Source: Sialis fuliginosa
Lineage: Eukaryota > Arthropoda > Insecta > Megaloptera > Sialidae
Length of the DNA stretch: 64,000 nt
Assembly (NCBI GenBank): GCA_961205875.1
Contig: OY540817.1
Span: 10,761,001-10,825,000, forward strand
Direction: 5' to 3'
Below the pieces are notes generated by a model. It worked only from the letters and a program-made list of their open reading frames with translations, was not told the origin of the DNA and did not search any database. The number at the start of each line of letters is the position of its first letter. Within the stretch, counting starts at the first letter, position 1. This document shows positions 1-64,000 of this stretch, one piece after another. The translations under genes and the position numbers were made by a program.

Positions 1-1203
1 TTAATTTCCTTCCTTTCCAATTTAAGGAGTTTAGATCAGAAGTATCGATTGGGGTAAAACCCAAAATAAAGCTTTTAATGGATGGTGCTGATTTTAATAA
101 ATAAACCGTTAGTTTTAGGAATTTGAATTTTGTATATTGGCTTTTAGGATAACCTATTATTATTACCTATATTATTGACAATAATTATTTTATTTATTTC
201 GTTTTGAACATTGAAATAATATTGTTTAAGATGTTAATGTACAACAATTATTATTGTTTTGTATTTTTATAAATAAATTACTTATAGTATAAATGGAAAT
301 TTCACACGAAACCTACTGAACTGATTTTGATGAGACTTTCGCTGTAAGAAAGCCACAGAATTAGTTTAGTTTAGACTAATAATAATTCATTTACGGCAGG
401 CCCGTAGTAAGTAAAATTTATAATTTGTAATAAAAATATATTCAAATGTAATGAAAAATTATTTGTCAGACACCTGTTACGAAAAAAAAATTTATATTAT
501 AATAATTTTCTAATAAAATGCATAAAAACCCTAGAATAAAGGAATATTTATACTTGATTTTTTTTAATAAAATCGTGGTATTGACATAATTTAACCAAAA
601 AATTTTATTTTTAAATATAAAAATATATATTTTTTATAAAAAAATTAATTGCTTAATCACCAAAACTAGATGTGATATTAATGTTGTTAAACCAATATTA
701 AAATATTTAATTAGGTCAGGTACGTATTAAGAAAAAATTCCAAGTAATATTTTATAATAAAAATGTATAAAATGATAATCAGTTGTAATGACTTCCCAAC
801 AGGAAGTTATTGTAATCGGCCGGATTGAAAAAATAAAAAATGGCTTTTATTATAACACTACAGCAGATATTAAACTTTTCAATTATTGTCACGCGCCAAA
901 TCTAGATACCTACAATCCCTAGAACGCCAGGAAGTTTCTATAAAATACTTTCAACAGTAGCGTAGGTATCGGAATTTAAAAGGGCTGCACGAAAATATAA
1001 AAAAACTTTAAAAAAATAAAACCGACATACATAATAATTAAATTTAATAGTTTTTGAAGTAGATGCTAAACCATTAAAAAAAATTTTAGAAAAAAAACCG
1101 ATTTCAAAAACTGTTAAAAATTATTATTTAATTTTGAGTGTTTTTAGAGTTTTTTGAAGTTGGTTTTATATATTTTTTAAATTTTTGATAATTATTTGTT
1201 ATT
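1..1203. other. AT-rich noncoding DNA upstream of the gene
   Basis: No supported gene. Around 300-355 there is a stretch resembling the inverse of the 'AAAATCGGTTCAGTAG' tail motif seen again near 22.63 kb and 62.65 kb, which is typical of old non-LTR debris. Around 455-540 and 715-780 are two diverged copies of an AT-rich repeat that recurs near 55.66 kb. Otherwise nothing distinctive is visible. Confidence 0.5.
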
Positions 1204-1553
1204 GGGAGCGTTCACGTCTGACCAAACGAGCTTTGATTGGTTGATTCATGGAATTTCTGGTGGAATGTACCAGAAATTAAAAGAATGTAATTTTTAAGCG
1301 TGTAAGGAAGTGAGAAAGAAGTTACTAAAAAGAGATAGAAATTAGTGACCAGGCTAACCAAAGAACTTTTATGTTCACTTCATGTTGAGCGTTTCTGCTA
1401 GAACACTAGTTTCTATCTCTTTCTGGTTACTTCTTTCTCACTTCCTTACACGCTTAAAAAATGGCATTCTTTAAATTTCTGTTACATTCCACCAGAAATT
1501 CCATGAATCAACCAATCAAAGCTCGTTGTTTTTGGTCAGTCGTGAACGTGACC
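1204..1553. mobile_element. Foldback MITE with GTTCACG-type termini
   Basis: Two arms of about 140-150 bp are near-perfect reverse complements: 1204 to about 1350, and about 1408 to 1553. Both include the blocks GAGCTTTGATTGGTTGATTC and AAGCGTGTAAGGAAGTGAG. No ORF lies inside. A 33-bp minimal version with the same GGTCACGTTCAC termini sits at 10955-10987, so this is a dispersed family. The superfamily is not clear because the target-site duplication could not be fixed. Confidence 0.8.
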
Positions 1554-2059
1554 ATTGTATACTTTAATCGGTCATCTGTTTATATTCTTAAATATTTTTT
1601 TTTTACTTGACATTATTTAAAACTACGCCCATGATTTTAAGTGTGCATAATGTGCAGACGTTTCATTCACAATCACAATGTACTGATTTATTATATATAC
1701 AGTCCTTGGTTTTAGGCACTCAGAGCTTACGGTCATCTCTTTGCTATACGAAAAGGTTTATTGTATTATTATAGAACAGACCATGGTTCAGTATGAACGT
1801 ATTTTAAAATTGTGATTATGTGGTATTGTCTGTGATTTATTAAAAATACTAAATATTATATAATCGTATAATTTAATATATTATTTAAATTATATTTTTA
1901 TAGTAAAACAATTGTAAAGACAACATTGGGAATTTGACAATGGTTAGTGCAGGTGTTATGTGTTTTATTTTGTGATTGTGTTTTGAATTTTATTTTATGA
2001 AAAAATCAAACGGTGTAGTTTTAGGAACAATATTTATATATGTGTAAGTTTATGTATTA
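1554..2059 (+). other. Low-repeat stretch, possible 5' exon region
   Basis: This is one of the few parts of the first 4 kb not recognised as repeat. It contains ATG codons at 1783, 1793 and 1939. The ATG at 1939 is directly followed by GTTAGT, a weak donor that would enter the 4117 exon in phase 0. The evidence is thin; the true first exon may lie outside the window. Confidence 0.15.
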
Positions 2060-2215
2060 TTATTAGAGATTGGAAAAATAATTTTTCAACTATTGCGAAA
2101 AATGCTATTGTAATTTTTATTACATATCTCCATCGATTTCAGAAAACTGATTTGATTGAACCCAATTTGAAATTAACTATTTGCAACTATTTTTAAACTA
2201 GTTGCCTTTTTTTAT
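2055..2215. mobile_element. Truncated copy of the AGATTGGAAAAATAG hAT-type MITE
   Basis: The left end begins AGAGATTGGAAAAATAATTT and can be followed through the blocks 'TTTTTATTACATATCTCC' and 'AACTATTTGCAACTATTTTT'. Full copies are at 45103-45391 and 52315-52597. The right terminal repeat is missing here. Confidence 0.7.
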
Positions 2216-2667
2216 CCCATGTTAAAAAATTTGTATTGAAAAAATATTTGTATTTGGTAACAATAAGTATATAGGCCGTTACAATTTACAATAGTTGTAT
2301 ACCAGTATGCTTCGACCGCACATGTATTACATTTATGATTATTATGCAAACCAAAAATATTATACATATTTATAGAAAATAAACATAGGTAATATTTGTT
2401 GTGATTTCCTAATAATTTTGAGTTTTATTCATACAGTTCTTTGTCGATTTTTTAAGTTTTATTTATGTGTATAAATACATTTTGTTAGTTACACAGATTT
2501 TTTTTAATATATATTTATGTTGTGTTTTTACATATTTTTTTTGGCTTTAAAATTTATCTAGAATCGATCCCCAAAAATTTCAGATTTGATACTTTTTACT
2601 AAATCGATCTTATAAAAATAGCGTCCAAAATTGAATGAATGTTATTGTACTTAAAAAATAACATAAA

Positions 2668-3339
2668 TGTCCGGTATTATAAAGGAGCTAACAAAATTTG
2701 CTAGCTAGTAATTACATTCATGTCCGGTATCATAAAGGACCTAACAAATTTGTTAGCTAACAAACACTTTCAACTGAGATATCAAACTTATATGACAGTT
2801 CTTTTGGAGTTTATTGATGACTTTGACAAGTTTCGCGCACGCGTTGAAGGTAAATACAAACGGTATTAAAACAGTGGTGATGTTATGAAAATTATTTTGT
2901 ACCGTCAAAGATGCCAACTGTGTTACAATTAGTTGAAGTGTCACTGCTCTAAATTCCATAACTAATCCATAGATACTAGTACAGTATTAATACCCCATTT
3001 AAATGTAATTGCTAGCTAACAAATTTTGTTAGGTCCTTTATAATACCGGGCATCAAATGGGGTATTAATTCTGTACTAGTATCTATGGATTAGTTATGGA
3101 ATTTAGAGCAGTGACACTTCAACTAATTGCAACACAGTTGGCATCTTTGACCGTACAAAATAATTTTCATAACATCACCACTGTTTTAATACCGTTTGTA
3201 TTTACCTTCAACGCGTGCGCGAAACTTGTAAAAGTCATCAATAAACTCCAAAAGAACTGTCATATAAGTTTGATATCTCATGTCAGTTGAAAGTGCTTGC
3301 TAGGTAACAAATTTGCTAGGTCCTTTATGATACCGGACA
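2668..3339. mobile_element. Palindromic, nested TGTCCGGTATTATAAAGGA-family MITEs
   Basis: Left termini start at 2668 and 2721. Right termini end at 3052 (CCGGGCA) and 3339 (CCGGACA). The segment 2721-3339 is a palindrome with arms 2721-3004 and 3051-3339, so the same roughly 65-codon open frame appears as a mirror image on both strands. TA flanks the right end. Related copies are at 18172-18468, 21855-22111, 51858-52091 and, degenerate, from 59390. The family behaves like Tc1/mariner MITEs (TA target). No transposase is encoded. Confidence 0.8.
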
Positions 3340-3344
3340 TAAAA

Positions 3345-4116
3345 GTATAGCAAACAACAGACAAAAACTATGGTTATGACTTATCAAATACAAATCACCT
3401 AACCATAAAAATTGTAAGAGTTTAGACTTACACGTATTTCAGTAGCAATGCTATCATCATGAGTCCTAAAGACACTGAGTAGTCTACTGAATATTATACA
3501 GTACTTCGCCACACGTTTAGCACCCTATGGAGGTAAAAGGTTTGTCGGCAGATATCTAAGGGATCAGTCATAAAATATTTTATAACCTTATTTACATATT
3601 GGTTATTGCTCTCTGGATATTTTTTAAACTGTAGATGGCCCACGACTTTCACAAAATTCGCTATTTTACACATTTCTGCAGTGCCGGATTAACAACGCGG
3701 GGTCTGTAGCAAATGTTATAAAAAGGCCATTGGCGTTGGCGTGCTAGGGGGGGGGGGGGGGAGTGAGTCCCAGGGCGGAAACCAATAGTGCCCCCCTCCC
3801 CCCGAAAAAAGTTAATAGGATTTATTTTTTGTACATTAGGCGAGTGTCACCCCCTGTGAATTTTTTACGACAAAAAAATATCAGTGGGCCCTATTTTTTA
3901 AAATAAATTGGACTGTTATCACCTCTTATAGACTTGACAATGACCAAAAAAAATGTCAATTGATTCAATTTATTTTTTTTATTTTTATTTTACCCCATTC
4001 ACAGTGGCTTTCCTCCTTAAGTAAATTAAATTCTAGAGTGTAAAGATGTCTTAGATAACACTATATACAAACACCGTTTGTTTATTTATTAATAATTTAT
4101 TTATTATTATTTTCAG
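3345..4116. other. Noncoding DNA before the first visible coding exon
   Basis: Contains a 15-base G run at 3747-3761 and a C-rich run near 3795-3810 that look like the edges of an old transposon. The last 40 bases form a pyrimidine-rich tract ending TTTTCAG at 4116, the acceptor of the first visible coding exon. Confidence 0.6.
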
Positions 4117-4233
4117 GCGCCAAATACAAATGTCGAGTATTTCTCTGAATCAGACTTCGTGAAACCACGTAGACCCGTGCATTTTGGGCCAAGATATCGA
4201 AGTTACGACTACGACCGTGACGCGTCGTTCTGT
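4117..4233 (+). CDS. Coding exon (first visible), phase 0 to phase 0
   Basis: The acceptor TTTTCAG precedes 4117 and the donor TGT|GTAAGTA follows 4233. Only phase 0 is open; the other two frames hit stops within the exon. It encodes 39 residues rich in Arg, Tyr, Asp and Pro (for example FGPRYRSYDYDRD). It has no in-frame ATG, so translation must start upstream. Its codon use is more GC-rich than the later exons. Confidence 0.8.
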
Positions 4234-7200
4234 GTAAGTAAACGTAATTTATTAAATTTAACTAGGGCTTTTATGTAATGTAACGCGGTGGAACGGCGTT
4301 CCGGCACCTTTTTTTCGTGACATAAAAAAACCTGCTTTAAATTTAATTAAATGATATTTGAATATAATTTTCTTTAGTAAAAAGCTTGAAAAAAAGTGAG
4401 TCCCGGTACCTTTTTGTTGATTGAATCCCCGTTTTTATACTATATTAACCGCTTTTCGCCCTAATAGATTGTCCTAACCAAGGACATTTAAAGTGTATCA
4501 ATTCTATTCTGAATAACTACATACGTATTTTTGACAGTTATGTCGTCGGGACACCCATGTTCTCCAAATTACCATATTTTTTAATTTTTAGTGCATTTTT
4601 AATATATTTTTTTTATTATAATTATTATTTTTTTATTTATTGAATAAATATGTATATTTAAAATGGAGGTGTTTTAGATGAACTCCAGATACAATAATAT
4701 TTATTCAGTGATTTTTTTTAACTTAAAATCTATAAGTAAGTACTTTTTTAAATTGGACTACTAAAAATTTCTATCGTTCAACAAAAATTATTGTTCTTGG
4801 AAATTGGTAAAACGATTTTAACATGGCCAGATTTGTTCTTTAAAATTTGTTATATACGTCGGCTGTTTAACAGATGTTTTTATTTTGACACTCTGTAATT
4901 GTCCACAACTTTCGTTCTAACTGCTTGTGAATGCGTTGGGCGCCATTTTTTCGGTCACGAGATGAGCAGGTCAAAATATCCATTCTCTTAGAAAAACCCA
5001 CATACAGTTAGGTATTTAAAAAAAAATGTTATCGTGTATATGTATATTGCACCCACTTCACAAATATGTACATCTGATTATTTATAATGTTGCCAAATTG
5101 CACGGTCGAATTTTTTATATGAAATTGCTGTAGCAAAGCCGTTTTTTTGGAATTCGTTATTTTTATGGAAATTTCCATTGTAATTTTTCTTGTTTTCATT
5201 CTGACTATTTTTGCAATGCTGTAGGAGTTATTTTAGTGTGTAATTATAGTTTGTTTCTGCAGTTCCAAAAATGAAAACTGCAGTTGTATGTAAAAGCTAA
5301 TTTGTGTAGCTGAAAAATTGAAAGTAGAAAAAAAGGTCACTATAATATTGAAACGGAATTAGAAAAAAAAATGTTTAAGGTAAAAGTTACAGAGAATATT
5401 ACTCATAATTTACGTTCTATTTACTAAAATAAAAGATAAATTAAGGAAATGATCGATTTAAAAAATGTATTTGAAATGATTCATTACTATCATAGACATA
5501 GAGAATGGACTGCGCATGTGACTCGAAAACAGAGCTACGTCAAAAGAAAGAGATAGAAAATGGTTTGGGATATACTTGTCCTTTTTTAAATAGGAGTGTC
5601 TACAAACCTACCGCATCTCTCTTACTGTTTTGGAGAAATGTTACACCATTATGTTAATACAAAATGCGCGGTCCATGTTCTATGTTTATAGTAACTACAA
5701 AAAAAGTGTGCAATGTACCTACCTGCTCCCACTTATTAGTCGCGTCAACGAAGCATTTTGGCTCGAAGTCCTCAAGAACAGCTCCGATTTTGATGATTTT
5801 TTTTTTAGTTTTGTTTTTTTATATTATTTAAAATCAGAAACCTTTTGGAGCGGGGACCCCCGGGAAATACACAAAAAAAAATAAAAACAAAAAACTTGAC
5901 AGCTGCTTATGTTTAAATCATCGATGCAGCGAAAACGATGTGAGCTAGAGCAAAACTGAATAGGACCCATTTGATAGAGAATGAAATTTCCTATAAAAAA
6001 TAATAAAAATCATATCTCAAAAGTTAATAGTTTTTGAGTGATGGTCGTCGAAAATCTCATGACTAAAATGTAATTTTTGAAAAATGTCGCTTTATTCCCG
6101 ATCAGCTGTAAAAAGGAATATTGCTATTTAACGATTAATAAAAAATTTCAAAAAATTCACTATTTAACTAGATACTATAGGAAAGTTATTTATGGGTTCA
6201 AAAATGGTTTCCACTTTGAATTGTAACTATAGGAGCTACATCAAGAGATTTTTTTTGTAATTTTTTGGTATTACGTATTTTAGAAACTATCCTACGTAGA
6301 ATAAAAAAATATAATGCATTTTATAGGTGATTTTATTCTCTGTAAATTGAATCTCTTGATATGAAGTTGTAAGTATAACCGTTTGCCCACAATGTTTAAA
6401 TAAACACAAAATAATGAATTTTACAACATGAAAAGAAAGATTGCCATGGATTGATTATTTCAACAAGTATATTAAATATTCTTACAGTATTTCACTTATA
6501 TCTTTCAAAGTATTTGTTAGATTACAAATTTTATTACATCATTGATTTCATATTTTAAAATGGCACAATTTAAATAACTATGCTTTCAATTTTTTATATG
6601 TGCTAGCAGTGTTAACCAATGTTAAAATCCCTATGTATGTCTTTTGAGAGAAAATTGCGATTTGGAATGCATTATTTCAAAAATTACCCCTCCCCCCTCG
6701 TAGCCTGCTCTTAAGGATACGCCCGGGGGTACGCCGGTAATACTTAACTATCAAAAGAAGGATTTGGGGATTTTAACATTGGTTAACATTGTTAGCACAT
6801 ATAAAAAATTGATATCCATAATTATTTTAATTGTGCCATTTTAAAATATGAAATCAATGATGTAATAAAATGTGTAATCTAACAAATACTTCGAAAGATA
6901 TAAGTGAAAAACTGTAAGAATATTTAATATACTTGTTGAAATAATCAATCCATGGCAATCTTTCTTTTCATGTTGTAAAATTCATTATTTTGTGTTTATT
7001 TAAACATTGTGGGCAAACGGTTATACTTACAACTTCATATCAAGAGATTCAATTTACAGAGAATAAAATCACCTATAAAATGCATTATATTTTTTTATTC
7101 TACGTTGGATAGTTTCTAAAATACGTAATACCAAAAAATTACAAAAAAAAATCTCTTGATGTAGCTCCTATAGTTACAATTCAAAGTGGAAACCATTTTT

Positions 7201-10200
7201 GAACCCATAAATAACTTTCCTATAGTATCTAGTTAAACAGTGAATTTTTTGAAATTTTTTATTAATCGTTAAATAGCAATATTCCTTTTTACAGCTGATC
7301 GGGAATAAAGCGACATTTTTCAAAAATTACATTTTAGTCATGAGATTTTCGACGACCATCACTCAAAAACTATTAACTTTTGAGATATGATTTTTATTAT
7401 TTTTTATAGGAAATTTCATTCTCTATCAAATGGGTCCTATTCAGTTTTGCTCTAGCTCACATCGTTTTCGCTGCATCGATGATTTAAACATAAGCGGCGG
7501 TCAAGTTTTTTGTTTTTATTTTTTTGTATGTATTTCCCGGGGGTCCCCGCTCCAAAAGGTTTCTGATTTTAAATAATATAAAAAAACAAAACTAAATAAA
7601 AAAAATTATCAAAATCGGAGCTGTTCTTGACGACTTAGAGATATTGCCTGTTTTATGTATTCATTGACGCGACTATATACAAGTATTATCATAAAAATAT
7701 TATGTTAATTAAAACGTGGAATTCACAAGAGTAAATAAATAGAATGTTTCGGTCATTAAGAATGTGACCCTCGTAAAAAAGATCACAGAAACATAAATTT
7801 GGTTGACAAGTTAAAATAATCAAATTGCGTCATGCATATATACTGATATTTTTGTTCCTATTGAATATGAAAAGGGTTATTGTTCTTAAAAAATGACACC
7901 GTCGTAGAGCAACCAGTAAGGTCTATAACAGGGCTAGCTAACCTGCGGCACGTAGTCACATATTTTTATAGTGTTTATAGGCTGGTTTTAATTTTTCCTT
8001 TTGTGTGAGTACTTTTTTTCGTCTTTCTGAGGTTATTCCCTAATATTGCCGGGGAAGACGTAGTTCTACTAAAAAAAATGAAATTGATTAGAAAAAAAAT
8101 CAAAACCAGTTACTTATCAAATAAATACAAAATTTCTTATTTATGTGCGGCCCTCGAAAAAAATTAGGTAGCAGTGCGGTCCATGGTGCAATTTAGGCTG
8201 GCCAGGCCTGGTCTATAAATTCAACTCGGCAGAACAGTTCTTCTGTAATATATTCATTAATTATTAAAAAATAGTATTAAAAAATATGTAGCGACGTTCC
8301 CACGCTAACATATTAGATTTCCAAAAGTTTAATGTAAATATTTCATACACACATTTATTTTTAATAAATAATTTTATTGCAGTTAGGTGACAAATTTCTT
8401 TAATTGCTTACAAGATTATAAAACTTCTAAATTTCTTGAGCCTGTCCATTTCGTTTTAAACACGTTCGATTTGGAATTCCCAGGATCGTCCAATAAAGAT
8501 TAGCGGTAAAGGTCCAATAAGATTTCAAACATGCCGACCGGGGTTTTTCCAAAACGTTCTGAATTTTTCCCCCTCTCTAAATATATATCGCTATCCTTTT
8601 CTAACCGCTCAAAAACAGGATCTTTCATTTTTCAAAACAGACACTTGGTTTCAACTCCTGACATAGTAAACATCTCGCTACACACTTGGTCTTCAACTCC
8701 TGACACGGTAAACATCTCACTACAGTACCTTTGCGCTGAATACTATACATAATACACTATAAGTACATCATATACAACATATACATTTATACTACAATAA
8801 ATTAATAAATAATTAATAAAAACTTCAAAAGTGTTATCATTCAAAATGTACCTTGCACACAGTCACTAAAAATATATATTTCCAATGTTCCCATATTTTC
8901 TACTACAATATTTATGTCCGATTTTTTTATCTCTTATCAATTAGCCAGAAAGTTATGTTTTAGGGGGCGGGGAGGGGAGCTGACAGGGCTCCTCTTAGTA
9001 ACAAGAATCCGCGATAAGATGCAGGGTCCAAGACTTACGTATAAAAAAATTCCGTGACATATATACATGTCAGTTTTTTTTACGCAATTCAGCATAACAG
9101 CATGCAGATAATTGTATGATTAAAACAATATTATTCTGGAGCTTAACGATAAATGTAATATTACTTATCTTATTATTGCTGCATATTTATTTTTAGGTAC
9201 TTATCAATGAAGTTTAACTCTTAAAATTGATGATTATATATAATTATTGACCTCACCTTGAACTTTAGTGAGATAAATATATACTTAGCAAAAACAAATT
9301 TTATGTATTTCTTAATGACGTATACATATCTGTGTTTTTTTTTTAGAAATTAAATATAATTAATTATTTAATAATTTTATCATAAAATTAATTATTTTAA
9401 TTTTTTTATTTTTCTCTTTTGAGTGGCGTATCTTGAGATCCATTGTCAGATTTTGATTAATTTTCTATGGGATCTCCTCGGGAGTATACTCTTCCAAACA
9501 AACAAAAAATCATCCAATTAGGTGCATATTTGTTGGAGTTATGCCCGAACATACATAAATATATATATACAACCGAATTGAAAAGTTTATCTTTTTTGTG
9601 GTGAGATTTTTTATGGTTACATTCTGATGAAATTTATATGGGACCACCTCAAACAAACAAAAATCGTCCATATTTGGCCGGAGTTATGCCTGAACATAAA
9701 TAATAAATATGTTCAAAGTGGTCCCATATAAATTTTATCAAAATCTGACTATGGACTTCAAAAAAGGATGGGGGTTTCAATATGGTTGTTTATATTTTTT
9801 TATGTATTTTCGGGCACAATTCCAACAAATATGCACCTATTTGATTGATTTTTGTTTGTTTGAAAGAGTATACTCAGTGCCGGCCTTAGCAAATCTGGCG
9901 CCCTGGGCGAGATTTATTTTTCCGCCCTCTATCCCCCTAAAAAAATGTTGAAAAATCACCGAAAATGTCAATTAAAATTGATAAATAAACAAATAAGTTG
10001 AATAATTCATATCTCAGCTTGGCGCGATCCTACAGACTCAAACTTTTTTTTTAAATATAGCTTACATAATTAACTTTAAGACTATCAAATTCCCAAAGAC
10101 AGTCGAGACCTCCTTCCTCTATTGTGAACAAATTAAAATAGATAAATCAACAAATAATTTGATTAGTTAGCAATGTCTTTCAAAATACGCATTCAAAATT

Positions 10201-13200
10201 CTAAAATGATTGACGCTAGTTCAATATACATGCATTCTGCCCTGGATATGCCGTTTTACTTACGATTTAAAGAACTCTACCTACTTAAAAAAAACATTGC
10301 TAATGTGGCAATTTAAGAGATTTCACAACATCTTCGATATGTAAGTCATGTCAAATGATATTATACTGCATAATTGCGCCAGGAAGACCTTATTGAAATT
10401 TGATATAATTAACATGTATATTTAATATTAAAAGGAATAAAAAACTTTTAAATCCGCATTGATTTGTTGATATTAATTTCACACTTGATAAATTAATTTT
10501 CCTATATATGAATTATGTTTTTATTTGTGCGAAATCAGTTATCGTTAGTGTGAAATTATATTTCATTTGTGTGAAATCTGTTTTCGTTTATGTGAAATTA
10601 TATTTCATAAGTGTGAAATCATACTGTAAAAGGTATAGAAGTATTATGATCCCTTAATTTAAGTACATAAAGTATATAGTAATATATAGTGAATATCTAA
10701 AAATACACAATTTATTACAATTACTATGCAAATAATGTTTATATCTAATCTATGTAAAATCCACAGTTGTAATATCAAGCGTGTGGGTAGTGAAAGATAA
10801 ATTTTGAAGAATATTTAGTCAAGATTATTATACCTTACATTTTTATTTGATAGTAGAACTTCGAATTATCTTTATTAACGTTTTTAAATCATTGAATTGG
10901 CCCATCGTCAATGCTGGCATTTCCTACATATGGGATGTTAAAAGTGTTATCATTGGTCACGTTCACGACTGAACAGTGAACGTGACCATTGTTTTTAGTT
11001 TTTTCTCGGTTTCATTTTTTTCTTAAATAGTTTTTTATTTTACTTCCTCGCAATATCGAAGATACGAGAAGTTTTGTGATCGTTTCAGATTGAGACAAAA
11101 AAAATATTCTCCGATTTAAAAATTTTAAATTGATCTTTCCGTTTCACGTCAAGACAAATACTTTTCGTTCCGTGTCTGTCTGTCCGTCCGTCCGTGTGTA
11201 TGTCCGTCTGCCCCATGAATCCTTGTCACACGCATAACTTATGAACCACTGAACCGATATTGTTGCAACTTGGATCTGGCTTGAGGACGGTCCCATTTCA
11301 AAATCGTGTGTAAGGGGGAAGGGTGACATTCCAAAATATTTATTTTTTCAAGAACGACACAAGACATTGTCACAAAAACGCGTTGTACGCGCGTTCAGGT
11401 GTACTAGTGGGAGCGTGACTGCAGGCAACAATAGACAGACGGTGTATTTTGTTATTATATTTATTGAGCATATATACATATATTTAATAATAAGCGTCGC
11501 GGCGGCGACGGTGATTTTCGTGCGGCTGAGCTGCGTGGGCGGCGGCTGGGCGTCGTGGATGACAGGTGATGTCCGTGCGGCTTGGTAGCGTGGCGTCGCG
11601 GATGGATGAAAGCTGCGGGTCCTTAGCAGGCTGGTCCTTGGCGGCGGCTGAGCTGTCAGCTGAGAGAGTCTGGAGGAATCACTGTCTTTGTTGTGAAAAC
11701 ACGAGGTTATATACCCCGTTCTTCATCCCTTCTCTAGGGTAGGGGGTGCGCGTTGAGAGAGTAGGGGTATGTACGTGTGAGTGTGTGTGCGTGCGTTGAC
11801 AGGGTAGGTGTGAGTCATCGGTGACGAAAAATTGAACCTGAAAACCCATCAAAGTGACTGTTTCTAGTGTCACTCCATAATGTCAATATTTAGCGCCCTC
11901 GAAATCATAAAACTTTTGTCTGAAACATTTTTTCTGAAAATTTGTCATTGTATTAATATAATAATGTAAATATTATAATATTCATGTAATATAAACAGTG
12001 ATATTTTGTAAAAAATCATAAAAGCAAATGCGATTTTTTTTTAATCGTCTGGTCTTTTGTAGTTCGGCACTCTGTTCAATTTAATAAACTTCTTTTATTT
12101 TTGTATGTATTCTACTATTTTTTTTGCTTACCGAGACATATGAAGCAATTGAACGCGGTCTAGCTTGTTTTGCAAGTAATAAATAAATGAACAAATAACT
12201 TTTTATACAATGTTAAAATCGTTACCCGATTTAAAATATGAGGACAATGGCGCGTTGCACAGTAGGCAAATTAGGCAATTTCATTGGACCCTGTGATGGG
12301 AGGGGGGGGAAGGGCCCCCCAGCAGATGATATTCTTGTTTATCTTTTTTTTAGGAAAATAAATCTTTTTAAAATTATTTTCACTGTGTATGTGGAGGGGG
12401 GGCTTTATTAGTGGATAACTTGGCAGCCCATTTTGCGATTAACGAGTTTTTTACATTTGTGGATATGACAGATTTTCCTTGTTTTTATTTATACCATTCA
12501 TTAAAAAATTCTAGTTCTTTATCATTTCATAAGATAAACTAAAATTAAGTTTACATTTCTATAAGAGAACAGCTGAAAAATCTATATTGCTTCTTCGCCT
12601 TATCAAAGATACGAGAAGCTTTGTGATCATTTTAAATTGAGAACAAAAATTGTTCTCCGATTTGAAAATTTTAACTTGATCTTTTCGTTTCAGGTCAAGA
12701 CATTTTCCGTTCCGTGCCTGTGTGTCTGTCCCCTGAATCCTTGTCATGCGCATAACTCATGAACCACTGAACTGATATTAATGAAACTTGGTTAGTTGGT
12801 TGTGTCTGACTTGAGGACGATCCCATTTAAAAGTCATTAAAATCGTATGTAAAGGAGAGAAGTGATGTTACGTGAAAATTTATATATTTTGTAGAGCATT
12901 CAATTTTCTATAAGTCACCACCATAACGTTTGTTGTAAAATGTTGAAAAAATCGTCATTTTTTACAATCGCTATTTAATTTGATTTTGACGTTTGCATTG
13001 CAGAAAAATTCAGATTTAGATTGAAATTGTCAAAAAATTAAAAATATACGAAGAAATAATCATGAGCGTATTAAGAAAAATGTCGAATAATTAAAAAAAA
13101 TAAAATTGTATATAAAATTAAATGGTTAACTAATGGCAGGCAGTTTATCTGAATACTTTATCGGTTTTTATTTAAATTGGTCAATAATTAACTGCATTTG

Positions 13201-16200
13201 GTGAATATAGCACGAGGAAGCATTGTGCATTTACTTGGCAGATGTATTTGTCACAGCCTTTACGCTTTAAATTTACAAATGTCACATAAATTCCTTATAC
13301 TATTCAATATACAGGATAATTTTCAACTAGTGTAAAAAAAGGAACAGTAGATCGAGGATATTATTTTAAGCAAGAAACTTTATTGTGAACATGTGTCCGG
13401 AAATTCTTCGTGAGGGAGTTACAGCCTTCCAAAGATTTTACTCAAAATTAGTGTTTATTTAATATTTAGAAAGCCCATTGTAGTGTATATAGTATATATA
13501 GTTATGAAATTTGATATTTGGTTTAATGTTAATAAGTGTTATTGATTTCCAGTGTCAAACAATAATAATCTAGACCAGGGGTGTATGGAGCCAGTTGGCC
13601 CGCCGATTTTTATCTAGTATTTTTTTGTTCTGTAATTTTTTCCTGAATTGGGAACTTGTAGAAGATTATATGTCACAAAATACACAAAAATATACTTTGT
13701 TTATTTATTATAGGACCTATGGTTTTCGAAAAATATTTATAAAAACAAAGTATTGGAGAATTTTACTTAATACGGATGCTTCATTTATTACACAAAATAA
13801 GCTTATATTCTTGTTATGATTAAAAATAAGACACAAAAAAGTTAATATAAATATACCTCCAAAACTGCATTTTTATCAACAAATAGCCATTTATAGTTTC
13901 ATTTTTAATATGATTTTGTAACAGTAATACAACTGGCTATAAGTCTATGATGACAAGTATTACGAGGTATTTTTATATTAATGTTTTGTTTTATTTTTAA
14001 TCATAGAACAAGAATGTAAGCTTATTTTGTCTTATTAGAAGCATCCGTATTTTGTAAAATTCTTTTTACCAATATTTCTCGAAAACGGTTGATCCTATGA
14101 CAAATGATTGAAATATATTTTTGTGTATTTTGTGTCATATAATCTTCTACGAGAACCCAACTCAGGAAAAAATTAATGAACAAAAATATACTTGATAAAA
14201 ATCGACCGGCCCACTGGCACCATACACCCCTGGTCTAAATTATTATTGTTTGATACTGGAAATCGACACTTATTAATACTAAACCGGTTATCAAATTTCA
14301 TAATTTCAACACACTAGGTTCTCTAGTTATTAAATAAACACTAATTATTATTTACAATAACATTCTTGATCTACAATTATTTTTTTTTTACACTATACTC
14401 TATTTCATTTAAGAATGCAGTGGTTACCGTGGTTTTTGACAGTAAAATGCACGATTCGTACCGTCAAAACCCCGGCAACCACTGCATTCTTAAATCAAAT
14501 AGAGTATATGTAGTTGTATATCATATATGTAGATAAAAACATTATTACGCTCCTCATCTCCAGTTGGACATTTTAGATAAAAACGTAACCTCAATTTCCT
14601 CTGCAATTAACTGTTTTTAGATAAACCTAATCATATTTTAATTATCATCAAATTACGGAAATGCTTGATAAGACCAAACACAGTAAGGTTACCTGATTTA
14701 GGACATGTTGCAATAATGACACATTTATAATGTCTCCCGCCCCTTTTATTCGATTTTTAAAAGTTGTAATTACATTAAAAATACGAAAATTATCTCAAAA
14801 ACAATGACGTTAAAATAAATTAAAACGGATAAAAATGCATCTTAATAACAACAAAGATAATAATAAAATATATAAATAATAAAATAGTTAATCATTTTAG
14901 AAAAATATATAATATTTATTTTGTCGGTAAACAAATTTTTTTAATCAAAATATTTTCATACTTATTGCTTCCTAGCTAATATATTTTACAGAGCGAAAAA
15001 AAGTTTTCCGATTTCAATATTTTCACTTTATCTTTTCGTTTCATGTCTGTATGTCTGTGTGTCTGTCCCCTGAATTCTTTTCATGCGCATAACTCATGAA
15101 CCATGGAGAACATAGGATACAAAGTAGCCTATGTCCTTCTTCAGAATGCAAGCTATCTCCCTGCCAAATTTCATCAAGTTCGGTTCAACGATTTAACCGT
15201 GAACAGGTAACAGTCAGAGAGACAGACAGACACTTTCGCATTTATAATAATTATTTACAATTAATAAAAATGATTTAGTAGTAAAATAATAGATTTTGTA
15301 CTGGGGTCTACTATACCCCAGTATGACTTTCATGTCACAAATATGTAGCTATTCCGTCCAAGGTTAATTGTACGTCTAATAACTAATAACCCTACTTGAC
15401 AGCCAGGTAGTCAGTCTTCTGATTTAAGAAAAAATATATTTTATTTAAAAACCTACGTTCTGGAAATTAATGTTGATCAGTATTCATAATTCATGCACAA
15501 TATCATTTAAAAAATCGAAGTTGCACTATATCTTTGTGCCATGCATAGCATATCATTCACTAGTGGAAGGGGAGAGACTTGCCGCGCTTATGAATTCTCA
15601 GAATGCAGACAGGCATAAAAACAACAAACAGTGTGATGACCGGTTGCATGCGTTGGTTTGTTTTGTCTTTAAATATGTGTTAGTTTTGCACCAAATATTA
15701 ACTTATAATCTAGCAGTATTTATTTTTAATTATATAGTTGAATGTGCTAATCTAATTAAATAATAATATTTAATTAATTTTGCAATTATGATTTGTGATA
15801 TACAAATGTATTACGTGAGTATTTTTTTAAATGTTTATAAAAACGCCTAATACAGAGAATATGGGTGTCCCGATGTCACATTCTGTCAAAAACACGTATG
15901 TAGTTATTCAGAATAGAGTTGATGCTTTAACTGTCTTTGGTTAGGACAATCTATTGGGGCGAAAGGGGGTTAATATAGTATAAAAACGGGGATTCAGACT
16001 CCGCCAATCACAGCCTACTCTATTCTAACACATCAACACGTGATTTTTGATAGTAGTGACGTCGGGACACCCATATTCTCTGTAATAACCATAAAAACAC
16101 ATGTCCGGATGTTCTTCGTGTGTAAAAATATAACTAATTATAACAAATAAATTTTTTTTCATTTATATAAATACTATTATCGTAATTTAAAGGTAATTTA

Positions 16201-19200
16201 TCGTATTAGCGTCCCAAATTATTTCATTCAATTTTTTACGATTGTACAAATAGAAGACATCTACCTTAGTTTCACTCAAAAATATTCGACCCTGATATTT
16301 TTATTTAAATTTTAGTAAAAAGGTAGTTTTTCAAAAATTTACGTTACTTACCCTTAAATATTAGCAATTTTCATTGGTTAAACTATTAATTTTTTTTTTT
16401 AATTGTGGTTAATTAATATTTTATTAATAATTATTATTCTTTGGAACTTCAGGAACAATTTGAGCCTAATTACGAGTCATTTGGATGATTTAACAAAAGT
16501 TATTAATTTTTAAACTATTTTCCCCGAAAAGAAGCATTTTTACTTTTTTTAAACCCTCTAGAAAGAATAATTTTTGATCAAATTCAGTATATGTAATCTC
16601 AATAGATTCGTCTGTGTGTCCCCAACAAATATCAATCATAAAAAAAACCCGCCATCGCTTTAGATTTTGAGATAAATTGAATAAAAGCTTGGTTTTCACC
16701 CTTCAACCCCATTTTTAAGGGTGTTGCACCACTTTTCTTCAGTCCGGGTTATTTTTTCGAATTCTTCGCCCCAAAATCTATAATAATCAACCATAAAATT
16801 ACTTACCCCTAAAATTTCGTGTCAAAATGCTTTCTTTACTGGACTATACTCTATTTAATTTAAGAATGCATTTTGTACTTTTTTGTCAGAAATTTTTTTA
16901 AAAGAAATAGGTAATGTTTCTGAAAAAGTACAAATTTGTGTACTGTTCCAGTTTGTCAATTAATAATTAATAATATAGTATAAATTGCACCCTTTTTCCA
17001 AAGTTTTTCAACTGCGTAAAATTGAATCCGTGTAAATTATACTGTATGTTATAAATGTAATATCATTGTTCTTTGTTCTTCTCGTTGGATTCTCCACAGG
17101 ATTCTCGATTTAATTCTGACACTTATAAAATTTTTAAAACAATATTTAAATATTTCCACTGATATCTAGATTTAAGAATAAAACTGTTTACAGTAAAATA
17201 GAATCTAGATATCTAGTGTTATTATAGTGTTTGGTTTTTATTTTTATGATCAGACAACAAATAGAAACTTCAGACAAAATTGTAATACTAATCCTTTACT
17301 GTTTGTCATCAGGCAAAATAGTATTACGTCAGTGTGTATCTTTTTTTGAATTGTACTTAATTAATTGTTGAAGTTTTGTTACATTTCAAATATTGATTGT
17401 TGTAAAAATCGAAAACGAACTTCATTTGTTTGGATTTGGTTAATAATTTGATAGTTCATACCGGGATGTTGGATGTTGTGTATCTATTTTCTTATAAAAT
17501 AAAAAACAAATATATTAATATGAATTATTATAATACGCAGTACTATTATGTGTGGTACTATCCTTGTTTTTTGGTAAGCTTTTTATATTTTATTTTTGTA
17601 TAAATACAAATAAAGACGCATTTATAGGTTATAAATTTATTACCTTTAAATGCGTCTAAACCCGCTGTTATAATTTAACAATATTATTTATTACAAATAA
17701 TTATTAAAATGTGATTCACAATGTACTATTAAAGTAAAACAATTACAATATGAATTACCAAACAAAATACATTATTGTAAATATTTTGGTAGTCACGTAT
17801 TTTCGCTGTACGAATTTATTATAAATAGGGGATAATTTTGCTTAAGGTGGTGTATATTTGAGATATGCATGATTGTAATTATAAATAGCTAAGTATTTGA
17901 TAATTAAAACTAAAACAATTGCTTTTTCGTCTTATCCAAAGCATCGTAGGAAGCAGGGTCGTCTTAAGAAATTTTAAAGAATCTTTTTTTTACAGATCAT
18001 TGAATTTTCTCTAAAAAGACCGTCATAACTTTTGTAGTAAAATATTCCCTTACGAAAATAAATCTCTAGAATATAGGTATAAATGATTTTTATTTTGTAG
18101 GTTATGTTTTTTTTATTTGTCTGTAATATAATACAGTCTGTAATATATTACTGGCCGTTTTACAATATTAATTTCCGGTATTATAAAGGAGCTAGCTAGC
18201 AAGCACTTTCAAATGGAGTATCAAACTTATATGACAGTTTTATTGGAGTTTTTGATAGATAATTTCATGCATAGGAAGTAAAATTAAAGATATGTAAAGT
18301 ATATTTACTAAAGTGTATTTACTAATCTTGAGTAAAAACGGTAAAAACCATCTTACTGCGCTTGCAAATATCTGTTAAAAACTCAAAGAGAACTCATATA
18401 AGTTTGATACCTCATTTGAGAATGCTTGCTAGCTTGCAAATTTGCTAGCTCCTTTATAATATCGGACATAAGTCAATTTATTACAGTGTACAAAAGTACT
18501 ACAATAACGTCGTGTTCTTTGGTCTCTTTTTTTAAAGGTTTATTTCAGGTGCACTCGCATAGCAAATTTATTGTTGCACGAAATTTAACTCGTGTCACAC
18601 ATGTTTTTTTTTAATTTGTGCGTATGCGCTATCTTCTAAATGAAGACACCAAAGAACATGACAAATATGTAAACACGGGCATAATTCACGTTTAGCTAAA
18701 AATGACGAATCTGTCTAAACTCTTACGTATTTTCTAGTTTTATCTATTAGTTGGTTACTTTTTTATAATGCCTTATTTTAGAGGTAAAAACTTGTTTATT
18801 TTGATTGATATTTTTAATTCATTGTTCAATCAAATAAAATAACGATTTTGTTTTGCCTCCGAATAACGTCGCACTAATTTAAGATTACGTGGACATTGAG
18901 TTACAAACAGATAAATAAAATTTATCACTATTGACAAATTGATAAGTAGGTATATACCTACTTCTAAATTAGATAGGTATTTAATACTAAATAATTGAAC
19001 ACTAATATATACGTTTCCATATTTGCGGATTTGATTGATAAACATGCCCGTAAGTAATCGTTCTTTTTAGTGTTACCTAAATATAAGTTTTTAAATTTAT
19101 ATTTATAAATTATTAATTATTTTTCTCTATTTTTACAGCCATGGAATAGTTACTTGCACAACAGAAATTATTCAAATTGGTACTCGGGGGAATATAATGA

Positions 19201-22200
19201 ACAAAATCAAAGTATTCATAATGAGTATGCAGACAACTCACCAGATATGAGGCAGTATGTATTATTGAACATTACTTTTTTGTATTTATTATTTTGTAAG
19301 ACGTTGTAAATAATTATTTCGCTATATTAATACATACGCCAATTTTAATAAGTCCTAATTATTAATATTAGCAGCTAGCATGGGAGTGCACCGGTAAAAA
19401 AATTAATTATTATTAAGGATGTATGGCAGATATCTAATTTTAACGCTAAATAGTTGAACTGTTACCGCCGATCTTTATTGGACCTTTACCGCCGATCCCG
19501 GGATATCCAAATCGAACGTGTTTAAAACTAAATGAACAGGCTTAAGAAATTGAAAAGTTTTATAATATTGTAAACAAAAGAAATATGTCGCCTAACTGCA
19601 ATAAAGTTGTTTCTTAAAAATAAATGTGTGCATGGGCGCCGGGAGGGGGTGTGCAAGGAGGTGCACTTGCACCCCCCTGGCAAATGAAATAATTAAGAAA
19701 TACAATTGTAATTTAAAAATTTAATACATTTGCACCCCCCTGGCAAAATGAAAAAAAATGTACTCCGTGAATAATAAGGTATAAATGTGAAAATTTTAAA
19801 CTGAGGACCTTTTTTTTTTTAGTCGTCTCAGTTTTCAATTATACATATTTAAAAATTGAAGACCTTTTTTTTTTTTTTACTCATGTAAATATTCATAACA
19901 AATTTTTTTTTATATCTAGATGCACCCCCCTAGCAGAAATCCTGCCGGCGCCCATGAATGTGTGTATGAAATATTTACATTAAAATTTTGGAAATCTAAT
20001 ATTTTAGCGTGGGAACGTCGCTACAAACGAATGTAGCAAAATATTGTGGTAATATTAGACAAGCGTGTTTACAAAATTGTGTAAAAGAGGGGGGGGGGGT
20101 GGGGGTGGATAGCCCTTCACCTATACTATTTTTTTAATTACATAAATTAGTGAAATTTTCTAACCTTGTGCTTTCTCTTAAGCTTTTTAATGCATGAATA
20201 ACATTTATTTTTTTAGATTTACTAACCATCAGGCTTTTCTATGTAAATATCATTATAAATCAAATTATTATAGAGCAGAATGCGATTTCTGTTTAAGGTA
20301 AGATATTACTAACTTTAGGCATATTTATAAGCCGAAATGAGAATAAAATAATGAATTTAAATCATTTCCGAACTAGATTAAAAGATAATATGACTACTTC
20401 TCCATATAATACCAGTGGTGTAGTACCAAATAACCAAGTCCCGGAGCGCTTACGATTGTTTTTCAATTGCTACCCTTAGATGTTTATGTAATGTTTACTT
20501 CTTCGTGAGAATAATTTTAAGTATAATAATAACCTTGTTTTAATATCTTTAGGTTAATAAATTCCGGAGCGCGCTCCGTTTCAAAATGTCCCAGATACTA
20601 TGGTCCGACTATACTACTGCTTTTTATCTACCTTATTATTTATTTATACATAATTACTAACATGTGTGAAATTAGTATAGCATGTTTCGGAAAAATGTTA
20701 GTTCTAAAATTCCCTTATATTTTGAAGAAGAAAAAATGTGAAAATAACCCTCCCCGTCAAAAAAAGAAGAGAATTCGATAACTCTAGTGTGCTATCCAAA
20801 AAACAATTAAAAAAATTTAAACTTGCGGTACTAACTTCACACATATTGTTTGGATATGTGTCGTTGATGGTAGCGAAGCCTTCAGTGGTGAAAATCGAAA
20901 CTAATGCAATCTGGTCAATTGTTATCTAACCTAACTTAATTAACCAATGTTTAGCAAACAATGAAATTAGTGATTATATATGTTTAATAATTAGAGTATT
21001 AAATTTCTTTTATAAAGAAAATAAGTATAGTTCTTCAAAACAATTTCCCATTTTAATTAAACACGTTTTTCAAACTAACAACTGACAACTGACCCGATAA
21101 GAATAGTTATTTTTTTCATCACACCATGTCATACGATCATAGGCATACCAATTTAAATTATGAATTTTTACTTAGAGAGTATCAATCCAACGAAGTTTTT
21201 TCAAATCGTTTCCCGTCCAGAGGCCATCGTACAGCAAGGGGAGCAAGAGGAGCAAGAAGGGGATCAAGGGGATTAAGGGGATGTTACAATGGAATAAATA
21301 CTCCTAGACCCCCAACACACAAATATTACAATGGTTATCATGAAAGGTACATTAATCTATATTTATAATAGAGTTTGTTCTTGCCCACTCACTGACTCAT
21401 CAACATACAGCCCAAACTCCTGGACTTAGAAAACATGACATTCTATTAGATTAGACCAAAAACTGGCTGCAAAAAAACTAGCCTATCGAGTAACTGGGTA
21501 AAATGTTTTTTAAATGTTAGTACCCATAGCGACCATGAGAAAAATCTTTCTATACCTGGGCGGAACTTGTTAATTTTTTAGGAGGGTGGGGGGGGGGGGG
21601 GGGTACTAAGGAGCTAAAGCTAGAAAAAATATTTTTTTTATATCAAGGCATGTGGCATGTTAAAATGTATAATCAAAGCAACGGAAATTGACTTTACGAA
21701 ATTGATTTTACGACCTGGCCCTTTTCAAAAAAAGATTGCCGACCCCTGTTGTAGAGCACTAAATTATCTATTATTTTATTTAAATCTTTTTTTGTAGCAT
21801 TAATAATATAATTAAGTCGTACAAAATGGCATAGCAAAAATTATAAAGAATTTATGTCCGGTATTATAAAAGAGCTAGCTAGAGCAGTGATACCTCAACT
21901 TATTGTAACACAGTTGGCGACTCTGACCTTACAAAATCATTTTCATAATATCGCCACTGTTTTAATACGTCGGTGTTTACATACCACGCGTGCGCGAAAA
22001 TTGTCAAAACACTTCATGAGACTTAAAGAGAACTGTCAGTTAGGTTTGAAACCTCATTTAGAAGTGCTTGTTAGCTAGAAAATTTTACTAGCTCCTTTAT
22101 AATACCGAACATTGATGTTCTACAAGATTATCATTTGATATTTTAATACAGGGTGTCTAAATACCAGGGTAAAGTATGGGGATATCGGAAACGATTAGAG

Positions 22201-25200
22201 TTAGAGATTCAGTTAAATGAGATAAAACTTACCTTTAAGAGGGTACAGTTTAATGGTGCATTAAAATCCCATAAAATTCTCATACCCTACTAGATATTAG
22301 CCAAAAACCGTTTTAGTCCGAAATTTTTCATCGTGAATGTTTTTTTAGCGACTTAAAACTTAAAAAAAAGTTTCAAATAAATAATGCAGGGATGAGTATT
22401 GTCTATTTAATAATATTTTGTTAATTTTCAGAAATCTCTTAGTTTTTGAGATATGAGACAAGTTCATGTTTATGTTATTTTTCAAATCTTTTGCAAATGA
22501 TAGCACTAAAATCTTATTGTTGAGTTTTTTCTATTTTAAACCAATTCAATTGTTTCATAGAAACAGAAATATTAAAACAATAATAGCCTGCTTTGAATAA
22601 TTATTTATTTATTGGTGAAAACCGCATTAAAATCGGTTCAGTAGTTTTCGAAATAAGCGGTAAAAAAGATACAAAAATAAGTTTCTTTTTACGTAGGTAG
22701 AGTTTTAATGCGGTTTACACCAATAGATAAATAATTATTCAAAGCAGGTTCTTGGCTATTATTGTTTTAATATTTTTGGTTCTATGAAACTGAATTGGTT
22801 TAAAATAGAGAAAACTCAACAATAAGATTTTAATGCTATCATTTGCAAAATAATTGAAAATTTTTACTTTTTTATGGTGGGAATCGATTATATAAGTCTT
22901 ATACAAACAGTTCTGCAAAAATAAAAGTTTAAAAAAAACTTTTATTGTTAATCAAAGACAAGCATAATTTCATTATTAACAATTCAATAAAACAAAAACA
23001 GTTGATGATATCAGGTCCTAATTGTCAGTGAATGTTCTGTACTACAGAATGTTTATTTTCTAGGGGTATTAACTTAAAAAACGTTAAACTTTATAAGTTA
23101 TTACAGCTTAAAAAAAAAGTTTGTTTTCAGCCATTTTAATCAGCGTAGTAGATAAATAAATGATTTTTTTATTTTTTTTTCAAAATGGAGAATGTAGGGA
23201 ATTTTGTAGCAAATAACTTTTATTTGAAATTATTTTTTTATACAACTTTTTTTTTATACTACAAGCAGTACCCCCCCCTTCCCCTTCTCTAATGGTAACT
23301 GCTGATTCAAAAAATCTGATTAAAAAATTTGGTAACAATGCTTTGAAGATACTACTAACGACAAATACCAGTCAGCAATATTATTTCAAATTTTAGAGAA
23401 ATATGGAGGGGCGTCATAAAGTAATTTTTTTTTATTTTCATATCTAGGCATGTGGGGTGTCAAAATGTAGATTTCAATCAGTAAAATTTGACTATATTTT
23501 TATTTTAAGTTTCTAACTCAAAAATGCCGCTGCAATGTCTGTCCACGTAGTACGTACCTTCAGAACCATTATGTCTGACGAATTTTTTTTCTACCTATTG
23601 ACTTGACTAATTTCAGTATAATAATGTTAATTTCGATTCTTACTGAATAACAGTTGCAATAATTTTGTTTTCCAGATATCCAGATAGAAGTTATGATAAT
23701 GTAGACGCCAATTATCAAAAAGATAATGTCGAGTATAACCAACTTGATGATGATGAAATAGACCAAGATAGATTTGTTGAAAGATTAACAAAAAAGTACT
23801 TATCAAACTTGGAAGATATAAGGCCAAGAAAAAGAAGAAAAGGTCAATGTACAACTGAAAAGACGCATAAAAGTTTGAAAACCAATGATGCCTGTGATGA
23901 GACGAAATTAGAAGATATTTCTGAAAATGAAATCTTTCAAGATGTAATGAAACATAAAGAAACATTGTGTACAAGCAGTGACCATGGATTAGATATGTTA
24001 TCAGTTTCTGATATTTCTTCTTTAAGTGAGCCAAATAAAGATATTACTACAAAGAACGTAGACACCTCTAATAAAGTTTGTTTGAAAAAACTTGATGTGA
24101 ATGTTCTTAATTTGAATAATACAAATGAAAAATGTAACACAGCAGAAGCAAGTGAATCTGATAAGGAAATTAACCAGATAGATAATGTTCCAGACAATCA
24201 TGATGATATAGAGAAAGTTAACTCAATTGAAATTAATACTGAAAAATCTTACTTGGTTTCTGAAAAGGATGAAAAAGAAAAAAATGAAGAAATAGGGTGC
24301 GTTGAAAAAAATGTTGTGCCAAATGAAAATAAATCAAATATGAATCATAATAAAATTAAAATTTTTAACTTACGTGATGAAAAAACAAATTCCACTTATA
24401 ATAAAAATCGACAAATTAATGGTGGCAGCTTAGAAACAAGAGTAGAGGAAGTTAAAGATATAAGTATTAACGATTTTTCTGAAAACCCATTAGAAAATGG
24501 TAAATTAGGAAGTCCCACTGACCATAAAATATTAAACAAAGTTACTGAAAATGTAGTAACAAATAGTATTTGTGATGACTTGAAAAAAGGAAAAGAAATT
24601 ACTGAAGTGAAGAAAGACAACGTGGAAAACAAAAGCTATGAAATCCACATTCCTGAATTAGAATGTAATGAAAATGAATTATTACTGTATTATACAAAAT
24701 CGTCTTCAAATGCAGCAAATAAAAAAATTAAAGTCAATCTTATGAAAAAACCCAGAGGTAGGTTAATTTTATCAATTATATTTAATTTTTGTGTTTAATA
24801 ATAATTCATTGCAAACGCTCCAACTTTGAAGGACCAAGTAGTTTAAAAAAAAAACCGTCTGATTTTTAATGTTTTTCTTCTATTTTTGATGAATAAATTA
24901 AACATAAGTTTTAAAGTGATAATCAATATTATTATTCAAAGTAGAACAAAAACCATAAAAAATACTGTTTCAGATTTCTAAGTAAAGCCATTTTTGTAAA
25001 AAAAGTTTTGTCCTTCGAGGTGGATATCTTGTATTATTATTAATGTGTCAGATAACTGACAATACAATGATTATTGCATTAAATATATATTTAACTTAAA
25101 ATATGTTAATGTCATTATGAAATATAATTAAATAAATGATATTTTTCACAGATTCAAGTGCACCAAACAAATATAGCGAAGCAAATAAAATTTCTGAAGA

Positions 25201-28200
25201 AAGCATACAAGAGTCTGTGCAGAAAAAAACATATTTAAATGAAACATCGACAAATGTCAGTACACCAGTACAATTACCACAACAGAATCCAACTGACAAA
25301 CTTAACAAAAATGAAAATGTACCGATTCAAAACAATATGAGTCTTGGATCGTGGAGGATGCCAACTAAAATTATAGAAGAAAGTCCACGCGAGCCTGTGC
25401 AGAGAAGATCATCTTTCAATGAACATTCAAAACAGAGTTCAAACAACATTAATAGCTTTGCAAATGTACCAACCAGACATAAAACAAGCCCAAAATCATA
25501 CAGCGAAGCAAATAATGTTTCTGGAGAATATCCACAAGAAGCTGTGCAGAGAAGATCTTCTTTAAATGAAGCCTCAATAAATGCAAGTAGATCAGTACAT
25601 TTACCAAAACAGAGTCCAAGCGACAATAATAGTCATAAGACAAGTCCAAGATCATGCAGCGAAGTTAATAATATTTCTCGAGAATATCCACAAGAAGCTG
25701 TACAGAGAAGATCTTCTTTAAATGAAGCCTCAATAAATGCAAGTAGATCAGTACATTTACCAAAACAGAGTCCAAGCGACAATAATAGTCATAAGACAAG
25801 TCCAAGATCATGCAGCGAAGTTAATAATATTTCTCGAGAATATCCACAAGAAGCTGTACAGAGAAGATCTTCTTTAAATGAAGCCTCAATAAATGCAAGT
25901 AGATCAGTACTTTTACCAAAACAGAGTCCAAGCGACAATAATAGTCATAAGACAAGCCCAAGATCATGCAGCGAAGTTAATAATATTTCTCGAGAATATC
26001 CACAAGAAGCTGTGCAGAGAAGATCTTCTTTAAATGAAGCCTCAATAAATGCAAGTAGATCAGTACATTTACCAAAACAGAGTCCAAGCGACAATAATAG
26101 TCATAAGACAAGTCCAAGATCATGCAGCGAAGTTAATAATATTTCTCGAGAATATCCACAAGAAGCTGTACAGAGAAGATCTTCTTTAAATGAAGCCTCA
26201 ATAAATGCAAGTAGATCAGTACATTTACCAAAACAGAGTCCAAGCGACAATAATAGTCATAAGACAAGTCCAAGATCATGCAGCGAAGTTAATAATATTT
26301 CTCGAGAATATCCACAAGAAGCTGTACAGAGAAGATCTTCTTTAAATGAAGCCTCAATAAATGCAAGTAGATCAGTACTTTTACCAAAACAGAGTCCAAG
26401 CGACAATAATAGTCATAAGACAAGCCCAAGATCATGCAGCGAAGTTAATAATATTTCTCGAGAATATCCACAAGAAGCTGTGCAGAGAAGATTTTCTTTA
26501 AATGAAGCCTCAATAAATGCAAGTAGATCAGTACATTTACCAAAACAGAGTCCAAGCGACAATAATAGTCATAAGACAAGTCCAAGATCATGCAGCGAAG
26601 TTAATAATATTTCTCGAGAATATCCACAAGAAGCTGTACAGAGAAGATCTTCTTTAAATGAAGCCTCAATAAATGCAAGTAGATCAGTACATTTACCAAA
26701 ACAGAGTCCAAGCGACAATAATAGTCATAAGACAAGTCCAAGATCATGCAGCGAAGTTAACAATATTTCTGGAGAATATCCACAAGAAGCTGTGCAGAGA
26801 AGATCTTCTTTAAATGAAGCCTCAATAAATGCAAGTAGATCAGTACATTTACCAAAACAAAGTCCAAGCGACATTAGTAAAAATATAAGTATCAGACACA
26901 ATACAAGCCCAAAATCATACAGTGAAGTTAATAATATTTCTGGAGAATATCCACAAGAAGCTGTACAGAGAAGATCTTCCTTAAATGAAACCTCAACAAA
27001 TGTAAGCAATCATCAACAAAACATAAGCAAACCTCAACAAAATGTAAGCAATCATCAACAAAACATAAGCAAATCTCAACAAAATGTAAGCAATCATCAA
27101 CAAAACATAAGCAAACCTCAACAAAATGTAAGCAATCATCAACAAAACATAAGCAAACCTCAACAAAATGTAAGCAATCATCAACAAAACATAAGCAAAC
27201 CTCAACAAAATGTAAGCAATCATCAACAAAACATAAGCAAACCTCAACAAAATGTAAGTAATCATCAACAAAACATAAGCAAACTTCAACAAAATGTAAG
27301 CAATCATCAACAAAACATAAGCAAACCTCAACAAAATGTAAGCAGATCAGTATATTTTGAAAAAAATAGTACAAATGAAATTAATCGAAATGCAAACACA
27401 TCAACAAGACACAATATAAGCCCAAGATCATATAGTGAAGCACACAAAGTTTCTGATAAGGGACTACTTACTCATAAAAAGGAAATTTCACCTGTTGCTG
27501 TTCATAGAAGAACTTCTTTACATGAACCATCAAGACAGTGCCCAAATGATATTAATAATACTTTAAAAGAACCTGTGAAAAATAATCATTTAAATGTGTT
27601 ACAACAGCCTAGAAGATCTTCTGTGGATGATATTTCAAATAAAAAACAAGATGTAACTAATGTGAATATGAAATTAAAAAATAACATACGTAATTTAAAT
27701 CAAAAATATCCAACTGATATAAATTTTAATGTGAAAGGTAATAATAAACTTCTTAATAATAAAGTGACTATTATTTCCAATCAGAAGGTTAATATATTAG
27801 AATTTAATAATATACCTAATAATAATGCAGTAAAAAATATATCCAAAGTTAATAATGAACGATTATTTAATGATTCTGCAAATGAAACTAATACTTTAAA
27901 ACATAATGAAAATAAAGGAATTATTCTTACTATTAATGAGTATAATAAAAGAACTCAAATGAAGAAAAAAGAAACTGAAAAGGACCAACGGCAAGAAGAT
28001 ACAAAGTCATTAAAATTTTATAAAATTCCTAAAGTTTCTTCTCCGGTATATGCTACAGAAAAAAAGGAAACACCAAATTTGAAAAATAATACGATCAGTA
28101 CTGAAGATAACATCAAAAATATACTAAAAAAATTTAATAACAGTCCAGAGAAAAAATCTATTATTAATAATGATCAGAATATGGGTGGAATGACTGTACA

Positions 28201-31200
28201 GAAGAACAATAATGCTATTATTAATAAGTTTGATGAACAATACAGACAGACAAATAAGAATTTAAAAGCAGAATTGGCAAAAGATATAATGAAAAAAATA
28301 CCACTGACTTCGTCGAAATATAAAAAATGTACCAAGAAAAAAGTACCACAAAAAAGTAATAGTTCTATCGAAACACAAAAAAATAATGAAGACAAATTCA
28401 AAAAGACCTTTGGTTTGAAAGAATGTTCCATCGTCATTCCAAATATCGAACAAATGAAAGTTAAGAGCTTCACCAACAACACAAAGCTAGAATGTGATAG
28501 AACCGAAAATGACAAATCGAAAAGTAGTAATCGTGAAAGAAAACATCAAGGACATTTGAAACATGACAAAAAAAGTGATCGAAAGAAATCAAAACATGAT
28601 GAGATGAATAACTGCCTTAATGGTGATTTAAAGTTATATAAAAGTGTTGAAAATGATAAAAATCCTCGAAAGCGGAGACACAGTACAAACAAATTGAAGG
28701 TAGATGACAAACATTCAAAAAAGAAGTGTTCTGAATCGGTAGGAGATGACAAGAAAAAAGATCATAAAATAATTAAGAAAATCCATGAAAAAGAAACAGA
28801 TAAAAATAACAAACGTATTTCAGAAAAGAATATTTCTGTGAGTGATAATATTGATAAAGATCAAAGCAGAAAACATAAACATAAAAATCAACTCATCAAA
28901 CTAGATTCAATAACAATAACAACCCAAGAAACTAAAACTAAAATAAAGATTACTGAAAATAATTCTAACAAACCAGCAGATTATACACACAATAAAAAAT
29001 TAGACATGCCTTCGTTGGATATAATTGATAATGCAGGTACACAAAAGTTATTCGAGAGTAAATGTGTAGAAAGTTTGAATAATAATATTGATGAATTACT
29101 GAATGATTCCAGTAATAATTTAACAAGTTCCAAGCAAGAGAATGAAATAAATAATGAAAAAATAATATCTGCAAATAAGATACACAGTGCAACAATAGAG
29201 ACACAAACTGAAGACAATTTAGTAATTGATAATACTAATGATGCCATTCATAATGCCCTTTCATTGCTACATACAGATGATAGTTCAAAAACACAAACAC
29301 CTTCGAAGAAAGGCATAGTTGATAATTCACATTTATTGCTACATACAGATAATAGTTCAAAAACACAAACACCTTTGAAGAAAGGCATAGTTGATCATTG
29401 TGTAAGAGAAAGCACTGATTTAATAAATGATTGTGATAATAGTATAACAGCTAAGGATAAATCAACAAGTATGAGTACACAGACGGACCCTGAAATAATT
29501 GATTTGACTCTAGAAGATATCATAAAAATTGAAAATGTAAATGAACAAACACAAAATCTGGAGGTTGATGAACGAGAAAATTCAACACTAAACAACAATT
29601 CTCCAAAACTTCCTGTTATAAGAGTTCGAGATCCATCATACATGTTGATAGAACAAGAAGTCAAAGTTATAGATGAAATAGCACCATATTTGTTTTTAGC
29701 TTTTAAAGATTATGAACGTTGCAAAATAAGGATCAGTGAATTAAAGAATGTAGGGAAGGACTTTTATAAGAAAGAAAAAGAAAGTGCACTAAATGAGTTA
29801 GATATAAATATCAGAATGAGAAGTGTTCCTATCTTTAGTATTTTCAACAGAAATGTTGATTTGTTTAATAAACACATCGCGTTTGAAGAATTAACAAGAA
29901 AATTGATTACTATGTCTACAAATTCTCACTACACTGTTGAAGAAGTAAGATGCTATTTTCATAAAATCGTTGATTTCTGCCAACAGAAGAATAATGGAAA
30001 TACACAAGTTCCAAGTGTCATAAACAATGATTCGAGAAATCAAACAGGCACAGGAGTTAATTTTCAAAATCCAGAACAAAGTACTTATGAGTTGACAAAC
30101 TTTCATCAAAGTAATCTGAATAAACATTACTCAGTAAATACATCTTCTGGTCTGCCATCAGCATACATATCACCATTGAATGTTCCACAAAATTCAATAA
30201 ATGTACAACCTCATTATCAAGTGCAAAGCAACTACTCTGTTGAAGATACTCGTGTAGTGAATAATATCTCTGCATCAACGGCTGTTAACATTCAGTCGGT
30301 ACAGAATAATATACAACAAGGATCTCTTGTAATGCAAAGATTGCACCATACTTCACACACATATCAAAATGCTGTACAAAGTAATGTTAATGTTGTACCA
30401 GTACAACAATTGAATAGTAGTACACAACAAAACGTAAATGTCACTCCTAATATGCATAACAACTCTTTCATTTACAACCAAAATTCTATTTATGATAGAG
30501 TTACACCTCATCTTGATTACAGTGCAGAAACCAGTTCAAATTCGACTTTACCAAGTATGCAAATATGTAATACCATACCAACCATTCAACAAAATTATAA
30601 TATTCAAAATGCATATCCTGCAAATTCTGTATATAATAATGTGCCTAGTATGAATCGACCATGTGATGGAGGACAGTATAATGTACGTAACATTTCCCAA
30701 CCATACAATTATAATACAGTACAGCAAGTTTCGCCTAATCCAAGTTCTGTGTCTACCAATAATTACCAAAACGGTAACATATCGCAATTTAATCAACCAA
30801 TAAACGTACAAATGCATCAATCTGTAGTTCAGCATACCGATTTAAACAATTCAAACAGACATTTATCTCAAATGGCACATATTGTTCAACAGCAAGCAGT
30901 TACTACACAGAATTTTATTAATCCAAGAAATACAGTGGCGCAAAGTGTAAGGAGTGTGCAACAGAAAAATAGACGACAAAGTAATTCAAATATAACTATA
31001 GTTGGTGGTAAAAAGAGTAATCAGCAGCAGCAAACAAGATTGGAAAATATGAATAAAAATACTGGAACAAACCAAGAATCGATAACTAGGTTGTTGACTA
31101 ATAAAAATCCACAAACAAGTATTGCTATCAATGCACAAAATAATACAACTCAAAGGCAAGAATCAGTTATCCGCAATAATTATATTAAAACTGTGCCTTC

Positions 31201-31417
31201 CAATCAAGAAAATGATGTTACCTATTATGGTATGCCTCAAGAAACTGTAGGCTTTATTATTCCAAAAATGGAAAGATCAACTCATACATTAACTAACAAT
31301 TGTGCTAGGGGAATTACAGAATCAACAACTTTATATCCAGCTGATATAGCAAGTGGTGGAAGACAACATACATCAAATAATATGGTAACTATCTCTTTAG
31401 CTGCGGGATCTGGATAA
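4117..31417 (+). CDS. Large low-complexity nuclear-type scaffold protein, 5' end missing, 6 exons
   Basis: I do not recognise this gene. Six exons join without a frame break: 4117-4233, 19139-19254, 20217-20297, 21143-21346, 23676-24757, 25152-31417. Intron phases are 0, 2, 2, 2, 1, all with GT/AG borders; total 2621 residues plus TAA. Residues below count from the Ala at 4117. Visible parts: C87-x2-H90-x9-C100-x2-C103; RG box 131-151; basic 222-228 (RPRKRRK); Asn/Glu/Lys-rich 174-617; tandem 52-mers 642-1109; QQN heptads 1153-1264; Lys-rich about 1647-1785; TQT motifs at 1884, 1914, 1938 and 1976; IIDLT at 1982-1986; compact segment about 2027-2148; Gln/Asn-rich about 2150-2560. No transmembrane segment is evident; a signal peptide cannot be judged without the start. 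The composition and motifs suggest a nuclear, multivalent, mostly disordered scaffold (inference). An upstream exon with the ATG must exist. Confidence 0.88.
4290..4570. repeat. Partial copy of the GGGTGTCCCGA-ended MITE family
   Basis: The right terminus CGTCGGGACACCCATGTTCT at about 4549-4568 and the internal block 'AATAGATTGTCCTAACCAAGG' region match, in inverse orientation, the complete element at 15853-16082. The left end has diverged or been lost. Confidence 0.65.
4571..5736. other. Intron 1 noncoding stretch
   Basis: AT-rich intronic DNA without a recognisable element. The short open frame at 5630-5884 runs into the palindrome arm that starts at 5737 and is not supported as a gene. 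Confidence 0.5.
5737..7675. repeat. Nearly 2-kb near-perfect inverted repeat inside intron 1
   Basis: The left arm (5737-6632) and right arm (6767-7675) are reverse complements along almost their full length, with a 134-bp loop (6633-6766). Matching landmarks include GGAGCGGGGACCCCCGGGAA (left, about 5838) and its complement near 7536-7555, and the block around 'GCAGCGAAAACGATGTGAGC' (left, about 5926). Differences are scattered single bases and small indels. It lies in the sense-transcribed intron of the large gene, so unspliced RNA could fold into a hairpin of roughly 900 bp. No transposase frame was seen. It may be a large foldback element or a local inverted duplication. Confidence 0.9.
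7676..8287. other. Intron 1 noncoding stretch
   Basis: No gene. It includes phrases such as 'CGGCACGTAGTCAC' and 'GTGCGGCCCTCG' near 7945-8160 that look like the termini of an old hAT-type element, but I could not pair the ends. Confidence 0.4.
8288..8528. repeat. Repeat family C copy, uninterrupted
   Basis: Runs from GTAGCGACGTTCCCACGCTA to GGTCCAATAAG. The inverse copy at 19440-20024 carries the same blocks but is split by a hAT-type MITE. This copy keeps the unoccupied target (CATACACACATTTATT at about 8346), so it serves as the empty-site reference. Confidence 0.8.
8529..9430. other. Intron 1 noncoding stretch
   Basis: No gene is supported. Around 8640-8725 a short imperfect direct repeat ('TTCAACTCCTGACA...TAAACATCTC', about 50 bp apart) explains the local 73-codon open frame. 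The rest is AT-rich and featureless. Confidence 0.5.
9432..9870. repeat. Foldback repeat with two nested arm pairs
   Basis: The outer arms share the block AGTATACTCTTCCAAACAAA (about 9482) and its complement (about 9846-9866), with 'AGGTGCATATTTGTTGGA' also mirrored. An inner pair (about 9625-9680 and 9715-9760) shares the complement of 'GGTCCCATATAAATTT'. The 80-codon open frame over the right part is a by-product. Confidence 0.65.
9871..10130 (+). repeat. Repeat family D, CAGTGCCGGCCTTAG end
   Basis: Starts CAGTGCCGGCCTTAGCAAAT and contains 'GGCGCCCTGGGCGAGATTTA' and 'TCAGCTTGGCGCGATCCTAC'. An inverse paralogue occupies 48073-48275. The CAGTG-type terminus is typical of hAT-like non-autonomous elements, but no 8-bp duplication was confirmed. 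Confidence 0.65.
10131..10525. other. Intron 1 noncoding stretch
   Basis: Nothing recognisable; AT-rich. Confidence 0.5.
10526..10622. repeat. Short tandem repeat, about 42-bp unit
   Basis: About 2.3 copies of a unit built from GTGTGAAAT and GTGAAATTATATTTCAT, beginning just upstream with a more diverged GTGCGAAAT copy. Confidence 0.65.
10955..10987. repeat. 33-bp minimal foldback
   Basis: GGTCACGTTCAC, a 9-base loop, then GTGAACGTGACC. The arms are the termini of the MITE at 1204-1553, so this looks like an internally deleted relic. Confidence 0.7.
11040..11345 (+). repeat. Repeat family A, truncated copy
   Basis: Begins CTTCCTCGCAATATCGAAGA and contains the diagnostic GTCTGTC/GTCCGTCC tract and 'GAACCACTGAACCGATATTG'. 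It ends shortly after 'GACATTCCAAAATA'. Fuller copies are at 12586-13160, 51712-52770 and 58228-58836. Confidence 0.75.
11368..11885 (-). mobile_element. Candidate solo LTR (minus strand), GC-rich
   Basis: On the minus strand this roughly 518-bp block reads TGACATT...TTTTTGTGACA. It carries a TATA-like GGTATATAAC (about 11706-11716), a GC-rich stretch full of CCGCCGCC, and an AATAAA at 11460-11465. That order (TATA, R region, polyadenylation signal) is what a retrotransposon LTR shows. GC content is far above the surroundings. No gag/pol frame or second LTR is present in the window, hence 'solo'. A target-site duplication was not found, so the borders are approximate. Confidence 0.45.
11886..12585. 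other. Intron 1 noncoding stretch
   Basis: No gene. A G-rich patch (12296-12322) followed by a C-rich one, in a 'GGACCCTGTGATGGGAGG' context, suggests a worn DNA-transposon end. Confidence 0.4.
12586..13160 (+). repeat. Repeat family A, nearly complete copy
   Basis: Runs from TTGCTTCTTCGCCTTATCAA through the 'GAACCACTGAACTGATATTA' block to the far end 'TTAACTAATGGCAGGCAGTT'. The same far end, inverted, opens the copies at 51.71 and 58.23 kb. It has no coding capacity and no clear terminal inverted repeats; the class is unresolved. Confidence 0.75.
13446..14348. repeat. 0.9-kb foldback with internal CAGGGGTGTATGG ends
   Basis: The arms (about 13446-13870 and 13965-14348) are imperfect reverse complements. 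Within each arm, CAGGGGTGTATGGAGCCAGT (13576) and its complement (about 14211-14231) resemble hAT termini, but the complementarity continues beyond them. The 74-codon frame at 13595-13819 is a by-product. Confidence 0.75.
14394..14508. mobile_element. 115-bp TA-flanked MITE
   Basis: The termini TATACTCTATTT and AAATAGAGTATA frame an almost complete hairpin: AAGAATGCAGTGGTTACCG against GGCAACCACTGCATTCTT. TA sits at both borders, consistent with a Tc1/mariner-type MITE. A half copy (TATACTCTATTTAATTTAAG) is at about 16853. Confidence 0.8.
14509..14999. other. Intron 1 noncoding stretch
   Basis: AT-rich; no recognisable element or gene. Confidence 0.5.
15000..15105 (+). repeat. Repeat family A fragment
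   Basis: Carries the family A core 'CTTTTCGTTTCATGTCTG' to 'GCGCATAACTCATGAACCA' and then switches abruptly to an RTE-like tail at about 15106. Confidence 0.65.
15106..15250 (+). mobile_element. RTE-like non-LTR retrotransposon 3' tail
   Basis: Contains the widespread arthropod signature in order: 'ACAAAGTAGCCTATGTCCTT', 'CTGCCAAATTTCATCAAG', 'TCGGTTCAACGATTTAACCG', then GACAGACAGACA and 'TTTCGCATTTATAAT'. It is 3'-end only (5' truncated, as usual for these elements). No reverse transcriptase frame is present. Confidence 0.75.
15251..15852. other. Intron 1 noncoding stretch
   Basis: The 97-codon open frame at 15470-15763 has no recognisable motif, and codon use does not differ from the noncoding background. 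No gene is called. Confidence 0.4.
15853..16082. mobile_element. 230-bp MITE, TA-flanked, CAGAGAATATGGGTGTCCCG ends
   Basis: The left end CAGAGAATATGGGTGTCCCG (15853) is mirrored by CGGGACACCCATATTCTCTG ending at 16082, with TA at 15851-15852 and 16083-16084. This is a complete Tc1/mariner-type non-autonomous element. A partial inverted relative is at 4290-4570. Confidence 0.88.
16083..18171. other. Intron 1 noncoding stretch with minor repeats
   Basis: No gene. It holds a half MITE at about 16853, a 10-bp-arm stem-loop at 17615-17656 (GACGCATTTA/TAAATGCGTC), a short family A fragment near 17930-18060, and long AT-rich DNA. The 69-codon minus frame at 16490-16699 is not supported. Confidence 0.5.
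18172..18468. mobile_element. TGTCCGG-family MITE
   Basis: Termini TTCCGGTATTATAAAGGAGC and GCTCCTTTATAATATCGGAC; TA follows the right end. Subterminal repeats (AAGCACTTTCAAATG and its mirror near 18415) match the 2721-3339 and 21855-22111 copies. Confidence 0.85.
18469..19138. other. End of intron 1
   Basis: Noncoding. A short palindromic patch, GTAGGTATATACCTAC at about 18946-18961, is seen. The intron ends with a pyrimidine tract and TTTTACAG at 19138. Confidence 0.6.
19139..19254 (+). CDS. Coding exon 2 (visible), phase 0 to phase 2
   Basis: TTTTTACAG|CCATGG opens it and AGGCA|GTATGT closes it. It encodes a Tyr/Asn/Ser-rich segment (residues 40-77 plus two bases), including 'NRNYSNWYSGEYNEQNQ'. 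The ATG inside is out of the coding frame. Phase agrees with both neighbours. Confidence 0.85.
19440..20024 (-). repeat. Repeat family C copy, split by a hAT-type MITE
   Basis: An inverse relative of 8288-8528, with the shared end TAGCGTGGGAACGTCGCTAC at 20005-20024. The MITE at 19631-19956 interrupts it. Located in intron 2. Confidence 0.75.
19631..19956. mobile_element. 326-bp hAT-type MITE with 8-bp duplication
   Basis: The ends CATGGGCGCCGG and CCGGCGCCCATG are inverted repeats. AATGTGTG occurs immediately on both sides (19623-19630 and 19957-19964). Subterminal TGCACCCCCCTGGCA and similar blocks recur inside in both orientations. The paralogous family C copy at 8.35 kb has a single AATGTGTG-equivalent, which confirms the insertion. 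Confidence 0.92.
20089..20099 (+). repeat. G homopolymer in intron 2
   Basis: Eleven G followed by TGGGGGTGG in otherwise AT-rich DNA, with potential to form a G-quadruplex. Confidence 0.8.
20217..20297 (+). CDS. Coding exon 3, Cys/His motif exon
   Basis: ATTTTTTTAG|ATTTAC opens it and TTTAAG|GTAAGA closes it, phase 2 to phase 2. It encodes residues 78-104 with C87-x2-H90-x9-C100-x2-C103 in the sequence CKYHYKSNYYRAECDFC. The spacing could bind one zinc ion, but I cannot match it to a named zinc-finger class. Confidence 0.85.
20298..21142. other. Intron 3
   Basis: Noncoding. The 63-codon frame at 20738-20929 lacks support. No clear transposon was identified. Confidence 0.6.
21143..21346 (+). 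CDS. Coding exon 4, RG-box exon
   Basis: Closes with CATGAAAG|GTACAT, phase 2 out. Two acceptors give the same frame: AG at 21141-21142, the first AG after a T-rich tract, and CTTAG at 21171-21175, which would drop 11 residues. The exon encodes an RG-rich box (residues 131-151: six RG dipeptides), a known feature of RNA-binding and arginine-methylated proteins, then 'TPRPPTHKYYNGYHE'. Confidence 0.78.
21588..21603 (+). repeat. 16-base G homopolymer in intron 4
   Basis: An uninterrupted G run next to a worn DNA-transposon end; 'AAGATTGCCGACCCCTG' at about 21731 resembles a hAT right end. Confidence 0.75.
21855..22111 (+). mobile_element. TGTCCGG-family MITE
   Basis: Termini TGTCCGGTATTATAAAAGAG and CTCCTTTATAATACCGAACA. 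Its interior open frame is related to the mirrored frames at 2753-2959 and 3096-3290. The repetition explains the resemblance, so no gene is called. Confidence 0.85.
22488..22852. repeat. 365-bp foldback in intron 4
   Basis: Arms 22488-22635 and 22695-22852 are near-perfect reverse complements (for example TTGCAAATGATAGC and GCTATCATTTGCAA). The loop carries 'AAAATCGGTTCAGTAGTTTT', a motif of non-LTR tails. Confidence 0.85.
22853..23675. other. End of intron 4
   Basis: Noncoding, AT-rich, with a C-rich patch at about 23270-23284. It ends with TTTTGTTTTCCAG at 23675, a strong acceptor. The minus-strand frames overlapping 23569-24197 are antisense shadows of exon 5. Confidence 0.65.
23676..24757 (+). 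CDS. Coding exon 5, charged Asn-rich region
   Basis: The acceptor TTTTCCAG and donor CCCAGAG|GTAGGT are both good; phase 2 in, phase 1 out. It encodes residues 174-533. The acidic 'QLDDDEIDQDRFVERLTKKYL' segment and the basic RPRKRRK (222-228, NLS-like) are followed by about 300 residues rich in Asn, Glu, Lys and Ser with no recognisable fold. Sequence after 24757 runs into a stop 13 codons later, as expected for intron. Confidence 0.88.
25152..31417 (+). CDS. Coding exon 6, terminal giant exon
   Basis: A 6.27-kb exon after TTTTTCACAG; it encodes residues 534 (shared) to 2621 and TAA at 31415-31417. It holds the 52-residue repeats, the QQN heptads, the Lys-rich block, the four TQT motifs, the IIDLT motif, the only compact-looking segment and the Gln/Asn-rich tail. 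Uninterrupted frame over this length is itself strong evidence of coding. Confidence 0.95.
25475..27007 (+). repeat. Coding minisatellite: nine 156-bp units plus a partial tenth
   Basis: Nine units of exactly 156 bp (52 residues) run 25475-26878, followed after a 15-bp insertion by a partial tenth (26894-27007). Each unit reads approximately HKTSP...SEVNNIS-EYPQEAVQRRSSLNEASINASRSV...PKQSPSD. Units 2-8 are almost identical at the DNA level; units 1, 9 and 10 have diverged. Older relatives lie upstream (about 25205 and 25390) and downstream (about 27490 and 27600). Each unit carries an R-R-x-S-hydrophobic site and two Ser/Thr-Pro sites. Confidence 0.95.
27008..27343 (+). repeat. Coding minisatellite: eight 42-bp units
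   Basis: Eight 42-bp units encode NHQQNISKPQQNVS; each is itself two related heptads, giving sixteen [NK]-x-QQN-[IV]-S heptads (residues 1153-1264). Variation is minimal: one KS and one KL in place of KP. The regular antisense frames here are artefacts of the period being a multiple of three. Confidence 0.95.
29201..29518 (+). other. Cluster of four LC8-type TQT motifs followed by a SUMO-interacting-type motif
   Basis: TQT triplets are encoded at 29201 (IETQTED), 29291 (SKTQTPS), 29363 (SKTQTPL) and 29477 (MSTQTDP), separated by 27, 21 and 35 residues. TQT is the known anchor for the dynein light chain LC8/DYNLL groove. Six residues after the last TQT is EIIDLTLED (29492-29518), close to the hydrophobic-acidic SUMO-interacting consensus. 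Binding is inferred from the motif only. Confidence 0.6.
29630..29995 (+). other. Compact, probably helical segment of unknown family
   Basis: Residues about 2027-2148 are the only stretch in the terminal exon with mixed hydrophobic and charged composition and few Asn/Gln runs: it begins PSYMLIEQEVKVIDEIAP and ends near VDFCQQKN. Periodic hydrophobics (Leu, Ile, Phe, Tyr) suggest helices. I cannot assign a domain. Confidence 0.55.
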
Positions 31418-32275
31418 TACATTCGCATCTACAGCATTTCCTTATGAACATTCTAATATGTTAAATTATGCATTTAGAAAAAAATATCTTGTTAAAAAAA
31501 TATACGACATTAAGATAACCGCAGATGCTTATTGATTGAATGTCATGACAGCAGTCAATTTAGTATCTGATTGCAGGCGGTAAATACCTACAAGTTAAAA
31601 TCATAGATCGGGGAAGCTTATGAGCACATAACAAGTCACCTAGTACATTCTGTTATACTGTAACCAAAAGTTGAATAGCAGCCGTTTTTTTTCCAAAATC
31701 TCATTTGCAATACAGTTTTATTAGATTTTATTAGATAACTTCTATGAGTTCCATCTCTTTCCTAATCTAACGTTAAAATAATGTTGGTATTATGAATATT
31801 TATTCTGATTACAATTAAACCAATTTTTAATATAAAAATTTCCTATCAAAATAATTAGTAATATTTTTTTTCGTTTTTGTTCCAGATGGATTATTATTAT
31901 AAGACATGATTGAATAAGATGATTAAAATAACATTCAATTAATTTAAAACTAACAAAGAGTTATAATTAAGTATTCATATAAAAATATTTTTGTTTGAGA
32001 AAAATATATTTTTTTATTCGTTAATGTATTTAAAATACCTTTATAAATTTTTTTGTTATCTAACTTCATAGATTTAGTTTTTATTTTTAAATAGAGAAAT
32101 AAATCTCATTTAATATAATAAAATATATGTTATATTTTTTATATAATTTATATTTAATAATATTTTGTTATTTTTTGTATTATAAATATATAACGAATAT
32201 ATTATTTTATAATAGCTAGAAATGTTATTTTTTAGTTTTATACTTTATAAAAATTATATACGTCTGTACTTTCAT

Positions 32276-32281
32276 AATAAA
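32276..32281 (+). terminator. AATAAA polyadenylation signal candidate
   Basis: AATAAA 860 bp beyond the stop, in AT-rich sequence; others are at 32098-32103 and 32897-32902. Which one is used cannot be told from sequence alone. Confidence 0.4.
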
Positions 32282-32896
32282 TGTTAAAAATACTTGTAAA
32301 ATGACTTAGTCGTCATTAAATACCATTTTATATGTTTTAGAGTTATTAAAGTGAGAGTATCATTGAATGATAATACATGTATATATAGGCAAACCATAGG
32401 GCCCAAAAGAAAGGCTTTTAATCATTTCCAGTGAACGAATAGTTTCAAAAGGGGCAGAACATTTTTTAATCCGAATTTGGAAGGTTTGAAAAAAAATCAA
32501 TCGAAGACAGTTAAAAACGGGACATGGTCAACCTATATATATGTATATATAATATGTATGAATGAATTAATCACTCCTATAGTGATATTTAATACCTAAG
32601 ACAACCCACATTTTCGGTTCCTTAAAGTGAAAACTAGTATTTGATTTAGTCAGCATATTTGCTTACGCTACCTGTTATATCATTTTGGTGAGAATGAAAA
32701 TTGATTAAAATTAACGTACGTCAAAAATTTCTGTATGAAAAGGCTGAGAATAGTTTTTGTAAATTGTATTGTACGTAATTTGAATACGCATTATGAAAAA
32801 ATCTTTTTATAATGTTTAAAGTTATGTACTTATACAATAATATTACAATGTATTATTTAGTGATTAAGGATTTTGTTGTATCGATAATTCAGAGTA

Positions 32897-32902
32897 AATA
32901 AA
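32897..32902 (+). terminator. AATAAA polyadenylation signal candidate (distal)
   Basis: GTAAATAAAACATACG is followed within 50 bases by a GTGAAAGTTGTTTCTGT element, a G/T-rich context typical downstream of cleavage sites. This makes it the better-looking of the candidates. Confidence 0.45.
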
Positions 32903-33599
32903 ACATACGAGCTCCGACTTTAGCACACTGAGTGAAAGTTGTTTCTGTAAGATTTTTTTATTAGAACATCTACAAAATAAAATATTAGTGCCAAAAATCT
33001 TTTACAGTGCAATATAAAAAAAAAATTGAATGGATTTTCATGAACAAAAGATCAAAGTAATATGAATTAATGGATTCATAGATTATGAAAACAAAATATG
33101 AAGAAAAACTTACCTGCTGGCCGTTTAGAAACCAGTGTATATCTATATACTTAAATATATTTTAAAATTTAAAACTACCAAATGTGTTTTTATTTTAAAT
33201 ATAAAACAGTGAACAACTTCATCTTCTTCACCAACAGCATTTCAACCACCGTTTCCATGTATTCGTGTATAAAACAGTGAAATTAAGATGGAATAATATA
33301 TATTTGAATGTGTATCGTGTGTTGTCCCATTCGCTCAAGCCGCATTCACATGATCCACGTTGGTTTATTAACTAGGAAAAACCACTAAAAATAAATGCAA
33401 CTTTGAAATCTATATACTGGGTCGTCTAGGTATATCCGGAAAATTAAATATAAATTTAAAACATTTTGGTATTCATGTCTAAATGATTATTTTTAAACGT
33501 AACTCGGTACAAGTGTAGTACATAACATAATATGTCAGACATTAAAATTATTCGATTTGACTTCCATTAACTTGGACTACCTACTCAAGCTTGGACCGA

Positions 33600-34190
33600 A
33601 ACTGAGAACATGTGCATTTTATCTCCATCATTATCTCCATGATGGTGGCCTTCAGGGCGTCCTGTGTGTTGTGAATTTTGCGTTTACATTTCCTTCAACT
33701 ACGCTCCATATGTAGTAGTTAAGGGGATTGCAATCTGAGTTGAATGGTGACTATAAATCTGACGACTAGTGGTAATGAAGGTTACTGTAAAGCTAAGCCT
33801 GAGACTCCCTGAACGTGTGAGGAGGTGCGGAATCCTGCTGGAACAAGTATTCTTTTCCAGCGGTTACTTTGTCTATCCAGGACTTCACAACTGTTTTCAG
33901 ATCGTCAATGTACCCTTGGCGATTAACCTAAGGCATTGCTTGAAAAATGGGATGGCATGACATCCCCATCACTGCTTACGACACCTAGCACCATGACGAA
34001 GGAGAAAACCTCGTCCTTATTGTCAACATCCCAAAATATTTTGCTAATTTCGTAAACTTTAGTTTTTTTTGTAACCAAACCATTCAATTATCTCTGGGTT
34101 TTTTTCGTTGCGGAGTGATTCTAGTATCGCTGCTTTGCAGTCCGGCTCTCGTCTCATCGTCGTGCGTGCTTGAAGAAGTGTAATTTACGG
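33600..34190 (-). pseudogene. Mariner-family transposase pseudogene (maT-like), internally deleted
   Basis: Read on the minus strand in shifting frames, the segment shows a helix-turn-helix-like start (CKAAILESLRNEKNPEIIEW), then 'DEVFSFVMVLGVVSSDG', 'KSWIDKVTAGKEYLFQQDS' followed by APPH, and 'CNPLNYYIW'. These are the second-catalytic-Asp and NPL(D/N)YY blocks of mariner transposases. The first catalytic Asp region is missing, and stops and frameshifts separate the blocks. A possible terminus TGGGTCGTCTAGGTATATCC lies at about 33418. The element is inactive. Confidence 0.8.
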
Positions 34191-34210
34191 CAGAACCAGA
34201 TCACATAAAC

Positions 34211-35460
34211 TTAAGGGGGTATTCTGGTCTAGAGACATGAATTTTAGGTAATTTTTGAAGTGCTGTAAAAAAAAGCAAGCAATATTTTTTTCATCAATTT
34301 TTTTATACATTATTTATTCACATTAGAAGCATACAAAAAAAATAAAAAAGTAAAAAAAATTCAAAATTCCGTTAGTTATCAGCTGATGGAGTGGGGCGTC
34401 TCAAAAATTTGGTGCGTGACCATACCCACGATTTTAACTCTCCTAGCAATCTGAAATCAAAAAATAAAAAAGATTATCAATCTACAATAATGTCGCAATG
34501 TCTGGAACTACGGAAAAGTTACAAAACATTTTTTTTACAAAATGGCGACTGCCTAAAGAAAAAAAAATTTTTTGTACCACTTTTTTGAACATTCTTCGAT
34601 TTGTTAAAAATAGTAAAAATGAAAATTTGGGGATGGCCGTAGTTCCGGACGTAGACAAGTCCCTAAAGAAGACTCTCTTAAAATTTCAAGTAAATCGGTT
34701 CGGCAGAACCTGAGAAATCGTGGGTATCAGATTCAAAAAGACAGTTCTGAGAAAAACGCGTTTAAAGTTTCAAGTAAAATTTTTGCAGTCTAAGTCATAA
34801 AATTATATTTTTAACTTACATTTATTCAATCTGCCATTCCTGCTGCATACATCGGACCTTCCTCGACTTCGAAAAAACTATTTTCGGCGTTTCTGTTTTC
34901 TATTCGAGCAGTTCTGGCCTCCTTTGATGCGCTGGATGCTCGTATCTCGTGGTGTTTTCCTGTTCCGTAAATCTATTGCCGTGAAATCGCCTTTTTTTTT
35001 GTCGCTCTGGACGCGTAATCCTTCGCGCTGAGGATTTTTTATCCATTTTATTTAAAAAAAATTGAAATAATCACTCAAAATATTTTTATTTCACTCACAG
35101 CACATACGTTTACGTGGTTTACAGGTTAAAATTCAACTGTTAGCAGCTGGATGTAAGCGAATACTGAATATAAAAGACACAGGTCACCTAGAGTTATTGT
35201 ATTACAATATATATATAACGGAACAAAAGGGCTTACTAAGAAATATAGATTCAGGTAGTCGGAGAACCCATTATGTCTTTTGTTCGATTAGTTGCAGCCC
35301 AACCGATTTGGATGCCTGCTCAGCAAAATACTTATTTCTCCGAAAATAATTTGAATTTGGGAAAATCCTCTCGTAGACTTATTCTTAAATAGTTAAACTA
35401 TGAAAATATGAAAAAAAAAATCGATTTTTTTTTATTTCTAGACCAGAATACCCCCTTAAA
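34211..35460. mobile_element. 1.24-kb TTAA-flanked element nested in the mariner relic
   Basis: TTAA then GGGGGTATTCTGGTC at the left, and GACCAGAATACCCCC then TTAA at the right, so the termini are inverted and the target is TTAA, as in piggyBac-type (or Sola3-type) transposition. Subterminal inverted pieces include ACCCACGATTTT (about 34424) and AAATCGTGGGTA (about 34714). The interior has only short frames and no recognisable transposase, so it is non-autonomous. The family A-like phrase 'TTTTTACAAAATGGCGACTG' also has a cousin near 57.56 kb. Confidence 0.8.
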
Positions 35461-35650
35461 TTCAACGTCATATTTGCAGATTTGCACTTAACTGTGACTC
35501 CGGAGTGTCATCTCAATGTATTCCGAATTTACCTCGACGATCCGTATATAAAAGAAAGAAGTATCGAGTGACTGATTGATAATAATAATGATAACGTCCA
35601 GTGATCTTTATTTCATGACGTAAGCACACACTAAGAAGGGGTGACTATTG

Positions 35651-36895
35651 CCGAAAATCAATATTTCATAGAGAAATCGTTGTTTGAAGTTTTTTTGCCT
35701 GAAATTTCCAAAAAATCGATTTCAGAAAATATATAATCTGATCATAATTAGCGAAAATTACCCCCCAATAATAACCCTGAAAAATTAGTTTTCTAGGTTA
35801 TAATCTGCTTAATCTACTTTTAACGCTGCTCAGGAACAACGAGTGGGTGTGGTAGATTTTTGTTCCCTTTGGGGTATATTGGTACCCAGTAACATTTCAA
35901 CAGTTGTTAGTTCCTTAAAGCATCAGTGAACACTATATTTTTCAGAAAGTTCCGATTTCTTCGGATATAGCGAAGCATCCACCAACAAAAGCGAAGACGA
36001 ACTGTGTGATCACCAGGTCTCATGCACTACCTGCACTTTGTAAGGTCGTAAGCCTTCCTCACGGAGAATGCGCAAGAATGTTTTATGATCAACCCCTACT
36101 CGTGCACCTATGCGTCGTTATCCCATGACAGGATAAGCTAGAGCAATCACACGATCCTCAATTCTCCAACACACACGAGGATGACCTACCCTACGGTGGC
36201 CAGCACCTGCAAAATTCATTTGCTCTTGATCATGGATTCGTTCATCGAGTCGTTGAAATTATCGACTATCAGTCACGGACCCTGGATGTAATGGTCTGCC
36301 ATTAGCCTGGCGTTGCAATCAAATTGCATTAAGAGCTCATGCTCGTGTGTAATTACCATGAGTACGATTAATTGCTCGAAGCATTAGACGTTGGTCACGC
36401 CCATCCCCATGCGGCCGACCACGACAGCTACGTTAAAACATTTATTTTACACTGAATATTGATTCAAGATCCGCGGCGGTCTTCTAATAATTACGAAATA
36501 AGTTTGAATATGGATGGTAAGCTTCTTAAGCAACGAATGTCTTATGGAGTGATATATTATTCCTCTTCGAAGCAAATGACCGTTGCTTTACAGCCGTTGA
36601 AATGTAATTGGGTACGAATATACCCCGAAGTGAACACAAATACCACGCATACTTCGTTGTTCTTGGGTAGCGTTAAGAGTAAATTAAGCAAATTTTTAAC
36701 CTAGAAAACGAATTTTTCAGGGTCGTTATTGGGGGGGAGGGGGTAATTTTCGCTAATTTGATCAAAATATTCAAAACATGATTTTAAGAACTTTATAAGT
36801 ATCAGATTTATTTTATGATTTCATAAAAATCGAATTTTTGAAATTTCAGACAAAAAAACTTAAACGACGATTTCTCTATGAAATATTGATTTCGG
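35651..36895 (-). mobile_element. Mariner-like element with roughly 300-bp terminal inverted repeats
   Basis: Left repeat about 35651-35935 and right repeat about 36565-36895 are reverse complements (ends CCGAAAATCAATATTTCATA and its mirror; both include the complement of TTTTCAGGGTCGTTATTGG). Between them, minus-strand fragments such as 'TFLRILREEGLRPYKVQVVH' look like the DNA-binding/linker part of a Tc1/mariner-type transposase, with several stops. The 81-codon plus frame at 36459-36704 is a by-product. Confidence 0.75.
35930..36430 (-). pseudogene. Degenerate Tc1/mariner-type transposase fragment
   Basis: Minus-strand translation in broken frames gives 'CRGRPHGDGRDQRLMLRAI', 'RVCWRIEDRVIALAYPVMG' and 'RILREEGLRPYKVQVVHETW'. 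The L-R-P-Y-x-V-Q motif is typical of the linker that precedes the catalytic core. The catalytic DDE/D triad is not visible, so only the N-terminal half survives. Confidence 0.6.
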
Positions 36896-38655
36896 TATAT
36901 GTCCCATTTGAGACTTGTTCAGCTCGACGAATAGAATCGTCATAGCCAATAAAAGAAGTTGACCTTGGCGATCTCGACGAGTAGAATCGACTGGCAAAAG
37001 CTTAACCAATAATTGAATTAGCGAAAAATATGCAAGACTGTGTCAGGATGCACAGTTGAGGGATTGACGTGAATACGTTTCAAATCTAAGTTCAAGTCGT
37101 TTGTGGCTATCAATTTAAGTTGTTAGCACAAACAGAAATGACTCTCCTACTGGAATCAGAAACACAAGGCAGACGATGAAAATGTACGCGAAATTCTTGT
37201 TGTGCACGTACGTAACTTCGACCATTTTTTAAATACGCTGTAACAAGGAAACCTCGTTCACCGGTTCAATGCTGCATGGTTACTAAATTTCCATGTGTGT
37301 AGAACGTGAAAATCACTCTCACATCACAAACACCCTCACCATACAATCTTCTTAGAATGGTGTGATTTGACTGCCATACCTGTATAAATGAAAGTTTCTG
37401 TCAATAAATCTGATTCGCTTCCAACGAGAATTACAGAACCGATTTGTATGAGGTTTCAAAAATAATATTAGTTTCTTCATGCGTTATATTACAAACACAC
37501 AGACCGAGGCTATTATATGTTTTCATAACGGATTTTGTCAAAATATCACTAATTTTTTAAGTTAATGTACTGCGTTTGTTATAAATTGTTACTTGAATTT
37601 ATAATAAAGCAGAACATAAAAAGGACTATACTAAACTAGCCTATACAAATTAATGTGCTTTCTTTTCTCCGAGTTCTCACCACACGCCGCGATGTAGTTT
37701 AGGTAGAACGCAACAGATGGTGCCACCACGCGCAGTCGCGAGTTGCCAGTGCTATTGTCACGGAGAATTCTCGCGACAATGTTTTCAGTTAATTTTCAGC
37801 TTCAGAGTTGTCGGTACGCGTGTTTTCAGTTCGAAATAAGTTCAAACCACGTGTTGATTGGTTTTAATGTTACGATGGCTTTTGTTAACTATTTTATTTT
37901 TTTAGATACATTCAAGTAGATTTTATTTAGCTATATAGTTTTGTTCTTATGTTTTTGATTGGTAAGATGCTGCAATTACCCGGTATTAAAATAAATTTTA
38001 TTTGATGCATTACTTGAATATACGAAAATTTGTATTTTATTTTTAAATACAGTGTTTATTAAAATATGTTGAAGTATTCAATTTGTGTCAAAATATAAAA
38101 ACAATTTTTCTATGACATCAAGAATGAAAATCGAAACCATGTAATCTAAAGGTAATTATATAACTTCTAATCTAATATTTTCCATTATTTTTATATTTTG
38201 TCTATTTAAAATTTCGTGTTACTCTAACATGTATCTGTATCTGCAACACCCCATTTAAGAATTAAATAACACTCGTAACAGATCCCCATTTTTTTTATTA
38301 AAAAATAGGAAAAGTTAAATTTGTTATATTTTTCATAAAAATAGTTGCAGAACTATCATAAAAGCATTTTGGAGCTTTTAATCTTTACTTTATATTGCTT
38401 TTTGTTAATTTAAATTCAATTGATTCAAACAAATCTGGGTAACAATGAATCGAAACCTGGAAAAGGTTAAAAATATTGTAAATTTAAATATAATTTTTTT
38501 TTAAATAATAAATATGTATATGATAGAATAAATAACAAGTTTACATGAATTTATAGGCCTGATAAAAGAATACCCAGATTTGGCTGCACCACAGCTTTTT
38601 AATTTTTAATCCGTACTTCGAAATTTAAACTACTCAATGACAATATAATTTCTGA
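36896..38655. other. Noncoding stretch with a CpG-rich islet
   Basis: No gene. From about 37675 to 37860 base composition rises and CpG is frequent (CGCGATG, CACGCGCAGTCGCGAG, TCGCGAC, GGTACGCGTG). It includes an 8-bp stem GTCGCGAG/CTCGCGAC (37735-37742, 37770-37777) and TTTTCAGTT, like an insect initiator. Only a 14-codon frame follows (ATG at 37875). It may be a promoter or first exon, or transposon remnant. Confidence 0.35.
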
Positions 38656-39418
38656 TCTATATACATATATAAAGCTCAACGTTTTTCTGTCTGTCTGTCC
38701 GTTAATGCGCTTATCACTCGAGAACCACTTATCCGATTTATGTGGTTTCTTTTTTAATTCATAGGTACGTTCTCTGGTCAGGTTATAGGCTATATTTTGT
38801 TACGTTAGGTAACATAACAACTAAGTAGATTTACAATAAAGTCAAAGACACCATATGTCTAACTTTTATATTTAAGCCACAATGACTGCTTTTATGTTAC
38901 AAAGAAAATTTAAAATATTTGGGTTCTGTTTACGTGGACTTATGACCTGCAAAACATTAATCCTTATCGAAATAAATTATTTTATCGTCATAAGTACTTA
39001 ATGTAGATATAATTTAGCCATTTACAGCATCCAATTCGGTCGTATAGTTTAGAAAATATCTTGATATATACATACGGGAACATATTATTCGCGCGATGGT
39101 GACCCGTGCCACGGCGTGTGGCAAGGAGGGAGCGTGCCAAGTAGACGCAGGGCAGAGGGAATGATCACAGGCCGGTATTCTTTTGATTGTCAATTGTTTA
39201 TTTTGTTTTCAATAATTAACTTTTAAATTTAAATAGAACAAAAATTATTTTTACTTTTTGTTCTGATTCGTTTTTGTTAGGTAGGTAATTTAAGTGTTTT
39301 TTTAGTTTTTATTACAATAATAACTAATCGTGTTTGTACTTAATTCAACTATATATATTTTAAATCCTAAACAATAATTCCGTAGTCCGTGCGAGCAAAG
39401 CCGCGCGGGCCCAGCTAG
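38656..39418 (+). mobile_element. Complete non-autonomous Helitron
   Basis: Starts TCTATATACATATATAAAGC after an A and ends GCCCAGCTAG before a T. This is the 5'-TC...CTRR-3' structure with A/T insertion and no target duplication, with GC-rich hairpin material (GCCGCGCGGGC) just before the 3' end. The 5' part has the CTGTCTGTCTGTCCG tract. No Rep/helicase frame. Relatives: 5' part at 42717-42970, 3' parts at 55255-55593 and 63365-63984, 3' tip at about 50625-50650. Confidence 0.88.
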
Positions 39419-42022
39419 TTTCGTATATACATAAGAAAAAAAGATTGTTTTATCGTTTCTAATTTACAATGCTTGAAATGTTTACTATAATTTCAGCCAG
39501 CGTTTTCTCCCTTATCTTTTAAAGGTAGTTATAAAAGAATTATTGTATAATATTCACTACGCAAGACTTATAACATTAGTAAGGCAATTAATGCGGGGGT
39601 ACCTGGAAGAATCCTCCATGGCGGAATGAAGTTTCCCTCCGATTAAAAAATATATGTAAAAATTAAAATTATAGGTGTTTTTTCTCATATTAATTAAATA
39701 TCCAATTTTTACCACCACCCTTTCAGAGTAAGCCCTCTAGATTCAAAATAGAAGGCAGTTATTTTTATTTGAGTTAATTAGTATTATAGAATAAATATGT
39801 AAATGAAATAACATACCCAATTTCCTTCCTCAAATTTATCCTGTTCAATTTAAAACATCCGTTTTGAATGGAGCTTAAACCCAGACAATCAACAAGTACG
39901 TTGTATGTAGAAGGATTATTTTGCTTTCAGAAACGTGGGTAGTTTGAATTTTAGTTGAATGCTCGTATCCAAATAATGTCCTCATAAAAGGACAACAAGT
40001 AAATCTGGGTTGACGTTTACTTTGAAAATATTTATACTGGAGACGCGTTTGAATGGAAGGGTTGCTCAAAAACTAAACTCTAAACCAGTGCTTCTTAACC
40101 GGTACTTTGCGAAATCACATAAAAACGATTGTTAATTATTGTAAAATTTAAAATTAAGTTATACTCGTATTAATTTATTTCGATGTAGAACAACGCCTTT
40201 CTCGGCGGTATTGAAAGGTAACTTCGTGAGCACGATACAAAGTTTTTGTTATAAAGAAAAATCTACATATCTTGCATAGGAGCCGAGATACGAATATTTA
40301 GGTACAATTTCGTATAACGAATAAATAGCGGAAAACGCTAATAGCTTATATTATCCCATCTATAATGATTTTATACCAAGGACCTGAACCTGAACCCGAA
40401 CCAAACCGCTATATTTCAAAATCAACGAAGCTGAATTTGAATCTGAAACTTTTCATGGATAACCGATAATCATTTTTTTTAAACTTTAATAAATTATTTT
40501 TAATATTTTTCTCCAATGATTTTTAAAAGAGATTATAACATGAACTAACTGGAAATCTGTTTTTTTTTTAAATCTGAATTTTATGGTATGATGTGACTTA
40601 TCAAAGGTTATTACTAAAATTTACATATTGTTTACTTTTTTAAATTCTATACCTGAATTACCTACATTTCAATTTATAAAAAATCTAAAATTAGTGATTC
40701 AATCTTTAAAATGTAATTTTATTTTTTGTCGTTTATTAGCAATATTTGGCTGGCTTTTAATGTTTTTTCTTTTTCAGAAAATGTTTTATTTGTTAATTAT
40801 AATTTTTTTTCGAACAAAATAATTTTCTTTCAATTACAAACTTGAACTCAAATCCGAAACTGAACCCTAAAAAAAATATACTTACAGAATGTTCTGTCAG
40901 GATCATAGGAAAAATTAATATCTAAAAAATGTATTACATAATCTGTTCAGTGTCCACCGTTATACCTGCAACATAAAAAAATAAATGATTATGGGTACTG
41001 ACTTACGGGACATTCTGTATATTTATTGTAAATAAAACATATAAAATAATAGATAAAAACAACTTTATTTTTGTTGCAAAATTGTGTTTTTAAATACTTT
41101 TATTTTCATCCCGAGGGAGAAACGAGAAACCTCTCCTCATATTTCTAGTATATGAAAATACTTAATGTTAGTTGATTCTAAGTTCACAAAAGTATTTTAT
41201 GTATTATGTATATTTCATCAACTAAAAATGATCTTAATTTACAAAATGTGCTACGACTTGAAAATGTTTAGAAACACTGCTAGAAGCGATATAAGAGATT
41301 GGGATTTACTGATTTTTTTTTATTGTGATACATATTTATGCATCAAAGGATCAAATATTATCATACTGAAATTTCACTATTTTCTTTGAAATTTAATTTC
41401 TTAAATTTTTCAACCCGATTTGTATTATTTTGAATTATGTAGCAGATAATATACTATACTAGTGACAGAATTATAAAATAATTATAGTAAAACCTCTCTA
41501 AAAGTATATTTCCACCTATTGACATATATGCTAATTTTAAGTAATGTTTAACTTAAAAAACAGAAAATGTAAATTTAAAAAAACGCCGATAACTTTAAGG
41601 CGCCAAACCGAAAATATTTATTAAAAAAAATTCACCACAGTCATCTCTTGAACATTAATATTTAAAATTGGTATTATTTCTAAGACGGTCCTGATGTTCT
41701 CCACATTTCAAAAATAAATCCGGAACATTGTACATCGATTGTATTTAAATTTGTGGAGAGATATTTTTATAGATGAGACTATTTGATCAATATTGACATA
41801 TATACACGTGTGTGAAACATTCTAGGATTAGATATGGGGTGATATTGGCTATTTTAGGCTACACCCTACCTACCTCCTACTTCCATCACTATAATAAAAT
41901 AGATTAACAAGTTTGAACCAAGTGAAATATTTTTTTCCCTATATTATTATCCAATTATAAATATTGAAATAAACGTTGCATTTAGTTAATTCTACTCTAT
42001 CAAAAGGAATATAAATATGTAC
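39419..42022. other. Noncoding stretch
   Basis: No gene. Around 40380-40450 and 40840-40870 are clusters of GAACC-type hexamers (CTGAACCTGAACCCGAACC), a pattern met in some DNA-transposon ends. The 64-74 codon frames here are not supported. Confidence 0.45.
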
Positions 42023-42552
42023 AATAGGCATGATGCCTAATTTTTAAAAACTATTTTATGATGATCTTACGTGTCTCTTATTTCCAAAAAATGCTTATTT
42101 CTGCAGAAAATAAAGGTTTAATCAAAAAATTGAGCCTTTTAAAACTAATTTTGAATTTGACGCCAAAACGTTCGCAGGTGTCATGGCGCATTTTTGACGT
42201 CATGTCTATGTAAACTATAATAAATCCTTGTTTCATCGCTAATGTTTCTCGGTTTTACTTTTGGTAACACAAAACTGAGCAAATTGATAATTTAAAACCA
42301 CAAAATAATTTATAAACAGTGCAGATATTAATGAAACAATAATGACGTTTACGTAGCCGCGACGTCATCCACTCTGACTGGTGTTTTATCAAACATGGCG
42401 GATTGATGTATTTTACGTTTTTATTTTAACAAAAATCATATTAATCTTGCTTTTAATATAAAAATAAATACATTTTTTAGAATCTTTTTAACTTATTTCA
42501 TTTTTTTAAATCATAATTTCAGTGATACTTTGTTACTGGCATCATGCCTATT
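42023..42552. mobile_element. 530-bp MITE with AATAGGCATGATGCC ends
   Basis: AATAGGCATGATGCC at 42023-42037 and GGCATCATGCCTATT at 42538-42552 are perfect 15-bp inverted repeats. The interior is noncoding, with several GACGTCA-like sites. The flanking duplication is unclear, so the superfamily is open. Confidence 0.75.
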
Positions 42553-42716
42553 ACTCGTACATATATTCATTTTGATATGTACATTGTACATATTCGTATA
42601 TCGATAGAACTTTATTTATATTTATTAATGTTACTATCAGGGTACTAAATGATAAATACTTGTTGATATAAAATAAAATAAACATTTGGTATAAAAAATT
42701 GATTAATTAATGTAAA

Positions 42717-42970
42717 TCTATATATATTATAAAAAACAACGTTTTTCTGTCTGTCTTTCCGTTAGTGCGCTTATCACTTATCCGATTTGCGTATTTTTTT
42801 TTAATAGTTCATATGGATAATCGTAATGAAAGCTTACAGAAAAAAAGTTATTACTTAGTATGATAAAAATAATAAAAATTACCGGTGAAGGGGTGATTTA
42901 ACCCCTTATCTCCACCCTTCCTTTATAATCGTCCTCATTAAACGAATCCTTGTAGAATTGTATGAACAAT
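42717..42970 (+). mobile_element. Helitron 5' fragment
   Basis: TCTATATATATTATAAAAAA followed by 'CGTTTTTCTGTCTGTCTTTC' and 'GCGCTTATCACTTATCCGAT' matches the first 150 bases of the element at 38656. The 3' end is absent. Confidence 0.7.
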
Positions 42971-44745
42971 ATTAATTGAAATTATAATTTAATTAATATG
43001 TTGAACGGTTTCTCAGTCCGGGGTTTTATATTATTTTATTTTTTTCTGTAGAGAGCATTATTATTTCTCTAACACTGTTTGCATTTAATCTATTTTAATA
43101 GCTCAGACGTGATAAATCGTCCGGGAGAATTTTACTACATCGATAATTATTTTATATTATTTGTCTATGAATTATGTAGATAAATAAAATTGCTTTTAAT
43201 TCTATTCGCGTGCAGGGTTTGTTTATTTATTATTATGGGAGGGGGGGTCTATCCTGCGATCATTTACTGTACTCACAGAAAAGATTTCTGCGCGTTTGTA
43301 TCGATACAAACGTGGGACTGAATTTGTGAACGTGTAAAAAGGTATACAAGCTGCGAATGTATCGCTTTTTAGTTTCGTTAGACGCGTGTCATCTGTTTCT
43401 ATAAAAAATTTCGTGGGCTTAGGTCCTGACCGTTTGAGAATAATAAAATAAAAAGGTTAAATCGTCTTTTCTTTAATTAAATTATAAAATCATGATTTTG
43501 GTACCTATAAAAATGTATATTGTAATATCAATCCAACGAATTGTGTAGAAATTAAATAATACTTTTAAATATTTACGCATTTCGATTAACAAAGAGAGAG
43601 AATGCGGTGATAAGTGATTAAGTATTTTCAAATAGCAATAGAGTGAATGAATATATTCGATTGATATTGAGAATAATTATTGTGAACGCACTACTGAACT
43701 CGAAATAGAGTACTGTAGAATATTGTATTGAAATTATTTGTTGATATTGAATGTAATTTATTTTTACAATTTGCTGAATCACGTTTTTATTTTATTTTCT
43801 TAACCGCCCGATTAACAATAAAAATAGTTATTAATAATCTTAACGAGAATAAAATTCCTTATATAAATAGTATAGTAAGTATTTGATCCATAGAATGGAT
43901 AATTTTGAAGTTATAGCTGTGAGAAAAATATCCTTACATCATTGGAGTACCTAATCATTTTTTTTATTAATTTGGAAAGCATTTTTTTAAATCAATTTTG
44001 TTTATAAATTTTTGTAATTGATTGAACTGGGGGTACTAAATGATAGTCTTAAGTCATGGAATAATTTGTCACCTATTACACACTATTCGATATATTTTTT
44101 ATGTTCTTTCATTTTATAAAACAAACGCATCTAAACAATAACGTTTATTTTCATGTTCTAGATAGCTCAGTATCTTAGCTCAAAGTATCTTAGGAAAGAA
44201 TTTGGCTGAAATTCTGAAAAGGCAGAACTTCAAGACATGGCCTATCGAATAGTATGTACACAAAATTTTCGATATTTTATGATAGGTATATTTTTTATCC
44301 AATATAAATATCGAAAGAAGTAAATAAAATATTTGTTAAAGTTAAAATTCATTTCGAATAAACATGCAATAAGAATTGCATTTGTTTTTTTTTTTAAAGT
44401 TGATTAAATTTTGATTATGTTTCAAGAAAATACAACAATCATTGATAAGCTATACGATTTCATATCGGAAACCACACGACTTGATTCCCACCCTAGGGCG
44501 AAATACAAATCAAATAAAATTACCTGTATATAACATAGTACTTCAAATGCGCTACTTCACACATTCTTACAGACTTACAGATTATATAAATAAACATAAA
44601 GGGACGTACTTATATATTTTGAGGCCAGAGGCGTTAATGAAAAATTAGACCCCATTGATAAAAAAATTCAGTTAAAAAAATAAAAAATATTGGACGATGT
44701 GTTAGGTTTTTTTTACTTTTCAGTAACGTACAAATATCGGGACAG
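42971..44745. other. Noncoding stretch with a perfect DRE-type palindrome
   Basis: No gene. CGTTTGTATCGATACAAACG (43293-43312) is a perfect palindrome centred on TATCGATA, the insect DRE core, in a relatively CpG-rich stretch (43280-43440). No plausible first exon was recognised beside it. Confidence 0.35.
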
Positions 44746-44806
44746 GTCAACTCGGTGCATCCAATTCGGCGATAATAATAATTTCCTCTTTTTTGGCTTT
44801 ACTATA

Positions 44807-44888
44807 ATTAGATGAAACAATAATAATTATTAGTAGATATATTTTTTATTAGATGAACCAATAATAATTATTAGTAGATATATTTTTT
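44807..44888. repeat. Two tandem 41-bp units
   Basis: Two copies of ATTAGATGAA-(A/C)-CAATAATAATTATTAG..., differing at a single base visible by eye (GAAACAA against GAACCAA). Confidence 0.85.
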
Positions 44889-45102
44889 AACTAAAATTTG
44901 CCCGCGACTTCATACGCGTGTATTAGGTATAAAATAGTTTTATAGGCCCGTATTTTAACGAAAGAAATGGGGGTAGAAGTATGAATGGAAAAAATGAATG
45001 CTTATTTAAAAAAAAAATAGAAACAGCAATTCTGCTAAAAATACAAATATGTTGGTAGAGTTAGCAATTGTTATATCTAAATGTCATTTTTTTACTGATG
45101 AG

Positions 45103-45391
45103 TATAGATTGGAAAAATAGTTGTTATTTTCAATGAAGTAGTTACTAGTTGAATTTCTTTTCGGAAAATAGTTGGCAAATAGTTTTTTTTACGATTTGAT
45201 AATAATTAGTGCAAGCGAAGCAGTAAAATGTGTCGCAAATAGTGTATAAATAGTTGGAAAGGTAGTTGCAAATAGTTGATTTCAAATCGCGTTCAATCAA
45301 ACCAGTTTTCTGACAACGGTGGAGATATGTAATAAAAATTACAATAAATGCATTTTTACGCAATAGTTGAAAAACTATTTTCCAATCTCTA
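45103..45391 (-). mobile_element. 289-bp hAT-type MITE with 8-bp duplication
   Basis: The ends TATAGATTGGAAAAATAG and CTATTTTCCAATCTCTA are inverted repeats. CTGATGAG is duplicated on both sides (45095-45102, 45392-45399). Same family as 52315-52597. Confidence 0.9.
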
Positions 45392-45567
45392 CTGATGAGT
45401 TGTAAACATATAATATTAAGCAGCTGTAATAGATTATTGTTCGATTAAAATTAAAAACAACGGATTATCAGTACACATTTTTATACATAGGGGTGAATCC
45501 ATAATTTTTATCGCCGAGTTGACCATAGCCGAGTTGACCGCGGCCGAGTTGGATGCACCGAGTTGAC

Positions 45568-48072
45568 ACGTACACTACAAATATTATGTAACCATCTTTT
45601 CATGACTAAAGGTCCATCCCTTTATCTCAGGAGTTCTACATTCTACATTCTAATTCTAAAATTGTGGTTTCTTAACCACTTAACTGCAATAAAACAATAT
45701 CAATCAATACGTCTTTCAACCTAGTAATGCCAGACTAGTATTATAAAACTTCTGATGAGGACTTCATGTGAAGTCAAAATAGGTATCACATAACTTTTTT
45801 TAAATTGTGGTTAAATCGCATAAATATGCAGTATTAAGCGATTACAATTAATATTTGTCGTATTTTCTTTGATTCACATGTACCTACTACTGCACTTACT
45901 AATTAATCAAAATTATACATCATCGTTAATAAGTACACAATAATTTCCTGAAATATATAATGATTAATGATTATATGTAACGTGGGAAAGGACCTTCGTA
46001 TACATAATACATATATGTACATATATTGTATATCCTGTCCTTTGAAGTTATGTATATCTGTGCACTTTCGAAACCGTTGCACTGGAAGGACAAACAATAG
46101 TGTTAGTATTAGCTACTTCAAACAAATTACCACACTTCTATGTGTGTGCATGGGGAGGAGGAAAAGAGGAGGGGGGGTACATTAAACGCCGATTATTTCA
46201 TTATTTATATCATGGTTAAAAATGCATTGTCTCACTTTGCTAAGTGCAGACTCTTATGTAGTTAATTTAGTTTTCATTATTCTTTTTTGCAATTGTAGCT
46301 TTATACATCTTTTTTTGTTTGCTTGTAGATTTAATGGCTTTATTTATTTATTTATTTCGTTGAAATTTTATTTCTACTTTTCATAACCTAAACGATGAGC
46401 AAAATGAAAAGCAGATATTTCAATCTTTAAAATATATTCTTCTTGATTTATGTACGATGGCCATTTTTTTCTTCAAAAGTATTTTGTTTCCAAAATTGTC
46501 TTGATCAGTGCTTTAAAAAAACGTATTTTAGTCAAAAATCAAATTCAGTAAATGGAAAATTACGTCAACAATTTAGTTAGGAACTCTTGGTCAGGCCCGG
46601 AAACATGGTGGTCTAGCCACGGTGACGCTATATTAAAAAAACAAACAACAAAATAAACGAGGCCCAACATTACTATCGCCGGACCTAATCCTGATACCTA
46701 TAGGTATATGCATTTAAAAAAAAAAAAAGCTCAGCATTTTACAAAAGGTCTAGACTCTAGACTCTAGACCAAATCGTTATGAATTTGGTATAGATTTTAG
46801 AGAAGTCGTAATAAATTTAAAATAATGTAAGCCGCTATGCATTCTATGAGATATACAAATCAACATTATAGCTTATCTCTAATTAAGGTGCATGATGAAA
46901 TAATTGATAAATAATTAACATTATATATTTTGTAAGGATTTTTCTAGTTGCTATCTTGTTTAAATTCTTATTTTATATTTTTGTTATCAACATAGTAGGA
47001 ACGTAGGGCATTAAAATACCTTATTGTTAGTACGATTCTGGTGTTGTTGAATGTTTACTCATACTAATAAAATTCAATATTGGCATTAATTATGTACATA
47101 TTTTTAATATTATTACCAGCCCCTAAAATTTAAGGTATTCTTTGTACTGATGTTTTCAGCCCTGTTTTACTAATACTTTATACGTCAAGGCATATCCGAT
47201 TGTGTATTTATATACATATCCACATCTAAAAAATAAATAATAAATCGGGTCAATCGATGGATGTTACGTCATATAGATTCGTTCAAGCTAATATAAAATC
47301 TTTATGGATAAGCGAGTATTTATAAGAAACATACTATACCTATCACCAGTGCAGTGGAATATGAAAATGGTGTTAAACTAATTTTTTTCGTATAAATGAA
47401 AAAAAAAACATAAAAAATCAAATTAGATATACTTATAATAAAAGGGGGGAAAGGAGGATGTGAAAAATCTTAAGAATCCTTACGTGAAGGATTAGGAGAG
47501 TTATTTACGTAAGGTTTTTTCCCAATTATTTTTAAACAGTTTCTGCTGTAATATCTTTATCGTATATATTGAGTCAATTTTACTACAATGTTTATTTTTC
47601 AAACTACCTATTTTTCTTAAATATTTTCTTCAAATTCTTGTAAAAATGGTTCATTTTTATGAAAAAAAGTATAAGCACTGTTAGGCCAATTCCCAGAGCT
47701 ACAATATTATATATGTATAATATACATATAATATAATATATGTATTAGGTAAAGCACACATATGTATATTTTTTTACGTTTTGCGTTTTAACTGCAACCC
47801 TATCGCGAAATCCATCAAAACTTAGATTTCATCTGTTAAATTATGACCTATAGAATGCTCACATATACTTATGATGCACGGAGACCCAACTTGACGACGA
47901 CATATCTCCGGTTTTATTAGTGGTAGAGAGTTCAAACTGAGCTCATTTTATTCGTAATGTATATACACAGTATAAATTAAGTTTTATAAATATTTTTCAT
48001 CAGAGTCGTTAAAAAATGTATATTAACTATTCTACTTATTTGTTAATTTATCAATTTTAATTTGTTAATTAG
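45568..48072. other. Noncoding stretch
   Basis: No gene. Small items: a triple TCTAGAC at about 46748-46769, a TA-rich microsatellite-like run at 47704-47750, and purine-rich GGAGGAGGAAAAGAGGAGG at about 46153. The 72-codon frame at 45967-46185 is not supported. Confidence 0.45.
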
Positions 48073-48275
48073 AGAGGAAGGGGGTATCGACGGTCTTAGG
48101 GCATTTGATAGTTTTTTTAATGATAGAAGTTGTATTTAAAAAAAAAGTTGGAGTTTGTAGGATTGCGCCAAGCTGAAATATTGTGATTTTTGAACATTTT
48201 TTTATGGGGAGAGACGACGGAAAAGTAAATCTCGCCCAGGGCGTCAGACTTGCTAAGGCCGGCTCTGCCGATATC
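48073..48275 (-). repeat. Repeat family D, inverse copy
   Basis: The reverse complement matches 9871-10130, including AATCTCGCCCAGGGCG and AGGCCGGC near the terminus and 'GTAGGATTGCGCCAAGCTGA'. The local 69-codon frame is a by-product. Confidence 0.65.
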
Positions 48276-49782
48276 CATACTTATCTAGTTGATATACTTT
48301 TTGTAGCTAATTTAATTTCTGAAATTATGACCTTTTGTCCAACTTTAAACGAGACCGTTATGCGATGTGCAAAAAGTGATAAAATGCAATAAAAATAAAT
48401 AAAATAAACGCCACAAAAATCATTAATATATTATAAACTCTAAAATTTACTTATTTGTCTTTTGAAACTGGGATTTCTTAAATAACAACATTTTTGTGAA
48501 AAAAATCACTGTCTTATAATATATTAATTTTCTTAAAAACTATTTCTTATTTGGATAATTTAATTTGTACAAAAGTTGGGAAATAGTTTCAGTGGATCAA
48601 TCAATTAATATATATTTAGGTTTATGTACCCTACGGTCTACCCACATTTTAATAGCCTATAGGGAATTTTCCTTGTATCGCTTTAGGACTGGCTATCTGT
48701 TCCCAACAAATGTTTACATTTGTTTCTCGTTGTAATAAGAGTTTATATGTATATGTATGTAAATACAGTAAAACTACGTCATTTCTTACATAGTTAGTCC
48801 AAATATTTAAATATTATTTTAGATACATTCATTTGTCAAATACATTTTAAAATCACCTCGGTTTAAAAAAGTTTTTTTTTCGTCTTAAGATAATATTATA
48901 GATTCTCCTAAAAAAAAAGTTATAATAAAACACCCACAAATAAAAAATAAAAAATCTCATGTCATTCGCCTTTCAAATGGAGTTAATTTTGCTTGAAAAG
49001 TTTTTCTGTAAACAGCTTAATTTTCGAAATAAAAATTCGTAAAGTTTTATTTTGAACACCCGTATATTTTGATTGTATAATTAAACGGTCCTTTGTGTAT
49101 AAGAGCGTGGGTAACTATTATTTTTGTTTCCTGCCACTGCTTTTAATACAGGTATGTGGATGTATGTATGTATAGGCATATATGAATTCATATAAAACTA
49201 AGCATTATGATGTATCCAACAAAAGGATTATAGCATCAGTGAATCTTTGTTTTTATTAGAAATCGATTACTTGTTTATGATATTCTGACTCTGGTATTTA
49301 TTCTACAATATTTCCTATATTACTTTTCAATAAAATTGTTATGAGATCATATATAGCTTAAACTTTTTTGTTTGTATTTAGATTGATCGAAAAGTAATTG
49401 CGAATTTATAAATTTATGAACGGATCGTTGAAAATATTTATCGTTCAGCTTTATTTTCTGTTTTTAACACGTTAAGCGCCTTAACGTTGGATTTCATAAT
49501 AATAATAAAGGATTAGTTAATTGTTCGCACAAACACTGATTAACTTGTAGGGTCGTACTTATACAACTGGAGGCTAAAGGCCCAAATGAAAATTGAAACT
49601 CCAGTGAAATAATTGTTCTAATAAAAAATTATTACAGTCTGTTGTACAAGAAAGGAGTCGCGATTTTTAATAGTGAAATGTAAGATATTGCTATCTCTAT
49701 TTTTCGGTGTAATTGCACCATCGGTAGACTACGATTACATTTCAATATCACTCGAAATGAAATTGAGCGGACATTTGTCAAA
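48276..49782. other. Noncoding stretch before the Tc1-like relic
   Basis: No gene recognised. It may include the 5' flank and terminal repeat of the Tc1-like element (for example around 49370-49480), but I could not pair ends. Confidence 0.4.
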
Positions 49783-50440
49783 ATGAGTTCCGTGTATGCG
49801 AAGCGCTTTGCGGTTGTTTTCTTGTGCTCCCATTAAAAAAAAACTAAATTATTATATGCTGCTGCAACAAAAGCGAATAAAAAGTCCGAAAAGTTTTTTG
49901 AGAAGTGGGTGAAATGGAACAAACAATATAAAAAGTCGATGATCTTCCTGAAGGCGGAAAAACGAGAGCGACGTCTAGCAAGTACGACAAAGTGATTGTG
50001 ATGTTTTTTAGGAGAAACCTCATTCTGCGCCTGCGCGAAGTTAGGGTCAAATTTGCCAAAAAGGGAATTCATATTGGTCTAAATATGATCAGGCGACTTT
50101 TACACGAGGTAAATATATTATATTGTTCTACAAGCTTTAAACTTCTGCTCAGTGCAACGCACATACAAAAACGCCTGAGCTGGGCAAGCGAGAACAAAGA
50201 TCTTGATTAGTCGATAGTAGTTTTTTCGGATGAAGTAACTTTATAGGTATGGGTTCGGATGAAGCGTGCCTGATTTCATTCATCATTTCACCGTTAAACA
50301 TCGCGTAAAAATTAAAATCTGGGGGTGCTGAAAATTTTGTTAAAAGTATGCCTCGGAGGTGCTAGGCCATTCTCGACGCTGGCGGGGATTATACAGTGTA
50401 TTAACCGATTACGCCTTAGTATTTTGAATGTACTTCCACG
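49783..50440 (+). pseudogene. Tc1-like transposase pseudogene
   Basis: In three frames on the plus strand: start 'MSSVYAKRFAVVFLC', then 'KSEKFFEKWVKW', 'VDDLPEGGKTRATSSKYDK', 'REVRVKFAKKGIHIGLNMI' followed by RRLLHE, 'HIQKRLSWASENKDLD', 'SIVVFSDEVTL' and 'KHRVKIKIWG'. These follow the normal order of a Tc1-family transposase: helix-turn-helix, linker, the SDE block with a catalytic Asp, then the V-x-IWG block. Frameshifts and stops (for example just after KDLD) disable it, and the C-terminal catalytic acid was not found. Confidence 0.82.
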
Positions 50441-50624
50441 TAAAAAAGTTTGACATAAATACATTAAATATATTATTATTAATACAGACTGTATATCTCG
50501 ATTAATATTGTAATACTTTTTTTAAAACGAATGGTAGTTGTAATGTTGATATAATCAAACCAACTTTTAGTTGTTATTTTCTAAAAAAAATGTATAACAA
50601 TAAAAATTGCTTTGAAATATACGC

Positions 50625-50651
50625 GGTGGAAGCCGTGGGGAAATTCTAGTT
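50625..50651 (+). mobile_element. Helitron 3' tip fragment
   Basis: GCGGTGGAAGCCGTGGGG then TTCTAG|T resembles the GC-rich hairpin and CTAG end of the Helitron family above; very short. Confidence 0.4.
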
Positions 50652-51711
50652 AGTAAATAAAACTGAAGACCGAAAATGTTCGGTATGGAATTGTACAAAT
50701 TCTAGTGTAGCAATTGATATTTGTACTTAATTAAATATTTTTTACCTATATACAGGTATCGATTTGTTTTCAATTTCTATAGAATCGAAATTAATTAATC
50801 AGAGAGTTCTGGAATCGATTTAATAAATAATAAAATAGCCTTGCGTTAAAATTTCACCTGATTTATTAATAAAGCGTTCTTACATTAATTCACCATCAGA
50901 TCGTATTGAGAACTTTATTAGATATAACCGTTAATAATAATTTAACTTTTCATTGCCGAATTTTTATGATAATGTCTTCTAATAAAAAAATAACATTCGA
51001 TAATGATTTGAGTCGTTAATTTAGAGATATGTATGGGAACAATGAAATTGACTAAATATGTTATTTAACCCTCTATCTCATGATGATAGAATAACGATGG
51101 CGTCAAGTCTGTCAGGTCCGTATATATTTATATATAATTTTTTTAGATATATTTTTAACACTTGTAGTGGCGACAAGTCTGCAAGACCCAAATATATTCA
51201 GCTGTGTCATTTTTGGGAAGTATTCAAAATTTATAAGGGCTAGTAAAAATATACATCAAATTATCATTTAATAATAAAAATGGCTGTAAGTGACAATTTT
51301 TTGTCGCGTAGAATTGCGACTATAGTCCCAGTCGGAGTTATAATATTAATTACATCATCAATTTGCATAGCTTATCTGGAAACATGATGCTAGATATAAT
51401 ATAGTTAACAACTTTGATAAGCATAGAGATAATTTCTGACTTTAAAAAAATACACATACTATCCAGATTTGCAACGAATCATTTTGTTAAGGGTTTGCAC
51501 TACCAAATAATTATATATTAATTGATTGCTTTATTTATGTATGTATTTAGGTTTATCAAAAATCAACATTTTTTTAAGGTACTTATACTCCTTGGATTTT
51601 TTTGTGATTTTTGACGAATTTTCAAATACATAATGCTATTACATAGATATGAATACGTTGATTTAAAAAATTTCAAGAAAATTAAAATCCGATCACTGAT
51701 TTTAAAGTGCA
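50652..51711. other. Noncoding stretch
   Basis: No gene. Two imperfect direct repeats of about 30 bp (GCGTCAAGTCTGTCAGGTCC at about 51100 and GCGACAAGTCTGCAAGACCC at about 51169) flank an AT-rich core, possibly worn terminal repeats. Confidence 0.4.
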
Positions 51712-51857
51712 GATAAATTACCTGGTATTGGTTAACCATTTAATTTTTATACAATTTTACTAAAAAAATATTAGTTCGAAATTTTTCTTAAGACGCACCT
51801 GATTATTTTTTCGTATATTTTTAATTTTTGACATTTAAAACGTCAGATTGACATTTA

Positions 51858-52091
51858 TGCCCGATATTATCAACTAATTTAAAGCTCATTTAGCGCTAAA
51901 TGCTCCTTTAACCTAAATTTTGTATATTACAAACGTGATTTCAATCAATATTTTGGATTTCAATGAAAAATGTACAAAACATAGCACATATGATTAAAAA
52001 TCCATTTAATTAAATGTATTATGCTTGGTTATGTTAATAATATGACAGTTAGTTAAAGGAGCATTTAGTTTAATTTGATAATACCGGGTGT
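51858..52091. mobile_element. TGTCCGG-family MITE in family A
   Basis: TGCCCGATATTATCAAC... to ...GATAATACCGGGTGT, flanked by TA (51856-51857, 52092-52093). The paralogous family A copy has an uninterrupted ACATTTAATATG at about 58401-58412, so TA is the duplicated target. Confidence 0.85.
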
Positions 52092-52314
52092 TAATATATC
52101 AAAATAAATAGCAATTTAAAAAATCAAATGACGATTTTTCTAAATCAAATTGAAATAAATCTTTGTAAGGGAATATTACGTTGTAGACCTATATTATAGA
52201 AAATTGAATGCTCCCCCTTACACACGATTTTGATGATTTTGAAATGGGACCGTCCTCAAGTAAGACCTAACCAACCAACCAAGTTTCATTAACATCGATT
52301 CAGTGGTTCATGAT

Positions 52315-52597
52315 TAGAGATTGGAAAAATAGTTTTTCAACTATTGCGTAAAAATGCATTTATTGTAATTTTTATTACATATCTCCACCGTTTTCAGAAA
52401 ACTGGTTTGATTGAACACAATTTGAAATCAACTATTTGCAACTACTATTCCAACTATTTTTAAACTATTTGCGACACTTTTTACTGCTTCGTTTGCACTA
52501 ATTATTATTAAATCGTAAAAAAAACTATTTAACTATTTTCCGAAAAAAATTCAACTAGTAACTATTTCATTTAAAATAACTATTTTTCCAATCTTTA
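52315..52597 (+). mobile_element. 283-bp hAT-type MITE in family A
   Basis: The ends TAGAGATTGGAAAAATAG and CTATTTTTCCAATCTTTA are inverted. TTCATGA(T/G) flanks both sides (52307-52314, 52598-52605). The family A consensus has a single GGTTCATGAGTTATG, so the insertion point is certain to a base or two. Confidence 0.92.
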
Positions 52598-52770
52598 TTC
52601 ATGAGTTATGTGTGTTACAAAGATTCACTCGACAAACACACAGACAGACACGGAACGAAAAGTGTTTGTCTCGACTTGAAACGGAAAGATCAAATTGAAA
52701 TTTTGAAATCAGAAAATATTTTTTTTTCTCATTTTAAAACGACCACAAAGCTTCTTGTAACTTCGATATT

Positions 52771-54293
52771 CGACCCCTTAAGATCAATGTACCTTTATTC
52801 TCACAGAATCGAGAACGTAATGCTCTATCGTTTGAAGCTCTCGTTAGATGTCACTAACGAATGTTCGAGTGGAGCAGACAGATTAAGCGTATTATATGTC
52901 CATAAAAACAGTTCATTAGATCCATCTAGTGTTCAAAATAATCACTGTTCATTAGAATTATACTTCCATTGTGTCAAATACCTTACTTACGCGATTCTTT
53001 GATTCTTATAAATATTTGTGGCATGTTTCGTATTTTTTTTGTGCGTGTTATACAAAATTATCTCTACTTATTCAATAAACAATTTGTTAGCTATTGTGTG
53101 TGCGAGCACGTGTATTTGTATGTAGATACATGTATATACAATATACAGTGTGTTCCCGAATTGACGCATGATCTTTTCATAATTATGATTTTTCAATTTT
53201 TTTTCTTCCTGTTTCATATAACAAAATTTTATTTAAAAAAGTTGTTCAGAAGAAGAAATTATATCTATAGAACATTTGATGATTTTGTAGAAATTGATTT
53301 TTTAGTGGATTAAAAAAAATTAAAGATTTTACTAAAACGTCGAATTTTTACTAATTATATTAATCATTCTTACATGTAATATTTTTTTGACGTAGAATTA
53401 TGTCTTTTTCAGCGCACGGTGGGTTCAAATGAAGGTACAATAAATGAGCACAACAAATGTAGCACACATCGATAAAAGAAGAGTACTAAATTAAAGCCTA
53501 TTTAATGCTAATTTAGTACACAAAAAAATAATTTATAACTCTTTTCTTAAAAAAATTACGAGCGAGTGTGCCAGCTTAAGATTTAAGCCAGCTCACTCAA
53601 GTAAAATATGGACAAATCTTAACAAATCAGGTGTCAAACATTTAGTGCTAATTTATAACTCGCATTAGACAATTTAGAAGCAATTATTTATCAATGTATT
53701 CGAAAATAAGCATGAGTGGGCGCTGACTTACGATTTAAATCAACAAATATGCGTCGAATTGATCGCCTTTCCAATGACACAATTTTGCGCAAAATTCGTT
53801 TAAGAGAATTTTAACTAATTTTAATGTAATAGATTTGATTTGAAAGGACATAGTTGTAGTTTATGAACATTTATTCTTATTACTCTTTTACCGTCCACCC
53901 TACTAAATCTAATAAAACGATTTATCCATAAACTAATAAAGTTCTTAATTTGCTTGGTATACTACCCGTATTATAAATTGCTCTTGAATTTCTCATAATT
54001 TATTTGTTTTATATAATTATTGATGTTACGAAAATAAATCACCCAGTCCTTACTTTTCTGTCATTATGTATATATTTGCATATGTGTACATATATTATGC
54101 TAAAGAGGACTACCGGAAGAGTTGCTTTGTACTTCCCCTTTCCACCATTTCTTCAGTATTGATGAAATTAAATATAAGCCCTTTTTTAGGATATAATGGT
54201 GATATGCATTTTCAAACGATATAACACAAAATTTACCGAGAAGAGTTTAAACATAAAATTGCCCTGTCAAACCCGTGTCAATATTCAAATTTA
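52771..54293. other. Noncoding stretch
   Basis: No gene supported. The 114-codon frame at 52969-53313 shows no motif. Around 53565-53600 is a small inverted pair around 'GCCAGCTTAAGATTTAAGCC'. Confidence 0.45.
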
Positions 54294-54540
54294 GGGGGGG
54301 GGGGGTAACTTTCGTACTAATCAATTTAATTAAAAATAACTATACCATTATCAAAGTATTGCATATAAAATTAACTAAAAATATGCATTGAGGTAGGAGA
54401 AGTATATTTTTCCAAATGTATGGGGGAAGTAACTTTTGTATTAATTAATTAAATTAAAAATAATTATACTACTATCAAACGAATGTATATAAAATTAATG
54501 AGGAAGTAAGAAGGGGTGCTTTTCAAAGCTGAATTTAAGA
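54294..54540. repeat. Imperfect direct duplication of about 127 bp
   Basis: Both halves begin with a G run and GTAACTTTCGTA/GTAACTTTTGTA, then ATT-rich sequence with 'AAAAATAACTATACCATTAT' or its variant; the first starts with a 12-base G run (54294-54305). Confidence 0.65.
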
Positions 54541-55254
54541 TCAATAAATAATAATTAAAATAATAAAAAAATACCGTATCTCGGTGATTTTATTAACCAC
54601 TTTGCAATAATAATTTAATACAATATCGAGAGATAAATACCTGATGGAAAATGTCATCAATCCTGTATATATGGATGTTGAAAGAGCATAAAATATAATA
54701 TCAGAATCACATAAAAGAGGAGGTATTCAATCTTAAATGCGATCATTTTAGACGTCACATTATGGTTAAATGCTTACCTCTTGCCTCTTTATATCCATTA
54801 TGCTTTTCACAAACGGGATTTACCAAACGTAAAGGTAAATAATATTTTTTACATTTTAAATATCGTATGATAAGGTAAATGCATGATAGATAATAAATAT
54901 GTTTTATTTAAATGAAAAAAGGTTTTTTAGTCTTGCTTTGCTATAACCTACAAATTCATGTTTGTTGTTATTTTCAATTAACGAAGGAAAGTCTTGGGAA
55001 AAATAATTTAGATCTTTAAATATCAATGTTACATTTCATGTATAATTTATAATATATAGTAAGAAAGTGAAATTACGCTGTTAGTGAGAGTTAATTTACA
55101 GTCTCACCCTCATCTACTAAATCTCTTGTAATAGACGAATTTTGATAAAATTAGATGAAATTTAATAGAATTAGGTTTTGATATTTGAAAATTTTGTTTT
55201 GTTTTCAAAATTGGCTGAAAATAATATATTTTCTTCATGTTGCCTGTTTAAGTA
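54541..55254. other. Noncoding stretch
   Basis: AT-rich; no recognisable gene or element. Confidence 0.5.
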
Positions 55255-55593
55255 AATGTTGAATTTGTCTGAATGTTTGTTTATTCCGACACGAAAACTG
55301 TTTCACCGATTTTGATGGAACTTCCACTATCCGAAACCCTAAAACCATAAAATTAGTTTAGCCTGTTCGTTTATTACTTTGAGGTAGGAGGGAGCGATTC
55401 GCGTGCGCTCGGCCGGCATTCGGGCTTTTTTGATCGTCAATTGTTTATTTTGTTTTCAATAATTAGTTTTTAAATCTAAATAAAACAAAAATTATTTGTA
55501 CTTTTTGTTCTGATTCGTTTTTGTTAGGTTATATTCAAAAATCCTAAACATTAATTCCGATGTTCACGCGTGCGAAACCACGGGTACAGCTAG
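55255..55593 (+). mobile_element. Helitron 3' portion
   Basis: Ends CGGGTACAGCTAG|T and shares 'TCAATTGTTTATTTTG' and 'TTTGTTCTGATTCGTTTTTG' with the complete element at 38656-39418. The 5' boundary is uncertain. Confidence 0.75.
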
Positions 55594-58227
55594 TCCTGTA
55601 TACAAATGAAATGAAAAATCAAAGGTAGTTCGGAATTAAAGTAATAATTAAACTAAATTAGGTCAAGCATGTATTACGAAAAAAAATTATATTTTCTAAC
55701 AAAATATATAAAAATTGAAATGATTTGTTTCGAATTAAACGTGAGTGAGTGAAGTAGCGAGGAATTACTTGATATTTTTACTGTCCAAATTTAGATTGAA
55801 AATTAATTCATTTCAAAAAGAAAATATAGCCCGCGGAGGCTGGTGACCTAACTTCAAAGAAGACTGTTGAATGTTTCAATTTAGATCTAATAAGTTTATC
55901 TTTTGTCATCTGCTCATAACGTTAACGATGTTAAGGTACTTATAGTTTATTATCGGACCAGATAATATACATATTGTAAACTAAATAAAGCTAAAAATAA
56001 ATGTAACGTGTTAATAAATATGACGTCGTAAAAAACAATATTATATTATCTCAAATCATTGCGAATAATAATACAGCAGAAAATAACAGCGAGTATCGTA
56101 TTGTTTTTGGTTATTGATTGATTAGTAAATGACAGTCGATGAAAGACATGTATCGAAATTAATAAAAAAAATGAACAAAAGGATTAGGCCTGTCTATTGC
56201 TTGTTTGAAATTTGAAGCAATCATATGCAAAACGAAAATATATATTTGAAAAATTGAAATAATAAACGGTATCAAGCAAAACTGCCTACAAATATGTTTT
56301 TTTTAAATCTCATTCCAAAAATCTGACAGGAACCAGAGGGGGAGGAGATTTCAATAAAAATAAACATATGTATTGTCACTTTTTATTGAACAACGACGAT
56401 ATAGATACTTTACATTAATGAGTTCCTGAAGTCTATAGTTTTTTCTCTTAAATATGTGACTTGAAATGTTTTAGAATTTTTTTATTAAATCAAAATAACA
56501 TAGAAAATTTAAGAAGCTGTTTGTTTTTTCTTGTAGAATATAGATTTCCATTTGGAAAATAAAAGTTGGTATTACTTCCCGTTAAACCGGAAATGAAAGA
56601 AAATAAAAAACCGATATTTAAAATTTACGAATTTTAACCATATTTCTATACAGTAATAAAAGATATAGCAATGGTGATCATGTTAAGAACGTTGGTTACA
56701 GTCTTTAAGAAGCGAGCTGTAAGAAGGGATCCCCTTTACTAAATCATACCTTTCTGTGATCATTACCAACTAATCAAAAACTATTTTTTATTGGAAAAAA
56801 TAGTAATGGTCAATTAAAATTTGTAAAAAAATATTACTTTATGTTTAGTATAATGCTCAGAATTCAAATATCAAATTTTATTGCTCAATATATTTAAAGC
56901 TCAAAGTATATAAAATATTGCGCGCTTAAATACTACCCTATTTTGAGATTGAATTAACTATTTTTGTTTTGGTAGCAAACCTTCTTAAGCTGAAAAATAT
57001 TTTTTACGGTCCGAGCCACGAACTATGTTTCAGTAAACTGAAGTAGGTAACACTGTTCATAATTAAAAAACAAATTGATAGAAAATATCATAGAATTAAT
57101 ACCCCTTTTAATGTATTTATAAGCTAACAAATTTTCTTTATAATACCTGAGTACAATACTGGCATTATATGTTCTTTTCCAAGCGTTAATAAAGCGGATT
57201 GAATTAAATAACCTCAGGGAAAAACCAAACATACTGGTTACAACCAAAGTAACGCATTAGCTAGGAGCTACCTGTGAAGCTTCAATCATCAATCGTCAAT
57301 TTCTCTCTTTATTTTGTCGTTCTTTCACGGGTATAATGAACACCGTACACGGTATATCAATTAAGTAATTGTATAGAACTCGGATTAACACGCGAGTCGT
57401 TTAATAGCTATGTCTCGTTTTGTTCTTATAATCAGACATGTGTCTATCTTTTTATATAAATAACATGATTTAAGTAGAAACTCAATTTTTGTATTATTAT
57501 TTAAAAAAAATATAGTATGATGTGTAGAGCTTCCATCAAATATAAGGTTTTCTAAATTTTTTTTACAAAATGGTAGCTAGCGACTAAAGTTGAAAATTTC
57601 ATTTTCCCACTGAAAAAATGGCAATTTTTTTTTAAATATGACACCGTTAACGGAAGATATATATGCTGTGAATGTTTTCTAAAAATTTCAGACTAATTGA
57701 ATAATTAGAGGGTGAGAAATTGATCATAGAAGATCAAAAAACGTAGTGCTGATAAAAACACTTTTAAAGTTTCAGACGCTTGATAAAAACGCAAAAACAT
57801 GTCGCAATGCTGATAGTGTTTTATATAGATTGGGGGCATGTTGAAATAGCCCCCTTCCCCACCCTTTGCAACACTACTTACTGCATATTTTAATAATTAG
57901 TAATAATTAATTAATATTTGAAAACAATATAATGATTTCAACTCGACAGAGTTCTATAGAGATTTTATATTTATATGTATATTTTAATGGGTAACAAATT
58001 CTATTCTATCATAATATATGTAGGTATGTACATCATTTTTTATAAAAAAAATATTTTTTAAGTTTATTTTTCGTTTTTAGAAACAATATTTGTAATGAAT
58101 CCTAGCAATGTAATTTATATGATTTAAGTATTAATTAATTAGTAATGCGTAAAAAAACATCTGACAAGTAAATGCCCAGTGCTAAATTCACCAAAGGTAG
58201 TTAATTATTGAACAATTTAAATAACCA
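55594..58227. other. Noncoding stretch
   Basis: No gene. It includes a TGTCCGG-family remnant near 57110-57150, a cousin of the TTAA-element interior near 57560-57810, and AT-rich DNA. The 74-codon minus frame at 57023-57247 overlaps that remnant and is not supported. Confidence 0.45.
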
Positions 58228-58836
58228 GCGATAAAATGTTCAGATAAATTGTCTGGCATTGGTTAACCATTTAATTTGAATACAGTTTTACTAAAAAATA
58301 TTAGTTCGAAATTTTTTCTTAAGACGCACCTGATTATTTTTTTGTATATTTTTAATTTTTGACAATTTCAATCTAAAAATAAATTTATGCAGACATCAAA
58401 ATGACATTTAATATGTGAAAGTTATATTAATTTTAAAAAAATCACAGTTTTTTAAAGCAAATTGAGATAAATCTTTGTAAAGAAATATTTTACAACAAAC
58501 ATTGTAGACCTATATTATAGGAAATTGAATACTCTACATTACTCTATTTTGGGATGTCACCCCTCATACTTACATACGATTTTGATGATTTTGAAATGAG
58601 ACCGTCCTCAAGCTAGACCCAACTATCCAATTAAGTTTCATTAATATCTGTTCAGAGGTTCACGAGTTATGCGTGTGACAAGGATTCTGAAGACAGACAG
58701 ACAGACACAGAACAAAAGTGTTTGTCTTGACGTGAAACGGAAAAATCAATTTAAAATTTTGAAATCGGAGAACAATTTCTTTGTTTCATTTTAAAACGAT
58801 CACAAAGCTTCTCGTATCTACGATATTGGGAGGAAG
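58228..58836 (-). repeat. Repeat family A, nearly complete and uninterrupted copy
   Basis: From CAGATAAATTGTCTGGCATT to TCTACGATATTGGGAGGAAG. It includes GGTTCACGAGTTATGCGTGT and ACATTTAATATG, the two target sites that are occupied by MITEs in the 51.7-52.8 kb copy. Confidence 0.8.
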
Positions 58837-59389
58837 CAATAATTCAGAAATATACACATTTTATACTCATTTATCGAAATTAAATTATAAAATACGCGCC
58901 AAACATAGTTATGAATCCTACAGCATGGGGGTAGATATGTGCAATAGACTTATGTAACTGTCAGGTCTTATTAGATCTAGATATTTTCGTGATCTGTCAT
59001 GTTGTCATGTCAGATAGATTTTCTGTTTTAAGTATTTTACATATAAAAAATATATTTGTGTTATTGTTATTGTAATAAACGGTATTATTTAGTGTCAATA
59101 ACGTTAATTAGTCGTTTACACATGTTAATTAGATATTATTATTATTAACTGAATTATTTTTTTAAACTATATTACGTAGTATCTATACATACATAATTTG
59201 TGTTATACTATGGATTATAATGTAATAATATAGTGTTTAAAATTATATTTGTGAGTTTCTTTGAAATCTGATGAAAACATCACTTCCAGACTTATAATGG
59301 GACGAGGTATTTATTCTTATATGTATATATTTCTTGAAGAAAAAAATAACTAGTTGTAAATATTTTAGGTTATAATACAACCTCTTTTA
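58837..59389. other. Noncoding stretch
   Basis: AT-rich; nothing recognisable. Confidence 0.5.
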
Positions 59390-59710
59390 TGTCCGGTATT
59401 ACAAAGAATTTACTATCAAGCAAAAGATGAACTAACTCTATCTACGGGGCATTAAATCTAATTGGCAATCCGCTGACAGTTGTAATGATTGGTATGGTTT
59501 ATATGATTGACCATTACGCATGCGCGTTAAGTAGAAATCAGCGAACTAAAAGCAGTAGACATGTGTACCTCATAAAATACGTAACATTTACATTAGTATA
59601 TATTTATTTCCACTGTTTTAAAATCTCGAGCAAATTCATAACGATTTGATACCTCGCAGATATAGCGTTAGCTTTTCTTATAGAGCAAATTCTTTATAAG
59701 TGATTCTCTG
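59390..59710. mobile_element. Degenerate TGTCCGG-family MITE
   Basis: The left end TGTCCGGTATTACAAAGAAT is clear. The right end (GCAAATTCTTTATAAG, about 59686-59701) is only partly complementary. CpG-containing 'ATTACGCATGCGCG' sits in the middle. Confidence 0.5.
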
Positions 59711-59787
59711 TCATTATTCGTCAGAGAACACATATATGGAGATACCTTAATTATATATGTGTACTTGCGCTTGCAATATTATTTTTA

Positions 59788-60387
59788 GTGGAGTCATATA
59801 ACCGGATTTTTTTATTGAATAAAACAATCTCTCTCTATAGCGATTTTATGATTTTAAAATGTTTTAGGGATCAAGAGAAATTCATAACTGAGTTTGTGGA
59901 TTAATTCGTTTTCTGTTCGGTACTTTTTTCACGACTTTTCCGGAAAATCATCAATTTTTCCTGTTTGTGGTTCGGGTTTTGGTGAATATCTTGGCTTCTA
60001 CTTGATCAATATCGACCAAAAAATAGAGTCACTCGTAAGGAACCTTTTTATTTATATGTGGGAGGCGGAATACTGTAACATAATTTATAACCTAAAAAAA
60101 AAAAAACGAACTGAACATATAACAGATTTTATATTTTTTCTCAATTACTTTGCAACAAATATGAATATTTTGATGAAAATAAAGAAAAATGTACTTCTTA
60201 TGATCCTAAATAAATCTACCAAGTTTGATTTTAGAATATTATATATTACCGCCAAAAATTATATTAAAAAAAAAAATGTTATTGATGATTTGAACTTCTC
60301 TTGATCTATAGAACATTTTAAAATAATAAAATCGCTGTAAGGTGAGATTGTTTTATTCAATAAAAAATTCCGGTTATATGACTCCAC
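59788..60387. mobile_element. 600-bp TA-flanked element with about 100-bp terminal inverted repeats
   Basis: GTGGAGTCATATAACCGG (59788) is mirrored by CCGGTTATATGACTCCAC (ending 60387), and complementarity continues for about 100 bp on each side. TA flanks both ends. Between the repeats is a 136-codon open frame (59894-60304) rich in Asn, Ile, Lys and Phe, with no recognised motif and probably random. Confidence 0.85.
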
Positions 60388-60410
60388 TATTTAGTTTCAA
60401 AAATAAAACA

Positions 60411-60580
60411 ACGGTGTAACCAGAGGGGCGAGCAGAAGGGCCAGCCTCCCCGCATTGTTATAACAAACGAGGGGCCAAATTGTTATAACGTATAAAAATT
60501 ATATAAAATGTATGTTATATGTCAATGGCCCCTCCATAAAAAATTTCCCCCTCCCTAAAAATCCTGGTTACGCCACTGGT
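60411..60580. mobile_element. 170-bp hAT-type MITE with 8-bp duplication
   Basis: The left GGTGTAACCAG and right CTGGTTACGCCACTGG ends match the common arthropod CCAGTGGCGTAACCAG terminus. ATAAAACA is duplicated at 60403-60410 and 60581-60588. Confidence 0.88.
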
Positions 60581-60588
60581 ATAAAACA

Positions 60589-63364
60589 TTGACATTTTTT
60601 TATACATTATTTGATACTATTTAAAAATGCTGGTTGTGACAGAGTATTTTTTATTGTTAAAAAAAAAATTCGCAGATAACATTCTGCAATGATTCTGGAT
60701 TAAATCGTGGCATCTGCCAACAAACTTGATACTTAAATTTTACTTGCGTACCCACAATATTGACCTACATACTTAACAGCTTCATTGTATGTCGTTGTGC
60801 GGTATCAAAGATATACGTCAATGAAAAATGCCGGAAAACGTAGAACCTCTTGAACAAAATCGAAATTAAAATGACAAATTGTTTATTTTGAAATTGGAAA
60901 ATATTAAAATCTGTTGTACATTCGAAATATTATTGAAGTCGAAGAACAATTTTAAAAACATGAATATAATGTATTTAAAAAGGCCCCCCAAAATGTTCAG
61001 TGGGGTGAGGGGGGAGGGGCAATTATTCATTTTTGCCCCGGTTTTTTTTTGATCCTGCGGGTTTGAAGCAACGTGCAATTATAAAAATCTGTTTTTTGTA
61101 CACTAAACTCCAAAAAAAATTCTGATAAAAACTTTTTTTTAATTTCAATGCAGAACGATGAGAAAGCAACAATTAATGTTTGGACGCAAATAACTCGATC
61201 AAAAATTGTCGTAAAGTAATACAACAAAAAAATTAAATTGAAGAGAAAAGTCTGATCTACAAACATCCTTTATTTGATTTGACTAAAAAAATTGTTCAAG
61301 TCCCGTAGACTTTTAAAAAAAATTTCAACATTAAAATTATCAACAAATGATTCGAATACTAGAATATTCAAACTTTAAAATTGTTTTTTTTTAAACTGTT
61401 CTATGGCCATTTTTCGTAGAGATGCAACCATTCAAAAATACCTAAAACTATTGAAAAAATTTAGTGATTCCTTAATTTTGGAGTTAAGTGTAATTTTTTT
61501 TACTCTTAAAAATTCTTTAATTTTTGTAAACTGATGTCAACGCTCATAAACAAATATAAAATGTAACCACGAGTCTAGTCAGAGACAAAAAATGAAAAAT
61601 TAGTATCTCTGTTTATTTTTTTAAACAAATAATACGATATTAAGCAAGTTAAAGAAAATTGAAATCAATTTTGAATTTTAAGAACGCCTAGTAAAGTTAG
61701 GTCAGTTTAATTTTTGAGGATCGTACTGCCCCCTAGAAAAAAATTGGTTCCGGCGCCACTGCGCACGAATGTTTGCTTTAAAACAAAAACACCACAAATA
61801 ATGAATTATAAAAACCTCGTAAGGATTCTTAAGGTTTTACAGACCCCCTCCCTCTCAAAGCCTTATGAATTAATAGACGCTCCCTTATTGCATATGAATT
61901 ATATAGTAAGTAAAAAAAATTGTACCAAAGAAAATATGTATTGTATTCGATAGAATAATAATTGAGTTTAAAAAAGGAGAATTTTTGACGAATATAAAAA
62001 CATAATGTATATAAAAATATACATTTTTTATAAATCCAACCCCCAAAAGGGAAGATAACCCGTTACGCCTATACTTTTATTTATAGAAAAAATGCTACAT
62101 ATGTAATAAAACCTACAAATAATGGAAAAGTATTTTTCAATACAATATAACAAGATGGAAAAAAGAGTGTTGGTTATAATACATACATTTCTTTATATGT
62201 ATATATCTACTTTACAATACGTCAATATGTTATGTATGTGTATGCGTATATTAAGAAAAAAATACGTAAGCAAAAGTCCGAGGAGCTGTGGGATTTTGAT
62301 CCTTGAGATATATCAAAGGATGCGAATGGATCAACAGAATAAGGTACTGTGAAATTATGGAGAAAGGTGGAAGATATGCCGGAAGAAAGTCGTTACATGA
62401 AGAAGAATAAGTAGACTGACAATAGTTTGAAAAAGATCAATGTCAAAAAACGAACGAATATATTTATTATTAGGTATTTCAAAATCGGCGAATACCCGCG
62501 CAATTGGCTGCTCTAAAAATGTATTTATTATGTATTAATATCAGTTGTAAAATTCCTTTAATATGGACCTGCCGTATATCAATTATCATTTTATATATAC
62601 AGCTTAAACTATATGGTTTAAGATTTATAAACATTAAAAGTCCCATCAAAATCGGTTCAGTAGTTGTCAAGTCAGAAGTAAATTTTCATGAAATGCCTCA
62701 GTATCTTTATTCATTTTGAAATTGTTCAATAATAATAACTTTTTTTACTGTTTTTTTTATTACTGTCAAATTTTCCACAAAGCCTATGGATGGGTTTTTT
62801 TATATGTGCGCCAATGTTCTTCCCACTCCGATATTTGTTCTTAAAACTGGGTAACGTTTCTCTTCATTGCTTGTACTATGAAGAAAATTCAGAATTATCA
62901 AAAAATATGAATCGTTTTGTTTCAAATTATACAAAAATTTGGTTGTGATTTTATAATAGTCCTTTATTTATTTTTTGTATAATTATTCTTTATAAATAAA
63001 ATTTCAGTAATTGAAATTATCATAAAATGGCTATTTTTAAATTAAATTAAAATATTTTTAATAAAATTATTAATTTACGATCACATAAATTTAAATAATA
63101 ATCGAAATATCCGAGACCGACGTTATACTAAAATTATTCATTCATTAAAATGAAATTTATTTATTGAGTCGTTTAATAAATCGATCAGGCATCTATTATT
63201 CATTTTAAATACATATGTATTTAGAATTTCTATCGAAATACTATATACCTAAATACAGAATTACCTATATAATATAGGTAGGTATGTATATAAATTAATT
63301 TCTGTTTTTTTTCTATTGAATCTATACGATTGTTTTTGAGTCTATATGTTTTATATCGAATCGA
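60589..63364. other. Noncoding stretch
   Basis: No gene supported. Debris includes a G/C-rich patch at 60980-61045, a hAT-like end (GGTTCCGGCGCCACTGC) at about 61747-61763, and an 'AAAATCGGTTCAGTAGTT' non-LTR motif at about 62649. The frames of 63-79 codons show no motif. Confidence 0.45.
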
Positions 63365-63984
63365 TTTTGATAAGGTTAGGTAACATAACAGCTAAGCAGT
63401 GACGATTATAGTAAATCAAGTTGGAAAAAAGTTTACTGCCAGTGCGCTCTTTTGCAGTACGCTGCCTAAAATATTGAACAAAATAATGTATTAAAGAATT
63501 GACACCATATGTCTAACTTTTATATTTAAGACACAGTGACTGCTTTTATGTTACAAAGAAAATTAAAAATATTTGGATTCTGTTTACGTGGACTTATGAC
63601 CTGGAAAACATTAATCCTTATCGAAATAAATGATTTCATCGTCATAAGTACTTAATGTAGATATAATTTGCCCTTTACAGCATTCAATTTAGTCTTTTGG
63701 TTTAGGAAATAACTTGAAATATACATACAGTAACATATTATTTGCGGCAATGAAGTGTCGCGGGGCAGAGAGAAGATTCTGCACTCGGCCAGCAGTTGTT
63801 TATTTTCTTTTAATTATTAACATTATTTAAACAGAAAATAATTTTTGTTCTTATTCGTTTTTTTTAGTAATTTAGATTTTGATTAGTTATTATTACGATA
63901 ATAATTAAACGTGTTTGTACTAGTTCAACTATATTTTTCAAAAATCCTAAACAATAATTCCGTAGGCCACGCGGGCACAGCTAG
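63365..63984 (+). mobile_element. Helitron 3' portion (long)
   Basis: Aligns with the last about 600 bp of 38656-39418 (shared 'GACACCATATGTCTAACTTT', 'GTTTACGTGGACTTATGACC') and ends CGGGCACAGCTAG|T. The 5' TC end is missing. Confidence 0.82.
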
Positions 63985-64000
63985 TGTACAAATAAAACAT

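Follow-up and report, generated by a model that had tools for sequence, protein, structure and literature searches.

The window, which is the whole stretch of DNA analysed (64,000 nucleotides, C9:10761001-10825000), was taken from a genome searched as 392 Mb in 20 contigs. Its GC content (26-38% in 2-kb blocks) and its intron-bearing gene give it the look of eukaryotic DNA, and the encoded protein is probably of insect origin. An open exon of 6.3 kb on the forward strand (25152-31417) holds a cluster of short motifs resembling binding sites for the dynein light chain LC8. Exons 21126-21346, 23676-24757 and 25152-31417 join in phase via GT-AG introns to give a 2522-residue model, with arginine as the first codon read at the spliced 21346/23676 junction; with the additional in-phase candidate exons at 4117-4233 and 19139-19254, its length would be at least 2594 residues. 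The spliced model (21126-31417, plus the two upstream candidates) is a candidate structure predicted from splice borders and phase. Residues below are numbered from the ATG at 21126. The parts of the predicted gene outside the motif region are as follows.

4117..4233, forward strand: candidate upstream coding exon (39 aa, phase 0) with CAG/GTAAGT borders, whose phase joins to the later exons
19139..19254, forward strand: candidate upstream coding exon with CAG/GTATGT borders, in phase
21126..21346, forward strand: exon with the ATG and an RG-rich segment; starts at 21143 if spliced to the 19139-19254 exon
23676..24757, forward strand: charged coding exon with CAG/GTAGGT borders, in phase, FoldIndex negative except at residues 184-208
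25152..31417, forward strand: main exon, with tandem repeats, a Lys/Arg-rich region, the LC8-type cluster, a SIM-like motif, a compact segment, an N/Q-rich tail and the stop codon
25478..27006, forward strand: 156-bp (52-aa) in-frame tandem repeat, 9.7 copies (Tandem Repeats Finder), with RRSSL repeated
26988..27349, forward strand: 42-bp (14-aa) tandem repeat, N- and Q-rich, 8.6 copies (Tandem Repeats Finder)
28667..28678, forward strand: basic cluster RKRR (NLS-like) in a region with 29% K+R

Copies of the 52-residue repeat match one another at 96%, and the array looks recently expanded. Most copies carry RRSSL, which we take to be a basophilic-kinase type site. A Pfam scan of the 2522-residue protein in five pieces produced no match approaching a cut-off, and identities with Windei/ATF7IP and FLASH were dropped for lack of a Pfam match. 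Searching the PDB by sequence with the main exon gave matches over the Q/N repeats, to a tail needle protein at E=0.00024 and to the RevCC chain at E=0.062, which were treated as composition. No second gene was recognised in the window, where the Pfam scan covered nine of the other open reading frames (ORFs), and an Rfam search of the window at the gathering thresholds gave no match. A remnant carrying a Tc1/Tc3-type transposase helix-turn-helix (PF01498, E=3.8e-8) lies at 49932-50210. Almost identical ORFs in opposed orientation at 5824-6009 (reverse) and 7391-7576 (forward) suggest an inverted-repeat mobile element within the long intron that separates the first exon candidate from the second, and a comparable opposed pair is found at 2753-2986 (reverse) and 3069-3290 (forward).

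The original prediction placed four TQT motifs and the sequence EIIDLTLED within 29201-29518 on the forward strand, and translation bears this out. Its residue range of 1870-2000 also agrees with our model, since the four sites fall at 1857-1949 when the two upstream in-phase exons are used and at 1785-1877 when counting starts at the ATG at 21126. The features of this part of the main exon are listed below, with the value of a home-made LC8 score for each octamer and its rank among published peptides.

29189..29212, forward strand: LC8-type octamer 1, ATIETQTE (TQT at residue 1785); score 1.04, above 23 of 27 nonbinders and 5 of 18 binders
29252..29395, forward strand: 72-bp tandem duplication, source of sites 2 and 3, in its best in-frame register (6 mismatches in 72)
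29279..29302, forward strand: LC8-type octamer 2, DSSKTQTP (residue 1815), weak; score -1.54, above 15 of 27 nonbinders and 2 of 18 binders
29351..29374, forward strand: LC8-type octamer 3, NSSKTQTP (residue 1839), weak, a copy of site 2; score -1.18, above 17 of 27 nonbinders and 3 of 18 binders
29465..29488, forward strand: LC8-type octamer 4, TSMSTQTD (residue 1877), the top score; 2.85, above 25 of 27 nonbinders and 9 of 18 binders
29492..29518, forward strand: SIM-like EIIDLTLED (core IIDL, residues 1883-1886), fitting the hhXh consensus in the relevant passage of PMC8616421
29522..29533, forward strand: IKIE, a match of the psi-K-x-E SUMO-acceptor type adjoining the SIM-like motif
29597..29995, forward strand: compact hydrophobic segment of 133 aa (residues 1917-2049), predicted helical at low confidence
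30002..30010, forward strand: TQV just past the compact segment, a possible, very weak fifth site

The 106-residue motif region (29201-29518) matches no Pfam family, and a PDB sequence search with it found no match. The cluster lies in a region rich in serine and threonine and in acidic residues, where FoldIndex is mostly negative apart from short positive runs between residues 1823 and 1869. TQT occurs at residues 1785, 1815, 1839 and 1877 and nowhere else in the model. The number expected for the whole protein is 0.57 against the four seen, and four within 93 residues arose in 0 of 20,000 whole-protein shuffles, figures that are post hoc in that the original prediction had singled out this region on account of its motifs. 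Sites 2 and 3, however, are copies that arose via the 72-bp duplication (1.9 copies at 29263-29399 by Tandem Repeats Finder). The number of independent sites is therefore three and not four; the four motifs of the original claim are present, but its count was inflated. Even with the duplicate removed, three TQT motifs were reached in 0 of 20,000 local shuffles, a test likewise post hoc, and the cluster exceeds chance.

The residues that surround the TQT motifs also follow a pattern. Proline, aspartate or glutamate stands at +2 in all four sites (three of them independent), compared with a background of 16%, and these residues at +2 are reported for tight LC8 binders in the part of PMC6607443 drawn on here. 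Among the 17 [ST]Q dipeptides of the protein, threonine follows in four of the five within residues 1780-1905 and in none of the 12 outside (Fisher p=0.002, or p=0.007 when the duplicate is counted once). This restriction of the third residue to the cluster favours LC8 sites over a plain SQ/TQ cluster, in which ATM/ATR-type kinases would phosphorylate the TQ dipeptides and the following threonine would be incidental. Such clusters are usually defined by three or more SQ or TQ in 100 residues, and four TQ occur within 100 residues here. In ASCIZ the ATM/ATR-substrate sites and the LC8 sites overlap. Passages in PMC10046861 describe ASCIZ as an ATM/ATR-related substrate with LC8 sites of the TQT type. 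However, the same density of four SQ/TQ per 100 residues recurs in windows starting at residues 2279-2283 of this protein and is thus not special, and a kinase has no need of either the TQT restriction or the preference at +2. We regard the kinase-substrate reading as rather unlikely.

A more general doubt is that a low-complexity protein, expanded by slippage and drifting without function, might contain TQT and IIDLT sequences that are never used. The main exon holds two further tandem arrays, which the 72-bp duplication resembles in kind; moreover, all six codon differences between its copies alter the amino acid in the register compared. Drift would nonetheless leave the preference at +2 unexplained, and the count and position of the TQT motifs surpass the shuffles without help from the duplicate. 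This explanation is unlikely, though by no means negligible, and the TQT cluster is most likely an LC8-binding region as judged from its sequence.

How strongly each site might bind was estimated with a score of our own making, distinct from LC8Pred and trained on 18 binders and 27 nonbinders (45 of the 66 rows in Tables 1 and 2 of PMC6607443). Its leave-one-out AUC is 0.84, and site ranks were taken against the leave-one-out scores. Scoring of the four sites, suggested in the original prediction, marks site 4 as good and site 1 as fair but sites 2 and 3 as weak. The published preferences, as set out in portions of PMC6607443, are for P/D/E at +2, a large residue at -3 and a polar one at -4. 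Site 1, with T at -4 and I at -3, and site 4, with S at -4 and M at -3, also fit upstream; at -3 both sites 2 and 3 carry a small residue, serine. The same portions report that many anchor-bearing peptides fail to bind LC8.

The spacing of the sites bears on the architecture that LC8 could impose. The octamers are separated by 22, 16 and 30 residues, and in Drosophila ASCIZ linkers of 6-9 residues are associated with homogeneous binding and linkers of 30 and 41 with heterogeneous binding, the boundary between them not being established in the part of PMC10046861 consulted. The parallel ladder that had been envisaged is therefore doubtful, given two sites that are weak on the home-made score and linkers longer than the 6-9 residues that go with homogeneous binding in Drosophila ASCIZ. 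With such long linkers a rigid ladder is not expected, and a loose LC8 duplex would be formed instead. LC8 itself is encoded in the same genome by two adjoining exons on C2 (Dynein_light, E=1.8e-26), a sequence that we presume to be canonical LC8. The proposal of a multivalent LC8-binding region thus keeps the support of the clustering, the threonine at +1, the residues at +2 and the LC8 gene, and is tempered by the two weak sites.

Immediately after the last LC8-type site lies the putative SUMO-interacting motif (SIM). The SIM consensus, of the type described for PIASX, consists of an hhXh core with acidic flanks in the passages of PMC8616421 that define it. The I-I-D-L core with its flanks (E-IIDL-TLED) corresponds to this consensus, so the SUMO-interacting-type motif put forward in the original prediction is plausible as a SIM by sequence. 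IIDLT is the sole [VI][VI]DLT in the protein, with 0.0045 expected per shuffle (2,000 shuffles). The adjoining IKIE is less telling, as psi-K-x-E matches occur at chance frequency in the protein (two seen, 2.5 expected). In its hhXh core and acidic flanks the motif resembles PIAS-type SIMs; it differs in that there is a single short motif here and no E3 ligase domain by Pfam in the scanned parts. The gap between the last TQT and EIIDLTLED had been given as six residues; it consists of D-P alone, two residues. A single SIM placed at random would fall within two residues of an LC8 octamer with a probability of 0.03, making the adjacency only mildly surprising. At least one paper, PMC8514019, contains the terms SUMO-interacting motif, LC8 and dynein light chain together.

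Such proximity raises the idea of a switch at site 4, where LC8 and SUMO may not bind together and SUMO would compete LC8 off the site, or the reverse. A SIM binds SUMO by strand addition, and the IIDL core begins two residues past the end of octamer 4. LC8 likewise takes its peptides as a beta-strand (excerpted text of PMC6607443), and a SIM can lie parallel or antiparallel to the second SUMO strand (excerpted text of PMC8616421). The switch is, however, deduced from the spacing, and we give it a low but real chance. We prefer a multivalent LC8 client whose plausible SIM would act as a recruitment point.

The compact segment that follows was described in the original prediction as the only one in the protein. 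Residues 1917-2049 do contain the most hydrophobic 100-residue windows of the protein, but FoldIndex is also positive at centres 2112-2171 (in the N/Q-rich tail) and at residues 184-208. No Pfam match to the segment was found, its PDB sequence search gave one match with E=0.3, and no second match was found in the 20 contigs of the genome. Among 10 pattern hits in viral_contigs and 37 in genome_contigs, neither of which is a eukaryotic collection, tblastn detected no relatives of the segment. AlphaFold prediction from the single sequence is all-helical with a mean pLDDT of 46, and Foldseek comparison of this model with the PDB listed 22 matches, none with E <= 0.001 and the best with a probability of 0.12. 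Because of this low pLDDT and the absence of a significant Foldseek match, we claim no fold for the segment.

Taken as a whole, the feature may be read as the region through which a large, mostly disordered and probably nuclear scaffold binds LC8. The scaffold would be a multivalent LC8 client that carries a plausible SIM, and we put the probability of this reading at roughly 0.5. Sites 1 and 4 would probably be the chief LC8 sites, while the duplicated sites 2 and 3 might contribute weakly to avidity. By engaging the same region in two chains, LC8 dimers would join them, the pairing being loose and the occupancy mixed because of the long linkers. Pairing of the chains would bring two compact helical segments together, each beginning 36 residues past octamer 4, and the adjacent SIM could recruit either a partner that is SUMOylated or SUMO attached to the protein itself. 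We infer that the protein binds LC8 and SUMO, forms dimers and is located in the nucleus, and our guess is that the process served is chromatin or transcription. Pairing of two chains by LC8, with the SIM as a recruitment point, is taken as most likely because an LC8 gene is present in the genome and because the placement of LC8 sites beside self-association segments is a known design. Examples are dynein intermediate chain and Swallow, in the portion of PMC3995210 that concerns them, and 53BP1, in that of PMC12187134.

Similarities to several characterized LC8 clients can be recognised. Like ASCIZ/ATMIN, 53BP1, Nup159 and Chica, the protein has a number of TQT-type motifs, some stronger than others, in a stretch predicted to be mostly disordered, and as in 53BP1 and dynein intermediate chain its sites lie near a self-association segment, here a candidate one. 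It departs from ASCIZ/ATMIN, 53BP1, Nup159 and Chica in having no Pfam domain in the scanned parts, two duplication-born sites and a SIM-like motif that abuts the last site.

Drosophila Panoramix had been offered as an analogy, and it turns out to be better founded than was first recognised, as putative orthologues of Panoramix in insects show good conservation of their LC8 motifs (sections of PMC7861614 used here). These sections record three motifs in some species and two in drosophilids, and state that Panoramix with both conserved LC8 motifs mutated no longer binds Ctp or silences transposons. Judged by motif, this protein too has two or more LC8 sites. Alternatively to the preferred reading, the protein might be an orthologue of insect Panoramix that evolves quickly, or its equivalent in function, in which LC8 would dimerise the chains, the compact segment would bind a germline NXF protein and the SIM would couple to SUMO-dependent heterochromatin formation. 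The genome has two NXF loci with a TAP_C (NXF UBA) domain, one on C2, which we read as NXF1-like, and a divergent one on C11. Stretches around C11:11075730-11075831 were read as leucine-rich repeat, NTF2-like and UBA.

Resemblance to Panoramix (of the PICTS/SFiNX complex) thus extends to the clustered TQT motifs, to an N-terminal bulk that is mostly FoldIndex-negative and bears basic clusters, and to the divergent NXF locus in this genome, which is possibly an Nxf2-type gene encoding an Nxf2-like partner. That assignment is possible only. There are also differences. The protein of D. melanogaster has about 541 residues, compared with at least 2522 here. In the PDB sequence search with the main exon no Panoramix chain was matched and no sequence relation detected. 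A SIM-like motif stands beside the LC8 sites, and the order of parts is apparently different; the Nxf2-binding CC2 and the degron of Panoramix are listed before its TQT motifs in the sections of PMC7861614 used, whereas the compact segment here comes after them. An orthologue or functional equivalent is very unlikely, and we neither file the protein as Panoramix nor dismiss the idea. There is also a very slim chance that it silences co-transcriptionally in the manner of Panoramix without belonging to the known family; in such a protein an expandable LC8 array abutting a SIM would couple dimerisation with SUMO-dependent recruitment in one short stretch, and LC8 valency would shift by tandem duplication.

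On the preferred reading, the protein is a well-defined candidate LC8 client as predicted from its motifs. If real, it would represent a large LC8 client that falls in no recognised family and in which tandem duplication has altered the number of LC8 sites, and would offer a natural case for how LC8 valency evolves. It would also be a candidate for joint control by LC8 and SUMO.
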